Below are positions 1 through 64,000 of a stretch of 64,000 bases of DNA, in pieces. The stretch is from Roseibium sediminis (GTDB taxonomy: Bacteria; Pseudomonadota; Alphaproteobacteria; Rhizobiales; Stappiaceae). Numbering within the stretch: the stretch's first letter is position 1; every line of letters starts with the position of its first letter. A program made the position numbers and the translations under genes. Below the pieces are notes generated by a model. It searched no databases and was not told where the DNA came from. It was given only the letters and a program-made list of their open reading frames with translations. The stretch lies in assembly GCF_008711325.1 (NCBI RefSeq), contig NZ_VXDB01000007.1, positions 1 to 64,000 of the forward strand, in the 5' to 3' direction.

Positions 1-644
1 CAATCGGCTTCCTTGTCTGAAAGATCAGCGTACCTGCGTAACTCTTAAAACGTCCCAGCCTAAGCCAGAACCGCAAGACCTACGCCGCCTACGCTTCCCT
101 TCCTTCAAATATCAAATTGTCAATGAACAAACCCACTAGGGTTTTCGACGAGACCACAACAGACGACCGCCACCCGATTGGGCTTTGACCGACTGAATTG
201 TGTGGTAGATCCCTCAGGACCGCACCGCGTTGCCGCAGCGCCGCCGTCGATGGAGCGGTTTATACGCAGGCCTCATTTGTGAGTCAACAACCTTTGTCAA
301 AAAAGATTCACACAAGCTCACGACAGTCGGCCCAAATTCCATCAATTCTAGAATAAACACAAATATATCAATATGATAACGACTTGTTAGCATGTGCACA
401 ATATCGTCTCTGGCACGCAAAATACCCTCATAAGAAACCCGCAGTGCCGACATGCCCAAACGGCACCCTGCAAGACACATATATGGGGGGCATGAGCTAA
501 TTCATTGACGTACTGCCGCAATACCGGCATTTTTGCCCCTTATTGCCGGATCATGGCTCTGACGAGTTGCTCCGGCCCCCTTGTATATGGCGCTTGCGCC
601 TATCCAACATCCGGGCCTCAAGACAGGTAATCGAACAGACACGC
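1..644. other. Left-edge region with no supportable gene
   Basis: No convincing gene was found before the M23 peptidase. A short leftward open frame (214-480) has no recognisable domain, an unusual composition and no clear ribosome binding site, so it is left out. The stretch around 340-400 is AT-rich compared with its surroundings. A small hairpin (TGCCG 514-518 / CGGCA 525-529) followed by five T could be a weak rightward terminator of something outside the window or a leader structure. A TTGACG at 505-510 might be a -35 element for the next gene, but no good -10 follows. Confidence 0.5.
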
Positions 645-2627
645 ATGAAGTTTGGCAGTTTTCAGTCTCAGCAGAATATCAAGGTAGACCTCGGGGACCA
701 CCCACCTCTCGTCATGCAGGGCGACCAACATGTGCTGCGTGATAAAAGACAGGTATCCGTTCGCTGGCTCTCAGGCACCGTATTGACCGGTCTGACTTCG
801 GTCGCGCTGATGGGTGGCGCCCTGATGACGGCGATTGACGGGCAGTATTCGGTTTCTGCAGCCACCGGCGGCGTCAATGCACTGGACCAAGTGTCGTCCC
901 GCGATCTGGCAAAGGGCGGCAAGAGCGATAGGATATCCAAGGCCGCGACGGAATATGCCAACAAACAGATCATCGACGTGAACGTTGTCACCCGAGAAGG
1001 TGACAAGGAGTTCATCAAGATGAAGCCCTATGCCTTCATGACCTCCACCCTTGCGACCCGCAAGGATGCAGACTATGCGCAGGAAATCCCACCCTATAAC
1101 CCGTTGACGCTGTTTTCCGACAATCTCGCCAATTCTCAAGATTCGTCCTCAGATGCGGCACCGGTATTGTCGGAAAGCATTTATGGGGCTCGCGTTGAAG
1201 GCGAGATCAGTATTGCCCTTGCTGCTTTTCCCGCCGACAACCCGGCGATCAGGAACGGGTTCCGTCCGGACGAAAAGGAAGTAGAGCTTCAGGTTCGCAG
1301 GTCCGCCCGTTTCTTGTCCGCGCCGGGACAGTCATTCGATGACGCAGTCACCGCGCTGGTAGATCCCGGTCGGTTTGACTTCAATCTCGCGCGGCAGCCG
1401 GATCTTGCGCGCTATTCGGTTCGCATCACGCCGGAAAACGTTTCCTTTGTCTCTAAGACAGACGAAGACACAAGCTATACGGGGATGGACGAAAAGATCG
1501 TCCCGATCACCGAAGAGATCGAGATTGTGGACGCTCTTGGCGGGCAGGATATCCAACCCGAAGATGCCGACCTCATTCAGGCAGCCTTTGTCGAGAACTA
1601 TCAGCTCGACACGCTGACCACCGGTCACAGGTTGCGGATTGCTTTTGCGCCGTCGCCGGATGGGAACGGGTTCAGGCCTGAACGCGTCAGCCTTTATGTA
1701 GAAACGGAACACAAGGCGACCGTCGCACGCTCCGACAACGGTACCTATGTAAAGGCGAAGGCACCGACAACCTTCCTTGCGAGCGCTTTTGCCGAAGCAG
1801 ACCGGATTTCCTATGGCGGACCGACGCCAGCGATCTATGACAGCCTTTACCAGACAGCGCTTGAGCAAGAACTCCCGGATGACGTCATCAACGAGCTGAT
1901 CCGGATTTTCTCCTTCGATGTGGACTACAACGCACGGGTTCAGCCGGGAGATACGCTGGAGCTGTTTTTCGCAGATACAAACGGCACGGAAAACGCAACA
2001 CCGGAAATCCTCTACGCGGCGCTCACCACCGGCGCGACATCCAGAAAATTCTACCGTTTCAGAACGCCGGATGACGGTGTTGTCGACTATTATGATTCCA
2101 ACGGCCAGAGCGCGAAGAAATTCCTGATGCGCAAGCCTCTGTCCGGCGGTCACTTCCGCTCGGGCTTCGGCATGCGGCGTCATCCCATCCTGAAATACCG
2201 CCGCATGCATACTGGTGTCGACTGGTCTGCTCCGCGCGGCACGCCTATCATGTCTGCCGGCAACGGAACCGTGGTCAAGGCTGGCTGGAGTTCGGGATAT
2301 GGTCGGCGCATCGAAGTTCGCCATACCAACGGATACATGACGACCTATAACCACCTGAACGGCTTTACCTCGGGCATTCGCGAGGGCGCCCGCGTCAGCC
2401 AGGGCCAGATCATCGGCTATGTCGGCTCCACGGGTCTGTCCACCGGACCCCACCTCCACTACGAGGTGAAGGTCAATGGCAACTTCGTTGATCCGATGCG
2501 CATCCGTCTGCCCCGCGGCCGCGTGCTTGAAGGTGACATGCTTGCAGAATTCAATCGGGAGCGTCAAAGGGTTGATGCCCTCCTCGACAAGGGCAAGCGC
2601 CCGTCACGATTTGCCTCGGTCAACTGA
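645..2627 (+). CDS. M23 family metallopeptidase (membrane-anchored murein hydrolase)
   Basis: A 660-residue protein with one N-terminal membrane segment (roughly residues 40-62, WLSGTVLTGLTSVALMGG), a long periplasmic middle part of unknown fold, and a C-terminal LytM/peptidase M23 domain. The zinc-binding signature is visible as H-x3-D (HTGVD) and HLH (GPHLHYEV), as in active endopeptidases that cut peptidoglycan cross-links. The frame stays open upstream to a TTG at 543, but ATG 645 is the first ATG and gives a normal membrane topology, so it is preferred; no strong Shine-Dalgarno helps the choice. It stands alone and converges on clpB with a shared terminator. Likely role: cell-wall remodelling during growth or division. 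Family is certain, substrate inferred. Confidence 0.85.
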   Translation: MKFGSFQSQQNIKVDLGDHPPLVMQGDQHVLRDKRQVSVRWLSGTVLTGLTSVALMGGALMTAIDGQYSVSAATGGVNALDQVSSRDLAKGGKSDRISKAATEYANKQIIDVNVVTREGDKEFIKMKPYAFMTSTLATRKDADYAQEIPPYNPLTLFSDNLANSQDSSSDAAPVLSESIYGARVEGEISIALAAFPADNPAIRNGFRPDEKEVELQVRRSARFLSAPGQSFDDAVTALVDPGRFDFNLARQPDLARYSVRITPENVSFVSKTDEDTSYTGMDEKIVPITEEIEIVDALGGQDIQPEDADLIQAAFVENYQLDTLTTGHRLRIAFAPSPDGNGFRPERVSLYVETEHKATVARSDNGTYVKAKAPTTFLASAFAEADRISYGGPTPAIYDSLYQTALEQELPDDVINELIRIFSFDVDYNARVQPGDTLELFFADTNGTENATPEILYAALTTGATSRKFYRFRTPDDGVVDYYDSNGQSAKKFLMRKPLSGGHFRSGFGMRRHPILKYRRMHTGVDWSAPRGTPIMSAGNGTVVKAGWSSGYGRRIEVRHTNGYMTTYNHLNGFTSGIREGARVSQGQIIGYVGSTGLSTGPHLHYEVKVNGNFVDPMRIRLPRGRVLEGDMLAEFNRERQRVDALLDKGKRPSRFASVN

Positions 2628-2634
2628 GCAACAA

Positions 2635-2660
2635 AAAACCCGGCCAATTGGCCGGGTTTT
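2635..2660. terminator. Bidirectional intrinsic terminator between M23 gene and clpB
   Basis: Perfect inverted repeat with AAAACCCGGCC (2635-2645), loop AATT, and GGCCGGGTTTT (2650-2660). The A-rich left arm and T-rich right arm allow termination in both directions, fitting the convergent genes ending at 2627 and 2683. Confidence 0.9.
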
Positions 2661-2682
2661 CCATTTTCGAGCAGCAGGTTGA

Positions 2683-5280
2683 TCAGGCAGCGGCGCTGCT
2701 TTCTCCGTCAACCTCGAAGAGAAGACGATCTCCGGCAGCAGTCACCACGACGGATTGTCCGTCAAGAATTGCCCCCGAGAGCAGCTTTTCGGCTAACGGA
2801 TCCTGCACCTCCTTCTGAATGACGCGCTTCAGTGGACGCGCACCATAGGCCGGATCATACCCCTTCTGGGCCAACCACCCGAGCGCAGCATCGTCCAGCG
2901 ACAGCTCAATCTTCCGGTCCGCCAGAAGTGCCCGCAGGCGAGCAAGCTGGATCTTGACGATGTCACCCATCTGCGAGCGTTGCAGGCGATGGAAGAGAAC
3001 GATCTCGTCAAGCCGGTTGAGGAACTCCGGCCGGAAATGACCCCTCACACTCGCCATCACCTGATCGCGGACCGCATCGCTGTCCTCTCCATCCGGCTGA
3101 TTGACCAGATACTCGGCCCCGAGGTTCGAGGTCATGATGATCAGCGTGTTCCGGAAATCAACCGTCCGGCCCTGACCATCGGTCAACCGTCCGTCATCGA
3201 GCACCTGAAGCAGCACGTTGAAGACATCCGAGTGAGCCTTTTCGATCTCGTCGAACAAGACGACCTGATAGGGCCTGCGGCGCACAGCCTCCGTAAGAGC
3301 CCCGCCTTCGTCATAGCCGACATAACCGGGAGGAGCTCCGATTAGACGCGCGACAGAGTGCTTCTCCATGTATTCGGACATATCGACCCGAACCATGGCG
3401 GTGTCATCATCAAAGAGGAACCGGGCCAAGGCCTTGGTCAGCTCTGTCTTGCCAACACCGGTTGGCCCAAGGAACATGAAGGACCCGATTGGACGATTAG
3501 GATCCTGCAAGCCTGCACGAGCCCGGCGCACAGCTGTCGAAACGGCGCGAATAGCCTCGGCCTGTCCGACAACACGCTCGGCAAGCACGTCTTCCATTCT
3601 CAGAAGCTTGTCACGCTCGCCTTCCAGCATCTTGTCAACCGGAATGCCGGTCCATTTCGACACGACCTGAGCCACATGCGAAGTCGTGACCGCCTCGTCG
3701 ACCATGGCATCGACCTGTTCCTTGGCCACGACATCGTCAAGCTGGCGCTCCAGTTCCGGAATGCGACCATAGGCCAGCTCTCCGGCACGCGCCAAATCGC
3801 CCTGCCGCTGTGCAATTTCCAGATCTATCCGAGCCTGGTCCAGCTGCTCCTTGATCTTCTGCTCAAGGTTCAGCTTTTCCTTTTCACTCTGCCAGCGGGC
3901 GGTCAGGGCATTGGACTGCTCCTCAAGCTCCGACAGCTCTTTTTCCAGCTTCACCAGCCGGTCCTTGGTCGCAGCATCATTTTCTGCCTTCAAGGCCTCG
4001 CGCTCGATCTTGAGCTGAATGATGCGGCGGTCCAGCTCGTCCAGCTCTTCCGGCTTGGAATCCACCTGCATGCGCAGGCGGCTGGCAGCCTCGTCGACCA
4101 AGTCAATCGCCTTGTCCGGCAAGAACCGGTCGGTGATGTAGCGATTGGACAAGGTCGCTGCGGACACGATGGCGGAGTCGGTAATCCGAACGCCATGGTG
4201 CAGCTCGTACTTTTCCTTGATTCCTCGCAGGATCGAGATGGTGTCCTCAACTGTCGGCTCGCTGACAAAAACCGGCTGGAACCGGCGGGCAAGAGCCGCA
4301 TCTTTTTCAACGTGCTTGCGGTATTCATCCAGCGTCGTAGCCCCCACGCAGTGGAGCTCTCCACGAGCCAGGGCAGGTTTCAGAAGGTTGGAAGCATCCA
4401 TTGCCCCCTCGGCCTTCCCGGCGCCGACAAGTGTATGCATCTCGTCAATGAACAGGATGATACCGCCTGCAGCAGCCTGCACTTCGGAAAGCACAGCCTT
4501 CAAACGCTCTTCGAATTCTCCGCGATACTTCGCACCGGCGATCAGCGCGCCCATGTCGAGGGAAAGCAGTTGCTTGTCCTTGAGCGATTCAGGCACATCG
4601 CCATTGACGATGCGCAAGGCCAGACCTTCGGCAATTGCCGTTTTACCGACACCGGGTTCACCGATCAAAACCGGATTGTTCTTGGTGCGGCGCGACAGGA
4701 CCTGGATCGTGCGACGAATTTCCTCGTCTCGTCCGATCACAGGATCAAGCTTGCCGTCCCGGGCAACCTCGGTGAGATCGCGGGCATATTTCTTCAAGGC
4801 GTCATACTGGTTCTCAGCGGTCGCACTATCGGCAGTGCGGCCCTGCCGCAGCGTGTTGATCGCTTCATTGAGGGACTTGGCCGTAACGCCAGCCTGCTTC
4901 AGCAGTTTACCTGCCTCGCTTTCGCCGTCCATGGCCAGAGCCAGAAGCAGACGCTCGACGGTCACAAAGCTGTCGCCAGCCTTGTCCGCGATTTTCTCTG
5001 CTTCTTCAAAAAGACGTGCAGTGGCTGACGACAGGTACAATTGTCCGGCACCGCCGGAAACCTTCGGCAGTTTCGAAAGGGCTTTTTCAACGCCGGCCTG
5101 CAGTATTTTCACATCGCCGCCCGCCCGGGCCACCAGGCCAGCAGACATGCCTTCGGCATCATCCAGCAGCACTTTCAGGATGTGTTCGGGCGTAAATTGC
5201 TGATGCCCCTGACCAAGGGCAAAGGTCTGCGCCGACTGAATAAAGCCGCGCGACCGCTCGGTGTATTTTTCAAAACTCAT
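2683..5280 (-). CDS. clpB: ATP-dependent disaggregase ClpB
   Basis: 865 residues, the usual length for ClpB. Domains in order: Clp N domain (about 1-150), AAA+ module 1 with Walker A GEPGVGKT at 207-214, the long coiled-coil middle domain (about 410-530, rich in Glu/Lys/Leu) that marks ClpB rather than ClpA or ClpC, AAA+ module 2 with GPTGVGKT near 609 and [10 protein letters not shown] Walker B, and a C-terminal D2-small domain. The cytosolic hexamer works with DnaK to resolubilise aggregated proteins after heat stress. ATG 5280 has AGGAGG immediately upstream. A promoter with a CTATAT -10 lies about 100 bases upstream; a heat-shock sigma site was not recognised. Confidence 0.97.
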
Positions 5281-5381
5281 CGCATTCCTCCTGATCCGTC
5301 ATACCACCCGAAGCATGGCTGACGACTTGGGATACGAGCCCCTGAGACGGGCACTCGCACGGCAGTCCTGCCGCTCCCATC

Positions 5382-5410
5382 ATATAGGTGTTGCAATTAA
5401 ATCACAAAAG
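5382..5410 (-). promoter_or_regulatory. Candidate clpB promoter
   Basis: On the minus strand, CTTTTG (5405-5410) is followed by a 17-base spacer and CTATAT (5382-5387). The -10 matches exactly, and the -35 partly, the CTTGAC-N17-CTATAT housekeeping consensus reported for rhizobia. It lies downstream of the DUF4167 terminator and upstream of clpB, so clpB is probably a separate transcription unit. Confidence 0.5.
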
Positions 5411-5442
5411 AGGCAGCGGGTTGATTTTTATGCCCAAAATAA

Positions 5443-5468
5443 AAACGGCGCCCAAAAGGGCGCCGTTT
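5443..5468 (-). terminator. Intrinsic terminator after the DUF4167 gene
   Basis: Inverted repeat AAACGGCGCCC (5443-5453) / GGGCGCCGTTT (5458-5468) with a four-base loop. Read leftward, the stem is followed by TTTTTATTTT, a good T-tract. It closes transcription of the leftward DUF4167 gene before the clpB promoter. Confidence 0.88.
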
Positions 5469-5528
5469 GTAATCGTTCAACTCGTATGGCCGGCAGTGCG
5501 TTAATCAAACGCAACCACAAGGCAATCT

Positions 5529-6236
5529 TCACTCGCCGGCAGGAACGCCTTCTGTCTCGAGTGCATCATCCGCCTTCTTGGGTCTGCGTGGCCGCGGCGT
5601 GCGCCGAGCGCGAGCCTTTGGAGCATCCTCGTCGCCCGCATCAGAAGTTGCTTCTGCCGCTTCACCAGCTTCTGCGACTTCGTCTGCGTCAGCAGGGGCT
5701 TTCCTCGGGCGCCCGCGGGCAACCCGAGCACGACGGCGCGGTTTTTCCGCATCGTCCTCACCAGCATCGTCGCCACTGTCGTCGTCGTCACGTTCGGCAG
5801 ACCGATTGACCTGTCCGGACGCATCAATCGTCGGCATGCTCTCAATGAACGGTTGCGGACTGTCTTCCTCGACATATTCCGAATTGCCACCGCCCTGACG
5901 ATCGGGACGCTGACGCTCGCCATTCATGCCTGCCCCGCTGACAGGCCCCTCAGCACCCTCTTCGGCATCATGCCGTGAGTGTGGAGCCGGTTGCGGTTGC
6001 GCGGCAGCAATGATGCGCAGGTAATGCTCTGCATGTTGCAGATAGTTCTCACCCATCACGCGATCACCCGACGCCTGGGCGTCGCGGGCAAGCTGTTGGT
6101 ATTTTTCAGCGATATGCTGAGCCGTACCACGGATTTTCACATCAGGACCGTTCGATTCGAAGGTCCGAGTTAGCGGATTGGGGCCCTTACGACCACGACC
6201 GCGCATGCGCTTATTGCTTTGATTTCCTGGTCTCAT
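5529..6236 (-). CDS. DUF4167 domain protein
   Basis: 235 residues starting MRPGNQSNKRMRGRGRKG, the typical start of the DUF4167 family found in Alphaproteobacteria. The conserved part is the N-terminal third (about 1-80): basic RGRGRK motif, then NPLTRTFESNGPDVKIRGTAQHIAEKYQQLARDA. The remaining two-thirds is low complexity, with acidic runs (DDDDSGDDAGEDDAEK) and basic Arg/Pro/Lys stretches, and is probably disordered. The basic N-terminus suggests nucleic-acid binding, but function is not established. ATG 6236 is chosen over an upstream in-frame start because family similarity begins there. Gene order prmC-DUF4167-clpB is common in rhizobia. Confidence 0.85.
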   Translation of the reverse strand: MRPGNQSNKRMRGRGRKGPNPLTRTFESNGPDVKIRGTAQHIAEKYQQLARDAQASGDRVMGENYLQHAEHYLRIIAAAQPQPAPHSRHDAEEGAEGPVSGAGMNGERQRPDRQGGGNSEYVEEDSPQPFIESMPTIDASGQVNRSAERDDDDSGDDAGEDDAEKPRRRARVARGRPRKAPADADEVAEAGEAAEATSDAGDEDAPKARARRTPRPRRPKKADDALETEGVPAGE

Positions 6237-6598
6237 CCTGCCGTTTTCTCTTAAGTAACGGCGGTCGGCTAGTGCCGACCAACATCGGAATTGCAAAATA
6301 CCGATCCGAACATTAACCGAACCCCCAGCGGAGAACGGCACTCGCCAAAAACACACCAAAAGCGGTTAAGCTCGCCACAGAATGGCAGCAGGCTGATGAG
6401 TAGTTTCCTGACAATCCGAAAATCCGAACATCCCGTCAAAAGAGACGGTCTGAGAAGTGATTTCTGCGTCTTCCCTGCGGAACCCCAAAGGAACAGCTGC
6501 TTGACGCCTTTCACTTTTCCGGTCTCGGTAAGCCGAAACTAACCGTTTCCGCGAGCATTTCCAAGCGTTTTTTCGCCATAGGTTCAAAAGACCGAAGG
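6237..6598. other. Intergenic region with hairpin upstream of DUF4167
   Basis: About 360 bases without a gene. It should hold the promoter and leader of the DUF4167 gene. The clearest structure is a perfect hairpin, GGTCGGC (6263-6269) / GCCGACC (6274-6280) with loop TAGT, 27 bases before the start codon and therefore in the leader. No T-tract follows. A cgtcaa at 6434-6439 (TTGACG on the minus strand) might be a -35 element. Small open frames on both strands look spurious. Confidence 0.4.
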
Positions 6599-7441
6599 TT
6601 ATCCTATGGCAGCTACGACAACTCGATCCATACCGCTCAAATCCGCAATGATTTCAATGTTACGATAACCGTGGACATCGAGAAGATTGCTGACGGAACC
6701 CCCTTGGTCAAACCCGATTTCAAGCGCGACCCTTCCCTTCGGGGACAAAAGGGGCTTCGCTTGTGGAATCAGAACCCTGTAAGCGTCCAGTCCATCCTCC
6801 CCGCCGTCAAGCGCGCGCATTGGATCATGTTCCCGCACGCCGGCATCAAGCTCTTCGATTATCCGGCTTGCGATATAGGGTGGATTGCTGACAATCCAGT
6901 CAAAGCTCCCCGCAAACGGGGCCGCATAATTGGCCTGTGCAAACGCCAGTTGCCCGCCAACGCCATTGGCTTCTGCATTGGCGCGCGCCGCCTCCAGGGC
7001 ATTCAATGAAATATCCGCAGCTATCCCGAATGCGCCTGGACTGTTTGCCGCCAACGCCACGGCAATCGCTCCCGATCCTGTCCCCAGATCAAGGAACGTC
7101 CAATGCGGCCGGTCCTTCACATCATCAAGAACGGTTTCGACCAGAATCTCGGTATCCGGTCGCGGCTCAAGGGTGTCGCTGTTCAGCCGAAACTCCAGGC
7201 CGAAAAACTCGCGTGTACCAAGGATCCGTCCAACCGGCATTCCGGAAAGGCGCTGCAACGTGCCAGCCTCGACTAGGTTGGCATTTTCTGCACCGATTTC
7301 ATCGGCTTCCCGGATGATCAGATCGCCGGGGCTGAGTTTCAAAATCCCGCTGACAAGGAGCCGAGCATCAAGATCCGCCGTCTCGATCCCCTCGGCGCGG
7401 AACCTGTCTCGAACCGCGCGATAGAGCGATCCAAGTTTCAA
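6599..7441 (-). CDS. prmC: Release factor glutamine methyltransferase PrmC
   Basis: 280 residues, normal length. An N-terminal helical domain is followed by a Rossmann methyltransferase domain with the SAM loop [15 protein letters not shown] and the NPPY catalytic motif (VSNPPYIAS) that holds the target glutamine. It methylates the GGQ glutamine of the release factors, including RF1 encoded just upstream. Its ATG overlaps the prfA stop by four bases (7438-7441), indicating translational coupling. Cytosolic. Confidence 0.96.
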
Positions 7442-8517
7442 GCTGCACCTTCTTCGGCGGCAAGCAGGGTTGCCTGATAGTCGACGGTCAGGGCTTCGAT
7501 GACTTCCTCGAGCGCTTCGCCGGCAACAATCTGCTCAAGCTTGTAGAGGGTAAGACCGATCCGGTGATCCGTTACCCGCCCTTGCGGGAAATTGTAGGTG
7601 CGAATGCGCTCGGAACGATCTCCCGAGCCTACCTGAAGGCGTCGGGCTTCCGTGCGCTCGTTTGCAGCCCTCGCACGCTCTTCGTCATAGATACGGGCGC
7701 GCAACAGCTGCATCGCGCGTGCCTTGTTCTTGTGCTGGGAGCGCTCATCCTGAACCGCAACAACAATCCCGGTCGGTTCATGCGTGATGCGAACCGCCGA
7801 ATCTGTCGTATTGACGTGCTGGCCACCTGCTCCCGAGGCTCGGAACGTATCGATCCTCAGATCACTTTCGTTGATCTCGACATCGACTTCCTCCGCCTGA
7901 GGCAGAACCGCAACCGTAGCTGCCGAGGTGTGAATGCGTCCGCCGGACTCCGTGGCAGGAACCCGCTGAACCCGGTGAACACCGGATTCGAATTTCAGCC
8001 GGGCAAAGACGTTCTCTCCCGAAACGGATGCGATGATTTCCTTGTAACCACCAACTTCACCCTGACTGGCCGAAAGAACCTCCACCTTCCAGCCGCGCAG
8101 TTCGGCAAATCGCTGGTACATGCGGAAAAGATCGCCGGCAAAAAGCGCGGCTTCATCGCCGCCCGTTCCGGCCCGCACTTCAAGGATCGCGTCATTGGCG
8201 TCCGCAGAATCCTTGGGCAGAAGGCCGATGCGAACGTCCTGCGTCAGGTCCTCAACCTTCTCCAGAAGCTCATCTCTTTCCAACTCGGCAAGCTCGCGCA
8301 TCTCGCGGTCCGTACCTGAGTCCTTCAGCAATTCTTCGGCCTCGGCCAGATCCTTCTCGGCCTTTTGAAGCGCCCGGATCTTTCCGACGAGTGTTTCCAG
8401 CGACGAATATTCCCGCGACAGCTTCACATATGTCGTCGGATCGGGATTTGCCGACATCTGGTGTTCAAGCTCGGCAAACCGATCCAGCAATGTATTCAGC
8501 TTCTGACGCGCCAGCAT
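7438..8517 (-). CDS. prfA: Peptide chain release factor 1
   Basis: 359 residues, standard RF1 length. The codon-reading tripeptide is PAT ([14 protein letters not shown]), which marks RF1 (UAA/UAG) rather than RF2, and the catalytic GGQ loop ([12 protein letters not shown]) is intact. It terminates translation at UAG and UAA in the ribosomal A site. ATG 8517 has AAGGAG upstream. It is followed by prmC, which modifies the GGQ glutamine, and preceded by ptsP with only 47 bases between, so all three are probably co-transcribed. Confidence 0.97.
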
Positions 8518-8564
8518 GAGCGCAGATCTCCTTGATGTCTCGCATCACCGAGTGATTGAAAAGG

Positions 8565-10832
8565 CTACAGTTCGACGTTGGTTTCGTCGGCAAATCGCTG
8601 CAGGAAATCGCGAATGTCGTTTTCCGGATGCCCCGGTTCAAGCGGTGGCAAAAGCCGGGCCGACAAACGCCCCACATCGAGCGAACGAAGCATGGCCTTG
8701 ATCGGCCCCAGGCTCGCCGGCGACATGGACAGGTCCCGGAACCCGAGTCCAAGCAGGGCCATCGCCTGCAGGGGGCGGCCAGCCAACTCACCGCACAAGG
8801 TGACAGGCACATGCGCGGCACTCGCTCCGTCGACAATCGACTTCAGGGCGCGAAGGAAACCCAGACCCAACGTGTCGAAACGATCGGCAACCCGGGTGTT
8901 TCCGCGGTCAGCCGCGCAGAAGAACTGGAAGAGATCATTCGAACCAACCGAAATGAAATCCACCTCGGCAAAGAGCTCATCCAACTGATAGAGCAGCGAT
9001 GGCACTTCCACCATCACACCGAGGCGCGTGGTTTCCGGCAAATCGTGTCCATGTTTGCGAAGATGCTGGACTTCCTTTTCCACCAGGGTGCGGGCGGCGA
9101 TGAATTCGCTTACCTCGGCAACCATCGGGAACATCAGTTTCAGTTCCCGCCCGGCTGCCGCCATCAGCAACGCCCGGATCTGGGTTCGCAGAAGGCCGGG
9201 ACGATCCAGACCAAGGCGCAGCGCGCGCCAGCCCATGGCAGGGTTTTCTTCCTGAATGGAGCGCAGATACGGAAGAACCTTGTCACCGCCAATATCAAGC
9301 GAGCGGAATGTGACCGGACGACCACCCGCAGCTTCCAGAACCTGGCGGTACTGTGCCTGCTGGTCACTCATCCTGGGAAAGGACGACGCCACCATGAACT
9401 GCAATTCGGTCCTGAACAGACCAACACCGGCAGCGCCCGCTTCAACCAGATGCGGAAGGTCCACCAGAAGGCCTGCATTCATCTGCAGCGTGATGTCGAC
9501 CCCGTCGCGCGTGACCGAAGGCTTGGTTCGCAACCGGCGATACTGCGCCTGCCGCCGCGCCCGGAATCGAACCTTCTCCGCATAGGCACTTTCGACTTCC
9601 GACGTCGGGCGAAGATGCACTTCTCCGGCATCGCCATCCACGATGATCCCGTCGCCCGCATCTGCAAGGCTGACGATGTCATGCAGCTGGCCAACCAAAG
9701 GCACGCCGAGGGCCCGAGCAACAATGGTGATGTGGCTTGTCGGGCCGCCTTCTTCCAGAACAAGACCGCGAATCCGATCCCGCCCATAATCAAGAAGTTC
9801 GGCTGCCCCCATGTTGCGGGCAACGATGATGGCGTCCTGAGGCAATTCTGCCGACAGTGGACCGTGCTGGCGCCCCATCAACTCCCGAATAAGGCGATGG
9901 GCAAGGTCGTCCAGATCGTGCAGACGCTCCCGAAGATAGGGGTCGGTCTGGCGCAACATGCGCGCACGGGTGTCGCTTTGAACCTTTTCAACCGCAGCTT
10001 CTGCAGTCAGGCCGTTGCGAATCGCTTCCTCGATCTTCCGGATCCAGCCCCGGTCATGGGCAAACATCCGGAAGGCTTCCAGAACCTCGCGGTGCTCGCC
10101 GCTGGCTGCAATGTCGCCGCTGGACAGAAGATCATCGATAGACAGGCGCAACCGCCCGATAGCCCCTTCAAGCCGAACCCGTTCGGCATCCACATCCTCG
10201 GCAATGAGATTGGTGATGACAACGCGCGGTTCATGAAGCACCACATGCCCAAGGCCAACACCCTCGGCAAGGCCAACGCCCGTGGCGTGAATCGGACGGG
10301 ACAGGTCAAGCCCGGTGTTCTTCTGGGCAATGGCTTCCAGTTCCCCGGCAGCCACCATTTCCGCAATGACCATTGCCGTGGTTTGGAGAGCCTCGACCTC
10401 GTCTTCCAGATAGGTCCGGTGGGACTTGTTCTGCACCACGAGAACGCCGAGCGTTCGTCCGGCCCGCAGGATGGGAACACCAAGGAAGGAATTGAAGGCC
10501 TCTTCACCCGTTTCCGGCAGGTAGGTAAAGCCCGGATGTGCGCGAGCGTTGGGCAGATTGAGCGGACGGGCTTCAGCAGCGATCAGACCGACAAGGCCTT
10601 GACCAACACGCAAGGAAGCCTGGTGAACAGCCTCCCGCTTCAAGCCTTCGGTTGCATAAAGTTCAAGAACGCCATCGGCCCGCAGAATGTAGACCGAACA
10701 CACTTCGGCAACCACATTCGATGCGATCAAGACCACAATCTTGTCGAGCCGTTCCTGCGCCTTGATTGGCTCCGCCATGACCTCCCGAAGGCGGCGGAGC
10801 AAAAGACGCGGGCCGGCCAGATTGCCGCGCAT
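8565..10832 (-). CDS. ptsP: Phosphoenolpyruvate-protein phosphotransferase PtsP (EI-Ntr)
   Basis: 755 residues. A GAF sensor domain (about 20-165) precedes the enzyme I module: an N-terminal PEP-utilising domain, the phosphohistidine domain with the swivelling His at residue 367 (GGPTSHITI), and a C-terminal TIM barrel carrying the PEP-binding signature near the end (VSLCGELAG-like region, here PVTLCGELAGRP). It autophosphorylates from PEP and feeds the nitrogen-related phosphotransfer chain NPr/EIIA-Ntr, a regulatory system rather than sugar uptake; in this family the GAF domain binds glutamine or another nitrogen signal. The lysC-ptsP-prfA order is conserved in Alphaproteobacteria. Confidence 0.95.
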   Translation of the reverse strand: MRGNLAGPRLLLRRLREVMAEPIKAQERLDKIVVLIASNVVAEVCSVYILRADGVLELYATEGLKREAVHQASLRVGQGLVGLIAAEARPLNLPNARAHPGFTYLPETGEEAFNSFLGVPILRAGRTLGVLVVQNKSHRTYLEDEVEALQTTAMVIAEMVAAGELEAIAQKNTGLDLSRPIHATGVGLAEGVGLGHVVLHEPRVVITNLIAEDVDAERVRLEGAIGRLRLSIDDLLSSGDIAASGEHREVLEAFRMFAHDRGWIRKIEEAIRNGLTAEAAVEKVQSDTRARMLRQTDPYLRERLHDLDDLAHRLIRELMGRQHGPLSAELPQDAIIVARNMGAAELLDYGRDRIRGLVLEEGGPTSHITIVARALGVPLVGQLHDIVSLADAGDGIIVDGDAGEVHLRPTSEVESAYAEKVRFRARRQAQYRRLRTKPSVTRDGVDITLQMNAGLLVDLPHLVEAGAAGVGLFRTELQFMVASSFPRMSDQQAQYRQVLEAAGGRPVTFRSLDIGGDKVLPYLRSIQEENPAMGWRALRLGLDRPGLLRTQIRALLMAAAGRELKLMFPMVAEVSEFIAARTLVEKEVQHLRKHGHDLPETTRLGVMVEVPSLLYQLDELFAEVDFISVGSNDLFQFFCAADRGNTRVADRFDTLGLGFLRALKSIVDGASAAHVPVTLCGELAGRPLQAMALLGLGFRDLSMSPASLGPIKAMLRSLDVGRLSARLLPPLEPGHPENDIRDFLQRFADETNVEL

Positions 10833-10905
10833 GGCTATACCTCACTAGCGTTCTGATCCGCGTGTTCAGCGTGCGCCCTGCCCAGCACACGCATGGCAGT
10901 TGGTA

Positions 10906-12156
10906 TTACCCGTCCAACCCGTATAGCGAATGCAGAGTCCGAACCGCAAGTTCCGTATAGGCGGAATCGATCAGAACGGAAATTTTGATCTCCGAAGTGG
11001 TGATTGCGCGAATATTGATCCCCTTTTCCGCCAGACCGCGGAAACATTGGGCCGCAACACCTGCATGCGAGCGCATGCCGATTCCGATGACTGAAACCTT
11101 CACGACATCTGTCGCGCCTTCCAGATTCTGGAAACCGATGGCCGCCCGATTCTCTTCAAGTACCTTCTTGGCCCGAATGTAGTCGGTTTCCGGAACCGTG
11201 AAGGTGATGTCCGTCGTTTTTCCGTCCGGGGAAATGTTCTGGACGATCATGTCCACGTTGATGTGGGCATCCGCCAGCGGGCCAAAGACCGATTGTGCAA
11301 CACCCGGCTTGTCCGCAACATCGCGGAGCGAAATCTGGGCTTCATCCTTGGCAAACGCAATGCCGGTCACAACTTGCTGTTCCACGAGTTCATCCTCGTC
11401 GCAGATTAGAGTTCCTGGGGGAAGGTTGCCTTCGCCGAGTTGCGGGGCATCCGGATCATCAAAACTGGAGCGCACAAAGGTCCGCACGCCATGCACCATG
11501 GCCATTTCGACAGAGCGCACCTGAAGCACCTTGGCACCCAGGGAAGCCATCTCCAGCATTTCCTCAAAGGCAATGCGGTTGAGACGGCGCGCCTTTGGCA
11601 CGATGCGCGGATCAGTCGTGTAGACGCCGTCCACGTCGGTATAGATATCGCAGCGATCTGCCTTCACCGCAGCCGCGATCGCAACCGCACTGGTATCAGA
11701 GCCACCGCGACCGAGTGTCGAAATCCGGTTGTCCGGGGAAATGCCCTGGAAACCGGCCAGAACGGCCACCTGCCCCTGACTGATCCGCTCGATCAGAAAA
11801 TCGGCATCGATCTCGCGAATACGAGCAGCTCCATGGGCTTCGTCGGTCTTGATCGGCACCTGCCAACCCTGCCAGGAACGGGCATTCACACCCATATCCT
11901 GAAGGACAATGGCCAGAAGACCCGATGTCACCTGCTCGCCGGAGGCCACCACCGCGTCATATTCGCGGGCGTCATGCAACGCAGAGGCCTGCCGACACAG
12001 GTCGACCAACTTGTTAGTCTGGCCTGCCATCGCCGACACAACCACGGCCACTTCGTGGCCAGTATCCACCTCGCGTTTGACGTGGCGGGCCACATTTCGG
12101 ATCCGGTCCAGGTCGGCCACGGATGTGCCGCCAAACTTCAGTACCAATCGCGCCAT
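10906..12156 (-). CDS. lysC: Aspartate kinase
   Basis: 416 residues, the usual length of a monofunctional aspartokinase. The N-terminal kinase domain begins with KFGGTSV, has GRGGSDTSA for phosphate/aspartate binding, and two ACT domains follow (about 265-416) for allosteric control by lysine and/or threonine. It makes aspartyl-phosphate, the first step to lysine, methionine, threonine and diaminopimelate. Start ATG 12156. It leads the leftward ptsP-prfA-prmC block with a 73-base gap to ptsP, and is divergent from ubiG. Confidence 0.96.
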   Translation of the reverse strand: MARLVLKFGGTSVADLDRIRNVARHVKREVDTGHEVAVVVSAMAGQTNKLVDLCRQASALHDAREYDAVVASGEQVTSGLLAIVLQDMGVNARSWQGWQVPIKTDEAHGAARIREIDADFLIERISQGQVAVLAGFQGISPDNRISTLGRGGSDTSAVAIAAAVKADRCDIYTDVDGVYTTDPRIVPKARRLNRIAFEEMLEMASLGAKVLQVRSVEMAMVHGVRTFVRSSFDDPDAPQLGEGNLPPGTLICDEDELVEQQVVTGIAFAKDEAQISLRDVADKPGVAQSVFGPLADAHINVDMIVQNISPDGKTTDITFTVPETDYIRAKKVLEENRAAIGFQNLEGATDVVKVSVIGIGMRSHAGVAAQCFRGLAEKGINIRAITTSEIKISVLIDSAYTELAVRTLHSLYGLDG

Positions 12157-12348
12157 TTCGATCGTCGTCTTTGTTTCTTGTGGTCAGGTGCCGGAAGCAC
12201 CTTTGAGATCGGGCGTCACACATACAGCCCAAGACCGCGTCCTGCAACTGCAGCGCTTGACAATTTGAGCAAGACCTTAGATCGACACAGATGGACATTC
12301 CGCACATTTGTGTGAGCAAGGCTGCGGCAACGGGTGAAGGGAAACCGG

Positions 12349-13107
12349 ATGAACACCGAAAGCACATCGACGAAGAGCACGATCGACGACGCAGAGGTCG
12401 CCAGATTTTCCGCGTTGGCCGACCAGTGGTGGGACCCGACAGGCAAGTTTCGACCGCTTCACAAGTTTAATCCGGTCCGCCTCTCCTACATCAAGGAGAC
12501 CGTCTGCAAGCACTTCGGCCGCGATGCCAAGTCGACCGATGCCTTCAAGGGCCTTCGCTTTCTGGATATCGGATGCGGCGGCGGGCTCTTGAGCGAACCC
12601 ATGGCCCGGCTTGGAGCCGAGGTTGTGGGGGCAGACGCCTCAGCGACGAATATCGAGGTCGCGAGAGTTCATATGGAGCGGTCCGGCCTTAACATCGACT
12701 ACCGCGCCGATACGGCCGAAAACCTCGCTGCAAATGGCGAGACATTCGACGTCGTATTGAACATGGAAGTCGTCGAGCATGTTGCTGACGTGCCGTTGTT
12801 CCTGTCGGCCACATCGGCGATGGTTCGCCCGGGTGGGCTGATGTTTGTTGCCACGATCAACCGGACCCTGAAAGCCTATGCACTGGCCATCGTCGGCGCC
12901 GAATACGTGCTGCGCTGGCTGCCAAGAGGCACCCACACCTTCGACAAACTTGTCCGCCCTGAAGAAATCGAGGGACCATTGAGAACCGCCGGGCTTCAGG
13001 TCATGGAAAAGAGCGGCGTGACCTTCAACCCGCTGACAGACAGCTGGCACCGCTCGAAGGATCTCGACGTCAACTACATGATGCTTGCAGAACGTCCGAA
13101 GAGCTGA
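12349..13107 (+). CDS. ubiG: Ubiquinone biosynthesis O-methyltransferase UbiG
   Basis: 252 residues. Class I SAM methyltransferase with the UbiG-specific N-terminus ([33 protein letters not shown]), SAM motif [15 protein letters not shown] and post-motif [10 protein letters not shown]. It catalyses both O-methylations in ubiquinone synthesis. ATG 12349 is chosen because GAAGG lies eight bases upstream and the family N-terminus starts there; a GTG 15 bases upstream is in frame but overlaps that site. It is divergent from lysC and followed nine bases later by a hydrolase gene, probably in the same transcript. Confidence 0.95.
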
Positions 13108-13115
13108 GAGGCACA

Positions 13116-13808
13116 ATGAAGGAACCAATCGTCTTCATTCCCGGTCTCCTGTGCACGGAAATCCTGTGGGCGCCACAAATCGCGGCCTTCTCGGACCATC
13201 CGATCCTTGTCGCCGATCACCGGAGCCACGAGAGCATTGCGGATATCGCCGCAAGCATTTTGAACGCCGCCCCTGACCGCTTTGCACTCGCCGGCCTCTC
13301 CATGGGCGGCTATGTCGCCATGGAGATTCTTCGTAAAGCCCCCGAGCGCGTTTCACGGCTTGCATTGCTTGATACGAATGCCAGACCCGACACGGCAGAA
13401 CAAAGCGAACGGCGGCGCTTTCTGATCGAACTTGCGCGCAAGAAGGACTTCAGGAAAGTTCCGCACCTTCTATATCCGGGTTTCGTTCATGAAAGCCGCG
13501 AGAATGATCAGGGGCTTCTGGAAACCGTGGTCGAAATGGCGATGGAGACCGGAGAAGAAGCATTTATCCGGCAGCAGACAGCTCTCATCAACCGGATTGA
13601 TTCCCGGCCCGGACTTGGCAACATCGCGTGTCCGACCTTGGTTCTTGTCGGCGATGGAGACCGCCTGACCCCGCCTGATCTGGCAAGGGAAATCCATGAC
13701 TTGATCCCGGGAAGCCGCCTTGCAGTCATAGAGGGCAGCGGGCATCTCAGTACGCTTGAAGAACCCGCCAAGGTGACAGCCGAGCTCCTTGCATGGATGA
13801 AGTCCTGA
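13116..13808 (+). CDS. Alpha/beta-fold hydrolase
   Basis: 230 residues with the alpha/beta hydrolase fold: oxyanion region IPGLLCTEILW near the start, nucleophile elbow GLSMGG with Ser62, late Asp (LVGDGDRLTPPDLA) and catalytic His in GSGHLSTLE. No signal peptide, so cytosolic. Substrate cannot be read from the sequence; relatives include carboxylesterases and MenH-like enzymes. Start ATG 13116 lies nine bases after ubiG with GAGAGG as a ribosome site, suggesting an operon with ubiG. Confidence 0.88.
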   Translation: MKEPIVFIPGLLCTEILWAPQIAAFSDHPILVADHRSHESIADIAASILNAAPDRFALAGLSMGGYVAMEILRKAPERVSRLALLDTNARPDTAEQSERRRFLIELARKKDFRKVPHLLYPGFVHESRENDQGLLETVVEMAMETGEEAFIRQQTALINRIDSRPGLGNIACPTLVLVGDGDRLTPPDLAREIHDLIPGSRLAVIEGSGHLSTLEEPAKVTAELLAWMKS

Positions 13809-13841
13809 CCTCGCCCAAAAAGTGAATTTTTGATTGTATCC

Positions 13842-13855
13842 TTGATTTAAATCAA
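13842..13855 (+). promoter_or_regulatory. Perfect FNR/FixK box
   Basis: TTGATTTAAATCAA fits TTGAT-N4-ATCAA exactly and is a full palindrome. It sits about 73 bases upstream of the GTG start at 13922. A TGTAAT at 13874-13879 could be the -10, which would put the box near position -38 to -41, the place for an activating CRP/FNR-type regulator. Expression of the next gene is therefore probably raised under low oxygen. Confidence 0.72.
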
Positions 13856-13921
13856 CGTGGAGTTTCGCATCATTGTAATGATGGCGCTGTATTTTCCGGC
13901 CAAAGGCATGGGAGGTCAGTC

Positions 13922-14344
13922 GTGACAAAGCATAGCATTCCCGAATCCGCAGAGGCTCATGATCTGGACAGCGTGAGTTGTCGTCGGAACGATCCGGAAA
14001 CCGGAAAGTCCCGCTTCTGCCCTTCCGACTGCAGGTGTCTTGAAGACTATCAGGGCTGCCTGTGGCAGCAGGCCGAGACTGTCATTGGAGCGCAACTCCG
14101 CTTCGTGGCGTCCCGCCTGCAAAAGGATCTGGAATATCTTCAGCGCCTTGGAACTTGCAGTGACCCAACCGATGTCCTGGCGCAAACCGAACAGTTCTTC
14201 ACTGACATGGCGGAGGACTACACGGTCCACTCAAGCGGACAATACGAAGCACTGCAGGATCAGTTCGGCACGAGTGTTGCGGCTGTGCAGCGGCTTGGTC
14301 AGATTACGGCAAGCAATTATCGCGACATCAAGCGCGGCGAATAA
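13922..14344 (+). CDS. Phasin-like small protein under an FNR/FixK box
   Basis: 140 residues, starting at GTG with GGAGG six bases upstream. No signal peptide. The N-terminal third contains five cysteines (VSCRRN, RFCPSDCRCLEDYQGC), an unusual density. The C-terminal two-thirds is predicted helical and amphipathic, resembling phasin or phasin-like proteins that coat polyhydroxyalkanoate granules (QTEQFFTDMAEDYTVHSSGQYEALQDQF). The family call is tentative. The FNR/FixK box upstream ties it to microaerobic growth, when PHA storage often rises. The cysteine-rich head could instead hold a metal or a disulfide. Confidence 0.55.
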   Translation: MTKHSIPESAEAHDLDSVSCRRNDPETGKSRFCPSDCRCLEDYQGCLWQQAETVIGAQLRFVASRLQKDLEYLQRLGTCSDPTDVLAQTEQFFTDMAEDYTVHSSGQYEALQDQFGTSVAAVQRLGQITASNYRDIKRGE

Positions 14345-14423
14345 ACCCGGCTCACCCGCTCACACCTGAAATCAGCGGCTCTGAGCGGCTCGTGTATCGC
14401 AGCGATAAAGAGGCTGGCTGAGC

Positions 14424-14954
14424 TCAGTTATTGTCTTCTGGCAGAACCGGTAGTGGCAGGATGGATATGCCCTCATCCACCAGATCAGCCACATCCTGGG
14501 GGCTGGTCTGACCGTGAATGGCGCGCTCTTCCGCATCTCCATAATGGATCTTCCGAGCTTCCTCGGCGAACTTGTCGCCGACATTCTCGGAATTTTCCAG
14601 CATCTTGGACCGAAGCTGGCGCAACGCGGCAACAATCTCCTTCTGGCGTAGATCCTGCGGCAGAAGGGCAGCTTCCCGAACTTGTGGCAGAGCCCCTCCG
14701 GCTGGAACCGCAGCAGCCATCTGATCCCCACTGTTCGCGGGCATCGGAACCTGGTCGGACGCAGGGATCACGCGCGCTTCCCGCTTGCGCGACGTGGAAA
14801 CGGCCGGGGCCATCAACACCTTGGAGATGTCGGTAGAGGTACAGACCGGGCATTCCACCTGATTTGCAGCATTCTGCACTTCGTAGTCTTCCGAATTTCG
14901 AAACCAGCCCTCAAAGGTATGGTCCAACTCGCAAATCAGGTTGTAGCGGATCAC
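14424..14954 (-). CDS. DUF1178 family protein
   Basis: 176 residues. The N-terminus has the DUF1178 pattern (MIRYNLICELDHTFEGWFRNSEDYE) with two cysteine pairs suggesting a zinc ribbon: C8 and the CPVC pair near residue 36. The middle is variable and the C-terminal half (about 100-176) is a conserved helical region ending HGQTSPQDVADLVDEGISILPLPVLPED. Function unknown; cytosolic. It follows the nitrilase gene by two bases, so the two are co-translated; this pairing is common in Alphaproteobacteria. Confidence 0.88.
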   Translation of the reverse strand: MIRYNLICELDHTFEGWFRNSEDYEVQNAANQVECPVCTSTDISKVLMAPAVSTSRKREARVIPASDQVPMPANSGDQMAAAVPAGGALPQVREAALLPQDLRQKEIVAALRQLRSKMLENSENVGDKFAEEARKIHYGDAEERAIHGQTSPQDVADLVDEGISILPLPVLPEDNN

Positions 14955-14956
14955 CG

Positions 14957-15817
14957 TTACGTCTCCTTGACCACCTGGAAACTCACTTCTTCCAGATCGA
15001 ATTCTCTCTCGTTCTTCAAGACGGGGACGCTTTTGCGCGCATTTTCCGCATCTTTCAAGCGGATTGTTGCTGCGCCATAGCCCGGCTGGTCATCAGCCTG
15101 CTCACTAAGCACCTTGCCCCAAGGGTCCACGATGACACTATGCCCGAAGGTTTCCCGACCGTCTTCATGATGTCCGGTCTGGGCCGCCGAAATCACGAAG
15201 GCCCCGTTTTCAATCGCCCGCGACCTCTGCAGCACATGCCAGTGCGCCTGCCCCGTTTGACGGGTAAAGGCTGCCGGAGCTGTCAGAACCGTTGCACCAG
15301 CCCGCGCCTGTCTGCGAAAGAGGTCCGGAAAGCGAACATCATAGCAGATGCCCATGCCGACACGGCCCACCGGCAAGTCAACAACGCGTGCCTGTGTTCC
15401 CGGCTGGTAGGTCGAAGATTCCCGCCAGCTCTCACCGTTGGGCAAATCCACGTCGAACATGTGGATCTTGTCGTAACGCGCAGCAATGCTGCCGTTAGGA
15501 CCAATCATGTATCCGCGGTTGGCTGCAACATCCCTTGCCGCGAGAACAGCGAGCGATCCGACGTGCAGGACGATTTTCAGTTCGCCCGCGAGCTTGCTCA
15601 AGGCCTGAACAAACGGATCATCTTCTTCCGGACGGATTTTTTCGAACAACTCGTCCCTGCTGCGGACCAACAAGTTGGTCATCTCGGGGGTTTGGACAAA
15701 GTTCGCACCACTGTCCCGCACCGCTTCGCGGATCAGGGCGATCGTTGTTTCCAGATTTGCGGACACATCCCGGCTGCTTCTCAACTGGATGCAGGCAGCT
15801 ACGAACTCATCCATCAT
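14957..15817 (-). CDS. Carbon-nitrogen hydrolase (Nit1/NitFhit-type amidase)
   Basis: About 286 residues of the nitrilase superfamily. The catalytic Glu-Lys-Cys triad is visible: Glu in QTPEMTN, Lys in ARYDKIHMFDVDL and Cys in GMGICYDVRFPDLFR. The family branch matches Nit1-like deaminated glutathione amidases, which repair a transaminase side product; the exact substrate is inferred. Three in-frame ATGs are close together (15826, 15817, 15814); the middle one fits relatives best. It lies between grxC and the DUF1178 gene with short gaps, in a leftward operon. Confidence 0.85.
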   Translation of the reverse strand: MMDEFVAACIQLRSSRDVSANLETTIALIREAVRDSGANFVQTPEMTNLLVRSRDELFEKIRPEEDDPFVQALSKLAGELKIVLHVGSLAVLAARDVAANRGYMIGPNGSIAARYDKIHMFDVDLPNGESWRESSTYQPGTQARVVDLPVGRVGMGICYDVRFPDLFRRQARAGATVLTAPAAFTRQTGQAHWHVLQRSRAIENGAFVISAAQTGHHEDGRETFGHSVIVDPWGKVLSEQADDQPGYGAATIRLKDAENARKSVPVLKNEREFDLEEVSFQVVKET

Positions 15818-15855
15818 GCTTTCCATCCCGGTCTGGCCGCTGCGAAGTCAATTTT

Positions 15856-16113
15856 CTACTTCGACAGCAACTGATCCAGCTTGCCGCTCCGCTCAAGGTC
15901 ATGCAGATCATCGCAGCCACCGACATGGGTTTTGCCAATGAAGATCTGCGGAAAGGTTGAGCGGCCATTTGCCTTCTGGATCATCGCCTTGCGAAGCTCC
16001 GGATCGAAGGTGGCATCATGTTCGGTATAAGCGACGTTTTTCTTGTCGAGGAGCCGCTTGGCAGCGGTGCAGAAGCCGCACAATTGGCGGGTGTAGATAA
16101 CCACATCGGTCAT
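15856..16113 (-). CDS. grxC: Glutaredoxin 3
   Basis: 85 residues, the usual size. Thioredoxin fold with a dithiol active site CGFC at residues 12-15, cis-Pro in the STFPQIFIG segment, and the C-terminal GGCDDLHDLERSGKL motif of GrxC. It reduces protein disulfides and mixed disulfides with glutathione in the cytosol. ATG 16113 is chosen because MTDVVIYTR is the standard start; the frame continues upstream but with no family similarity. The active-site Cys-Gly-Phe-Cys differs from the usual CPYC. Confidence 0.92.
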   Translation of the reverse strand: MTDVVIYTRQLCGFCTAAKRLLDKKNVAYTEHDATFDPELRKAMIQKANGRSTFPQIFIGKTHVGGCDDLHDLERSGKLDQLLSK

Positions 16114-16219
16114 GAGAAGCCTTGGCCTTCCTGAAGCATCACGTTGTTGCAAGGCAGCTTATATGTGATGCCGATGACGCCCCACAAGGGCACATCAACT
16201 GCGCCTTCCTGCGCACAGC

Positions 16220-17020
16220 TCAGGTTTCAAGCCAGTCACTTGCGACAGCAAATGTCAAAACATCAACGCAAACAGCCCCTTGCCGCAAAAGAACCCGCGC
16301 GCAGGCCTCAACCGTTGAACCAGTTGTGAAGACGTCGTCAACGAGCACCACCCGCCGTCCAGCAATCAGCCCGCGCTGTTCCGGTGGTACGACAAACGCG
16401 CCGCGAATGTTCTTTTGCCTCTGCTTTGCTGTCAGTCCTACCTGGGGCCGCGTGTTCTTGACCCTTCGCAAAACCTCGGGCTGATACTCTCCCCCTCCAT
16501 GGCGCGCAATTGCCCGCGCAAGATCCGCAGATTGGTTGAACTGCCTTTTGATCAGCCGCACACGGTGAAGCGGCACCGGAACAAGAAGAGCGGCTTCGCC
16601 GAGAAGTTCTCGGCCCGCACGCGCCATCCAGCGGCCCATCGGATCGGCCAACTCCCGTCGCCGTGAAAACTTCAGCGCATGCACAAGGTCCTTCGCAGGC
16701 CCCTGATAGAGGCAGGCGGAGCGGCAGCGGTCAAATTCCGGCGGTTCGGCGATGGCACGCGGGCTCAGGGCCGCAACGCCAATCTCGTGCGTGAACGGAG
16801 TTCCAAAACGATGGCAGACCGGGTGCTCGATAAATGGCATGGTCGCCCAACAAGCAGGACATAAGCCAGCGTCTTCGGCGATCTCCTGCGGGCAAGCGGC
16901 ACATCTTGGAGGAAGCAGAATATCTAGGACCACCCGACCGACCGGTTTCGTCCAAGACGCCAGACGTTTTACAGCACCGGAAATGCCGATCGTCTCCAAC
17001 CGCAAAAGCACCCTCTGCAA
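16220..17020 (-). CDS. comF: ComF family phosphoribosyltransferase-like protein
   Basis: Up to 266 residues. An N-terminal double zinc ribbon (PPRCAACPQE and DAGLCPACW) is followed by a PRTase-fold domain with the PRPP loop VVLVDDVFTTGSTVEACA. ComF-type proteins aid DNA uptake or recombination in some bacteria; the reaction is unknown. The start is uncertain: TTG at 17020 or GTG at 17011 are the nearest candidates, with GGG-containing sequence between them. It lies upstream of grxC in the same direction and is divergent from the methyltransferase gene. Confidence 0.85.
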   Translation of the reverse strand: MQRVLLRLETIGISGAVKRLASWTKPVGRVVLDILLPPRCAACPQEIAEDAGLCPACWATMPFIEHPVCHRFGTPFTHEIGVAALSPRAIAEPPEFDRCRSACLYQGPAKDLVHALKFSRRRELADPMGRWMARAGRELLGEAALLVPVPLHRVRLIKRQFNQSADLARAIARHGGGEYQPEVLRRVKNTRPQVGLTAKQRQKNIRGAFVVPPEQRGLIAGRRVVLVDDVFTTGSTVEACARVLLRQGAVCVDVLTFAVASDWLET

Positions 17021-17041
17021 ACAGGTTTCACCATATGAGCC

Positions 17042-17071
17042 TTTGACCAGTTGTGAAGCAATGCCCTATGT
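17042..17071 (+). promoter_or_regulatory. Candidate promoter of the 17116 methyltransferase gene, with direct repeat
   Basis: TTTGAC (17042-17047), 18-base spacer, CTATGT (17066-17071), near the alphaproteobacterial sigma-70 consensus and 45 bases before the start codon. The nine-base word TGTGAAGCA occurs at 17052-17060 and 17069-17077, once in the spacer and once over the -10, which could be a regulator site. Confidence 0.45.
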
Positions 17072-17115
17072 GAAGCACAACAGGAAAACAGTGACGCGAG
17101 TATCGGATCAGGCCC

Positions 17116-17997
17116 ATGGGACAGCCGGACATATTTGACAGGCACGCCTTGAAACTGCGGTGGCAGCGCGCGCTGAAGAATGTTGGCAATGGTGCTGACT
17201 TCCTCATGCGGCTTGTCGCCGAGGATATCGAGGACCGTCTGGCGACCATCAAGCGGGATTTCCCGGTCGCCCTTGATGTCGGCGGGCATTCATCGCTGGT
17301 CGAAGAGGCGCTTGGCCGAGCCCCCAACGTGGGAACGGTATTTCGAATGGATATCCTGTGTCCGACGAACAAGGGCACTTCACCTGCCTGTGTCATCGAC
17401 GACGCTCAGCCCCCCCTGAAAGACGAAAGCGTCGATCTGATCGTATCGGCGCTGCACCTGCACCTTGTGAATGATCTGCCCGGCACCCTGATCCAGCTCA
17501 ATCGGGCTCTTCGACCAGACGGGCTGCTTCTGGCCACACTGCCCGGTGCAGACACGTTGAACGAATTGCGCGATGTGCTGATGCGAGCAGAAATCGATGT
17601 GGCAGGAGGTGTTTCTCCCAGAGTGTCTCCGTTTGCCGACACACGGGATCTTGGCGGCTTGCTGCAGAGAGCAGGTTTTGCCCTTCCCGTTGCCGATGTG
17701 GACCGGATGACCGTGCGCTATGACAATCTGTTCGGGCTCTTGAAGGATCTGCGGGTCATGGGCGCGACTTCGGTTTTGACAGATCGCCCAAGAACGCCTT
17801 TGCGCCGCGATGTGCTGCTGAGAGCTGCAGAACTCTATGCCACTGACTATTCGGACCCGGACGGGCGGATCAGGGCGACCTTTTCACTGGTCACCATCAG
17901 TGGTTGGAAACCTCATGAAAGCCAACAAAAACCGTTGAAACCGGGTTCCGGAAAAGTCAGCCTCGCAGAAGTCCTGAAAGATACAAGCAAGTCCTGA
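17116..17997 (+). CDS. SAM-dependent methyltransferase (NDUFAF5/BioC-like)
   Basis: 293 residues. Class I methyltransferase with a divergent SAM motif (ALDVGGHSSLVEEAL), acidic segment and the LIVSALHLHLVNDLPGTLIQLNRALRPDGLLLATLPG core typical of the BioC/NDUFAF5 branch. The N-terminus (MGQPDIFDRHALKLRWQRA) is the family start. The mitochondrial relative hydroxylates an arginine of complex I; the bacterial substrate is not known. Cytosolic. It converges on the Flp pilin gene with a three-base gap. Confidence 0.8.
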   Translation: MGQPDIFDRHALKLRWQRALKNVGNGADFLMRLVAEDIEDRLATIKRDFPVALDVGGHSSLVEEALGRAPNVGTVFRMDILCPTNKGTSPACVIDDAQPPLKDESVDLIVSALHLHLVNDLPGTLIQLNRALRPDGLLLATLPGADTLNELRDVLMRAEIDVAGGVSPRVSPFADTRDLGGLLQRAGFALPVADVDRMTVRYDNLFGLLKDLRVMGATSVLTDRPRTPLRRDVLLRAAELYATDYSDPDGRIRATFSLVTISGWKPHESQQKPLKPGSGKVSLAEVLKDTSKS

Positions 17998-18000
17998 GAG

Positions 18001-18222
18001 TTATTTCCGCTTGTGGGTTTGCTGTTCCTCGTCATCCACAACGATCACGGTGAACTTGCTCATCGTCGATTGCAGTTCCCTGAGCGAATTACCGACGCCG
18101 TCACCAACGGTCATGGCGGCCCCGAGCAGACCAAGGGAAACGATTCCGGCAAGCATGCCATATTCGATCGTGGAGAACCCACGCTCGTCGTCCCTCAGAG
18201 TGCGAAAAAGTCGCCTGATCAT
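18001..18222 (-). CDS. Flp/Fap-type type IVb pilin
   Basis: 73 residues. A short basic leader (MIRRLFRTLRDDERG) precedes the prepilin peptidase site G-FSTIEY, followed by a hydrophobic helix (GMLAGIVSLGLLGAAMTV) and a charged tail ending in Lys/Arg. This is the Flp layout: cleavage after Gly by a TadV/CpaA-type peptidase and assembly by Tad machinery. No tad/cpa genes are nearby, so the pilin is an orphan. A second pilin gene lies about 230 bases upstream in the same direction. Confidence 0.85.
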   Translation of the reverse strand: MIRRLFRTLRDDERGFSTIEYGMLAGIVSLGLLGAAMTVGDGVGNSLRELQSTMSKFTVIVVDDEEQQTHKRK

Positions 18223-18451
18223 GATTGTCCGCCGAAATATTTTTGACGCTACGTAACCCTACTCAGAAGAACAGAGACATATTAACGATCCGTAAGTGCA
18301 GGAGGCACAAAAGCACAACCCTAGAGGAGTCGTGCAAACGAAGGGCGGCGATACACCAGGGCGAACGGACGGCAACGCTAGGACAGATCAATCGGAGAAT
18401 GTCAGTTGCGGGGAGATAGTCTGTGAGCGACTTTTGGAGGTGACATCACAA

Positions 18452-18622
18452 TCAGGCACCAAACATGCCGCGCACCAAGGCAAATACATCGTCCAACTCG
18501 CCAATAGTGGCGGCAAACGTTGCGAGAGTTGCAAGGGAAATCAGTCCGAACAGCACACCGTACTCGGAGGAGGTAACGCCCCTCTGGTCGCGGCAGAGCC
18601 TGATCAGGACCTGAAACAACAT
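18452..18622 (-). CDS. Second Flp/Fap-type type IVb pilin
   Basis: 56 residues with ATG 18622. A short leader (MLFQVLIRLCRDQRG) ends in the cleavage Gly, then VTSSEYGVLFGLISLATLATF, the Flp processing motif and helix. The tail (ELDDVFALVRGMFGA) is shorter and less charged than in the downstream pilin, so the two are divergent rather than recent copies. The frame extends upstream to a TTG at 18664, but the shorter form matches Flp length. No assembly genes are visible in the window. Confidence 0.8.
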   Translation of the reverse strand: MLFQVLIRLCRDQRGVTSSEYGVLFGLISLATLATFAATIGELDDVFALVRGMFGA

Positions 18623-18687
18623 ACCCGGATGCTTTCCATTCAACACAGCGGTCAATGCGCACAAAATACACGCAAGACCTTAATGCA

Positions 18688-19089
18688 TCATGACAACACA
18701 TCCATAAGGTGTGGAATCAAAGGGATATCCGCCTCGGGCATGGGGTAATCCCGCAGCCGGACAGGCCTGACCCAGGCGAGCTCCTGCCCTTCCTTGCCGG
18801 AAACAGTACCGTTCCAGCGTCGACAGATATAGAGCGGCATCAGCAGGTGAAAATCATCATAGCCGTGGCTGGCAAATGTCAGAGGAGCAAGGCAGGGCTC
18901 TTCGACATCTATGCCCAGCTCTTCCCGCAACTCCCGAATCAGGGACTGTTCCGGTCGTTCTCCGGCCTCAACCTTGCCACCGGGAAATTCCCACAGCCCA
19001 GCCATGCTCTTTCCTTCGGGACGGCGCGCAAGCAGCACACGTCGATCAGCATCAACAAGGGCACAGGCAACAACAAGAACGAACTTCAT
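18688..19089 (-). CDS. mutT: MutT-type NUDIX hydrolase (8-oxo-dGTP diphosphatase)
   Basis: 133 residues, typical MutT length. The NUDIX box GGKVEAGERPEQSLIRELREELGI is complete, with the metal-binding RELREELG helix. MutT removes 8-oxo-dGTP from the nucleotide pool and prevents A-to-C transversions. Start ATG 19089. It follows argJ in the same direction with a 55-base gap, an arrangement common in Rhizobiales, so it may share the argJ transcript. Confidence 0.88.
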   Translation of the reverse strand: MKFVLVVACALVDADRRVLLARRPEGKSMAGLWEFPGGKVEAGERPEQSLIRELREELGIDVEEPCLAPLTFASHGYDDFHLLMPLYICRRWNGTVSGKEGQELAWVRPVRLRDYPMPEADIPLIPHLMDVLS

Positions 19090-19144
19090 AGACTTTCCTG
19101 ATCAAGCCATGAGGACGGCGGCACTTTGGCCGCCATCGAACAGG

Positions 19145-20383
19145 TCAGCTCCGATAGTCGCCGTTGATGGCAACATATTCCTTCGTCAGGTCACAGGTCC
19201 AGACAGCGGCCTTTCCGCCACCCAACCCGAGATCAACCTTGATGACAATTTCCTGCTGGCGCATCACCGCCGATGCAGCCTCCTCGGAATAGTTTGGATC
19301 ACGCTCGCCTTCAACGGCAACACGCACATCGCCAAACCAGATTGCAAGCCGGTCACGGTCGGCGGGTTCCCCGGCCTTGCCCACCGCCATCACGACGCGG
19401 CCCCAGTTGGCATCCTCACCGGCAACAGCTGTCTTGACGAGCGGGGAATTGGCAATCGAAAGTGCAATCCGGCGTGCGGATGCATCGCTCTCGGCACCGG
19501 TGACCTGAACTTCAACGAACTTGGTCGCCCCTTCACCATCACGCACGATTTGTTGAGAAAGGTTCTGCATCACAGCACGCAGGGAAATGCAGAAAGCTGC
19601 ATAACGTGGGTCAGATGCGCTCTCAAGCGGCGCCACACCACGCTCGGCGGCAGCGCCCGTTGCAAACAGCAGAACCGTATCGGATGTCGAGGTGTCACTG
19701 TCGACCGTAATTGAATTGAAGCTGCCATCGGTCTCACCGGACAGGGCCTGCTGCAGAACAGCTGCGGAGACCGGAGCGTCGGTGAAGATGAAGGACAACA
19801 TGGTCGCCATGTCCGGCGCGATCATGCCCGCCCCCTTGGCAATTCCGTTGATGTGAACCGTCGCCCCACCCATGTCGGCGCTCTGCGTCGCAACCTTCGG
19901 ATAGGTGTCGGTGGTCATGATCGCCTTGGCAGCTTCCAGCCAGGTGGTCTCCTCACCGGACACAAGACCCTCAATCACCCCTTCGAATTTCTCCGCCGGA
20001 AGTGGCTCGCCGATCACGCCGGTGGAAGCCAGAAACACTTCCCCCAAATCACAGCCAAGCGCCTTGCTGGCGATCTGCGCCGAAAGCTCGACAGCCGCCT
20101 TGCCCTTTTTCCCGGTAAATGCGTTCGCATTTCCCGAATTCACCATCAGGCCGCGCGCCAGACCTTTCGGAAGAACGGACCGGCACCAGTCGACCGGAGC
20201 CGACGGGCACTTGGACCGGGTAAAGACGCCGGCAACCGTGGTTCCCTCGCGAAGAGACGCCAGAAGGACGTCCGTGCGCCCGCGATATTTGATACCGGCC
20301 ATGCCGGTAGCAAAGCGAACGCCCTCAATGCGGGGCATGTCCACATAGGAAGTCGGAGCAAGAGGGGAAACAGTCGTAGACAT
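19145..20383 (-). CDS. argJ: Bifunctional glutamate N-acetyltransferase / amino-acid acetyltransferase
   Basis: 412 residues. ArgJ proenzyme with the self-cleavage site [10 protein letters not shown], cut before Thr194, which becomes the N-terminal nucleophile of the beta chain. It recycles the acetyl group from N-acetylornithine to glutamate and can use acetyl-CoA in the bifunctional form; arginine biosynthesis, cytosol. ATG 20383 is chosen over an upstream in-frame start because family similarity begins at [10 protein letters not shown]. It lies downstream of the parvulin gene, separated by a terminator, and upstream of mutT. Confidence 0.95.
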
Positions 20384-20496
20384 GGCAGTGTATCCAAAAG
20401 TGTCGTTCACAGGAGGCTTGCCCCATGCAGCCCCCGTTCGCAAGCGCTTGTTTGGTCAAACAGGTGGTCCGAACATCTATTTTGTGATGAGCAAAC

Positions 20497-20536
20497 AAAA
20501 TGCCCGGCCTTCCCCTTCGAAAAGCCGGGCATTTTT
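20497..20536 (-). terminator. Intrinsic terminator after the parvulin gene
   Basis: Arms AAAATGCCCGGC (20497-20508) and GCCGGGCATTTT (20524-20535) separated by 15 bases. T-rich flanks occur on both sides, so it may work in both directions; in the leftward sense it ends the parvulin transcript and isolates argJ. Confidence 0.8.
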
Positions 20537-20558
20537 ATTTCGTCAGCGCGTTTCTGGC

Positions 20559-21419
20559 TTATTGCGCCGGAGCTTCGCCTTCCGGCTTCTTCAGGTCTTC
20601 ATCGAGGATTTCGACCGTCACGCGGGACTTCAGATCGTCCATGATCTTTGTGTACTGGTCGCGCGCCAGCTGTTGACGCAGCCCCTGAGCCACATCTTCA
20701 AGGCTTGGCTTCGGTTGACGACGGCGTTCTTCCAGCTTGATGACATGCCAGCCGAACTGCGTTTCAACCGGCTCCTTGGTGATCGCACCGGGCTCAAGAG
20801 CAAAAACCGCATCTTCAAACGGCTTCACCATCTGGCCGCGAACAAAGAAGCCCAGGTCACCGCCGTTCGGACCGGACGGGCCCGTGGATTTTTCCTTGGC
20901 CAGCTCGATGAAATCGGCTCCGCCTTCCAGTTCCTTGATGATGGCTTCTGCCTCTGCCTTTTCCTTCACAAGGATGTGACGGGCATTAATCTCCTCGTCA
21001 CCTTCAAAGTCGGCAAATTCCTTCTCATAGGCAGCCTTGACGTCGTCTTCGGTCACACCGCCTTCGATCTTCTGGGCGATATATGCGTTGCGAAGAGCCC
21101 GGAGCTTCAGGAACTCCAGCTGCTTTTGAAAATCGGGGTCCTTTTCGATCTCGGCTTCACGTGCGGCCTGCGCCAAAAGCTGCATGTCGACGATCACGTC
21201 CAGAAGAATGCCGCGCCATTGCGACGGCGGGAATCGCTGGAGTTCCTGCCCCAGATCCTGGGCTGCGAATGCGATATCCGCCTCGGTGATTTCAGTCTCG
21301 CCCACCTTGGCGATCACATCGCCCGGCTCCGCTGCTGAAACGGAAGATACCCCGAGCGTAACGGCCACGGCCGGGATCATGACCATGCGCAACGGCCGGA
21401 GAAAATTTGTGCGGAACAT
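20559..21419 (-). CDS. Periplasmic parvulin-type peptidyl-prolyl isomerase
   Basis: 286 residues. A signal peptide (hydrophobic MVMIPAVAVTLGVSSVSAA, cleavage near residue 30) precedes a SurA-like helical chaperone region and a parvulin domain (about 140-240: INARHILVKEKAEAEAIIKEL ... NGGDLGFFVRGQMVKPFE ... TQFGWHVIKLEERR). The C-terminal tail ends EGEAPAQ. It assists folding of outer-membrane or periplasmic proteins. Divergent from secA, so the two export-related genes share a 260-base promoter region. Confidence 0.9.
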   Translation of the reverse strand: MFRTNFLRPLRMVMIPAVAVTLGVSSVSAAEPGDVIAKVGETEITEADIAFAAQDLGQELQRFPPSQWRGILLDVIVDMQLLAQAAREAEIEKDPDFQKQLEFLKLRALRNAYIAQKIEGGVTEDDVKAAYEKEFADFEGDEEINARHILVKEKAEAEAIIKELEGGADFIELAKEKSTGPSGPNGGDLGFFVRGQMVKPFEDAVFALEPGAITKEPVETQFGWHVIKLEERRRQPKPSLEDVAQGLRQQLARDQYTKIMDDLKSRVTVEILDEDLKKPEGEAPAQ

Positions 21420-21500
21420 CAGGTGCCCTTTTTATTGTCAAAACACAGGAAGGCGATGCCTCCCGATTTGGTGTGCGCCTACTTTGCTCAAACCAGCGGC

Positions 21501-21529
21501 GTTGACAAGCTTCCGACCCACTCTTATCT
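21501..21529 (+). promoter_or_regulatory. Candidate secA promoter
   Basis: GTTGAC (21501-21506), 17-base spacer, TTATCT (21524-21529); good match to a sigma-70 promoter of this group. It lies in the divergent region between the parvulin gene and secA, about 145 bases before the secA start, leaving a sizeable leader. Confidence 0.55.
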
Positions 21530-21679
21530 GTCGGTCGTTCGTTCTGAGGAGGATGAACGAGACTTTCGCCGTGATCTGGATGCGCACAATCGGCACACCC
21601 ACGGTCATGGACAGCAATTGAGACGATTTCATGGGCTGGCGCCTGTCGCTTGCGCCGCCCTTTAGGGAAGGACCGCCAC

Positions 21680-24427
21680 ATGGCTGGCCTTGGCGCACTG
21701 GCACGTAAAATTTTCGGATCTGCAAATGACCGCAAGGTCAAGGCATTCAGGGCAAAGGTCCAGCAGGTCAACGCATTGGAAGAGAGCCTAAAGGCCCTCA
21801 CGGATGAAGAGCTGCGGGCGCGCACGGGCGAATTTCGGCAGGAACTCGCTAACGGCAAATCGCTGGAAGACCTGCTTATTCCTGCTTTCGCCACCGTTCG
21901 AGAGGCAGCGCGCCGCGCCCTTGGGCAGCGTCACTATGATGTTCAGCTCATCGGCGGCATGGTTCTGGACTCCGGTCAGATCGCAGAAATGCGAACCGGT
22001 GAGGGCAAGACACTTGTCGCAACGGCTCCGGTTTACCTCAATGCCCTGACCGGCCGCGGCGTCCATGTGGTCACCGTCAACGACTATCTGGCGCAGCGCG
22101 ACAGCGAGTGGATGGGGCGCGTCTACAAGTTCCTCGGCCTGACAGTCGGCTGCATTGTTCACGGTCTTTCCGACGAACAGCGCCGCGCCGCCTATGCGTC
22201 GGATGTGACCTACGGCACGAACAACGAGTTCGGCTTCGACTACCTCCGCGACAATATGAAGCACGACCGCGAGTCGATGGTTCAACGCGGCCACAACTTT
22301 GCAATCGTCGATGAGGTGGACTCCATCCTGATCGACGAAGCACGTACGCCGCTGATCATTTCCGGCCCGCTTGAAGATCGCTCCGAATTCTACAACACGG
22401 TGGACGCCTTCATTCCGGCGCTGACCGAAGAAGATTTCGAACTCGACGAAAAGCAGCGCTCGGCAACCTTTACCGAAGCCGGCAACGAAAAACTGGAAGG
22501 CCTCCTGCGTGAGGCCGGGCTGATGAAGGGCGACTCGCTCTATGACGTTGAAAACGTCTCCATCGTCCACCACCTGCAGCAGGCTCTGAAGGCACACAAG
22601 CTGTTCCAGCGCGACAAGGACTACATTGTCCGCAACAACGAAGTCGTCATCATCGACGAGTTCACCGGGCGCATGATGCCGGGGCGCCGTTTCTCCGAAG
22701 GCCTGCACCAGGCTCTGGAAGCTCGCGAAAAGGTTCGCATCCAGCCAGAAAACCAGACGCTGGCCTCCATCACGTTCCAGAACTACTTCCGCATGTATGA
22801 CAAGCTGGCCGGCATGACCGGTACGGCTTTGACGGAAGCAGACGAATTTGCCGACATCTACGGCCTGGAAGTCGTTGAAATTCCGACAAACGTGCAGGTT
22901 CTGCGTGTGGATGAAGACGACGAGGTCTATCGGACCGTCGAGGAAAAATACTCCGCGATCGTCACCCTGATTGACGACTGCAAGGAACGAGGCCAGCCGG
23001 TTCTCGTCGGCACGACCTCGATCGAGAAATCCGAATATCTGGCCGAGCGTCTGAAGAAGCACGGCTACAAGCAGATCGACGTGACCAACCCGAAGGCATT
23101 TGCCGAAGCCCAGAAGCAGGGCGGGGCAAAGTCCAAGGTATTTGCGGTCCTCAATGCCCGCTACCATGAGCAGGAAGCGATGATCATCAGCGAGGCCGGC
23201 TTGCCGGGCGCAGTGACGATCGCGACCAACATGGCTGGCCGCGGTACGGACATTCAGCTTGGGGGCAACCCGGAGCAGCGTGTCGAAGGCGAACTGGCAG
23301 AAATGCCGGAAGGCGAAGAGCGCAAGGCAAGGGAAGCGGCCATCCGCGCGGAAGTGGAAGAGCTCAAGCAGAAGGCGCTTCAGGCTGGCGGTCTCTATGT
23401 GATCGGCACCGAACGCCACGAAAGCCGCCGCATCGACAACCAGCTGCGCGGTCGTTCAGGCCGTCAGGGCGACCCGGGTCATTCGAAGTTCTTCCTGTCG
23501 CTTCAGGACGATCTTATGCGCATCTTCGGATCCGAGCGCATGGACACGATGCTGCAGAAACTCGGGCTGGAAGAAGGCGAAGCCATCACCCATCCCTGGA
23601 TCAACCGCGCTCTGGCGAAAGCCCAGCAGAAGGTTGAATCCCGCAACTTCGACATCCGCAAGAACCTGCTCAAGTTCGACGACGTGATGAACGACCAGCG
23701 CAAGGTGGTCTTCGAACAGCGTATCGAGCTGATGGATGGCGAGGCTCTGCAGGAAACCGTTGCGGACATGCGCCACGACGTGATCGACGACCTTGTTTCC
23801 CGTCACATTCCCGAGCGCGCCTATCCAGAACAATGGGATACGGACGGGCTACAGGAAGAAGTTCGCAACGTTCTCAATCTCGATCTGCCGGTGAAAGACT
23901 GGGCGAACGAGGAAGGCATTGCGGAAGAGGAAGTCACGGCGCGCTTGAAGCGGGCTGCAGACGAAATCATGGCGCAGAAGGCCGCAAAATACACACCGGC
24001 CATCATGCGCCAGGTGGAGAAAATGTTCCTCCTGCAGACGCTCGACACTCTGTGGCGCGAGCATCTGGCAAATCTGGATCACCTTCGCTCGGTCGTCGGC
24101 TTCCGCGGCTATGCCCAGCGCGATCCGCTGCAGGAATACAAGACCGAATCCTTCACCTTGTTCGAGACGATGCTGACCCAGCTGCGTCAGGTGACAACCA
24201 CCCAGCTCATGCGGGTGGAACTGGTGCAGGAACCGGACTTCCCCGAACCAGCACCGCTGCCGGAAATGCATCCTCAGCATATCAATCCGCTCACAGGTGA
24301 AAACGAGTTCGAAACCGCCGAGCTGGACCCGGCCAATCCGGAAAGCTGGGGCAAGGTCGGACGCAACGAACAATGCCCATGCGGATCCGGCAAGAAGTTC
24401 AAGCACTGCCACGGCGCGCTTGTGTGA
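21680..24427 (+). CDS. secA: Preprotein translocase ATPase SecA
   Basis: 915 residues, normal for alphaproteobacterial SecA. NBD1 with Walker A near residue 105 (MRTGEGKT), [19 protein letters not shown] motif, preprotein cross-linking domain, NBD2 ([12 protein letters not shown]), helical scaffold/wing domains and a C-terminal zinc-binding linker [14 protein letters not shown] for SecB and phospholipid contact. It drives export through SecYEG. ATG 21680 is preferred to an in-frame start 30 bases upstream because [13 protein letters not shown] is the family start. Followed by a strong terminator. Confidence 0.97.
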
Positions 24428-24442
24428 TTTGCCGACATTGGT

Positions 24443-24479
24443 AAAAAGGGGCCGGACCTCGAAAAGGTCCGGCCTTTTT
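24443..24479 (+). terminator. Intrinsic terminator after secA
   Basis: Arms AAAAAGG..CCGGACCT and AGGTCCGGCCTTTTT form a long stem ending in five T at 24475-24479. It ends about 50 bases before the preferred start of the next gene. Confidence 0.88.
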
Positions 24480-24532
24480 GATTCATGACATCAGGACCGC
24501 ACCGCGGCCTCGAAAAAACCGGAACCCCGGAC

Positions 24533-25555
24533 ATGGCAACACGAACTCAGGCTAAGGTCTATTTCGAACGGCGGTCGCAAACGCGCCCGGAAACGCCCCT
24601 GATCAGCCTGATTGTTCCGGTCTTCAACGAAGCCGAAGTCATTCCGCATTTTCTCGAGGAAACCGACAAAGTCCTCTCAGCCCTCAGCCTGCCATTCGAA
24701 TACATTTTTGTCGACGACGGCAGCCACGACACAACAGCGGATGTGATTGCGCAAAAGCTGAAAGATGGCCTTCCGGGAAAGCTGATCGGCCTGTCCAGAA
24801 ACTTCGGCAAGGAAGCCGCGCTCACAGCAGGTCTCTCCCATGTCAGTGGCGATGTTGCCATCGTTCTGGATGCGGACCTTCAGGACCCTCCCTCATTGAT
24901 CCCCCAGATGGTTGAGGGCTGGCGTTCAGGATACGATGTGGTCTACGGCATGCGCGTTGACCGCTCGTCCGACACGTTCTTGAAGCGCTCCACGGCCGGC
25001 CTGTTCTACAAGCTGTTCAACCGCCTCGCCCATATCAACATGCCAGCCAATGCAGGCGACTTCCGCCTGATCGACCGCGCTGTCATTGAAGCACTGCACA
25101 AGCTCCCCGAACGCAATCGCTTCATGAAGGGACTGTTTGCATGGGTCGGCTTTCCGTCCATGGCCATTCCCTACGAGCGCCCGGCACGGCGCGCGGGTGA
25201 AGGCAAATGGAACTATTGGAAACTCTGGAACTTTGCCATTGACGGCCTGACGGCCTTCACCACGCTTCCGCTTCGCGTCTGGCTTTACGGCGGGGTCGGG
25301 ATTGCCGGATTGGCACTTGTCTACGCCCTCTATACGGTCATCAAGGTCCTGATCTATGGTGTCGATGTTCCGGGCTACGCATCTCTCATGGTCGCAGTCC
25401 TGTTCTTTTCGGGGATTCAGCTCCTCTCAATCGGCATGGTTGGTGAATACATTGCACGCCTGTTTGGTGAGGCAAAGCAGCGCCCCGTCTATCTGGTTCA
25501 GGATGTCATAACCGGGGTCGACGCAAAGACCGACAGCAAGGCACACGATGACTGA
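24533..25555 (+). CDS. GtrB/DPM1-like family 2 glycosyltransferase
   Basis: About 340 residues. GT2 fold with FVDDGSHDTT and VLDADLQDPP (DxD-type metal site), the QDPP motif of polyprenyl-phosphate glycosyltransferases, and two C-terminal membrane helices (VWLYGGVGIAGLALVYALYTV and SLMVAVLFFSGIQLLSIGMV). It probably loads a sugar from a nucleotide donor onto undecaprenyl phosphate at the cytosolic face. An in-frame ATG at 24485 sits right at the secA terminator tail, so ATG 24533 is preferred. It overlaps the next gene by eight bases, and a GtrA and an ArnT-like gene follow. Confidence 0.88.
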   Translation: MATRTQAKVYFERRSQTRPETPLISLIVPVFNEAEVIPHFLEETDKVLSALSLPFEYIFVDDGSHDTTADVIAQKLKDGLPGKLIGLSRNFGKEAALTAGLSHVSGDVAIVLDADLQDPPSLIPQMVEGWRSGYDVVYGMRVDRSSDTFLKRSTAGLFYKLFNRLAHINMPANAGDFRLIDRAVIEALHKLPERNRFMKGLFAWVGFPSMAIPYERPARRAGEGKWNYWKLWNFAIDGLTAFTTLPLRVWLYGGVGIAGLALVYALYTVIKVLIYGVDVPGYASLMVAVLFFSGIQLLSIGMVGEYIARLFGEAKQRPVYLVQDVITGVDAKTDSKAHDD

Positions 25556-25988
25556 ACAGGATGTCCGCACCAGCCGCGTTCGCGCCGAGGCTGCGACAGC
25601 AAGCCGGTTTGCGCTCGTTGGTATAGCGGCCACCCTGACCCATAGTGTTGTCGCGCTTGTCGCCTTGCAGAGCAGCCTGTTCGGAGCTTATGGATCGAAC
25701 ATTCTCGGCTTTGTCATTGCATTTGTCGTGTCCTTCGCAGGTCATCATTTCTGGAGCTTCAAAGCGCAGGGACATCACGGAACCGCAGGCCGCAGAATGG
25801 CACGTTTCCTCGTGATTGCGGTTTTGGGCTTTCTTGCCAACAACGTTGTCCTGACAGCCTGGCTCCAGTTCACGAATTGGCCGGACTCCGTCGGTCTCAT
25901 CTTTTCGATTGCGATTGTTCCAGGCCTGAGTTTCCTCGGCTCCCGTTTCTGGGCCTTTTCTGATCCAACCCCTTCTTCAGATACGTGA
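25548..25988 (+). CDS. GtrA family membrane protein
   Basis: 146 residues with four predicted membrane helices and the GtrA pattern (FALVGIAATLTHSVVALVALQ, FVVSFAGHHFWSFK, FLANNVVLTAWLQF). GtrA proteins are thought to flip polyprenyl-phosphate-linked sugars across the inner membrane. The start overlaps the end of the upstream GT2 gene by eight bases, and the stop is seven bases before the next start, so the three genes form one operon. Confidence 0.88.
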   Translation: MTEQDVRTSRVRAEAATASRFALVGIAATLTHSVVALVALQSSLFGAYGSNILGFVIAFVVSFAGHHFWSFKAQGHHGTAGRRMARFLVIAVLGFLANNVVLTAWLQFTNWPDSVGLIFSIAIVPGLSFLGSRFWAFSDPTPSSDT

Positions 25989-25995
25989 AAGACGC

Positions 25996-27513
25996 ATGAT
26001 GTCGGCATCCCGGGCAGCTTTCTGGTATTGCTCCCTCACCCTGCTTCTGTGGGCCCTTATCCCTTCACTCCTCTTCCCAAATCCTCCACTGGACGTGGTC
26101 GAAGGATTTGCCTGGGGGCGCGAAATGGCGCTTGGCTACACGAAGCACCCGCCGATGCAGGCATGGCTTCTGGAACTGAGTTATCACCTGACTGGCGGGC
26201 ATGCGTTCGGAGCCTATTGGCTGAGCTCGCTGAGTGTTGCGGTCGGTTATCTCTGCATCTGGCAACTGGCCCACAGGCTTGGGCTCGATGACTGGAAGGC
26301 CTTTTGGGCTCTGGTGATGACCAGCGTGACGTTCTACTTCACGCTTCCCTTGCCCGAGTTCAACCCGAACATCCTGCAGATCCCGGTTTGGGCTGCGATG
26401 ATCCTCCTGTTCCACAGGGCGTTGGAGAAGGGGCGGCTCCTTGATTGGATTTTGCTGGGAGCTGTTGCTGCCTTTGGCCTCTACACGAAGTATTTCGTCG
26501 CTCTCCTGATTGGCGCGATCGGCCTCTATGCGTTGGTGTTTTCAGATGCACGGCGCAGCCTTGCCACACCCGGACCGTGGATTGCAGGGCTCGTCTGCGG
26601 CGTTCTGTTTCTGCCGCACGTGCTTTGGCTCGTGGACACGAATTTCGTGACACTGGAATATGCCGGCAGCCGAAGCAGGGGGCCTGAGGGCCTGATGGAT
26701 CATCTTTGGAACCCGGTTAATTTCTTCCTCGCCCAGATCGCGAACCATGCCGGACTGTTCATCATTGCCGCGCTTCTGCTCGGCTTGAGCGGCGTAAGGG
26801 GTCTATTGGCTGGAAAGGCAGCGGCTGACGGCACCTCCAGTCCTTGTCCCGATGACCGTTTCCTTCTTTGGTTCGCGTTCCTGCCTCTAGCCGTCATTTT
26901 GTTGATGTCCGCAGTCACCGGAAATGAGTTCAAGCATATGTGGGGGACGCCCCTCTTTGTGCTTTCCGGTATCCTCGCGGTCAGGTTTCTTCTGCCATCC
27001 GGCAAAGTTACACTGGAGAGACCTGCGCTCATCGGCGCTGTCCTCATTCAGACGATCTTTCTTGGTGTGATTGTCGGACAGGCCCTTCTTGAACCGCTTT
27101 GGAAAACCAAACAAAGCCGCATCCACTATCCGGGTCAGGAGAGCGCGGAACTCCTCACCACCATCTGGCGCGAGGAAATGAAAACGCCTCTGCGTTTTGT
27201 AGCAGGTGACATGTGGACAGCAGCCCATGTGACGCTCTTTTCCGAAGATCGGCCGACGATGTATCTCGACCACGACGCAGCAGCTTCTCCCTGGGTGGAT
27301 CAGGCGGATCTCAGAGAAAACGGCGTGCTGTTGGTCTGGAGAGGCGAAAGCGACACGCCGCCCGCCCCAATGTCCAACCTGTATCCCAAGGCAAAGCGGC
27401 AAGGTTCTCTGGTTCTGCCATACACCCTTGCGGCCAAGATGCCGCCAGCCATTGTAAACTGGACCATCATACGGCCATATGAAGTTGTAGTTTCGACACC
27501 TCGCCAACCCTGA
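25996..27513 (+). CDS. ArnT/PMT-like GT39-type membrane glycosyltransferase
   Basis: 505 residues with about 10 or more hydrophobic helices in the first 360 residues and a periplasmic C-terminal domain. The GT-C signature appears near the N-terminus: GFAWGREMALGYTKHPPMQAWLLEL, with the acidic/basic loop of the ArnT/PMT_2 family. It would move the polyprenyl-linked sugar made by the two upstream genes onto a periplasmic acceptor such as lipid A, an O-antigen or a protein; acceptor unknown. Start at ATG 25996 or the next ATG 25999. Confidence 0.82.
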   Translation: MMSASRAAFWYCSLTLLLWALIPSLLFPNPPLDVVEGFAWGREMALGYTKHPPMQAWLLELSYHLTGGHAFGAYWLSSLSVAVGYLCIWQLAHRLGLDDWKAFWALVMTSVTFYFTLPLPEFNPNILQIPVWAAMILLFHRALEKGRLLDWILLGAVAAFGLYTKYFVALLIGAIGLYALVFSDARRSLATPGPWIAGLVCGVLFLPHVLWLVDTNFVTLEYAGSRSRGPEGLMDHLWNPVNFFLAQIANHAGLFIIAALLLGLSGVRGLLAGKAAADGTSSPCPDDRFLLWFAFLPLAVILLMSAVTGNEFKHMWGTPLFVLSGILAVRFLLPSGKVTLERPALIGAVLIQTIFLGVIVGQALLEPLWKTKQSRIHYPGQESAELLTTIWREEMKTPLRFVAGDMWTAAHVTLFSEDRPTMYLDHDAAASPWVDQADLRENGVLLVWRGESDTPPAPMSNLYPKAKRQGSLVLPYTLAAKMPPAIVNWTIIRPYEVVVSTPRQP

Positions 27514-27553
27514 AGGGTTTCGGCCACCAACGAACGTGACGGGAAAAACCTTC

Positions 27554-28741
27554 ATGATTGATATGAAGGAAATCGATGGCATCGAGGATTGGTTGATTGG
27601 CCAAGCATTACAGACGGTCAGCCTGCCAGACATCTTTGCCAGCATGTGTGAGCGGCTGAACGAGTGCGGCGTGCAGGTGGATCGGGCAACTTTGGGCTGG
27701 TCCACGCTTCATCCGCTGATAGAGGCCGAAATGGTCTACTGGACCGCCGGGAACGGTGCCGTTCATGAGCGTTACACGCACAGAGAGGATGAAGGCGAGG
27801 ACTGGATCAACAGCCCGATGCGCGCGGTGCTGCACAGCGGCGAAGATATGCTTCGCCGCAAGTTGAGAGGCGCCAATTCGGTCCATGATTATCCGCTCTG
27901 CGAACAGCTATCCAAAGATGGCTACGCGGACTACGTGGTTCTGGCGACCGGATTTGACCTTCCCGCCCTTCAGGACATGCGTGGGAAAACGGGAATTCTC
28001 GTTAGCTGGGCCACAATAGCCGAGGAAGGGTTCTCGGATGAGGAACTGTTTGCGATCCAATACCTCCAGAAGCGTTTCGCTCTGGCCGCCAGAGCCACTT
28101 TGCAGGCCGAAATCGCCCAGACGATTGCCGACACATATCTTGGCTGCATCGCCAGCCGAAAGGTCCTGTCAGGACAGATCCGCCATGGGGACGGCGAAAA
28201 CATTTCCGCAGTGATATTTTTCAGCGATATCCGCAATTCAACGTCAATTGCCGAAGCTCTGGGGCCAAAGGACTATCTGCGCTGGCTAAATATCTATTTC
28301 GACGCGACAGCCGGAGCCGTGCTGCACCAGGGCGGCGAGATCCTCGACTTTATCGGCGACGCTGTTCTGGCCGTTTTTCCCATCAGCGAGCACGGGCTTG
28401 ATGCAGCGGTGCGAAAGGCGATTGCAGCGACCGACGAGGCAAGACACAAGCTCGCCGCCATCAATTCCGAACGCGGGGATCAGCCCGAACTCAGGGCGGG
28501 AATTGCCTTGTCCGTTGGAGATGTGATGTTCGGAAATATTGGCATTCCCGACCGGCTGACCTTCTCGGTGATTGGTCAGACAGTTCATGCAGCAGCCCGG
28601 ATCGAGGCGCTTAACAAGACTACGGGCACAGACATTCTCGTCACCGAGGACATTGCACGGCTGGCCATGGAACGGAGCCGGTTTGTGGGTAAATTCGCGC
28701 TGTCCGGTTTCTCAACCGAACAGCCGCTTTATACGATCTGA
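27554..28741 (+). CDS. Class III adenylate/guanylate cyclase
   Basis: About 395 residues. The C-terminal cyclase domain (about 215-390) has FFSDIRNST with metal-binding Asp225, GGEILDFIGDAVLAVF with Asp269, and the later transition-state region IGQTVHAAARIEALNK. It makes cyclic nucleotide from ATP (or GTP). The N-terminal 190 residues have no transmembrane segment and resemble the soluble sensor region of rhizobial CyaC-type enzymes; ligand unknown. ATG 27554 is chosen; a GTG 18 bases upstream is in frame. It follows the glycosyltransferase operon by 40 bases and converges on the L,D-transpeptidase gene. Confidence 0.87.
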   Translation: MIDMKEIDGIEDWLIGQALQTVSLPDIFASMCERLNECGVQVDRATLGWSTLHPLIEAEMVYWTAGNGAVHERYTHREDEGEDWINSPMRAVLHSGEDMLRRKLRGANSVHDYPLCEQLSKDGYADYVVLATGFDLPALQDMRGKTGILVSWATIAEEGFSDEELFAIQYLQKRFALAARATLQAEIAQTIADTYLGCIASRKVLSGQIRHGDGENISAVIFFSDIRNSTSIAEALGPKDYLRWLNIYFDATAGAVLHQGGEILDFIGDAVLAVFPISEHGLDAAVRKAIAATDEARHKLAAINSERGDQPELRAGIALSVGDVMFGNIGIPDRLTFSVIGQTVHAAARIEALNKTTGTDILVTEDIARLAMERSRFVGKFALSGFSTEQPLYTI

Positions 28742-28743
28742 AG

Positions 28744-29346
28744 TCAGAGCACTTTCACGGAAGTGCCGATCTTCACATTCTCATAGAGGTGTTCGACATC
28801 CTCGTTGAGCATACGGATGCAGCCGGAGGAAACGGCGCGCCCGATCGACCAGTCCTCATTGGTGCCGTGAATGCGGTAGATCGTGTTGCCCAGATAGAGC
28901 GCCCTGGCGCCCAGCGGGTTCTTGGGCCCACCCGGCATATGGGACGGCAGGTTCCGGCCTTTCTTGCGCTCACGAACGATCATTTCCGGAGGCGGCGTCC
29001 AGCCCGGCCACTTTTTCTTGGCCGTAATGCGCTCGGTCCCTTTCCAGGTAAACCCATCCTTGCCGACGCCAATGCCGTACCGCATCGCCTTGCCGCCCGG
29101 CTGGACGTGATAGAGCCAGCGCTTCTTCGTATCGACGATGATCGTGCCGGGTTCGGCGTCCGTGCGATAACTCACCAGCTTGCGCTGGTATTTCTGGCGG
29201 GCAATCTTGCCAGCCGCTTCCGGCGTCAACTTGTACTCGACCCATTGCCGGGTATTGGGATCGAAAAAGCCTGACTGCGCGCTGGATGGAACAGCAAGGG
29301 TCAGCGCGACAATCAGACAAAGAAACCACGAAAGTGAACGAACCAT
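28744..29346 (-). CDS. L,D-transpeptidase (YkuD family)
   Basis: 200 residues with a signal peptide (MVRSLSWFLCLIVALTLAVPSSAQ). The YkuD domain covers about 65-200 and carries HGTNEDWSIGRAVSSGCIRM with catalytic Cys176 and the preceding His. It makes 3-3 cross-links in peptidoglycan or attaches proteins to it in the periplasm. Several such genes are usual in Rhizobiales. Divergent from the alpha/beta hydrolase gene; its stop is three bases from that of the cyclase gene. Confidence 0.9.
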   Translation of the reverse strand: MVRSLSWFLCLIVALTLAVPSSAQSGFFDPNTRQWVEYKLTPEAAGKIARQKYQRKLVSYRTDAEPGTIIVDTKKRWLYHVQPGGKAMRYGIGVGKDGFTWKGTERITAKKKWPGWTPPPEMIVRERKKGRNLPSHMPGGPKNPLGARALYLGNTIYRIHGTNEDWSIGRAVSSGCIRMLNEDVEHLYENVKIGTSVKVL

Positions 29347-29563
29347 CAGGAAAGCCCTTCGGTATCAGATCGGTTGCTGGAATCACTGCGCGGATCAACC
29401 GGCAGCGGTGCCATTGCATATAACGGAACGGGAAGATTTGAACAGTGCGGCACTGAAACTGACCGCAATGGCGGTGATCGTCACAAATCGTTCAGACAAC
29501 AGTTGCAGATCAAGCGCCGGAAAAATAAGTCTTGTTCCAACTCATACCATGTTCAGGAAACCA

Positions 29564-30361
29564 ATGACCGACCTTCGCCCAAACCCCAAAACGATCCTGC
29601 CCTTTCGCGAACAAGCCAGCCAGCAGGCGGATTCGGGTGCACCGGTCGTTCTTCTGCATGGGTTTGGAGGGGATCATCAGGGTTTCACGCATATTCAGAC
29701 CGCGCTTTCTGCGAAGAAGCGCTCGCTTGCCTTTGACCTTCCCGGTCATGGCAAGGCGCTGGACTGGCCTGTGGTCGGCAATGCAGGTGTTGCGGCAAAG
29801 GCCGCCCTGCAATCGCTTGAGGCCCTTCAGTTGGAACGGATCCACCTCGTCGGCCATTCAATGGGCGGGGCGGCGGCGGCTGTTGCTGCCCTCCAGCAGC
29901 CCGAGCGTATTGCGAGCCTCACGCTCCTTGCTCCGGGCGGCTTTGGGCCGGAAATAAATCACAAGCTTCTTCGCCGCTACGCCTCTGTCAGCGATGCCGA
30001 CCTGATGGAAATCCTGCTGGAACAGTTTTTCGGTTGGGAATTCAGGTTGCCTAAGTTCCTCGCCAAGACAGCTGCAGAAGAACGTCTGCGTCCTGGTGCA
30101 AATGCAACGCTTGAGGCCATTGTCGAGGAACTGCTGGACGGTTCCGTGCAGAAAACACTGCCAGTCAACGACATTGCCAACCTGCCGATGCCGATAAAGG
30201 TTATCTGGGGAACACAGGACCGCGTTCTTCCGACCAGACAGGCCCACAAGCTCCCCGGAACAATCGCAACTCACGTATTCGACCGGGTCGGCCACATGCC
30301 GCATCTGGAGGTCCCGAATGAAGTTGCAAGATTGATCCTGCAAAATGCCGCGACTGAATAA
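29564..30361 (+). CDS. Alpha/beta hydrolase
   Basis: 265 residues from ATG 29564, with AGGAAA just upstream; the frame stays open far upstream without family similarity. Alpha/beta hydrolase fold with oxyanion HGFGGDHQGF, nucleophile elbow GHSMGG (Ser99), acid in IWGTQDRVLP and His in GHMPHLE. The sequence resembles hydrolases often fused to a lipoyl domain in acetoin dehydrogenase E2-like proteins, but no lipoyl domain is present. Cytosolic; substrate unknown. Confidence 0.85.
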   Translation: MTDLRPNPKTILPFREQASQQADSGAPVVLLHGFGGDHQGFTHIQTALSAKKRSLAFDLPGHGKALDWPVVGNAGVAAKAALQSLEALQLERIHLVGHSMGGAAAAVAALQQPERIASLTLLAPGGFGPEINHKLLRRYASVSDADLMEILLEQFFGWEFRLPKFLAKTAAEERLRPGANATLEAIVEELLDGSVQKTLPVNDIANLPMPIKVIWGTQDRVLPTRQAHKLPGTIATHVFDRVGHMPHLEVPNEVARLILQNAATE

Positions 30362-30531
30362 TCGTGGCATTATACAGAATTGCCTAAAAGTGTTTCTTCC
30401 CATACCGCCAAGGTAATTACCCTTTGATCATTGTGCTCACACTAAAAATGCTGGCCTAATGTCAGAATTCACATCCGTAAAACTTGATGCGACATAGGGG
30501 GTCGGATCGTGCGGATGATTTGGGGGGCAAT

Positions 30532-31947
30532 ATGACGAATACAAGTGACGGGAATACAGGACTGGGCACAGCTGCCCAGCTTCGGGATCCGAACTATACA
30601 CCGCCATTGGCAAAGGCAATCCCGCTTGGCATTCAGCACGTGCTTGCAATGTTTGTCAGCAACGTGACGCCGGCAATCATTGTTGCAGGAGCTGCAGGCT
30701 TTGGTTTCGGGTCCAACTCACCGGACTTTCCGAACCTCATCTACATGATCCAGATGTCGATGCTGTTTGCCGGGATCGCTACCCTCTTCCAGACAATAGG
30801 CGCGGGGCCTGTTGGTGCCCGTCTGCCCATCGTGCAGGGCACCAGCTTTGCCTTCATCCCCATCATGATACCGCTCGTTGCCGGCAAGGGCGTTGATGCA
30901 ATGGCCGTCCTCATGGGCGGCGTGGTCGTGGGCGGGCTCTTTCATGCCAGCCTTGCCCCGTTCATCGGCAAGATCCGTTTTGCCTTGCCGCCGCTTGTCA
31001 CCGGTCTCGTCGTCACGATGATCGGTCTGGCCCTGGTCAAGGTCGGCATCCAGTATGCAGCGGGAGGTGTTCCCGCCATTGGCACCGAAGAATATGGCAG
31101 CCTGCAGAACTGGTTTGTCGCAATCGTCGTCATCGTGGTGACGCTGGCGCTGAAATTCTTTGCCCGTGGCATGCTGTCAGTATCAGCGGTCCTGATCGGA
31201 CTGCTGGTTGGCTACGTCGTGGCGTTTGCAATGGGCATGGTCAGCTTTACAAATGTCGGTCGCGCCGCATCGTTCGCACTTCCGAACCCGCTGCATTTCG
31301 GCATCGAGTTCTCATTTGCTGCCATCATCGGCTTCTGTCTCATGGGGATCATTTCGGCGATTGAAACCGTTGGCGACGTCTCCGGCATCACCAAGGGTGG
31401 AGCTGGCCGTGAAGCCACCGACAAGGAAATCTCCGGTGCCACTTTCGCAGACGGATTGGGAACCGCAGCAGCCGGTCTGTTCGGAGCGCTTCCAAACACA
31501 TCCTTCAGCCAGAATGTGGGCCTGATTGCCATGACCGGCGTCATGAGCCGTCACGTCGTCACCATCGGGGCGCTTTTCCTGATTGTTGCCGGCATGGTTC
31601 CGAAAGTCGGCGCCATCATCTCCACCGTTCCGATCGAGGTTCTGGGCGGTGGCGTGATCGTCATGTTCGGCATGGTCGTCGCAGCCGGTGTGTCCATGCT
31701 GTCGGATGTAAACTGGACCCGGCGCAACATGGTGATCTTCGCCGTCTCGCTCTCCATCGGCCTCGGGCTTCAGCTGGAGCCCGGCGCGCTTCAGCATCTG
31801 CCGGGTACGGCGAAGGTGCTGCTGTCGTCCGGCCTTCTGCCAGCCGCCTTCCTTGCCATCGTGCTGAACCTGATCCTTCCCGAAGATGTGGGGGAAGATC
31901 AGACGGAGGAAATCTCCGGCGGTCACGCCAGCACAAAGAAGAGCTGA
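30532..31947 (+). CDS. NCS2 family nucleobase permease (xanthine/uracil type)
   Basis: 471 residues with about 12-14 membrane helices. The NCS2 motif FSQNVGLIAMTGVMSR is complete and of the purine/xanthine type rather than uracil type, so xanthine or urate is the likely substrate, taken up with protons. ATG 30532 follows GGGGGG, an in-frame start 48 bases upstream being less likely. The gene stands alone between an alpha/beta hydrolase and a convergent reductase, and ends in a strong terminator. Confidence 0.88.
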   Translation: MTNTSDGNTGLGTAAQLRDPNYTPPLAKAIPLGIQHVLAMFVSNVTPAIIVAGAAGFGFGSNSPDFPNLIYMIQMSMLFAGIATLFQTIGAGPVGARLPIVQGTSFAFIPIMIPLVAGKGVDAMAVLMGGVVVGGLFHASLAPFIGKIRFALPPLVTGLVVTMIGLALVKVGIQYAAGGVPAIGTEEYGSLQNWFVAIVVIVVTLALKFFARGMLSVSAVLIGLLVGYVVAFAMGMVSFTNVGRAASFALPNPLHFGIEFSFAAIIGFCLMGIISAIETVGDVSGITKGGAGREATDKEISGATFADGLGTAAAGLFGALPNTSFSQNVGLIAMTGVMSRHVVTIGALFLIVAGMVPKVGAIISTVPIEVLGGGVIVMFGMVVAAGVSMLSDVNWTRRNMVIFAVSLSIGLGLQLEPGALQHLPGTAKVLLSSGLLPAAFLAIVLNLILPEDVGEDQTEEISGGHASTKKS

Positions 31948-31954
31948 AAAAACA

Positions 31955-31986
31955 AAACCCCGCCACTGCTGGCGGGGTTTCTTTTT
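31955..31986 (+). terminator. Intrinsic terminator after the NCS2 permease
   Basis: AAACCCCGCC (31955-31964), loop ACTGCT, GGCGGGGTTT (31971-31980) and then CTTTTT. It also lies between convergent genes and could serve the reductase gene in the other direction. Confidence 0.88.
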
Positions 31987-32008
31987 CAGGTGTCTTTTCA
32001 GATCCGAT

Positions 32009-33193
32009 TTAGGCAGCTGGCAGAAGATCGTCGCGCCAGACTTCTCCGATCACGCGGCGGGCCATCATGTGCGAACGCGGAGAATTGACGCTGTCAACGG
32101 CGATGAGACGATCTTCCTTCAAATAGGCGACAAAGAACTTGTTGTCCTCGATCGAGCCAGACAGGACCGTCCGATCATAGCCTTCCGATAGCCCCGCGAT
32201 CTGCAGCTTGATGTCATACTGGTCCGACCAGAACCATGGCAGCGGGTCATAATCACCTTCCTCGCCGAGGATCGACTGCGCAACCACCTTGGCCTGATCA
32301 ATCGCATTCTGAACGCTTTCCATGCGCACAGAGCGCCCATACCTGCCGGAGAAAAACCGCGTGCAATCGCCGGCAGCAAGAATGTTCGGGTCGCTGGTTA
32401 CCCCGCCGCCATCGACGAGAATGCCGTTGTCGACATCAAGCCCGGCAGCCTGCGCAAGCGTATCGTTAGGCTCGGCGCCAACAGCCACCAAAACGACATC
32501 AGCAGGGATTTCCTTGCCCGAGGACAGTTTGACGCTTCGCACCTTGTCCTCACCAATCAGGCTGTCGACACCGGTATCCAGCAACAGCTGAACGCCGCGC
32601 GCCGTATGAAGCTGGGAAAAGAAGCTGGAAATCTCGGGAGAAACCACCCGCTTCAACGGACGGTCTTGCGCCTCGACAACGGTCACGGTCTTGCCAAGGG
32701 TTCGGGCAACGGCTGCAACCTCAAGGCCGATATACCCGGCACCAATGATCACAAGGTTCTGGCCGTCCTGAAGCATCGGGCGGATGCGGTCCACATCGCC
32801 GATCCCGCGCAAGGTCAGCACACCCGGCAGCTCTGCGCCTTTCAGCGGGATCTGGCGTGCCCTTGTTCCTGTTGCCAGAACCAGCTTGCCATAGTCCAGC
32901 GTATCTCCATTGGCCAATTCAAGGCGGCGGCTGGCAGGTTCGATCCGGACCACGTTCGTATTCGGAATGAAATCGATGTTCTGGGTTTCATAAAAGGCAG
33001 GTGGGCGCAACCAGAGGCCGTCCGCGCCGATATCGCCGGACAGAAATTTCTTTGAAAGCGGCGGGCGCTGGTAAGGCAGATGCGGTTCATTGCCAATCAG
33101 CCGGATTGCACCTTCAAAACCACCCTGACGCAGGGATTGTGCGACCTGAGCGCCAGCCTGTCCTGCGCCCACGATAACAACGCTATCATGCAT
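32009..33193 (-). CDS. FAD-dependent ferredoxin/rubredoxin-type reductase
   Basis: 394 residues. First FAD-binding Rossmann motif VVIVGAGQAGAQVAQSLRQGG, NAD-binding motif VIIGAGYIGLEVAAVARTLG, FAD contact ILAAGDCTRF, and a C-terminal reductase domain. It matches the BphA4/PdR family that passes electrons from NAD(P)H to a ferredoxin for cytochrome P450s or Rieske oxygenases. No partner ferredoxin or oxygenase is next to it. ATG 33193 is the family start; an upstream in-frame TTG is not favoured. Confidence 0.9.
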   Translation of the reverse strand: MHDSVVIVGAGQAGAQVAQSLRQGGFEGAIRLIGNEPHLPYQRPPLSKKFLSGDIGADGLWLRPPAFYETQNIDFIPNTNVVRIEPASRRLELANGDTLDYGKLVLATGTRARQIPLKGAELPGVLTLRGIGDVDRIRPMLQDGQNLVIIGAGYIGLEVAAVARTLGKTVTVVEAQDRPLKRVVSPEISSFFSQLHTARGVQLLLDTGVDSLIGEDKVRSVKLSSGKEIPADVVLVAVGAEPNDTLAQAAGLDVDNGILVDGGGVTSDPNILAAGDCTRFFSGRYGRSVRMESVQNAIDQAKVVAQSILGEEGDYDPLPWFWSDQYDIKLQIAGLSEGYDRTVLSGSIEDNKFFVAYLKEDRLIAVDSVNSPRSHMMARRVIGEVWRDDLLPAA

Positions 33194-33346
33194 GAAATCT
33201 GCTTTCTTCGTGCTCAACAGTCAGTGGGTAGCACGAAGAACAACATCAGGCCAGATGACGAAATGTCATCTGCCTGATGAACGCTATACCAACCTCAAAA
33301 GATGGGTTCTTATCTTTTAAAAGTTGACATGGCTCTGTCGGAGAAA

Positions 33347-35353
33347 TCAGGCGCTCCTGACCCCTTGAAGGAAAGTTGACACCTCTTGACGGATCAAGAC
33401 ACCCTGCTCGCTTAACGTACCGGCCAGTGTGTCCACCTCGGCGCCATTTTGTCTCGCAAGGTTTGCGGCAGAACCGATCGTGCCCATTCTGGAAGCTCCT
33501 TCATCTGAGCGATTTGCGGCAGTTGTCACATTTTCATTAATGGCCTGAACAGCGAGATCCTGCTGCTCAACCGCAGAGGCAACAGCAGATGCAAGTGTTT
33601 CCATTTCCTCGATAATCCGGCTGACTTCTTCGATGGCTCCAACTGCCTGTGTGGACGAGCCCTGGATCGCCTCAATCTGCTGGGCGATATCCTCCGTTGC
33701 ACGAGACGTCTGATCGGCCAGCTGCTTGACCTCCGCAGCCACCACTGCAAACCCCTTGCCGGCTTCCCCTGCCCGAGCAGCCTCAATCGTGGCATTCAAG
33801 GCGAGGAGATTGGTCTGATTGGCAATATCCCGGATCAGGCCCATGACCTCCCCTATCCGCTCAGCAGCGCCGGAAAGCTCCCGCATTGTATTCACGGTCG
33901 TAGACGCGCTCTGGGCCGCCTGTTGTGCCACCACGGTCGATTTGCGCGTTTGACCAGTGATATCAGAAATCGATTGGGAGAGGTCTTCTGCCGAGCGCGA
34001 AGCTGCCAGAACATTCTCGGCTGCGGTCCGCATTGCATCTTCTGCATTCATGGATTGGTCGGCAACATCGTCGGCCGACTGCTCCATCGACTGAGATGTC
34101 TGGCGCAGTTCGTCATTTGACCGATCAAGATTGTCCAGCGCATTGAAAACAGTTGTCTCGAAACCGGCTATCAAATCCTCCAGCCTCGCTACACGCTGCG
34201 ACCTTTGCTCGTTTTCTTCGGATTGAGATTGGGCAAGACGCATGCGCTCAATAGCATTTTCCTTGAACACTTGAACCGTCCGGCTAATGGCCGCAAGTTC
34301 CGACTTTCCAGACAGAATGGGCACATCGATCTCGGTATTTCCTGCCGCCAATTTCTCCATCGCTTCCTGCAGTCTGCCAAGCGGACGGGCAATTGATCGA
34401 CCGATCATCAAGGCAATGGCAGGAAGAAGGCACAGCAAGGCAAGAATGGCTCCACCAATGGCAAAGGCCGCGATGTTGCGCATTTGCTCGAGGTTTGATG
34501 CTGTATCTGATTGAAGGCTCGTTGCCGCGCCATTGAGGATCGCGATGCGCGGCGGAACATTTTCGAACAGCGTTGTCAGTTCCTCGGTATGAGAGGCGGA
34601 GATTGCAGCAGAAGTCGTATATGTTTCGAATGTTGCCTTGTAAGTCACCATGTTGGTGCGCAGTTCATCCTTGATCTTGTCCGAAATATAAACCTTCTTG
34701 AGGAGTTTTTCGAACGCGGCAAACTCGATGTTGAACTGTTCGATGGCCCCCGCGGTGCGGTTTAGCATGAATTCCTTTTCTGCCAGTTGGACAACGAGAA
34801 TGGCCCGCGCCAACTTTTCGAAATCCGGTCCTCCACCAAATTTCATTTCATCATAGAGACGAGATTTCACTGCGCCTGCGGTTTCCGCCAGCACCAGACG
34901 CAGTCCTTCAGCCTTGGTGTAACCAATTTCTTGTTGGACGGCGTCCAGACTGCCAAACGTCTCTTCGACGCTGGCCAGCATATTTGCAAGTCCGGAAATC
35001 TCGTCTTTGTAGCGGACAGCCGCGTCCCTTTTGGCAAGATGAGCCAACTTCTCACGCACCTGACCGAGACGCTGCTCAAAATCCTGGACAGAGCCTGCCG
35101 AAGGTGTAACTAGGTAATCTCGTTCGGTTTGTTGAAGAGACGTTGCGGCCGCCAAGAGTTCAGAGACTGCATCTGCAATTTCCGAGCTCTCGTCCATTCG
35201 CAAAAACGCAGAGTTAAGCTGAGATTGACTCCAGAAAAACACACCGCCAATTGCCAATAAACCGAATACCGTGACAAAACTCAATGTAAGAATTCTAACT
35301 TTTACAGAAAAGTCGGAAATAATACGAAAAGGCGATTTTAATGTGTTAAACAT
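33347..35353 (-). CDS. Methyl-accepting chemotaxis protein
   Basis: 668 residues. Membrane helix near the N-terminus ([23 protein letters not shown]), a periplasmic all-helical sensor of about 250 residues like the HBM (bimodular helical) type, a second helix ([24 protein letters not shown]), a HAMP domain ([25 protein letters not shown]) and a long signalling coil with the hairpin tip [33 protein letters not shown]. No C-terminal CheR/CheB pentapeptide. It senses a soluble ligand and signals to CheA. ATG 35353 is chosen; the frame is open 100 bases farther upstream. Confidence 0.92.
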
Positions 35354-35506
35354 GTTCCGTAGCCCTTGCCTATTCGAATGTTGGATGCTTCGACTAAGAC
35401 AATAGTTCCGCATAAATATCGAAATTTTTATTAACAAACGAACCAAATTCGACATGAATGATGAACTCGCATCAGCAAGAGTAGTAGAATATTGAAAAAT
35501 CTAGCA

Positions 35507-36373
35507 ATGCTTGCGCCGGCACTCTTTGTCATTCTTTGGTCCACCGGTTTCATAGGCTCGAAGCTGGGAGCGCCCTATGCCGACCCGATGGTTTTCCTCT
35601 CCATCCGCTTCATGGCCGTGTTGCCGATTCTGGCTGCGATCTGCTGGTGGGTAGATGTCAAATGGCCAAGAGAAACCTCGCAGATCCTGCACTGCATCTT
35701 CATTGGTTCACTGGTGCACGGCATTTATCTTGGAGGTGTTTTCTGGGCGATTGATGAAGGCATGCCCGCAGGCGCAAGCGCTATTGTCGTTGGGCTTCAA
35801 CCGGTCCTCAGCGCAGTCACCGCGGCCTTTCTCCTCAAGGAGCGGATCGAGTTCAAACACTGGATCGGACTGGCAATCGGCGGGTTTGGACTTTTCCTTG
35901 TTCTGGGCCCGAAGATTGCGGTCACCGGCTCGGGCATCAACCCCGTAACCGTTCTGGCAGTCTTTATCGCCGTTCTGGCGATCAGCATCGGGACCGTCTA
36001 TCAGAAACGATTTGTGCCAAATACCGATTTGCTGGCAGCGACCTTCTGGCAATACATTGGCGCGATTGCAGTCACCTTGCCCCTGAGCCTGTTCGAAAGC
36101 TGGCAAGTGATCTGGAGCGGTCAGTTCATTTTCGCAATCGCATGGTTGGTGCTGGTCTTGTCCATCGGCGCAATCCTGCTGCTGATGTTCCTTATCCGAC
36201 AGGGTGCCGTCTCACAGGTCGCGTCGCTTTTCTATCTTGTGCCCGTCGCCACATCGATCGAGAGCTATTTCCTGTTTGGAGAAACCCTGTCCATCATGCA
36301 GCTTGCAGGCATGGCACTTGTTGTAGCAGCTGTTCTATTGATCAGGATCCGCTTTCGCCGAACACCGGCGTAA
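35507..36373 (+). CDS. EamA/DMT superfamily transporter
   Basis: 288 residues with ten predicted membrane helices in two EamA repeats (first half about 1-140, second 150-285). Drug/metabolite transporters of this kind usually export amino acids or other metabolites; substrate not predictable. ATG 35507 is chosen; a TTG 15 bases upstream is an alternative. It is divergent from the chemoreceptor and convergent with the YihY gene. Confidence 0.87.
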   Translation: MLAPALFVILWSTGFIGSKLGAPYADPMVFLSIRFMAVLPILAAICWWVDVKWPRETSQILHCIFIGSLVHGIYLGGVFWAIDEGMPAGASAIVVGLQPVLSAVTAAFLLKERIEFKHWIGLAIGGFGLFLVLGPKIAVTGSGINPVTVLAVFIAVLAISIGTVYQKRFVPNTDLLAATFWQYIGAIAVTLPLSLFESWQVIWSGQFIFAIAWLVLVLSIGAILLLMFLIRQGAVSQVASLFYLVPVATSIESYFLFGETLSIMQLAGMALVVAAVLLIRIRFRRTPA

Positions 36374-36386
36374 CGGCAAAAGTCAG

Positions 36387-37238
36387 TCAGTTCGACGCAA
36401 TCTTGCGAAGCCGGATCAGCGAGGCATTCAGCTCTCCGCCGAGAATAAAGACCAGCGCGCAGATATAGAGAAACACCACCGCCGACATGACCCCGGCGAG
36501 GCCACCATATGTGGTCACATAGTTGGCAAACTTTGCCAGATAGGCGCCAAAGACGGCCCCTGCGACCATCCACATGACCAGCGTCGCCACAACACCGGGA
36601 AGAAGATCACGAAACCTGCGGTCCCCGGACGGCAGGATCCAATGGGTAAATACAAGGCCAAAGGTCAATAGCGATCCGGCGATCGAGTAGCGCGCCACAT
36701 CAATCGTCACAAGAAAGTCCTCGACCGCAGGCATCCAGCTCACAAGAGCATTGATCGCCAGCGGCGCAAGGACAACCAGGAACGTGTAGGCAATCAGAAC
36801 GACAGAGCCGAGTATCACAAGCCCGAGGGATTGCAGTCTCAGGATGATGAAAGACCGCCGTTCCTGCTGGCGATAGGCCCGGTTCAGCGCAGCCCGCATC
36901 GCTTCCACCCCATTGGACGCAAACCACAGCGCCGCCACCGCACCAAAAGTCAATAGATCGCCTCGCGGCACGGTGAGAACACGATGGATCTCATCGACGA
37001 GCGGCTTGGCGACATTTTCCGGCCATGCATCGAAGACCAGATTGGACGCGCGGTCCGCCGCATCATTGAAGCCCATGAACCCGGCCAGTGCGGCGATGAA
37101 GATCAGAAGCGGGAAAACCGCAAGCAAGGCCGACAGGGCCACATGGCTCGCCATCGCATAGCCGTCATCATTGACGAAATGGCCAAGCGCATCCTTCAGG
37201 ACCAAGTAGGCGGGGGTCAGTGTCTGTCTCCAAATCAT
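36387..37238 (-). CDS. YihY/virulence factor BrkB family membrane protein
   Basis: 283 residues with six predicted membrane helices and the family pattern (FVNDDGYAMASHVALSALLAVFPLLIFIAALAGF; later LPSGDRRFRDLLPGVVATLVMW). Often mislabelled ribonuclease BN. Function unknown; some relatives act as permeases or envelope proteins. It starts at ATG 37238, divergent from the acyl-CoA dehydrogenase gene, with about 165 bases of shared upstream region. Confidence 0.87.
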   Translation of the reverse strand: MIWRQTLTPAYLVLKDALGHFVNDDGYAMASHVALSALLAVFPLLIFIAALAGFMGFNDAADRASNLVFDAWPENVAKPLVDEIHRVLTVPRGDLLTFGAVAALWFASNGVEAMRAALNRAYRQQERRSFIILRLQSLGLVILGSVVLIAYTFLVVLAPLAINALVSWMPAVEDFLVTIDVARYSIAGSLLTFGLVFTHWILPSGDRRFRDLLPGVVATLVMWMVAGAVFGAYLAKFANYVTTYGGLAGVMSAVVFLYICALVFILGGELNASLIRLRKIASN

Positions 37239-37404
37239 GTCGTGATGTGAAAACGTTAGGACGCAAAGGTCAAGTTCTACACCTCCGCCAACGGCACTTC
37301 ATCCAAAAGAAGTACAAATGGGGGCTCGACAAACGACCTGCTGCAACGCAACATACCTGCCGAAAAGACGCCTTGCGCGAAACAAATGAAAACGGAGACG
37401 CCTC

Positions 37405-39093
37405 ATGTCCACTGCCGCTGCAACGGCTCCGAAGACCGGGGAAACCTTGCAAGACCTGACCGCCAGCGCATTGGTGAGCATCGAGGCCCTGCTTGATACC
37501 GCAACGCGGCAAGTTCGGGCCATGGTGACGGTCGATGGCCGCCTCTCCTCTTCGGCAATGGAGCGTGAACAGCGGGCGACACACGGCCTGGCGTGGCTCG
37601 CGACCTATGTCGAATCCCTTCGCCAGATGCATGCCTATGCCGACCGTCTTGCCGAGCAGGACGCCTATGGGGAACTGGAAGATCTCCTGGTGCGCCTCGG
37701 GTTTGCCGAGTATCTCGCCCAGATCTTCGGCGGCATTCCGATGAACCAGGGCGAGTTTGTCCGCCTGTCAGATCTCGGCGTCCCGGCAGCGGATCAGGCT
37801 TCAGCCCGAACGGCGGCAATCGAGGAACTGATCGCCGCAGGCAATACCCCGGCGATCCGGGGTCGTATTGCCGAATTGATCCGCCACAAGGCAGGCGAAT
37901 CCACCTTCGGCGCGACTGGCCTCGACGAAACCATGGAGCAGATCCGCAACGAGATGCGTCGATTTGCCGAGGAAATGGTGACGCCGAATGCCCATGAGTG
38001 GCATTTGAAAAATGAATATATCCCCCTCGACGTCATCAGCCAGATGTCGGAACTGGGTGTGTTCGGCCTCACGATCCCGGAGGAATATGGCGGTCTGGGG
38101 CTCGGCAAGGAAGCCATGTGCGTTGTCTCCGAGGAACTGTCCCGCGCCTATATCGGTGTCGGCTCACTTGGAACCCGCTCGGAAATCGCGGCAGAACTGA
38201 TCCTGTGCGGGGGCACCGAAGAGCAAAAGCAAAAGTGGTTGCCACTGATTGCATCAGGCGAAGTTCTGCCGACTGCCGTTTTCACCGAACCGAACACAGG
38301 GTCTGACCTTGCGTCCCTTAAGACCCGTGCGGTCAAGGACGGCGATGTCTGGAAGGTCTCCGGCAACAAGACCTGGATCACCCACCCGGTCCGCGCCGAC
38401 ATCATGACGCTCTTGACCCGCACGAACCCGGATGAGCCCGGTTACAAGGGCCTTTCGATGTTCATCGCGGAGAAACCGCGCGGCGATGACGAGACCCCGT
38501 TCCCGGCAGAAGGCATGAGCGGCGGAGAAATCGAGGTCCTCGGCTATCGCGGCATGAAGGAATACGAAATCGCCTTCGACAATTTCGAGGTGAAGGACGA
38601 GAACCTCCTTGGCGGCGTGGAAGGTCAGGGCTTCAAGCAGCTGATGCAGACCTTTGAAGGCGCACGCATTCAGACTGCTGCCCGTGCCCTTGGCGTTGCA
38701 CAATCCGCACTGGACCTTGGCCTGCGTTATGCAGAGGACCGCATCCAGTTTGCCAAGCCGTTGATCGAGTTTCCGCGTGTCGCCGACAAGCTGGCCATGA
38801 TGGCTACGGAAGTCATGATTGCCCGCCAGTTGACCTATTTCTCCGCATGGGAAAAGGATTCCGGCCGCCGCTGCGATCTGGAAGCCGGTATGGCCAAGCT
38901 TCTGGGTGCACGCGTCGCATGGGCTGCAGCCGACAACGCGCTGCAAATTCACGGCGGCAACGGCTTTGCTCTGGAATATGCGGTGTCGCGCGTTCTTTGC
39001 GATGCCCGCATTCTGAACATCTTTGAAGGCGCCGCGGAAATACAGGCACAGGTCATCGCCCGACGCATTCTGGAAACCCGCGCGCTGGATTGA
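37405..39093 (+). CDS. mcd: Acyl-CoA dehydrogenase, probable (2S)-methylsuccinyl-CoA dehydrogenase
   Basis: 562 residues, about 170 longer than ordinary acyl-CoA dehydrogenases because of an N-terminal helical extension (about 1-165). Such an extension is characteristic of Mcd of the ethylmalonyl-CoA pathway. The catalytic core has the FAD motifs TAVFTEPNTGSDLASLKT and KTWITHPVRADIMTLLTR, and the C-terminal LQIHGGNGFALEYAVSRVLCDARILNIFEGAAEIQAQ. It would oxidise (2S)-methylsuccinyl-CoA to mesaconyl-CoA, passing electrons to ETF. The pathway fits a cell growing on C1/C2 compounds, as the methanol genes in this window suggest. Specificity is inferred from length and motifs. Confidence 0.8.
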   Translation: MSTAAATAPKTGETLQDLTASALVSIEALLDTATRQVRAMVTVDGRLSSSAMEREQRATHGLAWLATYVESLRQMHAYADRLAEQDAYGELEDLLVRLGFAEYLAQIFGGIPMNQGEFVRLSDLGVPAADQASARTAAIEELIAAGNTPAIRGRIAELIRHKAGESTFGATGLDETMEQIRNEMRRFAEEMVTPNAHEWHLKNEYIPLDVISQMSELGVFGLTIPEEYGGLGLGKEAMCVVSEELSRAYIGVGSLGTRSEIAAELILCGGTEEQKQKWLPLIASGEVLPTAVFTEPNTGSDLASLKTRAVKDGDVWKVSGNKTWITHPVRADIMTLLTRTNPDEPGYKGLSMFIAEKPRGDDETPFPAEGMSGGEIEVLGYRGMKEYEIAFDNFEVKDENLLGGVEGQGFKQLMQTFEGARIQTAARALGVAQSALDLGLRYAEDRIQFAKPLIEFPRVADKLAMMATEVMIARQLTYFSAWEKDSGRRCDLEAGMAKLLGARVAWAAADNALQIHGGNGFALEYAVSRVLCDARILNIFEGAAEIQAQVIARRILETRALD

Positions 39094-39125
39094 TCGAGAA
39101 GACAACCCAGAAAGCCAAAATCAAG

Positions 39126-39153
39126 GGCCAGCCGATCACCGGCTGGCCTTCTT
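39126..39153 (+). terminator. Intrinsic terminator after mcd
   Basis: GGCCAGCCG (39126-39134), loop ATCAC, CGGCTGGCC (39140-39148), then TTCTTC. The T-tract is interrupted, so termination may be partial. Confidence 0.7.
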
Positions 39154-39209
39154 CAATTCAGGGCCTGAAAGAACAACCAATTGTATTTGACCCAGGGTGT
39201 TCCTATCTT

Positions 39210-39320
39210 TTCTAGAGCATTTCCAGGCGAAGTGGATACCGGTTCGCCGTCAGGAAATGCGCCAAAGCAAAGATTCAGAGCACGTCGAGTGATTCAGTAA
39301 ATGCGAGACGTGCTCTAGAA
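39210..39320. repeat. RIME-like palindromic intergenic element
   Basis: The element is bounded by TTCTAGAGCA (39210-39219) and its reverse complement TGCTCTAGAA (39311-39320). Inside are two hairpins: GCATTTCC/GGAAATGC (39217-39260) and GAGCACGTC/GACGTGCTC (39278-39315). Size and two-palindrome layout match the 108-bp RIME elements described from Rhizobium. It lies just 20 bases before the YkvA start and would be in its leader or promoter. Only one copy is in the window. Confidence 0.75.
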
Positions 39321-39340
39321 GCAACAAACCCTGGGGCACC

Positions 39341-39733
39341 ATGACATCACCCTTTGACAAGATTGGCTTTGATCCGGAAATCCTCGGCAAGGAAGAAGAT
39401 CAGAAAAAATCTGTTCGCCAGAAACTTCTGGGAACAGCCCGAAGGGCCGCACGTCAAATCCCCTTCATGGAAGATGTTGTGGCAGGATATTACTGTGCTC
39501 TAGACCCTTCGACCCCGGCCAAGGTGCGTGGCACCATTCTCGCGGCGCTTGCCTATTTCGTTCTGCCGCTGGACGTTGTGCCCGATTTCATCCTAGGCCT
39601 TGGATTTGGGGACGACGCCACGGTCTTGATGGCAACCATTGCCATGATCCGGGGACATATTCGCCCGGAACATATCGATCTGGCGCGCGAGACCCTGAAG
39701 GAAGATGTCCTGTCAGATCCGCAAAACGACTAG
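39341..39733 (+). CDS. YkvA family (DUF1232) membrane protein
   Basis: 130 residues. The DUF1232 core lies around 50-110 with the signature AALAYFVLPLDVVPDFILGLGFGDDATVLMATIAMI. Function unknown; probably a small inner-membrane protein. The RIME-like repeat is directly upstream. The stop overlaps the stop region of the leftward gene by four bases (39730-39733). Confidence 0.85.
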   Translation: MTSPFDKIGFDPEILGKEEDQKKSVRQKLLGTARRAARQIPFMEDVVAGYYCALDPSTPAKVRGTILAALAYFVLPLDVVPDFILGLGFGDDATVLMATIAMIRGHIRPEHIDLARETLKEDVLSDPQND

Positions 39734-40221
39734 CTTTCTGGCCTCTCTTGCGTCGGGGGATTCACGATCCAGCACCCGGACAGCCTCCCGGCAATCATCC
39801 AGTAGATAAAACCGGCCATGAAACCGCCTGCCAGAACAACTGTCGTCCCGGGGCGCAGACCGACATCTGCGGTCATGGAATGACCCACAGTCCAGATGGC
39901 AAAGGCAAGCATGCCCGCAACACCTACATGCATGAGCATGCCCTTCAGACGCAGCACTTCCGCTACACCGATGGCGACAAGAGCTGGAAAAAAGGCCATC
40001 CCGCCAATCGCACTGGCTGCAAAGGCACCGGTGGACACCAAAGCGGCAATCTCGACCGGATCCGTATCAGGCCCAATCTTGCCGAAATAGCCCCAAGCCA
40101 GAAAAAAGCCGAAAGTCAGGACGGCACAGACAAATCCTGCCGCCACACGCAAAAGCTGGAAGAACAGCCGCAGCCCGGAAAAGGAGAATGCAGGGGCCCC
40201 GACCGGTGAATTGTTCGTCAT
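39730..40221 (-). CDS. Hypothetical four-helix membrane protein
   Basis: 163 residues from ATG 40221, with GGGAG eight bases upstream. Four hydrophobic segments (LLRVAAGFVCAVLTFGFFLAW; AAFAASAIGGMAFFPALVAIGVAEV; VGVAGMLAFAIWTVG; TTVVLAGGFMAGFIYWMIAGR). The pattern is like uncharacterised alphaproteobacterial translocation-type membrane proteins; no family was recognised with confidence. Convergent overlap with the YkvA gene. Confidence 0.65.
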   Translation of the reverse strand: MTNNSPVGAPAFSFSGLRLFFQLLRVAAGFVCAVLTFGFFLAWGYFGKIGPDTDPVEIAALVSTGAFAASAIGGMAFFPALVAIGVAEVLRLKGMLMHVGVAGMLAFAIWTVGHSMTADVGLRPGTTVVLAGGFMAGFIYWMIAGRLSGCWIVNPPTQERPES

Positions 40222-40437
40222 TGTCAAGGCTCCCAAGGGTTAGGCTCATCCTGCCTAACAACGATAGCCTCACAGGTAAAGCCCGAGGACAGCAAATGCA
40301 CCCCGGCATCCCGAAGGCACCGAAAATCGACGAGTTCCAGCACGATTGCGGCGCGAACCAAGGCTATTACCAGTTGACTTTTGCCCGCATAAGCTTGATT
40401 TTTAGATATGGCCACTCAGCTCAAGGTCACATAAACG

Positions 40438-40465
40438 CCTCGGCGCTTGCGCACGAGGGTTTTTG
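40438..40465 (+). terminator. Terminator-like hairpin in the infC leader
   Basis: CCTCG (40438-40442) pairs with CGAGG (40454-40458), with an inner GCG/CGC stem and one bulged A, followed by GTTTTTG (40459-40465). No rightward gene lies upstream, so it can only act on RNA started in this region, either as an attenuator of infC or the end of a short RNA. A GTTGAC at 40373-40378 could be the -35 of such a transcript. Confidence 0.5.
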
Positions 40466-40507
40466 TGCATTCCGAATAGATATGACGTGACCACGCATTT
40501 GAACCAT

Positions 40508-40526
40508 AGAGGAGATACCGACCATT
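40508..40526 (+). promoter_or_regulatory. Ribosome binding site and ATT start codon of infC
   Basis: AGAGGAG (40508-40514) is a strong Shine-Dalgarno and is followed nine bases later by ATT at 40524. No ATG or GTG occurs at suitable spacing. Use of AUU as the infC start is the known basis of IF3 autoregulation, since IF3 discriminates against non-canonical starts. Confidence 0.85.
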
Positions 40527-41063
40527 CGTCGTCCGTTCCGCGCCCCGCCTCCGGTAAAGGAAGGTCCGCGCACAAACCAAGAGATTCGCGTTCGCGAAGT
40601 GCAATTGATCGATCACGAAGGTGCAAACCGCGGGATCGTTTCGACAGAGGAAGCTATGGACATCGCCATGGGCGCTGGTCTGGACCTCGTCGAGATTCAA
40701 CCGAACGCTCAACCGCCTGTCTGCAAGATTCTGGACTACGGCCGGTACAAGTACCAAGCTCAAAAGAAAGCCGCAGAGACTCGCAAGAAGCAGAAGACCG
40801 TCGAGATCAAGGAGATCAAGATGCGTCCGAACATCGACACCCATGATTATGAGGTGAAGATGAAGAGCATGCTGCGGTTCTTCAATGACGGCGACAAGGT
40901 GAAGGTAACCCTTCGTTTTCGTGGACGCGAAATGGCCCACCAGGATCTCGGCATGAAGTTGCTGAACAAGGTGCGTGAAGAAACCACCGAAATTGCAAAG
41001 GTGGAATCTGCTCCAAAGCTCGAAGGCCGTCAGATGGTGATGGTCCTCGCGCCAATCAAATAA
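40524..41063 (+). CDS. infC: Translation initiation factor IF-3
   Basis: 179 residues when read from the ATT at 40524 ([23 protein letters not shown]...). N-terminal domain to about 85 ([23 protein letters not shown]), Lys-rich linker ([15 protein letters not shown]), and C-terminal domain ([41 protein letters not shown]). A reading from GTG 40599 would delete the conserved N-terminal strand. It binds the 30S subunit and checks start codons. infC stands alone here, with a strong terminator after it; rpmI and rplT are not adjacent. Confidence 0.96.
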
Positions 41064-41084
41064 GGCATTTTTCAAATGCATTTG

Positions 41085-41112
41085 AAAAACCCCGCCAACG
41101 GCGGGGTTTTTT
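41085..41112 (+). terminator. Intrinsic terminator after infC
   Basis: AAAAACCCCGCC (41085-41096), loop AAC, GGCGGGGTTTTTT (41100-41112). A-rich and T-rich flanks make it useful in both directions, including for the convergent oxidoreductase gene that ends at 41116. Confidence 0.92.
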
Positions 41113-41115
41113 GTT

Positions 41116-42123
41116 TCAGCTGGATAGGTTGACCCAGCCGCCTGTTGCTTCGGATGCAAACAGCGCATCCAGTATCCGCATGTTCTGGACGGCGTCCTCA
41201 GGGCCATAGGAGTGCGGCTCCTGCCCGAGAATGGCGCGGCCAAAACTGTCCACCAGCTCTGCATATTGATCCGATGCCGCGATCACCTCTTCCACAACAG
41301 ATGCATCGCCGAGGGACGCACCACTATCGACGCGAAGGATCGTCTCACCCTGCTGCTCTGCATTGAACGGCACAACGATCTCCAACCGACCCTTGGTGCC
41401 CAGAAGGTTTACCCGCTGATAGGGAACCAGCTGCGTCGAAACGGTGAACTCCAGTCGTCGCCCCTTGCCAAAATCCATAAGAGCACTGGAAAGACGATCC
41501 GTTCCAAACTCCGGATCCCGATCAATCAGCGACATGACCCGCACGGGCTCGTCTTCAAAGAAATAGCGCCCCGCAACCATCGGGTAGCACCCGATATCCA
41601 GCAGTGCCCCACCGCCGATATCTGCCTTGTTGCGAATATTGCCCGCGTCTGCATTGAAGTAGCTGAAAAAGCCCTGGATCACCCGCAAGTCGCCCAGCGC
41701 GCCAGAGCGAACAATCTCGCGCGCCCGCAGCCATTGCGGATGATGGCGCACCATGAAGCCCTCGGCCACCAACCGGCCCTTCGGCAAGGCCAGCAGTTGC
41801 CGCGCTTCGTCGGCGTTCAGCGCAATCGGCTTTTCGCAAAGGACATGCTTGCCGGCTGCGACCGCCTGAAGGGTCAACGGCACATGCATGTGGTTCGGCA
41901 AGGGATTGTAGATCGCATCAATATCCGGATCGGCCAGCAGCTCCTCATAGGAGCCAAAAGCCTTGTCGATGCCAAGTTCTGCAGCCGCCTTGGCAGCCGT
42001 CTCCGGGCTTCGCGAGGCGATGGCCGAAACCATCCCCGTTAGAGACCGCCGAATACCCGGGATGACCTTCTGGCGCCCAATTTTCGCCGTCGACAGGATG
42101 CCCCATCGGATTTGTTTCGTCAT
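41116..42123 (-). CDS. Gfo/Idh/MocA family oxidoreductase
   Basis: 335 residues. N-terminal NAD(P) Rossmann fold (IRWGILSTAKIGRQKVIPGI), conserved EKP motif (VLCEKPIALNADEA) that supplies the catalytic Lys, and a C-terminal alpha/beta substrate domain. Substrate is probably a sugar, inositol or related polyol; it cannot be specified. ATG 42123 is the family start. It is 43 bases downstream of ppk2 in the same direction. Confidence 0.87.
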   Translation of the reverse strand: MTKQIRWGILSTAKIGRQKVIPGIRRSLTGMVSAIASRSPETAAKAAAELGIDKAFGSYEELLADPDIDAIYNPLPNHMHVPLTLQAVAAGKHVLCEKPIALNADEARQLLALPKGRLVAEGFMVRHHPQWLRAREIVRSGALGDLRVIQGFFSYFNADAGNIRNKADIGGGALLDIGCYPMVAGRYFFEDEPVRVMSLIDRDPEFGTDRLSSALMDFGKGRRLEFTVSTQLVPYQRVNLLGTKGRLEIVVPFNAEQQGETILRVDSGASLGDASVVEEVIAASDQYAELVDSFGRAILGQEPHSYGPEDAVQNMRILDALFASEATGGWVNLSS

Positions 42124-42166
42124 GGTTTCAACGCCTTTCGGAAAACCTGTAGGATGATCGAGGCAC

Positions 42167-43075
42167 TCAATATTTCTGCGGAACATAAAGATGTTCCGGC
42201 AGCACCTTGCGCTCATAGGCCGGATTGAACACCCGGTCCGGCAGGGTCACGTGATCATGCGGGATTTCGTGATAGGGAATGAGCGACAGGAAATGATCGA
42301 TGCAGTTGAGGCGGGCCCGCTTCTTGTCGTTGCCTTCCACAATGAACCAGGGCGCTTCCGGGATATTCGTCCGCTCGAACGTTTCTTCCTTCGCCTTTGT
42401 ATAGTCTTCCCACCGAACGCGGGACTGAAGATCCATGGGCGAGAGCTTCCACTGCTTCAAGGGGTCATGCACCCGTACGAGAAAGCGCAACTGCTGTTCC
42501 TCGTCCGTGATCGAGAACCAGTATTTGATAAGCCGAATTCCCGAGCGAACGAGCATGCGCTCAAACTCCGGCACGTCGTGGAAGAATTCCTCTACCTGCC
42601 CCTCGTTCGCAAAACCCATGACCCGTTCAACGCCCGACCGGTTGTACCAGGACCGATCAAACAGCACGATTTCACCGCCCGCTGGCAGGTGTGGCACGTA
42701 ACGCTGGAAATACCATTGCGATTTCTCTCGGTCGGTGGGCGCAGGCAGGGCGACCACGCGGCACACACGCGGGTCCATGCGCTGCATGATCCGCTTGATC
42801 ACACCACCCTTGCCCGCAGCGTCGCGGCCCTCAAAGACAATGACGATCTTTTCCTTCGTGTGCTTGACCCAGTCCTGCAGCTTGACCAGCTCGGCCTGCA
42901 GCCTCAGCAGCTCATAGAAATAAACTTTCCGGTCGAGCGTGGAACTGTGCTTTTTCTCCGAAATGAAGGCGAGTTCCCGTGCGACCAGAAAATCGTCAAT
43001 CTCCATTTCCAGTTCTTCGTCGAGGCTGTCTTCCCATTCTGCCTCGACCCAACTGCGTGCACTGTCGTCCGCCAT
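42167..43075 (-). CDS. ppk2: Polyphosphate kinase 2
   Basis: 302 residues, class I PPK2 size. P-loop FEGRDAAGKGGVIKRI (about 78-93), lid and Walker B region LFDRSWYNRSGVERVMGF, and the PPK2 motif near residue 200 (VRWEDYTKAKEETFERT). It moves phosphate between polyphosphate and GDP/ADP, here probably to make NTP. Cytosolic. Divergent from the TetR gene, whose operator lies between them, so its regulation could be affected too. Confidence 0.93.
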   Translation of the reverse strand: MADDSARSWVEAEWEDSLDEELEMEIDDFLVARELAFISEKKHSSTLDRKVYFYELLRLQAELVKLQDWVKHTKEKIVIVFEGRDAAGKGGVIKRIMQRMDPRVCRVVALPAPTDREKSQWYFQRYVPHLPAGGEIVLFDRSWYNRSGVERVMGFANEGQVEEFFHDVPEFERMLVRSGIRLIKYWFSITDEEQQLRFLVRVHDPLKQWKLSPMDLQSRVRWEDYTKAKEETFERTNIPEAPWFIVEGNDKKRARLNCIDHFLSLIPYHEIPHDHVTLPDRVFNPAYERKVLPEHLYVPQKY

Positions 43076-43210
43076 GCTGTTCCCGCCTCCCGGAATGCCA
43101 AATCACCAGCTGCTTCCTGTGAACCCTGACATTGTGACATCTTTTTAACAATCCGCCGTCCCTGTGCGCATCTGCCAAATCGAATCTGTGGGTGAGAATT
43201 TCGTGATTGA

Positions 43211-43230
43211 AAATGAATGATCGTTCATTT
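43211..43230. promoter_or_regulatory. Palindromic operator for the adjacent TetR regulator
   Basis: AAATGAATGATCGTTCATTT: seven-base arms AAATGAA / TTCATTT with a GATC centre and one T:G mismatch. It is the size and form of TetR-family operators for acyl-CoA-responsive repressors and lies 25 bases upstream of the proposed TetR start, so autorepression and control of the whole operon are likely. Confidence 0.6.
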
Positions 43231-43254
43231 ATTTTACTCCCAACTTCGGAGGGC

Positions 43255-43893
43255 ATGTCATTGGAAGCAGCACGGCAACAAACGCCAAAGGGAAGCCAAA
43301 CCGCGGCCCGGGTACGCGCTGCGGCCCTCAAGCTGTTTGCCCGGCACGGCTACGCTGCCGTTTCCATCCGACAAATCGCCCAGGAAGTCGGGGTTCAGCC
43401 CGGCGCGCTCTACAACCACTTCCCCACCAAACAGGACATCCTGAAGGACCTCATGCTGGCGCATATGGACGACCTGATCTCGTCCTGGGATGCAGAACGG
43501 GCCAGAATTCCGGCGAAGACCGATCCTCTAGATGCCTTTGTGCGCTTCCACATCCGCTATCACATGGAAAAGCGGGATGAGGTTTTCGTCTCCTATATGG
43601 AGCTGCGCAATCTGGAGCCGGAAAACTACCAGCTCGTGGGCGCAGAACGGCGTAGATATGAGGCGATACTGACAGAAATTCTGGACCAGGGAGCCGCAAG
43701 CGACCAGTACATGGTCGAAGATGCCAAGGTCGCCACCCGTGCAGTCATTGCCATGCTGACCGGCATTCCCAGCTGGTATCAGCCCGGAGGCCCCCTGGGG
43801 CCGAGAGAAATCGAAGATCTTTATGCCGCCCTCGTTCAGCGGTCGGTCGGCAACACCACTTCCACAAAGACGATAGGAGAGCGGGTGTCATGA
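43255..43893 (+). CDS. TetR/AcrR family regulator of the leucine catabolic operon
   Basis: 212 residues from ATG 43255. N-terminal HTH ([41 protein letters not shown]) and a C-terminal helical ligand domain. A GGAGGG site at 43248 is only a few bases before this ATG; TTG 43261 or upstream ATG 43213 are alternatives, the latter lying within the operator palindrome. The stop overlaps the start of the carboxylase gene by four bases (ATGA), coupling regulator and enzymes. The likely inducer is a branched acyl-CoA; this is inferred from the operon. Confidence 0.87.
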
Positions 43894-45497
43894 GCATCCT
43901 GAAATCCAGCCTGTCCCCGCGCAGTGAAGCCTTCACCGCCAACAAGGCAGCCCATGAAGCTGCGATGGCGGAAATCAAGTCTGCTGCTCAAGCCGCCCTC
44001 AATGGCGGCGGCGAGGTTGCCCGCGAGCGCCATGTCTCCCGTGGCAAGATCCTGCCGCGCGAACGTGTCTCCCGCTTGCTCGATCCCGGCTCGCCGTTTC
44101 TGGAAGTCGGCATGATGGCAGCCCACGGCATGTATGACGGTGCGGCCCCTGCTGCCGGCATGATTGCAGGGATCGGACGTGTCGAAGGTCAGGAAGTGAT
44201 GATCCTCGCCAATGACGCGACCGTAAAGGGCGGCACCTACTATCCGCTTTCGGTGAAAAAACACCTTCGGGCGCAGGAAATCGCCGAGAAGAACAACCTT
44301 CCCTGTATCTATCTGGTCGATTCCGGTGGCGCGAACCTGCCCAATCAGGACGAGGTCTTTCCGGACAAGGATCATTTCGGGCGGATTTTCTACAATCAGG
44401 CCAACATGTCAGCCAAGGGCATCGCCCAGATCGCGGTCGTCATGGGCTCCTGCACGGCAGGTGGCGCCTATGTTCCAGCGATGTCCGATGAGACCATCAT
44501 CGTCAAGAACCAGGGCACGATCTTTCTGGCCGGCCCTCCGCTCGTGAAGGCGGCAACCGGGGAAGAAGTGACCGCCGAGGATCTTGGCGGCGGCGACGTA
44601 CACACACGCCTTTCGGGTGTTGCCGATCACCTTGCCAAGGACGACGCCCATGCCCTCGCCCTTGCCCGTCGGGCTGTCGCCAACCTCAATCGCGAAAAAT
44701 TTCCCGATGTCGCCCTGCAGACCCCGGAAGACCCGCTTTATGATCCGGAAGAAATCCTTGGCGTTGTTCCGGCAGATTTGAAAACACCTTATGACATTCG
44801 CGAGGTGATCGCCCGTGTCGTGGACGGGTCCCGCTTTGACGAATTCAAGGCGCGCTATGGCACCACACTGGTCTGTGGCTTTGCCCATATCCATGGCATG
44901 CCGGTCGGGATCGTTGCCAATAACGGCGTTCTCTTCTCTGAAAGTGCCGTCAAGGGCGCGCATTTCGTGGAGCTTTGCTCCCAGCGCAAGATCCCGCTGG
45001 TCTTCCTGCAGAACATCACCGGCTTCATGGTCGGACGGACCTATGAAAGCGGCGGCATTGCCAAGGATGGCGCCAAGCTGGTGACCGCCGTTGCAACCAC
45101 GTCTGTGCCGAAGATCACCATGTTGGTCGGCGGTTCCTTCGGGGCAGGCAACTATGGCATGTGCGGCCGCGCCTACAATCCGCGCTTCCTGTGGACCTGG
45201 CCGAACTCCCGCATTTCGGTCATGGGCGGCGAACAGGCCGCCGGCGTTCTCGCCACCGTTCGCCGCGATGGTATCGAGCGCAAGGGTGGCAGCTGGTCGA
45301 AGGAGGAGGAAACCGCCTTCAAGCAGCCGATCATCGACCAGTTCGAGGAGCAGGGTCACCCGCTCTACGCAACGGCCCGCCTTTGGGATGACGGCATCAT
45401 CGACCCGCGCAAAACCCGTGACATTCTGGGCCTCTCGCTTTCCGCCGCCCTCAACGCTCCGATCCAAGACACCCGCTTCGGCCTGTTCCGGATGTAA
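43890..45497 (+). CDS. mccB: Methylcrotonyl-CoA carboxylase beta subunit
   Basis: 535 residues, the usual length (also called liuB). Carboxyltransferase domain in two halves: N-half with [47 protein letters not shown]-half with the acyl-CoA region [30 protein letters not shown] and the oxyanion [15 protein letters not shown]. It carboxylates 3-methylcrotonyl-CoA in leucine breakdown with the alpha subunit encoded two genes downstream. The start overlaps the regulator stop. Confidence 0.95.
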
Positions 45498-45501
45498 TGC
45501 A

Positions 45502-45924
45502 ATGACGATAGACGACATCAAGGCCAAATATCCGGGCGCCCAGACCTTCACCTTTGGTGATAGCAAAGAGCTTTGCGACGAGCTTGTCTCCCTCGTTCGC
45601 TCCGGAAAAAAGACGGCCAGCTGCGGCGCCTTGCAGGAATTCACCTCGACCGACACACCGATGCCCATAGTCGGGCGACGGGACATTTCCCTCAACTGGG
45701 ACGGCACACCAGCCTTCGTGATGGAGACCGTCGAGGTGACTATTCGCCGCTTTTGCGAGGTGGATGCAGACTTCGCGCTGGCCGAAGGGGAAAACGAAAC
45801 CCTCGAAGCGTGGCAGGCCGGTCATCGGGCCTATTTCGAGCGCAATGGTGGCTTCAGCGAAGACATGGAACTGATTTGCGAGCGGTTCAAACTGATTGAA
45901 GACCTGCAGCAGGGAGCAGCATAA
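45502..45924 (+). CDS. ASCH domain protein embedded in the mcc operon
   Basis: 140 residues, start ATG 45502, five bases after mccB; its stop codon TAA overlaps the ATG of mccA (TAATG at 45922-45926). The ASCH fold is recognised from SGKKTASCGALQEF and RRDISLNWDGTPAFVMETVEVTIRRF ... DFALAEGENETLEAWQAGHRAYF. ASCH proteins are PUA-like RNA-binding or small-molecule hydrolase (amidohydrolase YqfB-type) domains. No role in leucine breakdown is known; tight packing means it is co-translated with mccA and mccB. Cytosolic. Confidence 0.85.
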   Translation: MTIDDIKAKYPGAQTFTFGDSKELCDELVSLVRSGKKTASCGALQEFTSTDTPMPIVGRRDISLNWDGTPAFVMETVEVTIRRFCEVDADFALAEGENETLEAWQAGHRAYFERNGGFSEDMELICERFKLIEDLQQGAA

Positions 45925-47918
45925 TGTTCAAGAAGATCCTGATTGCAAACCGCGGCGAAATTGCCTGTCGGGTCATGGAAACCGCCAAACGCCTCGGCAT
46001 CAAGACCGTGGCTGTTTATTCGGACGCCGATGCCGGGTCAAAACATGTCGCCATGGCGGACGAAGCCTACCGCATCGGTCCGGCGCCTGTTGCCGAAAGC
46101 TATCTGAAGATCGACAAAATCATCGAGATTTGCCAGAAGAGCGGCGCCGAAGCGGTTCATCCCGGGTACGGCTTCCTGTCCGAAAACCCGAATTTCGTCG
46201 ATGCTCTCGACCGTGCAGGGATCACCTTTATCGGACCGAGCGCAAACTCCATTCGGGCGATGGGTCTGAAGGATGCCGCCAAGGCGCTGATGGAAAAGGC
46301 CGGAGTTCCGGTGGTTCCCGGCTATCATCGGGAAACGCAGGATGCAGGCTTCCTGAAGATCCAGGCCGGCAAGATCGGTTATCCGGTCCTCATCAAGGCC
46401 CGTGCGGGAGGCGGCGGCAAGGGTATGCGCCGTGTCGATCATCCAGACGAGTTCATGAGCGCGCTCTCCTCTGCCCAGCGCGAAGGGGAAGCAAGTTTCG
46501 GTGATGGCCGTGTCCTAATCGAAAAATACGTCGCAAAGCCCCGCCATATCGAGATTCAGGTCTTCGGCGACAAGCATGGCAATGCGGTTCACCTGTTTGA
46601 ACGCGACTGCTCCTTGCAACGTCGCCACCAGAAGGTAATCGAGGAAGCCCCAGCCCCCGGCATGCCCGAAGACATGCGCAAGGCGATGGGTGAGGCTGCC
46701 GTGAAGGCGGCGCAGGCCATCGACTATGCAGGGGCTGGCACGATCGAGTTCATTGTCGACGTTTCGGAAGGCCTGCGTGCGGACCGGTTCTATTTCATGG
46801 AAATGAACACCCGACTTCAGGTGGAGCACCCGGTTACGGAAATGATCACCGGCGAGGACCTTGTCGAGTGGCAGCTGCTCGTTGCCAGCGGCAAGCCCTT
46901 GCCCAAAATGCAGGACGAGATCACCTTCTCAGGCCATGCGTTTGAAGCCCGCCTTTATGCAGAAGATGCCCCGAAGGGCTTCCTGCCCGCCATCGGCACA
47001 CTCACGCATTTGAACCTGCCGGAAACTCTGGCACGCGTTGACAGCGGAGTCCGCCCCGGCGACGAAATCAGCCCCTACTACGACCCGATGATCGCCAAGG
47101 TGATCGTCCATGGCCAAACCCGTGAGGCCGCCCTTGGAAAATTGCTGGCAAGCCTTGAGGCAACGGAAGTGGCCGGTTGTGTCACCAATGCGGGCTTCCT
47201 TGCCGCCCTTTGCAGACATGAGGGCTTTGCAGCCGGTGATGTTGATACCGGACTGATTGACCGCGACCTGCAAAGCCTGATCAGCGAACCGGACATGCCG
47301 GAAGATGCACTTGCCCTTGCTGCCCTGACAGCGCTCGGACTGACGCATCCGGCCAAGAGCGACGACCCGTTCGACACGCTCGCCGGATGGCGGATCTGGA
47401 GCGCGTCCCGGCAATTCGCCCTTCTGGAGATCGGCGGCGAGCGCCGCGATGTCGAGGTGCAGGTGCTGGGCGAGAAGCGGTTCTCAGTTCATGTGGGAGA
47501 ACAACCCGCAACCTACAGCCTGATCGCCATTGAAGGCCCGAAAATCACCTTCGAGCGTGAGGGTGGCCGCACATCGGCAGTGGTTGTCCAGACCGGATCG
47601 GAGCTCACAGTCTTCCTCAATGGACACGCCTTTACCGCCACCTTGCCCGATATCATGACGGCCGACGATGACGGCTGCGAAGCGGGCGACCAGATTATTG
47701 CGCCAATGCCCGGCCTCGTGAAGGTGTTGAGCGCGAAGGCAGGTGAAGCGGTCAAGAAGGACCAACCACTTGTCATTCTGGAAGCGATGAAGATGGAGCA
47801 TACCCTGAAGGCCCCGCGTGACGGCATCATCGCGGAAGTCATGGCAAATGCGGGTGAACAGGTTCTGGACGGAACGGTTCTGCTTGCCCTGGAGACCGAG
47901 AATGAGACTGCTTCCTGA
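45924..47918 (+). CDS. mccA: Methylcrotonyl-CoA carboxylase alpha subunit (biotin-containing)
   Basis: 664 residues (also called liuD). Biotin carboxylase domain first (NRGEIACRVMETAKRLG; ATP-grasp with KARAGGGGKGMRRV and FMEMNTRLQVEHPVTEMITG), a middle BT-type linker region, and a C-terminal biotinyl domain with the biotinylated Lys623 in EAMKMEH. It needs a biotin ligase encoded elsewhere. It carboxylates biotin, which the beta subunit then uses. The next gene starts inside its last 17 bases. Confidence 0.95.
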   Translation: MFKKILIANRGEIACRVMETAKRLGIKTVAVYSDADAGSKHVAMADEAYRIGPAPVAESYLKIDKIIEICQKSGAEAVHPGYGFLSENPNFVDALDRAGITFIGPSANSIRAMGLKDAAKALMEKAGVPVVPGYHRETQDAGFLKIQAGKIGYPVLIKARAGGGGKGMRRVDHPDEFMSALSSAQREGEASFGDGRVLIEKYVAKPRHIEIQVFGDKHGNAVHLFERDCSLQRRHQKVIEEAPAPGMPEDMRKAMGEAAVKAAQAIDYAGAGTIEFIVDVSEGLRADRFYFMEMNTRLQVEHPVTEMITGEDLVEWQLLVASGKPLPKMQDEITFSGHAFEARLYAEDAPKGFLPAIGTLTHLNLPETLARVDSGVRPGDEISPYYDPMIAKVIVHGQTREAALGKLLASLEATEVAGCVTNAGFLAALCRHEGFAAGDVDTGLIDRDLQSLISEPDMPEDALALAALTALGLTHPAKSDDPFDTLAGWRIWSASRQFALLEIGGERRDVEVQVLGEKRFSVHVGEQPATYSLIAIEGPKITFEREGGRTSAVVVQTGSELTVFLNGHAFTATLPDIMTADDDGCEAGDQIIAPMPGLVKVLSAKAGEAVKKDQPLVILEAMKMEHTLKAPRDGIIAEVMANAGEQVLDGTVLLALETENETAS

Positions 47919-49545
47919 CGCGGGCACTTATGGCGAGCTGATCGGACAGTTCAAATGGACTTTTCCCGAGAAGTTCAACATCGGGACAGCCATTTGTGAT
48001 GACTGGGCAGAGCGGGATCCTGACCGGGAAGCCCTCATTTACGCCGAAGAAGACGGCCCCGTCACAAGGCTGACTTATGGCGATCTGAAAGAAAAATCGA
48101 ACCGACTTGCCAATCTTCTGGCAAGTCGGGGCATTGCGCCGGGCGACCGGGTTGGCGTCTTGATGCCCCAGCGTCCCGAAACCGCCTTTACACACATTGC
48201 GGCCCTCAAGATGGGCGCGATTACCATCCCGCTCTTCACCCTGTTTGGCGAAGAGGCGTTGCTTTATCGCCTGCAGAACTCCAGCGCCAAGGCCGTTGTC
48301 ACGGACGCAGCAGGCGCCCGGAAAATCGCTGCCCTGCGCGGCGAGTTGCCGGACCTCAAAGTCGTGTTGTGCGCTGACGGCGCCCGCGACAGCGCGGAAG
48401 ACCTCCACGTGGCCATGAGTAACGCGCCGGTAGAGTTCACACCGGTCGAAACGCGCGCGGATGATCCCGCAATCATCATCTACACATCCGGGACAACCGG
48501 CCAGCCGAAGGGGGCGCTGCACGCTCACCGGGTTCTGCTGGGCCACCTTCCCGGCGTCGAGATGAGCCACGACTTTCTCGGCCAACCCGGTGATCGTATC
48601 TGGACCCCGGCGGATTGGGCCTGGATCGGCGGCTTGCTGGATGTCTTGATGCCAGCGCTTTATCTCGGTGTTCCTGTCGTCGCCTGCCGATTCAAAAAAT
48701 TTACCGCGGAAGCGGCTTTCCAGCTGCTGCAGGATCAGAAGATCCGCAACACGTTCCTGCCGCCAACCGCGCTGAAAATGATGCGGCAAGTGGACAATCC
48801 GCAAGAGCGCTGGTCGCTGGACCTGCGGTCCGTTGCTTCTGGCGGCGAGACCCTTGGCGCAGAGCTGATCAGTTGGGGCCGCAAGACCTTCGGCCTGACA
48901 ATCAATGAGTTCTATGGCCAGACCGAGTGCAACATGATCGTTTCCAGCTGCGCGAAGATCATGGAGGGTCGGCCCGGCATCATGGGCCGCGCTGCTCCCG
49001 GACATACGCTTGCAATCGTCGACGACAAGGGTGTCGAACTGCCCAGAGGCGAACAAGGAAACATCGCCGTCAAACGCCCCGACCCGGTTATGTTCCTTGG
49101 CTATTGGAACAACGAGGACGCAACGGCGAGGAAATTCGCGGGCGACTGGCTTTTGACCGGTGATACCGGTGTGATGGACGATGACGGTTGGATCCGCTTT
49201 GTCGGGCGCGATGACGATGTCATCACGTCCTCCGGTTATCGCATCGGTCCGGGGGAAATCGAAGACTGCCTCCTGAAACACCCTGCCGTCGCCATGGCGG
49301 GCGTGGTGGGCAAGCCTGATCCCCAGCGCACGGAAATCGTGAAAGCCTATGTCGTCTTGAAACAGGGGCATGAGGCGAGCGAACCCCTGGAGCGGGAAAT
49401 TGCCGAGTTTGTGAAAACGCGGCTCGCCGCCCACGAATACCCGCGCGAAGTTGCATTCGTTGATGCCCTTCCCATGACCACGACTGGCAAGGTGATCCGC
49501 CGCGAACTGCGCGCCCGTGCTGCTGAAGAAAAGAAAGCCGACTAA
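47902..49545 (+). CDS. AMP-forming acyl-CoA synthetase
   Basis: 547 residues. ANL superfamily with the AMP motif IIYTSGTTGQPKG (about 190-203), FYGQTECNMI, the hinge GRDDDVITSSGYRIGPGEIE and the catalytic Lys in TTTGKVIRREL. The length and motifs are like medium-chain/acetyl-CoA-type synthetases. In this operon it could activate isovalerate, methylcrotonate or acetoacetate; the acid is not determined. ATG 47902 lies within the 3' end of mccA, a 17-base overlap, so translation is coupled. Confidence 0.88.
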   Translation: MRLLPDAGTYGELIGQFKWTFPEKFNIGTAICDDWAERDPDREALIYAEEDGPVTRLTYGDLKEKSNRLANLLASRGIAPGDRVGVLMPQRPETAFTHIAALKMGAITIPLFTLFGEEALLYRLQNSSAKAVVTDAAGARKIAALRGELPDLKVVLCADGARDSAEDLHVAMSNAPVEFTPVETRADDPAIIIYTSGTTGQPKGALHAHRVLLGHLPGVEMSHDFLGQPGDRIWTPADWAWIGGLLDVLMPALYLGVPVVACRFKKFTAEAAFQLLQDQKIRNTFLPPTALKMMRQVDNPQERWSLDLRSVASGGETLGAELISWGRKTFGLTINEFYGQTECNMIVSSCAKIMEGRPGIMGRAAPGHTLAIVDDKGVELPRGEQGNIAVKRPDPVMFLGYWNNEDATARKFAGDWLLTGDTGVMDDDGWIRFVGRDDDVITSSGYRIGPGEIEDCLLKHPAVAMAGVVGKPDPQRTEIVKAYVVLKQGHEASEPLEREIAEFVKTRLAAHEYPREVAFVDALPMTTTGKVIRRELRARAAEEKKAD

Positions 49546-49547
49546 CC

Positions 49548-50408
49548 ATGTCCGATTTTGTCACGATTTTTGAGATGGGTCCGCGCGACGGCCTGCAGAA
49601 CGAGAAGGTTTTCGTTCCGACCGAAGACAAGATCAGATTGGTGGATCGACTGTCGGACTGCGGCTTTCGCAAGATCGAGGTGACCAGTTTCGTAAGCCCG
49701 AAATGGGTGCCCCAGATGGCCGACGCGACCGAGGTCATGGAAGGCATCTACCGCCACCCCGCAATTTGCTATGCGGTCCTGACCCCGAACGTGAAGGGTT
49801 ACACCGCTGCCCGCAAGGTGTCAGCGGACGAAGTGGCTGTCTTTGGCTCTGCCTCAGAAGGGTTTTCGAAGAAGAACATCAATTGCTCGATCGACGAGAG
49901 CATTGAGCGATTCAAGCCCTTGATCGACAAGGCGCGCCACGACGAGCTTGCCGTGCGCGGCTATGTGTCCTGTGTCACGGACTGTCCCTATGACGGCCCC
50001 ACCGACCCGGCGGAAGTCGCCCGCGTGGCAGGGATCATGTATCGGCTCGGCTGTTACGAAATCTCGCTCGGTGACACGATTGGGGCAGGAACGCCGGAAA
50101 CCATTGCCCGTATGCTGGATGCTGTCCTGAATGAAGTTCCGGCAGACAAGCTGGCCGGTCACTATCACGACACCAAGGGCCGCGCGCTGGAGAATATCGA
50201 GGTCAGCCTCGAAAAGGGGCTCAGAACCTTTGATGCCGCGGTCGGCGGCCTTGGAGGGTGCCCGTATGCACCGGGCGCCAAGGGCAATGTAGCAACGGAA
50301 GCCGTTGCCGGCCTTTTGACCTCAAAAGGGTTTGAAACCGGCATTGACCTGGAGAAACTGACAAGTGTCGCCGCCTTTGCGCGGTCCTTGCGGAGTGACA
50401 GCGCATGA
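49548..50408 (+). CDS. mvaB: Hydroxymethylglutaryl-CoA lyase
   Basis: 286 residues (also called liuE). TIM barrel with the FEMGPRDGLQNEK start, metal-binding His residues in AGHYHDTKG, and the catalytic Cys in GLGGCPYAPGAKGNVATE. It splits HMG-CoA to acetoacetate and acetyl-CoA, the last step of leucine breakdown. Start ATG 49548, two bases after the synthetase stop; overlaps the next gene by four bases (ATGA). Confidence 0.95.
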   Translation: MSDFVTIFEMGPRDGLQNEKVFVPTEDKIRLVDRLSDCGFRKIEVTSFVSPKWVPQMADATEVMEGIYRHPAICYAVLTPNVKGYTAARKVSADEVAVFGSASEGFSKKNINCSIDESIERFKPLIDKARHDELAVRGYVSCVTDCPYDGPTDPAEVARVAGIMYRLGCYEISLGDTIGAGTPETIARMLDAVLNEVPADKLAGHYHDTKGRALENIEVSLEKGLRTFDAAVGGLGGCPYAPGAKGNVATEAVAGLLTSKGFETGIDLEKLTSVAAFARSLRSDSA

Positions 50409-51190
50409 GCTTTGAAACGATCACGTTGACCACGGACGACCGCGGCGTTGCGCTCTTGTCGCTCAACCGGCCCGAAAAACACAACTCCCTCTCCGCTCGG
50501 ATGATCAATGAGCTGACGGTTGCGGCGGGACAAATCAATGCCGACACAACCATCCGCGCGGTGGTGCTGACCGGAACCGGCGAGAGCTTTTGCGCTGGGG
50601 GAGACCTTGGCTGGATGCGCGAACAGTTCCACGCGGATCGCGAAACCCGCATGTCGGAAGCTCGCAAGTTGGCGATGATGCTTCGCGCACTCAATGAGCT
50701 TGAAAAGCCGCTGATCGGCCGGGTGCAGGGTCAGGCCTTTGGCGGCGGCATTGGCATGATGAGCGTTTGCGATACAGTGGTCGCAGTCGATGCGGCGAAA
50801 TTCGGCCTGACGGAAGTGCGCCTTGGGCTCATTCCGGCGACCATCAGCCCTTATGTTCTGGCCCGCATGGGCGAAGGCAAGGCACGGCGCGTCTTCATGT
50901 CGGCGCGGATTTTCGGCGCAGAAGAAGCGCGGGAACTTGATCTGGTGGCAAAGGTTGTTTCAGCAACAGAGCTTGACGAAGCCATCGAGCGGGAAATCAA
51001 GCCCTATCTCGGCGCGGCGCCTGCCGCAGTTGCAGCTTCCAAGGCCCTGGCGCGTTCCCTGGGCCCGACGATCTCGGACGCAGTGATCGACGACACGATC
51101 CGGCGGCTGGCCGACACATGGGAAACACCGGAGGCCCGGGAAGGCATTTCGGCGTTCTTCGACAAGCGCAAACCGAACTGGGTGAAGTGA
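50405..51190 (+). CDS. liuC: Enoyl-CoA hydratase, probable methylglutaconyl-CoA hydratase
   Basis: 261 residues. Crotonase fold with oxyanion segments TGESFCAGGDLGWMREQ and VQGQAFGGGIGMMSVCDTVVAV, and the TEVRLGLIPATISPYV motif. In this operon it should hydrate 3-methylglutaconyl-CoA to HMG-CoA, the substrate of the preceding gene. Specificity comes from the context. It is the last gene of the operon. Confidence 0.9.
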   Translation: MSFETITLTTDDRGVALLSLNRPEKHNSLSARMINELTVAAGQINADTTIRAVVLTGTGESFCAGGDLGWMREQFHADRETRMSEARKLAMMLRALNELEKPLIGRVQGQAFGGGIGMMSVCDTVVAVDAAKFGLTEVRLGLIPATISPYVLARMGEGKARRVFMSARIFGAEEARELDLVAKVVSATELDEAIEREIKPYLGAAPAAVAASKALARSLGPTISDAVIDDTIRRLADTWETPEAREGISAFFDKRKPNWVK

Positions 51191-51202
51191 CGAAACGTAG
51201 CC

Positions 51203-52147
51203 TCAGCTGCCTTCGCCCTTGAGGTGACCAAACTTGGACTGGTCAAGAAGCGCTGCAATCTTCTTGGCCTGTTCCCTCGGGCTCAGGGCCTCTTGCGGGA
51301 CTTCGCTCTGGCGATACATCCGCTCCCGCTTCTTGCGGATCTTCACACGCTCGCGCTCGCCAAACCCGTGCGGCAGTTCCACCCCGGCCCTGTCCATGCC
51401 GATGAGTACTCGTTGAAGGTCCGGTATCACTTCGGAAGAGACCGCTAACTGGGTTCCGTCTTTCCGGGTAAACACAAGCGTGCGGCTGTGGTCTGAACCG
51501 GACAACAAGGCAACCTTCTGACGCGACATGAAGCCTAGCGACCCCAGCGCACGAACAAAGGCGTTGCCCGTTTGCCATTCGCGCACCACTGCGCTTTCCA
51601 GATCCACATAACGAACGCGGGTTTTCAACCCCATCTCGGCAAACTCAAACCCGTTGCCGAAGAACCGGACCCAGCTGGTCTTCTGGCGAATGGCAATCAG
51701 AAAGATCGGCAGACAAAAACAAGCCGGAAAGGCCAGAAGTCCGGTCCAGGCACCGATCATGCGGTCGCCATAGGTCAGACCGACAAGGGCCATCGTGAAG
51801 AGTGGAATGCCAACCGTATAACCGATCAGGTCGGTCATCCACACGGGTGGACTTGCTTCGGGTTGGATTACACCTGCTGGAGGTTTGGGCTGCGGTGTTG
51901 CGGCATAGACACCGATTGCCGTCGCCAGACAAACCAGAGAGGTGAAAGGTGTCATGAAGGTGATGAGACCGACAAGCCCCAGCACCGCGAGAAACAGCGG
52001 CACCAGCCGTCTCAACAGTTCGATTTTCGCAACCTTGCCCAAAGTACCGAACCTGGCTTTTTGTTCCCGCAGACGATTGAATCGCCCCTTATCGTATTTG
52101 AGCGTGGGAACAGAGTGAGGGTCAAGCAGAGCGGCTGGATAATACAC
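51203..52147 (-). CDS. Hypothetical membrane protein
   Basis: About 314 residues. Two hydrophobic segments near the N-terminus (LVPLFLAVLGLVGLITFM; PFTSLVCLATAIGVYAAT) and two more near the middle (GIPLFTMALVGLTYGD; GAWTGLLAFPACFCLPIFLIAI), then a soluble region with a PH-like strand pattern (VDLESAVVREWQTGNAFVRALGSLGFMSRQKVAL) and a charged tail. No family recognised. The start is chosen as GTG 52147 because GGGAAG lies ten bases upstream; TTG 52165 is an alternative. It lies between the leucine operon and the methanol cluster and converges on liuC. Confidence 0.6.
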   Translation of the reverse strand: MYYPAALLDPHSVPTLKYDKGRFNRLREQKARFGTLGKVAKIELLRRLVPLFLAVLGLVGLITFMTPFTSLVCLATAIGVYAATPQPKPPAGVIQPEASPPVWMTDLIGYTVGIPLFTMALVGLTYGDRMIGAWTGLLAFPACFCLPIFLIAIRQKTSWVRFFGNGFEFAEMGLKTRVRYVDLESAVVREWQTGNAFVRALGSLGFMSRQKVALLSGSDHSRTLVFTRKDGTQLAVSSEVIPDLQRVLIGMDRAGVELPHGFGERERVKIRKKRERMYRQSEVPQEALSPREQAKKIAALLDQSKFGHLKGEGS

Positions 52148-52302
52148 GCATTCTTGACTTCCCAAGTGGGTTCGTCAGTCGTTCACTGCCAAAACATCGA
52201 CAAAAGTCTGCAGTGACTCTCATTGCACGGCTTCAATACGTTTGATGGCAGCAGTTTTCCCGAAGGGGCAATACCCCGGGACATATGGATCAAGAGGAAA
52301 AG

Positions 52303-52968
52303 ATGAAGCAACTTCAGACATTGACGGTCGGCCTGCTGAACCTGGCGCTGCTTGGTGTGTTGTGCGTTTTTCTTGCCTCACCCGGTCAAGCAGACCAGCC
52401 CTATGACCTGATCTTCAAGACCGGGACACTCGATGGAATTTCCCGAAATTCGGTGTTGGCCTATCAACGCACCACCGTCGCACCGCAGAACCAGGAACTT
52501 GCCGACACCAGCACGGGAACCATCAATCTCAGCTTTGCCGAAAATGACATGGCCCATCTGGAGTTTCTGCAGAAGGAAAAACATCGCAAGATCGGAGAGT
52601 TTCCGGCCAATGTCGGCAACCCCATGATCATGTATTTCGTGGAAACAGTGGTCCGGGACATGGCCGGGACCGCGGGAGGAAGTCCGTTCTACATACGCAA
52701 TAGGGTGAAAGCCTCCCTGATTGAAGACGCCCCGGTCGAAGATGTCGAAGTCGAGTATCAGGGCAAACAGGTCCAGGCAAAGTCTGTCACGCTGTCCCCC
52801 TTCCGGGATGACCCCAATCGGGCCAAGATGCGCGGTTTTGAAAATCTTGCTCTGACAATCACCATGTCGGATCAGATCCCCGGATGGTATCATTCGCTCA
52901 AGGCCGGGACGGGCAATGACGTGTATTCCAACGAAATTGTCCTTCAGCCTTTTGAGGGAACGAAGTAG
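52303..52968 (+). CDS. Exported protein of unknown function at the edge of the XoxF island
   Basis: 221 residues. Signal peptide MKQLQTLTVGLLNLALLGVLCVFLASPGQA, then a soluble periplasmic domain with repeated beta-strand character and no cysteine (DLIFKTGTLDGISRNSVLAYQRTT ... RVKASLIEDAPVEDVEVEYQGKQVQAKSVTLSPF). I do not recognise the family. GAGGAA lies just upstream of ATG 52303. The next gene begins one base after its stop, so the two form a pair and probably work together in the periplasm. Confidence 0.75.
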   Translation: MKQLQTLTVGLLNLALLGVLCVFLASPGQADQPYDLIFKTGTLDGISRNSVLAYQRTTVAPQNQELADTSTGTINLSFAENDMAHLEFLQKEKHRKIGEFPANVGNPMIMYFVETVVRDMAGTAGGSPFYIRNRVKASLIEDAPVEDVEVEYQGKQVQAKSVTLSPFRDDPNRAKMRGFENLALTITMSDQIPGWYHSLKAGTGNDVYSNEIVLQPFEGTK

Positions 52969-53355
52969 ATGCATGCTGACATCAATGGGCGAAACAGCAC
53001 CTTTCTGCGAGCCACGCTTCTTGCCGCCTTCTGCGCGCTTGGCCTTTCCGGCGCATCTGCCGAAGACCTGAAGCCTGCCTATAACGACTATCCAACAGAA
53101 GCGCGCGCCGACTATGTATTCGGCTGCATGGTATCCAACGGACAAAGCCGGGATGTGCTGCGCCGCTGCTCCTGCTCAATTGACGTGATCGCTTCAATCA
53201 TCCCCTATGACAAATACGTTGAGGCAGAGACGGTTCTCTCGCTTCAGCTGGTGGGCGGTGAGCGCATGTCCATCTTCAGAACCGCTGCAACGACAAAATC
53301 CATCGTGGCAGACTTGCGCCGCGCACAGGCGGAAGCCGACATTCTCTGTTTCTGA
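52969..53355 (+). CDS. Small exported cysteine-containing protein
   Basis: 128 residues. A signal peptide (RATLLAAFCALGLSGASAE, cleavage near residue 31) precedes a 97-residue mature domain with four cysteines: YVFGCMVSNG, RRCSCSIDVI and the C-terminal DILCF. It could carry two disulfides or a metal. Family not recognised. It starts directly after the upstream exported protein gene and is convergent with the SoxYZ-like gene. Proteins of this size with CxC motifs are found near PQQ-dehydrogenase genes, but that link is inferred from the location here. Confidence 0.72.
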   Translation: MHADINGRNSTFLRATLLAAFCALGLSGASAEDLKPAYNDYPTEARADYVFGCMVSNGQSRDVLRRCSCSIDVIASIIPYDKYVEAETVLSLQLVGGERMSIFRTAATTKSIVADLRRAQAEADILCF

Positions 53356-53381
53356 TTTAAAATCATGAAGGTTGCCAGAAA

Positions 53382-53413
53382 ACCAAAAGGCGCAGCCTGC
53401 TTGACCGCGCCTT
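53382..53413. terminator. Intrinsic terminator between convergent genes
   Basis: AAGGCGC (53387-53393) pairs with GCGCCTT (53407-53413) around a 13-base loop. Read leftward the stem is followed by a T-rich run (TTGGTTTTCTGG on the minus strand), so it best serves the SoxYZ-like gene ending at 53469. Confidence 0.6.
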
Positions 53414-53468
53414 CTCGCTCATGTCTGGACCTGACCTGGATCGCCTGGACGATCCGCCTGAGCTGACC

Positions 53469-54344
53469 TCAACTGGCAGAACTGTCTTTCGGGATCACCT
53501 CTTGCCAGACATTGCCGTCCGTATCTTCGGCAATGATGGTGAAGGTCTCGGAACCATCATCATTATAGGCAAACCGGAATACCGGATTTTCAGACAGCGA
53601 AATGCCACCATCGACCGTGAACAGGGTTTCATCCCCCTGCTTGACCTCGATGTGGCTGACAAAATGGGCAGCAATGAAAAGCTGAGTCACCTGATCCCGC
53701 TGCAGGCCGGAATAGTTGGGGTGGCGGATCATGACCTGCGCCTCGCGCCTCTGGCTCACCCCTTCCGTTCTCGGGGTCAATGTCTTCGCACGGATCTGCC
53801 CCATGGTCGACAAGGCAAGCTCGGGGTCCTTGGTGGCAGGCGCAGAACACCCGCCAGACGCCTTTACATAGCGTCCGCTCATGACCGCTCCAGTATCCGT
53901 ATCGGCGATCAAGCGGACATTCGAATACTGGTTGACGCGGACCCGCACCTCCATATCGAGCGGATACATGGACGAGCCAAATGTCATTTCGGCCGCAAGA
54001 GGAGCCGGGTTCTCGTCAATCACCAGCTTCGCATGTTTTACAAAGGGTGCGCCCGTGGCGGGTTGGCGGATTGTGATCGGGACTGTCGCAGCATCATGCG
54101 CCCGGTATGGCGCATCAATGTCGATGATACCTTCACCGTCCGCGGGCGTGACGTCACCAATGATGTCAGTGCGAAGATCACTCCAGCTTCCCTCGTCAAT
54201 CAGGGGATTGGGGCGCGTGTCAGCGGCCCTTACGGGCTCCGGCATCACAAAGCCTCCTGCTGCTACTGCGCTGAAAAGAGCAACGGCCGTGCAGGTCGCA
54301 AGGCCTGATAAACCGGATCTGAACCTGCTGTTTTGAAACATCAT
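53469..54344 (-). CDS. Quinoprotein dehydrogenase-associated SoxYZ-like carrier (first copy)
   Basis: 291 residues. A long signal sequence (GLSGLATCTAVALFSAVAAGGFVM) precedes a SoxY-like domain (DIDAPYRAHDAATVPITI, DENPAPLAAEMTFG, Cys166 in GGCSAPATKDPELAL) and a SoxZ-like domain (RHPNYSGLQRDQVTQLFIAAHFVSHIEVKQGDETLFTVDGGISLSENPVFRF). The classical SoxY C-terminal GGCGG arm is missing; the single conserved Cys sits between the two domains. Role in quinoprotein systems unproven. ATG ATG at 54344/54341 follows GGAGG. A second copy occurs at 62521-63351. Confidence 0.88.
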   Translation of the reverse strand: MMFQNSRFRSGLSGLATCTAVALFSAVAAGGFVMPEPVRAADTRPNPLIDEGSWSDLRTDIIGDVTPADGEGIIDIDAPYRAHDAATVPITIRQPATGAPFVKHAKLVIDENPAPLAAEMTFGSSMYPLDMEVRVRVNQYSNVRLIADTDTGAVMSGRYVKASGGCSAPATKDPELALSTMGQIRAKTLTPRTEGVSQRREAQVMIRHPNYSGLQRDQVTQLFIAAHFVSHIEVKQGDETLFTVDGGISLSENPVFRFAYNDDGSETFTIIAEDTDGNVWQEVIPKDSSAS

Positions 54345-54624
54345 TTCCCCTCCAATCGCGCCGACCATGTATAAAAATGGCCTCACGCCACCGCACTGCA
54401 GCATATACTTCTGCAGCAACTGTGACGCTTCGTATTCAGGCAAGCTTTGTTGTTCAAACAACAAACTACACGACGCCTTGATTTGAGAGAAATAAATATT
54501 CCGTTACGATATTTATAACAATGGATCCAATGGTAGCGATTGCTTCTCCACCCAGGTCGGAGAACTATTTGAATGAAATCGAATATTCTCTCTTCATCAC
54601 TGACAGAAAAGCTAACCGCGACAG
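54345..54624. promoter_or_regulatory. Divergent control region with two palindromes
   Basis: Between the SoxYZ-like gene (left) and the metallo-hydrolase gene (right). TTGTTGTT-CA-AACAACAA at 54447-54464 is an 18-base perfect palindrome, and ATAAATAT (54492-54499) / ATATTTAT (54509-54516) with a nine-base loop is a second. CTGCAG also occurs twice (near 54393-54418). The region is AT-rich. The palindromes are candidate binding sites for a regulator of the methanol oxidation genes; none was identified in the window. Confidence 0.5.
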
Positions 54625-55668
54625 ATGTTTGAAATCGTTGTAACCCTGTGCCTGCTCAACTCGCCCGACACGTGCCGGGTTCAGTTGCTGGCAGGCGAGC
54701 AGCATCAAAGCAAGGCTCTCTGCGAAGCGGCCTTGAAGGGCGCGGCCCTGTTACAGGGCACCCTCGCAGAAAAACGTCTGATCGCCCCGCAAGCCCCGTT
54801 TTGCAGATCAGCAGGGCCTGGCCTCGCGCTTTCAAAGGTCTCTGACGGAGTCTTTGTCGCCAAAGGCCTGATTGAAGAACCCTCTGCCAGCAATAAAGGA
54901 AACGTTTCCAACATTGGCGTCGTCATTGGAGAGACTTCGATCGCAGTCATAGACAGTGGTGGCTCCCGGGCCATTGGTGAGGACCTTTACCGGGCCGTAA
55001 CGTCGCTCAGTCCCCTTCCGGTCAGCCACGTCATCCTGACCCACATGCACCCTGATCACGTTTTCGGTGCCAGTGTTTTTGCAGAAAGCGGCGCCCGGAT
55101 CGTCGGACACCCCAATCTGCAGCGAGCCCTGCAGGACAGGCAGGAAGCCTATCTGGCAGGGTTTTCAGATCTTATCGGAAACCCCGGCTTCATCGGGACC
55201 AGCATACCATCCATAGAATCGGCAGAGCCGGTCATCGATCTTGGAGGCCGGAGGCTTACCCTCACTTTCTGGCCGAATGCTCATACGGCGACAGATGTCA
55301 CCGTCTTCGACGAAAAGTCCTCAACGTTTTTCAGCGGTGACCTCGTCTTCCATGACCATGCCCCTGCGCTCGACGGCTCGCTCAAGGGTTGGCAGACCGT
55401 CCTCGCCAACATTCAAAAAACCGCAAATATTCAAAATCTGGTTCCCGGACACGGAGGTCCGGTGCTGAGCGTTTCAGAGGGAACCAATCCGTTGCAGCAC
55501 TATCTGGAGGTCCTTGAGACGGACACACGCACAGCGCTGAAACACGGCGAGCGGATCGGTGACGCCGTCGAACACATCGGGCGATCCGAGGCCGACAAGT
55601 GGGCCCTGTTTGAGCTGTTCAACACCCGAAACGCCACGGTCGCCTATACCGAACTGGAATGGGAATAG
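54625..55668 (+). CDS. Quinoprotein relay system zinc metallo-hydrolase
   Basis: 347 residues. A short N-terminal domain (1-70) with Cys9, Cys17, Cys33 and Cys60 is followed by a metallo-beta-lactamase fold with the zinc motif THMHPDHVFG (His140, His142, Asp144, His145) and the later ligands in FFSGDLVFHDHAPALDGS and LVPGHGGPV. It belongs to the SoxH-like group found with PQQ dehydrogenases. No upstream in-frame start exists (stops are nearby) and no signal peptide is clear. Function unproven; a thiol-ester or persulfide on the SoxYZ-like carrier is a possible substrate. Confidence 0.85.
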   Translation: MFEIVVTLCLLNSPDTCRVQLLAGEQHQSKALCEAALKGAALLQGTLAEKRLIAPQAPFCRSAGPGLALSKVSDGVFVAKGLIEEPSASNKGNVSNIGVVIGETSIAVIDSGGSRAIGEDLYRAVTSLSPLPVSHVILTHMHPDHVFGASVFAESGARIVGHPNLQRALQDRQEAYLAGFSDLIGNPGFIGTSIPSIESAEPVIDLGGRRLTLTFWPNAHTATDVTVFDEKSSTFFSGDLVFHDHAPALDGSLKGWQTVLANIQKTANIQNLVPGHGGPVLSVSEGTNPLQHYLEVLETDTRTALKHGERIGDAVEHIGRSEADKWALFELFNTRNATVAYTELEWE

Positions 55669-55669
55669 G

Positions 55670-56305
55670 CTATTTCTGTACGCCTGCCTTCATCAGGATC
55701 TGGGCAATCCCGTAGAGCCGCTTTTCAATGAGCACCGGGGTTTCGCAGACATACGTCAAGGACCGGGACCGCTCCTGATAGATGCGCTCTTCCCAGTCCA
55801 ACTGTTCTTCCAGCTTGTCGATCTTGTCATAGTCGGGCGCGCTGTCGGAAAGGAGCTTGTCCATTTCCGCGCGAATACCATCGATCTTTTCTGCCAGGGC
55901 AATCTGCTTCAGGGAATATCGTTCGATGCCCTTGATGATCTTGTGTCGCTTGGCGCCCAGTTCGTTGAAGATCCGTTCGAACACCTGTTCATAGACGGCC
56001 TCGGTTAAATCTGGATGCTCTGCTGCAAACCCGGCAACGAGACCTTCTACGTCTTCCAGCGACAGTCGGCGCAAGGCAAGTTGCTCAATAAGGCCTTCTG
56101 TCTCCGGGCCAAGTTCAACACCCTTTGACCCACCATTTTCAACCGGGCTGCTCCACATCAGACCCAGAGACAGGCTCTCCACCTTCCTCTGCACGCAAGG
56201 CCAAGTCGGGTCATTGAAAACCGCCGCAAACGCAGGAGTTCCTCCAACCGCCGCACCAACCATGGCTGCGACACCAAGCAGAGCCGAAAAATGACGAGAC
56301 TTCAT
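55670..56305 (-). CDS. Exported coiled-coil protein of unknown function
   Basis: 211 residues. Signal peptide MKSRHFSALLGVAAMVGAAVGGTPAFA, then a mature domain starting VFNDPTWPCVQRKVESLSLGLMWSSP. The rest is mainly helical with heptad-like Glu/Lys/Leu patterns (IRAEMDKLLSDSAPDYDKIDKLEEQLDWEERIYQERSRSL). Two cysteines remain in the mature protein (Cys in WPC and near the C-terminus in YVCETP), which could form a disulfide. I do not recognise the family. It converges on the metallo-hydrolase gene with one base between the stops, and is divergent from the class III ADH gene, in the middle of the C1 island. Confidence 0.75.
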   Translation of the reverse strand: MKSRHFSALLGVAAMVGAAVGGTPAFAAVFNDPTWPCVQRKVESLSLGLMWSSPVENGGSKGVELGPETEGLIEQLALRRLSLEDVEGLVAGFAAEHPDLTEAVYEQVFERIFNELGAKRHKIIKGIERYSLKQIALAEKIDGIRAEMDKLLSDSAPDYDKIDKLEEQLDWEERIYQERSRSLTYVCETPVLIEKRLYGIAQILMKAGVQK

Positions 56306-56476
56306 GACCTTATCCTCCCTAGGGGAAGGGTAATCATAAGGCCAGTTTTGTCCACGTCAAAAAACACAAACTAAGGTCTCGATTGTTCGGGTATGACCTG
56401 AATTTATAGTTCGGTATAAGCCACAAGAAGAACCTGAGGTGCATTACTCGCATCGGGAAATACGGGAAGGTATTTT

Positions 56477-57589
56477 ATGCGTACGAGAGCGGCAGTAGCA
56501 GTTGGAGCTGGAAAACCTCTTGAAGTCATGGAGGTTAATCTTGAAGGCCCAAAGGCATTCGAAGTGCTGGTCGAAATGAAGGCTACCGGCATCTGCCACA
56601 CTGACGAATTCACGCTCTCCGGCGCTGACCCGGAAGGATTGTTCCCCGCCATTCTCGGCCATGAAGGTGCCGGCGTGGTTGTCGAAGTGGGACCCGGTGT
56701 TACGACACTGAAGCCGGGCGATCACGTTATTCCGCTCTATACGCCCGAGTGCCGCACCTGCGAATACTGCCTCAATCCGAAGACCAACCTGTGCCAGCGC
56801 ATCCGCGCCACACAGGGTCAGGGCCTGATGCCGGACGGCTCGTCCCGGTTCACCACGCTCGATGGTGACCCGATCCTGCACTATATGGGCTGCTCCACCT
56901 TCGCCAACCACACGGTTGTGCCGGAAATCGCCCTTGCCAAGATCAACCCTGACGCACCGTTCGACAAGGTTTGCTACATCGGCTGCGGCGTCACCACCGG
57001 CATTGGCGCCGTGATCAACACGGCCAAGGTCGAAATCGGTTCAAGGGCCATTGTTTTCGGACTCGGCGGCATTGGCCTGAACGTCATTCAGGGCCTTCGT
57101 CTTGCTGGCGCTGACCAGATTGTCGGCGTTGACCTGAACCCGGCCAAGGTGGAGATGGCGACCCGCTTCGGCATGACCGACTTCGTCAATCCGAAAGAGG
57201 TTGAGGGCGACCTCGTTGCCCATCTGGTGAACCTGACCAAGGGCGGCGCAGACTACACGTTCGACGCGACCGGCAATGTGAATGTCATGCGGACCGCCCT
57301 TGAAGCAGCCCACAAGGGCTGGGGCGAGAGCATCATCATCGGCGTTGCTCCGGCGGGCGCTGAAATCTCGACCCGTCCGTTCCAGTTGGTCACCGGCCGC
57401 TCCTGGCGCGGCACCGCCTTTGGCGGCGCGCGTGGGCGAACCGATGTTCCGAAAATCGTCGACTGGTACATGCAGGGCAAGATCGAAATCGATCCGATGA
57501 TCACCCACACCATGCCTCTTGAGGACATCAACAAGGCTTTTGATCTCATGCATTCGGGCGAATCCATCCGATCCGTCGTCATTTATTGA
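56477..57589 (+). CDS. S-(hydroxymethyl)glutathione dehydrogenase (class III alcohol dehydrogenase)
   Basis: 370 residues. Zinc alcohol dehydrogenase with catalytic-zinc Cys in [19 protein letters not shown], structural zinc cysteines [15 protein letters not shown], and the NAD fold [12 protein letters not shown]. Class III length and the TWGESIII-type region ([15 protein letters not shown]) support glutathione-dependent formaldehyde oxidation: S-hydroxymethylglutathione to S-formylglutathione. GGGAAGG precedes ATG 56477. The next gene hydrolyses the product, and xoxF downstream supplies formaldehyde. Confidence 0.95.
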
Positions 57590-57600
57590 GGACGGGCGAG

Positions 57601-58458
57601 ATGGAGCTCCTGTCCGAAAACCGGTGTTTTGAAGGCGTGCAATCCGTCTATCGCCACAAGTCGGAAGCCTGTTCGTGCGACATGACCTTTGCGGTCTATA
57701 TGCCGCCGCAGGCAGAAGACGGGCCGGTCCCGTGCCTGTGGTACCTGTCGGGCCTGACCTGCACCCACGAAAACGCCATGACGAAGGCCGGACTTCAGGC
57801 CCACGCCGCCGAGTTTGGTCTCGCAGTGGTGTTTCCCGATACCAGCCCGCGGGGCGAGAACGTTGCCAATGACGAAGCCTACGACCTTGGGCAAGGTGCG
57901 GGCTTCTACGTCAATTCAACCAAGTCTCCATGGGCACCGCATTTTCGGATGTATGACTATGTTGTCACCGAACTTCGGGGCCTGCTGGTCGAACGCCTGC
58001 CTCTGTCCGGACAGCACGGGATCACCGGCCATTCCATGGGCGGACACGGCGCATTGACGATCGCCCTGTCCAATCCCGACCGCTATCATTCGGTGTCGGC
58101 CTTTGCACCGATTGCAAACCCGAGTGCAAGCGACTGGGGGCGCAAGCAGCTTGGGGCCTATCTGGGGGACGACGAGGCTGCATGGGCAGCTCATGATTCC
58201 ACAATCCTGCTGCGTGAACGCGGCTGGAAGCGGGACATCCTCATCGATCAGGGTGGAAGCGACCAGTTTCTGGATCTGCTGAAACCGGAAGCTTTGGCCA
58301 GCGCTCTGGCTGAAACCCGCACTGCCTGCGACTTCCGCATGCAGAAGGGCTACGACCACTCATACTACTTCGTTTCCACATTCGCCCGTGACCATGTCGC
58401 ATGGCACGCAGAGCGTCTCTACGCCCACTACGGCGAAACGGAAAACAGCGCGGGTTAA
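57601..58458 (+). CDS. fghA: S-formylglutathione hydrolase
   Basis: 285 residues. Esterase D family with nucleophile elbow GHSMGGHG (Ser145), SRYHSVSAFAPIANP, catalytic acid in LIDQGGSDQFLD and His in GYDHSYYF. It releases formate and glutathione from S-formylglutathione. ATG 57601 is the family start, eleven bases after the dehydrogenase stop with GAGGACG between. The stop codon lies inside an 18-base perfect palindrome. Confidence 0.95.
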   Translation: MELLSENRCFEGVQSVYRHKSEACSCDMTFAVYMPPQAEDGPVPCLWYLSGLTCTHENAMTKAGLQAHAAEFGLAVVFPDTSPRGENVANDEAYDLGQGAGFYVNSTKSPWAPHFRMYDYVVTELRGLLVERLPLSGQHGITGHSMGGHGALTIALSNPDRYHSVSAFAPIANPSASDWGRKQLGAYLGDDEAAWAAHDSTILLRERGWKRDILIDQGGSDQFLDLLKPEALASALAETRTACDFRMQKGYDHSYYFVSTFARDHVAWHAERLYAHYGETENSAG

Positions 58459-58465
58459 CCCGCGC
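58448..58465. other. Palindrome overlapping the fghA stop codon
   Basis: GCGCGGGTTAACCCGCGC, perfect 18-base palindrome, contains the TAA stop (58456-58458). No T-tract follows. It could be a weak terminator, an RNA-stability hairpin at the end of the formaldehyde genes, or a protein site. Confidence 0.45.
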
Positions 58466-58655
58466 GCGGAAGTGGCAACACTCCCGCACACAGGGAGCGG
58501 CCAAGGGTTTGCCGCCCCGAGCAAGAAAGCAAAGGAGCCAAGGGGAGGAAGAAAACTTCAAGCTAGTGACCTGACCGGGAACCCCGGAGCGAGGAGGCTC
58601 GGGGACAAACACCTGACCAGGTTTGTCTTAGTCGCAACATGCTAAGGAGGAGAGC
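58459..58655 (+). promoter_or_regulatory. xoxF leader with strong ribosome binding site
   Basis: A 197-base gap before xoxF, purine-rich in its middle (aaaggagccaaggggaggaagaaa). TAAGGAGG at 58643-58650, complementary to the 16S rRNA 3' end, lies five bases before ATG 58656, the best ribosome site seen in this window and consistent with an abundant enzyme. Inverted repeats CCGGG/CCCGG and ACCTG/CAGGT occur just upstream. No clear sigma-70 promoter was found, so a regulator-dependent promoter is likely. Confidence 0.55.
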
Positions 58656-60455
58656 ATGAGAAGACTGTTAATCGCAGCTTCGGCCTTCGCGTTGACCGCC
58701 GGCCTGGCGCACGCCGATGCCAATCTGCAATCAATGATGGATGACGCCAATCAGTGGGTTATCCAGACTGGGGACTACAAGAACCAGCGCTATTCCAAGC
58801 TTGACCAGATCAACAAGGACAACGTGAAGAACCTCCAGGTAGCCTGGACTTTCTCGACCGGTGTTCTGCGTGGTCACGAAGGGTCTCCGCTGGTGGTGGG
58901 CGACGTGATGTATGTGCACACGCCGTTCCCGAACATCGTTTATGCCCTCGACCTGAACAACGACGGCAAGATCATCTGGAAGTACGAGCCCAAGCAGGAC
59001 CCGAACGTCATTCCGGTGATGTGCTGTGACACCGTCAACCGCGGTGTGGCCTATGCTGATGGCAAGATCTTGCTGCACCAGGCAGACACCAAGGTCGTTG
59101 CACTTGATGCAAAGACCGGGGCTGAAGTCTGGAGCGTTACGAATGGCGATCCGGGCATTGGCGAAACCAACACGGCGACCGTCATGCCGGTTGGCGACAA
59201 GGTCATTGTCGGTATCTCCGGTGGTGAGTTCGGTGTTCGCGGTTCGGTAACCGCCTACAACATCAAGGATGGTTCTCAGGCATGGCGTGCCTATTCCATG
59301 GGTCCGGACAGCGACATCCTCGTTGACCCGGAAAAGACCACCCATCTCGGCAAGCCGGTTGGCGTTGACTCAGGCACCAACACCTGGGAAGGCGACCAGT
59401 GGAAGATCGGCGGCGGCACCACCTGGGGCTGGTATTCCTATGACGCGGAAGAAAACCTGATCTATTACGGAACAGGCAACCCTTCCACATGGAACCCGGC
59501 ACAGCGTCCTGGTGACAACCGTTGGTCCATGACCGTGATGGCCCGTGATGCCGACACAGGCATGGCTCGCTGGTTCTACCAGATGACCCCGCACGACGAA
59601 TGGGACTACGACGGGATCAACGAAATGATCCTGACGGAGCAGGAAATTGACGGCAAGACCCGCAAGCTCCTGACCCACTTCGACCGTAACGGCTTCGGCT
59701 ACACGCTAGACCGCGTATCTGGCGAGCTGATCACCGCGGAAAAGTATGACCCGACGGTTAACTGGGCAACTCATGTCGAAATGGACAAGAACTCCGACCA
59801 GTACGGACGTCCGCAGGTCGTGGCACAATACTCCACCGAACATAACGGTGAAGACGTGAACTCGACCGGCATCTGCCCGGCGGCTCTTGGTTCCAAGGAC
59901 CAGCAGCCTGCAGCCTACTCGCCGACAACCGGCCTGTTCTATGTCCCGACAAACCACGTTTGCATGGACTACGAACCGTTCCGCGTCAGCTACACGGCTG
60001 GTCAGCCTTATGTAGGTGCGACCCTGTCCATGTACCCGGCTCCGAACAGCCATGGCGGCATGGGTAACTTCATTGCCTGGGACAACATCAAGGGCGAAAT
60101 CGTCTGGTCCATTCCGGAGCAGTTCTCCGTATGGTCCGGTGCTCTGGCAACTGCTGGCGACATCGTCTTCTACGGCACGCTTGAAGGCTACCTGAAGGCC
60201 GTCAACATGGCGACGGGTGAAGAACTCTACAAGTTCAAGACCCCGTCCGGCATCATCGGCAACGTGATGACCTACGCTCATGGCGGCAAGCAGTATGTCG
60301 CAGTGCTCTCGGGCGTTGGCGGTTGGGCCGGTATCGGTCTGGCAGCTGGCCTGACAAACCCGAACGACGGTCTGGGTGCCGTGGGTGGTTACGCCGCCCT
60401 CAGCGACTACACCGCACTCGGTGGTCAGCTGACTGTCTTCAGCCTGCCGAACTAA
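58656..60455 (+). CDS. xoxF: Lanthanide-dependent PQQ methanol dehydrogenase XoxF
   Basis: 599 residues with a 20-residue signal peptide. Eight-bladed quinoprotein propeller; the vicinal disulfide CysCys at 123-124 ([10 protein letters not shown]) and tryptophan docking motifs are visible. The catalytic Asp317 is followed two residues later by Asp319 ([11 protein letters not shown]). This second Asp marks lanthanide-binding XoxF; calcium MxaF enzymes have Ala. It oxidises methanol (and perhaps other alcohols) to formaldehyde or formate in the periplasm. xoxG and xoxJ follow. No mxaF or mxaI occurs in the window. Confidence 0.96.
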
Positions 60456-60473
60456 GGCTGTTTGCTTCACAGG

Positions 60474-60499
60474 AACCGGCGCGCCTGCGCGCCGGTTCA
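60474..60499 (+). other. Intercistronic hairpin between xoxF and xoxG
   Basis: GAACCGGCGCG (60474-60484), loop CCTG, CGCGCCGGTTC (60489-60499), an 11-bp perfect GC-rich stem with no T-tract. Such hairpins stabilise the upstream mRNA or reduce read-through, which would let XoxF accumulate above XoxG and XoxJ. Confidence 0.7.
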
Positions 60500-60553
60500 T
60501 CCAAACGATCGGCAAGAACAATGACCGACGAAGCAACTTCCCAGGGAGAAACA

Positions 60554-61087
60554 ATGCGTAATTTCAAAGTACTCTGCGCGGCATTCCTCGTGACGAGCGG
60601 CATCCATATCAGCCAGGCTGGCGCAGAATCCACCGTTGATCCTGCATTGATCGAAGCTGCTTATTCCGAAAACGGCAAATACTTTACGGCCGACGACATT
60701 CCCACCTACAAGGTACAGGAAGACGGCACGATCGATTGGCCATCCTATTCCGGCTTCCGCCGCTATCACTCCGAATGCCACGTCTGTCATGGCCCGGAAG
60801 GCGAAGGGTCCACCTATGCCCCTGCGCTCAAGAAATCGGCGCTTACAATGGACTACTACGACTTCATTGATGTAGTGACCAACGGACGCACGCGCATCAA
60901 CGCAGCAGAAAATTCCGTCATGCCGGCCTTCGGCGACAACCCGAATGTCATGTGCTACCTCAACGACATCTATGTCTACGTGAAGGCACGTGGCACAGAC
61001 GCAGTCCCGCGCGGTCGTCCGCGCAAGAAGGAGGCGAAGACTGACGCCATCCGGGAAGAAGAAAATGCTTGCCTTGGCACAAACTAG
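60554..61087 (+). CDS. xoxG: Cytochrome cL-type XoxG, electron acceptor of XoxF
   Basis: 177 residues. Signal peptide MRNFKVLCAAFLVTSGIHISQAGA, then a single-haem class I cytochrome c with haem site CHVCHG (Cys75, Cys78, His79) and Met ligand in AENSVMPAFGDN. It takes electrons from XoxF and delivers them to the oxidase chain. ATG 60554 with AGGGAGA upstream is preferred; the frame is open to a far-upstream start without similarity. The end overlaps xoxJ by 23 bases. Confidence 0.92.
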   Translation: MRNFKVLCAAFLVTSGIHISQAGAESTVDPALIEAAYSENGKYFTADDIPTYKVQEDGTIDWPSYSGFRRYHSECHVCHGPEGEGSTYAPALKKSALTMDYYDFIDVVTNGRTRINAAENSVMPAFGDNPNVMCYLNDIYVYVKARGTDAVPRGRPRKKEAKTDAIREEENACLGTN

Positions 61088-61931
61088 CCTGTTGCGGCAG
61101 GTTATGGTCTGGGCCGCTATGGCCCTGACTTTCGTTCTAGGCATGTATGGCACAAACGTGCAGGCCCAGACCTCAGACCTCGTCTCGAAAAACGCCCTGA
61201 GGGTATGCGCAGATCCGGCCAATCTTCCGATGTCCGCCATGGACGGCGCCGGATACGAGAACAAGCTCGCGAACCTTGTTGCATCGAAACTGGACCTGCC
61301 GGTCAGCTACACCTGGTATCCCATGGCAACCGGCTTCATCCGCAACACGCTGAAGGCCAACAAGTGCGACATCGTGATGGGATACGCCCAAGGTCACGAA
61401 CTGGTCCTCAACACCAATCACTACATGACCTCCGGCTACACGATCATCGTGCCGAAGGATGGAGACCTTGCCGATGTAACGGCCTTGTCGGACCAGCAGC
61501 TGAAAGGCAAGCATATCGGGATCATTGCTGGCTCCCCGCCGGCAACCCACATGGCCCGCAATGGACTGATCGGAAAGGCCAAGCCCTATCACCTTGTCGT
61601 TGATCGCCGCTTTGAATCTCCGGCAGTCGACATGCTGAAAGATCTGAAAGCCGGTGAAATCGACGCCGCCATCCTGTGGGGCCCCCTGGGCGGCCCGCTG
61701 GCAAAGGCGGACTATCCGGATTTCAAGGTCATTCCCCTCTTGAAGGAAACGCTCCCGCCGCGCCTGTTCTACCGGATCACCATGGGGGTCAGGCAGGGAG
61801 AAAACACGTGGAAACGGAAGCTCAACTCGCTCATCCGCCGAAATAAAGATGAGATCGACGCCATTCTCATTGATGCAGGCGTTCCGCTCCTGAATGATAC
61901 CGGTGACGCCCTGTATCAACCGGGCGGCTGA
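61065..61931 (+). CDS. xoxJ: XoxJ, periplasmic binding-protein-like accessory protein
   Basis: 288 residues. Signal peptide (VMVWAAMALTFVLGMYGTNVQAQ), then a family 3 solute-binding fold (LRVCADPANLPMSAMDGAGYENKLANLVASKLDLPVSYTWYP ... ITMGVRQGENTWKRKLNSLIRRNKDEIDAILIDAGVPLL). In related bacteria XoxJ binds or helps activate XoxF; no transport is implied. ATG 61065 lies within the end of xoxG, so the two are coupled. Confidence 0.9.
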   Translation: MLALAQTSLLRQVMVWAAMALTFVLGMYGTNVQAQTSDLVSKNALRVCADPANLPMSAMDGAGYENKLANLVASKLDLPVSYTWYPMATGFIRNTLKANKCDIVMGYAQGHELVLNTNHYMTSGYTIIVPKDGDLADVTALSDQQLKGKHIGIIAGSPPATHMARNGLIGKAKPYHLVVDRRFESPAVDMLKDLKAGEIDAAILWGPLGGPLAKADYPDFKVIPLLKETLPPRLFYRITMGVRQGENTWKRKLNSLIRRNKDEIDAILIDAGVPLLNDTGDALYQPGG

Positions 61932-61935
61932 CATC

Positions 61936-62517
61936 ATGTCCAAGGCATGCACTCATCCAAAGTCCGCCCCGTTTCTCGTTACCCTTTTTGTGGTCGCCGC
62001 CACATGTATTGGGGGCAACTCGCTCAAGGCGCAGGTCCCAGAGCCGGATGGCTATCGGGAAGACCCTTACCGGGGTGAAGTTCCACAAACCCTGAAGGGC
62101 GGCACGGTTGTTTCCAGCGAAGAGGCAAACGCGCTCTGGAGCGAAGGCAAGACTGCCTTTATCGACGTGTTGCCGCGACCGCCAAAGCCGAAGAACCTGC
62201 CCAAGGGCACGATCTGGCGAGAAAAGCCGCGCCACTCCATTCCCGGAAGCCTCTGGCTGCCAAATGTCGGGTACGGGCAGATTGCAGAAATCACGGCTGG
62301 ATACTTCAAGGACGGACTGAAAAAGGCAACAGGCGATGACAAGGAGCATCCGGTCCTTTTCTTCTGTCTCGAGGAATGCTGGATGTCCTGGAATGCCGCC
62401 AAACGCGCGCTCGAATACGGCTACACGACGGTCTACTGGTATCCGGAAGGCACCGACGGCTGGACATTCTACGACTATCCGCTCGAAGAGGTGAAGCCTG
62501 AACCGGAACCCTACTGA
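61936..62517 (+). CDS. PQQ-dependent catabolism-associated Cys-Trp motif protein (rhodanese-like)
   Basis: 193 residues from ATG 61936. Signal peptide (FLVTLFVVAATCIGGNSLKA), then a rhodanese-like domain with AFIDVLPRPPKPKNLP and the active loop FFCLEECWMSWNAAKRALEYG. Here the two cysteines are separated by three residues and followed by Trp. It occurs in PQQ-alcohol gene clusters, role unknown. It is four bases after xoxJ, so the operon is xoxF-xoxG-xoxJ-this gene. Convergent with the second SoxYZ-like gene. Confidence 0.87.
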   Translation: MSKACTHPKSAPFLVTLFVVAATCIGGNSLKAQVPEPDGYREDPYRGEVPQTLKGGTVVSSEEANALWSEGKTAFIDVLPRPPKPKNLPKGTIWREKPRHSIPGSLWLPNVGYGQIAEITAGYFKDGLKKATGDDKEHPVLFFCLEECWMSWNAAKRALEYGYTTVYWYPEGTDGWTFYDYPLEEVKPEPEPY

Positions 62518-62520
62518 GGA

Positions 62521-63351
62521 TCAATAATCCGCGAACTGGCGTTCGACTTCAGACACGGTTCCATCCGTATCCTGAAGTCTTGCCTTAGCGCGCCGCGTTG
62601 TGCCCGGAACAGCAAACGAAATCGTCGGATTTTCGCTCAAGGAAATGCTTCCCGTTACCTTGGCATAGGGAGCGCCGTTAAGCTCGATATCCAGCGTATC
62701 GACATAGCGTGCAGGGATGTAGAGCAGGCTGATCTGATCCATCTGCATTCCGGAATGGCTGGGATGACTGATGTCGACATCGATCTCCGTATCGGAGCCT
62801 GATGCTTCGGCAGAGTGTTGCAAAGTCTTCACGTCAACGAGGCGGCGCAGTGTCATTTCCATCTGACCCAGTGTCGCAAGAGCCTCCTCCGGATCCGTTC
62901 CGGGAGGGGCGGAACACGCACCTAACCCCGACGTCTTAACAAATCCCTCCGCCATGAAGAGCTGGCCGTTTTCCATTTCGGCAACCGCATGAACACCAGT
63001 CGGGCCATTGATCCGCATCGTAGAGGCAAAGCTGAACGCGGGCACCGGTTCAACGAACTCGAACTGCGCCGACACCGGCATCGGGTTCTCATCCAAAATC
63101 AGGGATACCCTTTTCAGCTGCTGGCCCTCTGGAGCACGAACATCAACCGAGATTTTCGTCCTTGCATCGTTCTCGGTTCTGTAAGGCGCGTCGATCGAAA
63201 CCACCTTCTGAGAAGCGCCGATATACTGCTGTCCATAAAGCTCGGACCGAAGATCAGGCCAGCTGCTTTCAGCGGCTTGACCACCGTTCGGCAGAAAAAA
63301 GCCCGATGCGCCCAAAAGGCCAGCAAAAATGAACATCATTGAACGTGGCAT
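62521..63351 (-). CDS. Quinoprotein dehydrogenase-associated SoxYZ-like carrier (second copy)
   Basis: 276 residues. Signal peptide (MMFIFAGLLGASGFFLPNGGQAA), SoxY-like part (SIDAPYRTENDARTKISVDVRAPEG, DENPMPVSAQFEF, Cys146 in GACSAPPGTDPEEAL) and SoxZ-like part (SHPSHSGMQMDQISLLYIPARYVDTLDIELNGAPYAKVTGSISLSENPTISF). Same layout as the copy at 53469-54344 but clearly diverged, so it is an old duplication or two separate acquisitions. It overlaps the end of the beta-propeller gene by 16 bases, so these two are one leftward operon. Confidence 0.88.
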   Translation of the reverse strand: MPRSMMFIFAGLLGASGFFLPNGGQAAESSWPDLRSELYGQQYIGASQKVVSIDAPYRTENDARTKISVDVRAPEGQQLKRVSLILDENPMPVSAQFEFVEPVPAFSFASTMRINGPTGVHAVAEMENGQLFMAEGFVKTSGLGACSAPPGTDPEEALATLGQMEMTLRRLVDVKTLQHSAEASGSDTEIDVDISHPSHSGMQMDQISLLYIPARYVDTLDIELNGAPYAKVTGSISLSENPTISFAVPGTTRRAKARLQDTDGTVSEVERQFADY

Positions 63352-64000
63352 GGCTGAACATCCCCGACTGTCGAATAGAGAAACTGGCCAAAAGCGCGCG
63401 GACCGTCTCCGGTCGGCACTTCTGCAAGAACATCATGGCTGATAGGGTCGATGAGGCTGATGCTGTTGGAAAACCAATTGGTTGAAACCACCATCTTGCC
63501 ATCCGGATCGCCGGCAATGCCTTCCGGGTATTCACCGACATCGACCGTATCGATTTTCCGGTAATCGGACAGGGTGTAGACGGTTACGGTGTCAGCATAC
63601 TGATCTGTTGTGAACGCCTGCCCTGCGGCAAATCCAATCCCGTAGGGCCGCGCGCCCACGGCGATGATCGCGATGACTACACCTCTCGCAGGATCGACGA
63701 CATAGACATCATCTGATCCCACATTGGCGACGTGAACAAACCCGTCCGGGCCTGCAGCAACCCCGAAAGGTCGAGTGCCAACGTCGATCCGGTGCAGCAG
63801 CTTGAGATCAGGTAGAGAGAAGACGGAAACCTGATCTGCATCGCGATCTGCAGAAACAAGAAACTCGTCGTCACCCGCAACAGCAAGCCCCGCAGGTGCG
63901 GCACCCGTCTCCAGTTCACCAACCCAGTTCAGGGTTTCGGCATCCAGGACAAAGACCCTGGAATTGTACCAGTCAGACACAAAAAGCTGACCTGTGGTCT
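63336..64000 (-). CDS. YVTN-type beta-propeller protein, N-terminus beyond the window
   Basis: The visible 221 residues are the C-terminal part of a beta-propeller of YVTN/lactonase-type repeats, with about 40-residue repeats each of pattern -V-YVVDPARG-V-AIIAVGARPYGI. The frame is open through the right edge (TTGQLFVSDWYNSRVFV...), so the start lies outside. Propellers of this kind accompany PQQ-dependent catabolism clusters, role unknown. The stop is overlapped by the downstream SoxYZ-like start. Confidence 0.85.
   Translation of the reverse strand, partial: TTGQLFVSDWYNSRVFVLDAETLNWVGELETGAAPAGLAVAGDDEFLVSADRDADQVSVFSLPDLKLLHRIDVGTRPFGVAAGPDGFVHVANVGSDDVYVVDPARGVVIAIIAVGARPYGIGFAAGQAFTTDQYADTVTVYTLSDYRKIDTVDVGEYPEGIAGDPDGKMVVSTNWFSNSISLIDPISHDVLAEVPTGDGPRAFGQFLYSTVGDVQPCHVQ

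Follow-up and report, generated by a model that had tools for sequence, protein, structure and literature searches.

Two diverged fused SoxYZ-like carriers flanking XoxF in Roseibium sediminis suggest distinct jobs in alcohol oxidation

The XoxF island and its two carriers

The window analysed here, a stretch of 64,000 nucleotides of Roseibium sediminis DNA, holds an island of methanol oxidation genes with a XoxF-type dehydrogenase (Table 1). Carriers A and B each join a SoxY and then a SoxZ Pfam domain on one chain. In an NCBIfam profile search, both pass the curated cut-off of 140 bits for TIGR04557 (A 258 bits, B 179.6 bits), and both fall below the cut-offs of the true-SoxY model (49 and 52.6 bits against 125) and the true-SoxZ model (53.6 and 42.3 bits against 76); a PHROGs search assigned no family to either. 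For A, the preferred start is the ATG at 54344, which has GGAGGGG just 5' of it. The only other cysteine of A, Cys18, lies within a signal-like N-terminus, and Cys146 is the sole cysteine of B, leaving one in each mature protein. Judging from their signal-like N-termini, both carriers are probably periplasmic. Positions, domains, TIGR04557 scores and cysteines all agree with an earlier note on this DNA, which had described two fused SoxYZ-like carriers with a single cysteine each.

Table 1. Features of the XoxF island (window coordinates)
Feature	Coordinates	Strand	Evidence and remarks
Carrier A (SoxY-SoxZ fusion of 291 aa; SGGCSAP motif with Cys166)	53469..54344	-	
Arm-cysteine codon of A (Cys166)	53847..53849	-	Cys in 99/99 fused copies of the order set and 41/41 readable A relatives
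MBL2, "quinoprotein relay system zinc metallohydrolase 2"	54625..55668	+	TIGR04559, 351.9 bits (cut-off 280)
FlhA, S-(hydroxymethyl)glutathione dehydrogenase	56477..57589	+	Pfam ADH domains; 78-85% identical to roseobacter genes with this annotation
Fgh, S-formylglutathione hydrolase	57586..58458	+	Pfam esterase; 68-75% identical to annotated fghA genes
XoxF-type PQQ methanol dehydrogenase	58656..60455	+	TIGR03075, 772.6 bits; lanthanide-type Asp in DEWDYDG; vicinal CC pair
c-type cytochrome of methanol metabolism	60554..61087	+	TIGR03874, 248.2 bits; start picked by eye within open frame 60323-61087
XoxJ/MoxJ-like periplasmic binding protein	61065..61931	+	TIGR03871, 290.4 bits; start picked by eye within open frame 60990-61931
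Rhodanese-like protein, C-x3-C-W (Cys158, Cys162)	61894..62517	+	TIGR03865, 233.7 bits (cut-off 128); tail to tail with B
Carrier B (SoxY-SoxZ fusion of 276 aa; GLGACSAPP motif with Cys146)	62521..63351	-	
Arm-cysteine codon of B (Cys146)	62914..62916	-	Cys in 80/80 B relatives
Beta-propeller gene, B operon	63336..64000	-	Continues to 64346 outside the window; 16-base overlap with B
SRPBCC gene, B operon	64300-64845		Past the window edge
DUF3280 gene, B operon	64847-65353		Past the window edge

The earlier note had also held that the usual C-terminal GGCGG arm is lacking. A scan of both sequences found no GGCGG, but the arm itself has not been lost. When A and B are aligned as a profile with SoxY (2ox5, 2oxg, 4uwq), their cysteine falls on its C-terminal GGC, so that the arm has shifted into the chain interior, where it reads GGCSAP in A and GACSAPP in B. 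The arm cysteine of each carrier is established by homology; predicted models of fused carriers match chains in solved SoxYZ complexes, and mobility of the arm is only suggested. A and B have in common with canonical SoxY and SoxZ (2ox5, 4uwq) the arm cysteine and the fold of each half, and differ from them in being single chains with the cysteine in a linker rather than at a free C-terminus, and in a distribution that does not depend on SoxB.

The two carriers keep different company. A stands head to head with MBL2, whereas B ends a separate operon (DUF3280, SRPBCC, beta-propeller). The earlier description of carriers at opposite ends of one cluster is therefore right in that they flank the dehydrogenase and formaldehyde core, but the cluster does not end at B, as the island extends beyond it and past the window edge. 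MBL2 has the metal-ligand pattern H140xH142xD144-H145, H220, D239, H276, with at least 95% conservation across 82 aligned rows. Models of subclass B1 beta-lactamases score it higher than glyoxalase II (57.7 against 21.5 bits, both far below cut-off), and an assignment as glyoxalase-like was dropped. TIGR03865 is the CXXCW protein family, and both cysteines of the rhodanese-like protein's motif are present in 111 of 112 rows. The window XoxF is 81-87% identical to roseobacter XoxF proteins, three of five of which are annotated XoxF5. Elsewhere, the genome encodes a separate SoxY and SoxB, as well as a third fused carrier on another contig (216.3 bits on TIGR04557), which has a hydrolase and a quinoprotein of its own.

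Relationship of A and B

The carriers share 33% identity across 264 aa, which excludes a recent identical duplication, one of the outcomes that the earlier note had named as fatal to its proposal. Phylogeny, one of the checks proposed there, places A and B in separate clades. In a tree of 202 proteins, for which only relatives of 240-330 aa were taken (27 of 44 for A, 76 of 80 for B), window B groups with all 76 added B relatives (support 0.866), and 13 other copies form the sister group of the B clade (support 1.0). A first tree had grouped window B with these 13 copies, which lie mostly away from quinoproteins, and this grouping was overturned once the 76 relatives were added. At the cysteine position, 41 A relatives were readable and three truncated ones were not.

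Among the 80 best relatives of B in a species collection, mostly roseobacters, XoxF lies nearby in 74, and A is present in 43 of the 51 loci that are sufficiently long, many neighbourhoods being cut by contig ends. Close relatives of B are absent from a class-wide sample of 385 genomes (matches in 28 at E<=1e-20, the best outside its own genome 41% identical), so a B-type island is not a general feature of the Alphaproteobacteria. MBL2 is absent from the Mameliella island.

The two copies may simply do one job, being interchangeable and kept for dosage or separate regulation. At least two fused copies do occur in 26 of 60 carrier genomes of the order, one broken copy counted, and some have several A-type copies. 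However, A and B within a genome are only 30-36% identical in the six genomes compared, against 54-59% for A with A and 51-56% for B with B between the window and roseobacters, and the distinct arm motifs and operons persist across relatives, so we consider full interchangeability unlikely. Within the quinoprotein-associated SoxYZ-like carriers, A and B are paralogues of long standing, each conserved separately and with gene partners that differ in the window and in relatives alike, which makes different roles plausible. That the pair flanks XoxF in the same order in related marine bacteria suggests distinct jobs in alcohol oxidation.

Distribution across the order

TIGR04557 passed its cut-off in 67 of 199 genomes of the order. 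Seven were dropped, as the match crosses stops between separate soxY and soxZ genes, leaving 60 carrier genomes. A PQQ alcohol dehydrogenase above cut-off occurs in all 60; in the tally of 70 genomes with this enzyme, two (G009 and G140) were inferred from E-values, and leaving out the overlapping G140 gives 59 of 60. Ten of the 70 are without a carrier. MBL2 was never seen without a carrier in the 199 genomes (58 of 58), and is present in 58 of the 60 carrier genomes, the remaining two having an MBL1-type gene beside the carrier. The pairing of carrier and SoxH-like hydrolase proposed in the earlier note thus holds at the genome level. Its inclusion of the rhodanese-like protein fares less well: this protein mostly travels along (55 of 60), and is not obligate, since the other five carrier genomes have none above cut-off. 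A four-Cys protein also considered as part of the relay fits XoxF better, as the one genome that has it without a carrier retains XoxF.

SoxB, in contrast, is found in 24 of 60 carrier genomes and 47 of 139 others (p=0.42). Since the distribution follows the PQQ alcohol dehydrogenase and MBL2 and not SoxB, it shows that A and B serve the dehydrogenase (XoxF in this island) rather than thiosulfate oxidation. That they belong to an ordinary Sox system is extremely improbable: homology to SoxY and SoxZ, and a genome that has separate SoxY and SoxB, speak for it; scores below the true-SoxY and true-SoxZ cut-offs, the lack of a GGCGG end and the 36 of 60 carrier genomes without SoxB speak against it.

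The same independence from SoxB means that the distribution gives no help to sulfur as the cargo of the relay, as the earlier note had entertained. A related proposal has the carrier capture sulfur nucleophiles or persulfides, shielding PQQ from them, with MBL2 and the rhodanese-like protein unloading it. SoxY ancestry and the rhodanese-like partner are in keeping with it, and passages of PMC12997753 and PMC11237559 put it forward, citing thiosulfate inhibition of methanol growth in Hyphomicrobium. With SoxB playing no part in carrier presence and five carrier genomes lacking the rhodanese-like protein, we regard it as rather unlikely.

At the level of loci, the clade of the carrier corresponds to the types of hydrolase and dehydrogenase in the order-set neighbourhoods. 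C-clade carriers go with MBL1 in 12 of 12 contexts, and A-clade carriers have MBL2 no more than two genes away in 40 of 70; no quinoprotein is found within 10 kb for 42 of 72 A-type copies. One broken carrier stands outside the 99 fused copies, and the neighbourhood table uses 96, three having dropped out.

Possible roles of the carriers

Neither the family nor its link to quinoproteins is new: the trio of carrier, hydrolase and rhodanese-like protein is described in passages of PMC12997753 and PMC11237559, the latter also arguing that SoxYZ fusions of clades S2/S4, which like A and B lie near a PQQ alcohol dehydrogenase and soxH or near xoxF, serve carbon metabolism. The TIGR04557 carrier of the putida ped cluster resembles A, B and the third copy in passing the cut-off, in its internal arm cysteine and in its metallo-beta-lactamase-type and quinoprotein neighbours; unlike that system, the window has two diverged carriers in one XoxF island, and B differs in its arm motif, belongs to an operon of its own and has no adjacent hydrolase. 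The conserved A/B pair was not found in the literature searched, and no account of two carriers flanking xoxF appeared so far as titles, abstracts and passages show, the nearest being "two genes encoding soxYZ fusions" in Methylophaga thiooxydans (passage of PMC6548844). Passages of PMC10568851, PMC11970703 and PMC6382920 mention the carrier without a function test, and the literature searched contained no experiment giving the function of the carrier or its hydrolase.

One possible role is maturation, in which carrier, hydrolase and C-x3-C-W protein would form a thiol/disulfide system that makes the vicinal disulfide of the quinoprotein or helps to load PQQ and metal. Passages of PMC12997753 put such a role forward and report one for XoxJ-like proteins, which are among the neighbours here, and the vicinal CC pair is present in all 42 quinoproteins of the order-set loci and window. 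However, it is present too in 9 of 9 quinoproteins from carrier-less genomes (nine of the ten were read, G009 being left out), which weakens a requirement for the carrier. Loss of a maturation factor should also stop formaldehyde production, and the homologues META1p1703-1705 are absent from the 28 genes obtained by selection for loss of XoxF1-made formaldehyde (PMC7391723), a list that has xoxJ, pqq and ccm genes; redundancy could hide them. Maturation is a doubtful explanation. Restriction of the carrier to lanthanide-type enzymes is not strict, as Ser occupies the position in 3 of the 42 and Asp occurs in 5 of the 9 from carrier-less genomes.

The absence of META1p1703-1705 from that list fits a step after formaldehyde is made, and our tentative reading, possible though short of probable, is that the carriers handle aldehyde. 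The carrier thiol would bind the dehydrogenase's aldehyde product in a hemithioacetal; if this adduct is oxidised to an acyl thioester, MBL2 would hydrolyse it and release the thiol. That MBL2 hydrolyses thioesters is a guess, given the better score of the B1 beta-lactamase models. Such a protein thiol would parallel, in the periplasm, the glutathione route encoded in the island (FlhA, Fgh), in that a thiol binds the aldehyde, the adduct is oxidised and a hydrolase releases the thiol; the two would be analogous in working and not homologous. A, as the neighbour of MBL2, would be the carrier to encounter the hydrolase, and B, encoded with the DUF3280, SRPBCC and propeller genes, would work closer to the dehydrogenase, a division suggested by gene neighbourhood alone.

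In favour of aldehyde carriage are the invariant arm cysteine, the co-distribution with PQQ alcohol dehydrogenase and MBL2, the full metal-ligand pattern of MBL2, the matching of carrier clade, hydrolase and dehydrogenase, and the differing gene partners of A and B. Also in its favour, according to passages of PMC6414531, pure XoxF1 oxidises formaldehyde and wild-type extracts do not, from which the authors of that work infer a restraining mechanism. Against it stand the dehydrogenase genomes without a carrier, the A-type copies far from any quinoprotein and the Mameliella island; moreover, we know of no adduct, substrate or mutant for the carrier. Published work also weighs against it: disrupting the homologues in P. 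putida made minimal difference on short-chain alcohols when rare earths were absent (passages of PMC12997753), and XoxF1 or ExaF of M. aquaticum 22A can oxidise formaldehyde in vivo (PMC7356819). A bolder version, which we hold to be very unlikely, makes A and B successive stations: B would take nascent aldehyde at XoxF, A would carry it onward and MBL2 would cut any S-formyl form, the line preventing over-oxidation of formaldehyde by XoxF and being the restraint on XoxF1 inferred in PMC6414531.

Many PQQ alcohol dehydrogenases, in the loci read mostly those of the lanthanide type, come with the carrier and its hydrolase. With a distribution that follows quinoproteins and not SoxB, an MBL2 that never occurs apart from a carrier in the 199 genomes, and an A/B pair in one island in many marine alphaproteobacteria, the vague label of a "relay system" becomes testable. 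Were the cargo the aldehyde, it would account for the way in which cells keep periplasmic formaldehyde under control while oxidising methanol.

Two fused carriers and the place of their cysteine

The earlier note placed two SoxYZ-like carriers, each with one cysteine between its halves, at either end of a methanol oxidation island, and both are present within the 64 kb that open a 228-kb contig of this 4.99-Mb genome. The best start of carrier A is the ATG at 54344, preceded by GGAGGGG, from which the cysteine is residue 166 (168 or 206 from starts further upstream), while carrier B has a single cysteine at position 146. The claim that both lack the C-terminal GGCGG arm stands only in its wording: scanning found no GGCGG in either sequence, but in a profile of A and B the cysteine lines up with that of the GGC closing the C-terminal end of SoxY (2ox5, 2oxg and 4uwq), which identifies it as the SoxY arm cysteine, now inside the linker that joins the two halves. 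The top structural matches of the AlphaFold models (mean pLDDT 82.4 for A and 81.5 for B) are chains from solved SoxYZ complexes, followed at lower rank by Ig-fold proteins such as antibodies. Near the cysteine, the ten-residue block mean falls to 76 (A) and 58 (B), versus 94-98 in preceding blocks, which is no more than suggestive of a mobile segment.

Features of the carrier island and of the third carrier set
Feature	Position	Strand	Description
Carrier A	53469-54344	-	fused SoxYZ-like carrier, Cys166
Carrier B	62521-63351	-	fused SoxYZ-like carrier, Cys146
MBL2	54625-55668	+	TIGR04559 zinc metallohydrolase 2
XoxF	58656-60455	+	lanthanide-type methanol dehydrogenase
Rhodanese-like protein	61894-62517	+	TIGR03865
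Four-Cys protein	52969-53355	+	small, secreted-looking
Gene run	45924-51190	+	read by eye
Third carrier set	L006 8299-15599 and L257 7221-9122		loci on contig 20 of the same genome

A two-carrier island and its relatives

Between the carriers lie genes for MBL2, an unnamed protein (u211), FlhA, Fgh, XoxF, a cytochrome, XoxJ and the rhodanese-like protein. Carrier A and MBL2 are arranged head-to-head; at its start B shares bases with the end of a beta-propeller gene that in turn overlaps a gene for an SRPBCC protein, and the latter abuts a DUF3280 gene, a layout by which these four appear to form one operon across the window edge. MxaD of methanol oxidation clusters is likewise an SRPBCC protein. 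Past this operon, a periplasmic binding protein and a second beta-propeller are 45% and 52% identical to products of the contig-20 set. The rhodanese-like family is named CXXCW, but the motif here reads C-L-E-E-C-W (C-x3-C-W), with both cysteines in 111 of 112 aligned rows. The gene run listed in the table includes, by eye, a biotin-dependent acyl-CoA carboxylase subunit, an AMP-forming ligase, an HMG-CoA-lyase-like gene and an enoyl-CoA hydratase.

The six plasmid records closest to B are all roseobacter replicons (51-56% identity) with two carriers each, and A and B share one island in all five that were read (Sagittula sp. P11, Mameliella alba, Ruegeria sp. AD91A, Salipiger abyssi and Sagittula stellata); the M. 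alba island is without MBL2, and in S. abyssi A and MBL2 lie on the opposite side of B. The species genome collection holds 126 stretches encoding a B relative, and among the best 80 of these XoxF occurs in 74, the rhodanese-like gene in 75 and the arm cysteine in all 80. Of these loci, 51 extend 9.5 kb or more past B, and 43 of them show carrier A; since the other eight end 9,982-9,997 bases past B and measured A-B distances reach 10.6 kb, A may lie outside the readable stretch there. The arm cysteine is found in 41 of 44 A relatives, the other three sequences ending before its position.

The description of two diverged copies is borne out: A and B are 54-59% and 51-56% identical to their roseobacter counterparts, whereas A and B within one genome share 30-36%, and in a tree of 202 proteins they fall into separate groups, A among its relatives and B with all 76 of its own (0.866, long branch). 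The top B matches among the best 80 of 126 are from Roseibium species (57-66%). The island is not general, and its patchy presence fits transfer or loss, because a search of 385 genomes from the class gave B a top match, this genome aside, of 41% identity, and all six remaining genomes sampled from the family lack a fused carrier that passes the cut-off. One B relative (L183, 54% identity) stands in a record titled Enemella evansiae, an actinobacterium; contamination or mislabelling is possible. Among 199 genomes of the order, thirteen fused carriers are related to B (loci L104-L112, L116, L118, L123 and L125), 12 of them without a quinoprotein within 10 kb; some adjoin genes resembling, by eye, methylmalonyl-CoA mutase subunits or a nuclease.

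Partners of the carrier across the order

The same 199 genomes contain the carrier in 60, PQQ alcohol dehydrogenase (PQQ-ADH) in 70, MBL2 in 58, the rhodanese-like protein in 56 and SoxB in 71. The carrier coincides with PQQ-ADH in 60 genomes (p=8e-41), MBL2 in 58 (p=2e-48) and the rhodanese-like protein in 55 (p=5e-42), p-values that overstate the evidence because the genomes share descent, so that what counts is the contrast between partners: carrier and SoxB coincide in 24 (p=0.42). The thiol relay proposed earlier for an oxidation intermediate or sulfur is reasonable, if unproved, with its sulfur branch not favoured by this distribution; a sulfur protection role for the carrier is a live alternative.

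MBL2 was never found without a carrier in this set, and the two carrier genomes without MBL2 (G141 and G168) both have an MBL1-type gene adjoining the carrier. Genome G138 has XoxF, XoxJ, the cytochrome and the four-Cys protein, but neither a carrier nor MBL2 nor a rhodanese-like protein reaches its cut-off there, so these three can be absent jointly. The four-Cys protein, its cysteines kept in 53 of 53 rows, matches no Pfam or NCBIfam model; it occurs in 52 of the 199 genomes, 51 with a carrier and the other being G138, and seems to follow XoxF.

The third carrier belongs to a deep separate clade of the tree (clade C), and its neighbours are its own MBL1 (TIGR04558, 419 bits), a MoxJ-like protein, a cytochrome and PQQ-type ABC genes, with a second quinoprotein, bearing EGWDFDG, about 10 kb away. 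Clade C carriers have MBL1 in 12/12 contexts, and the quinoprotein near them (within 10 kb) is not XoxF in 10/10 (none near in 3/13). Clade A carriers have MBL2 at most two genes away in 40/70 contexts, and the nearest quinoprotein is XoxF in 22 of the 30 with one near (none near in 42/72). The aspartate that marks lanthanide use is present in 39/42 quinoproteins of the order-set loci and window (serine in three) and in 72/72 of the loci with B relatives (best 80 of 126).

Possible role and prior knowledge

We prefer a reading in which the arm cysteine would carry an aldehyde and MBL2 would cleave an acyl thioester, because MBL2 keeps its full metal-ligand pattern and because wild-type extracts fail to oxidise formaldehyde although pure XoxF1 does so, a contrast that led the authors to infer a restraining mechanism (PMC6414531). 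The carrier set might instead help build the quinoprotein, a live alternative; however, META1p1703-1705, the homologues named for M. extorquens (PMC12997753), are absent from the 28 genes that a selection for loss of XoxF1-made formaldehyde turned up (PMC7391723). Their absence counts against maturation as an essential role and is a further reason for preferring the aldehyde reading. Against the aldehyde reading, formaldehyde can be oxidised in vivo by XoxF1 or ExaF in M. aquaticum 22A (PMC7356819), disruptions in P. putida had minimal effect without rare earths (PMC12997753), and the MBL2 sequence is nearer B1 beta-lactamases than glyoxalase II.

Neither the carrier family nor the trio is new, since the P. 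putida trio (PP_2666/2677/2678), its M. extorquens homologues and an RB-TnSeq result have been described, with disulfide and PQQ-protection ideas (PMC12997753), SoxYZ fusion clades near PQQ-ADH or xoxF have been reported, with a carbon role argued and fused genes found in marine viruses (PMC11237559), and soxH adjoins xoxF5 in a roseobacter needing XoxF5 for methanol growth (PMC5934484). The literature searched yielded no description of the conserved A/B pair and its two operons. Carriers A and B thereby represent a known protein type in a conserved variant with two carriers, showing an invariant arm cysteine, a tight link in distribution to quinoprotein and metallo-hydrolase, and two lineages kept side by side.
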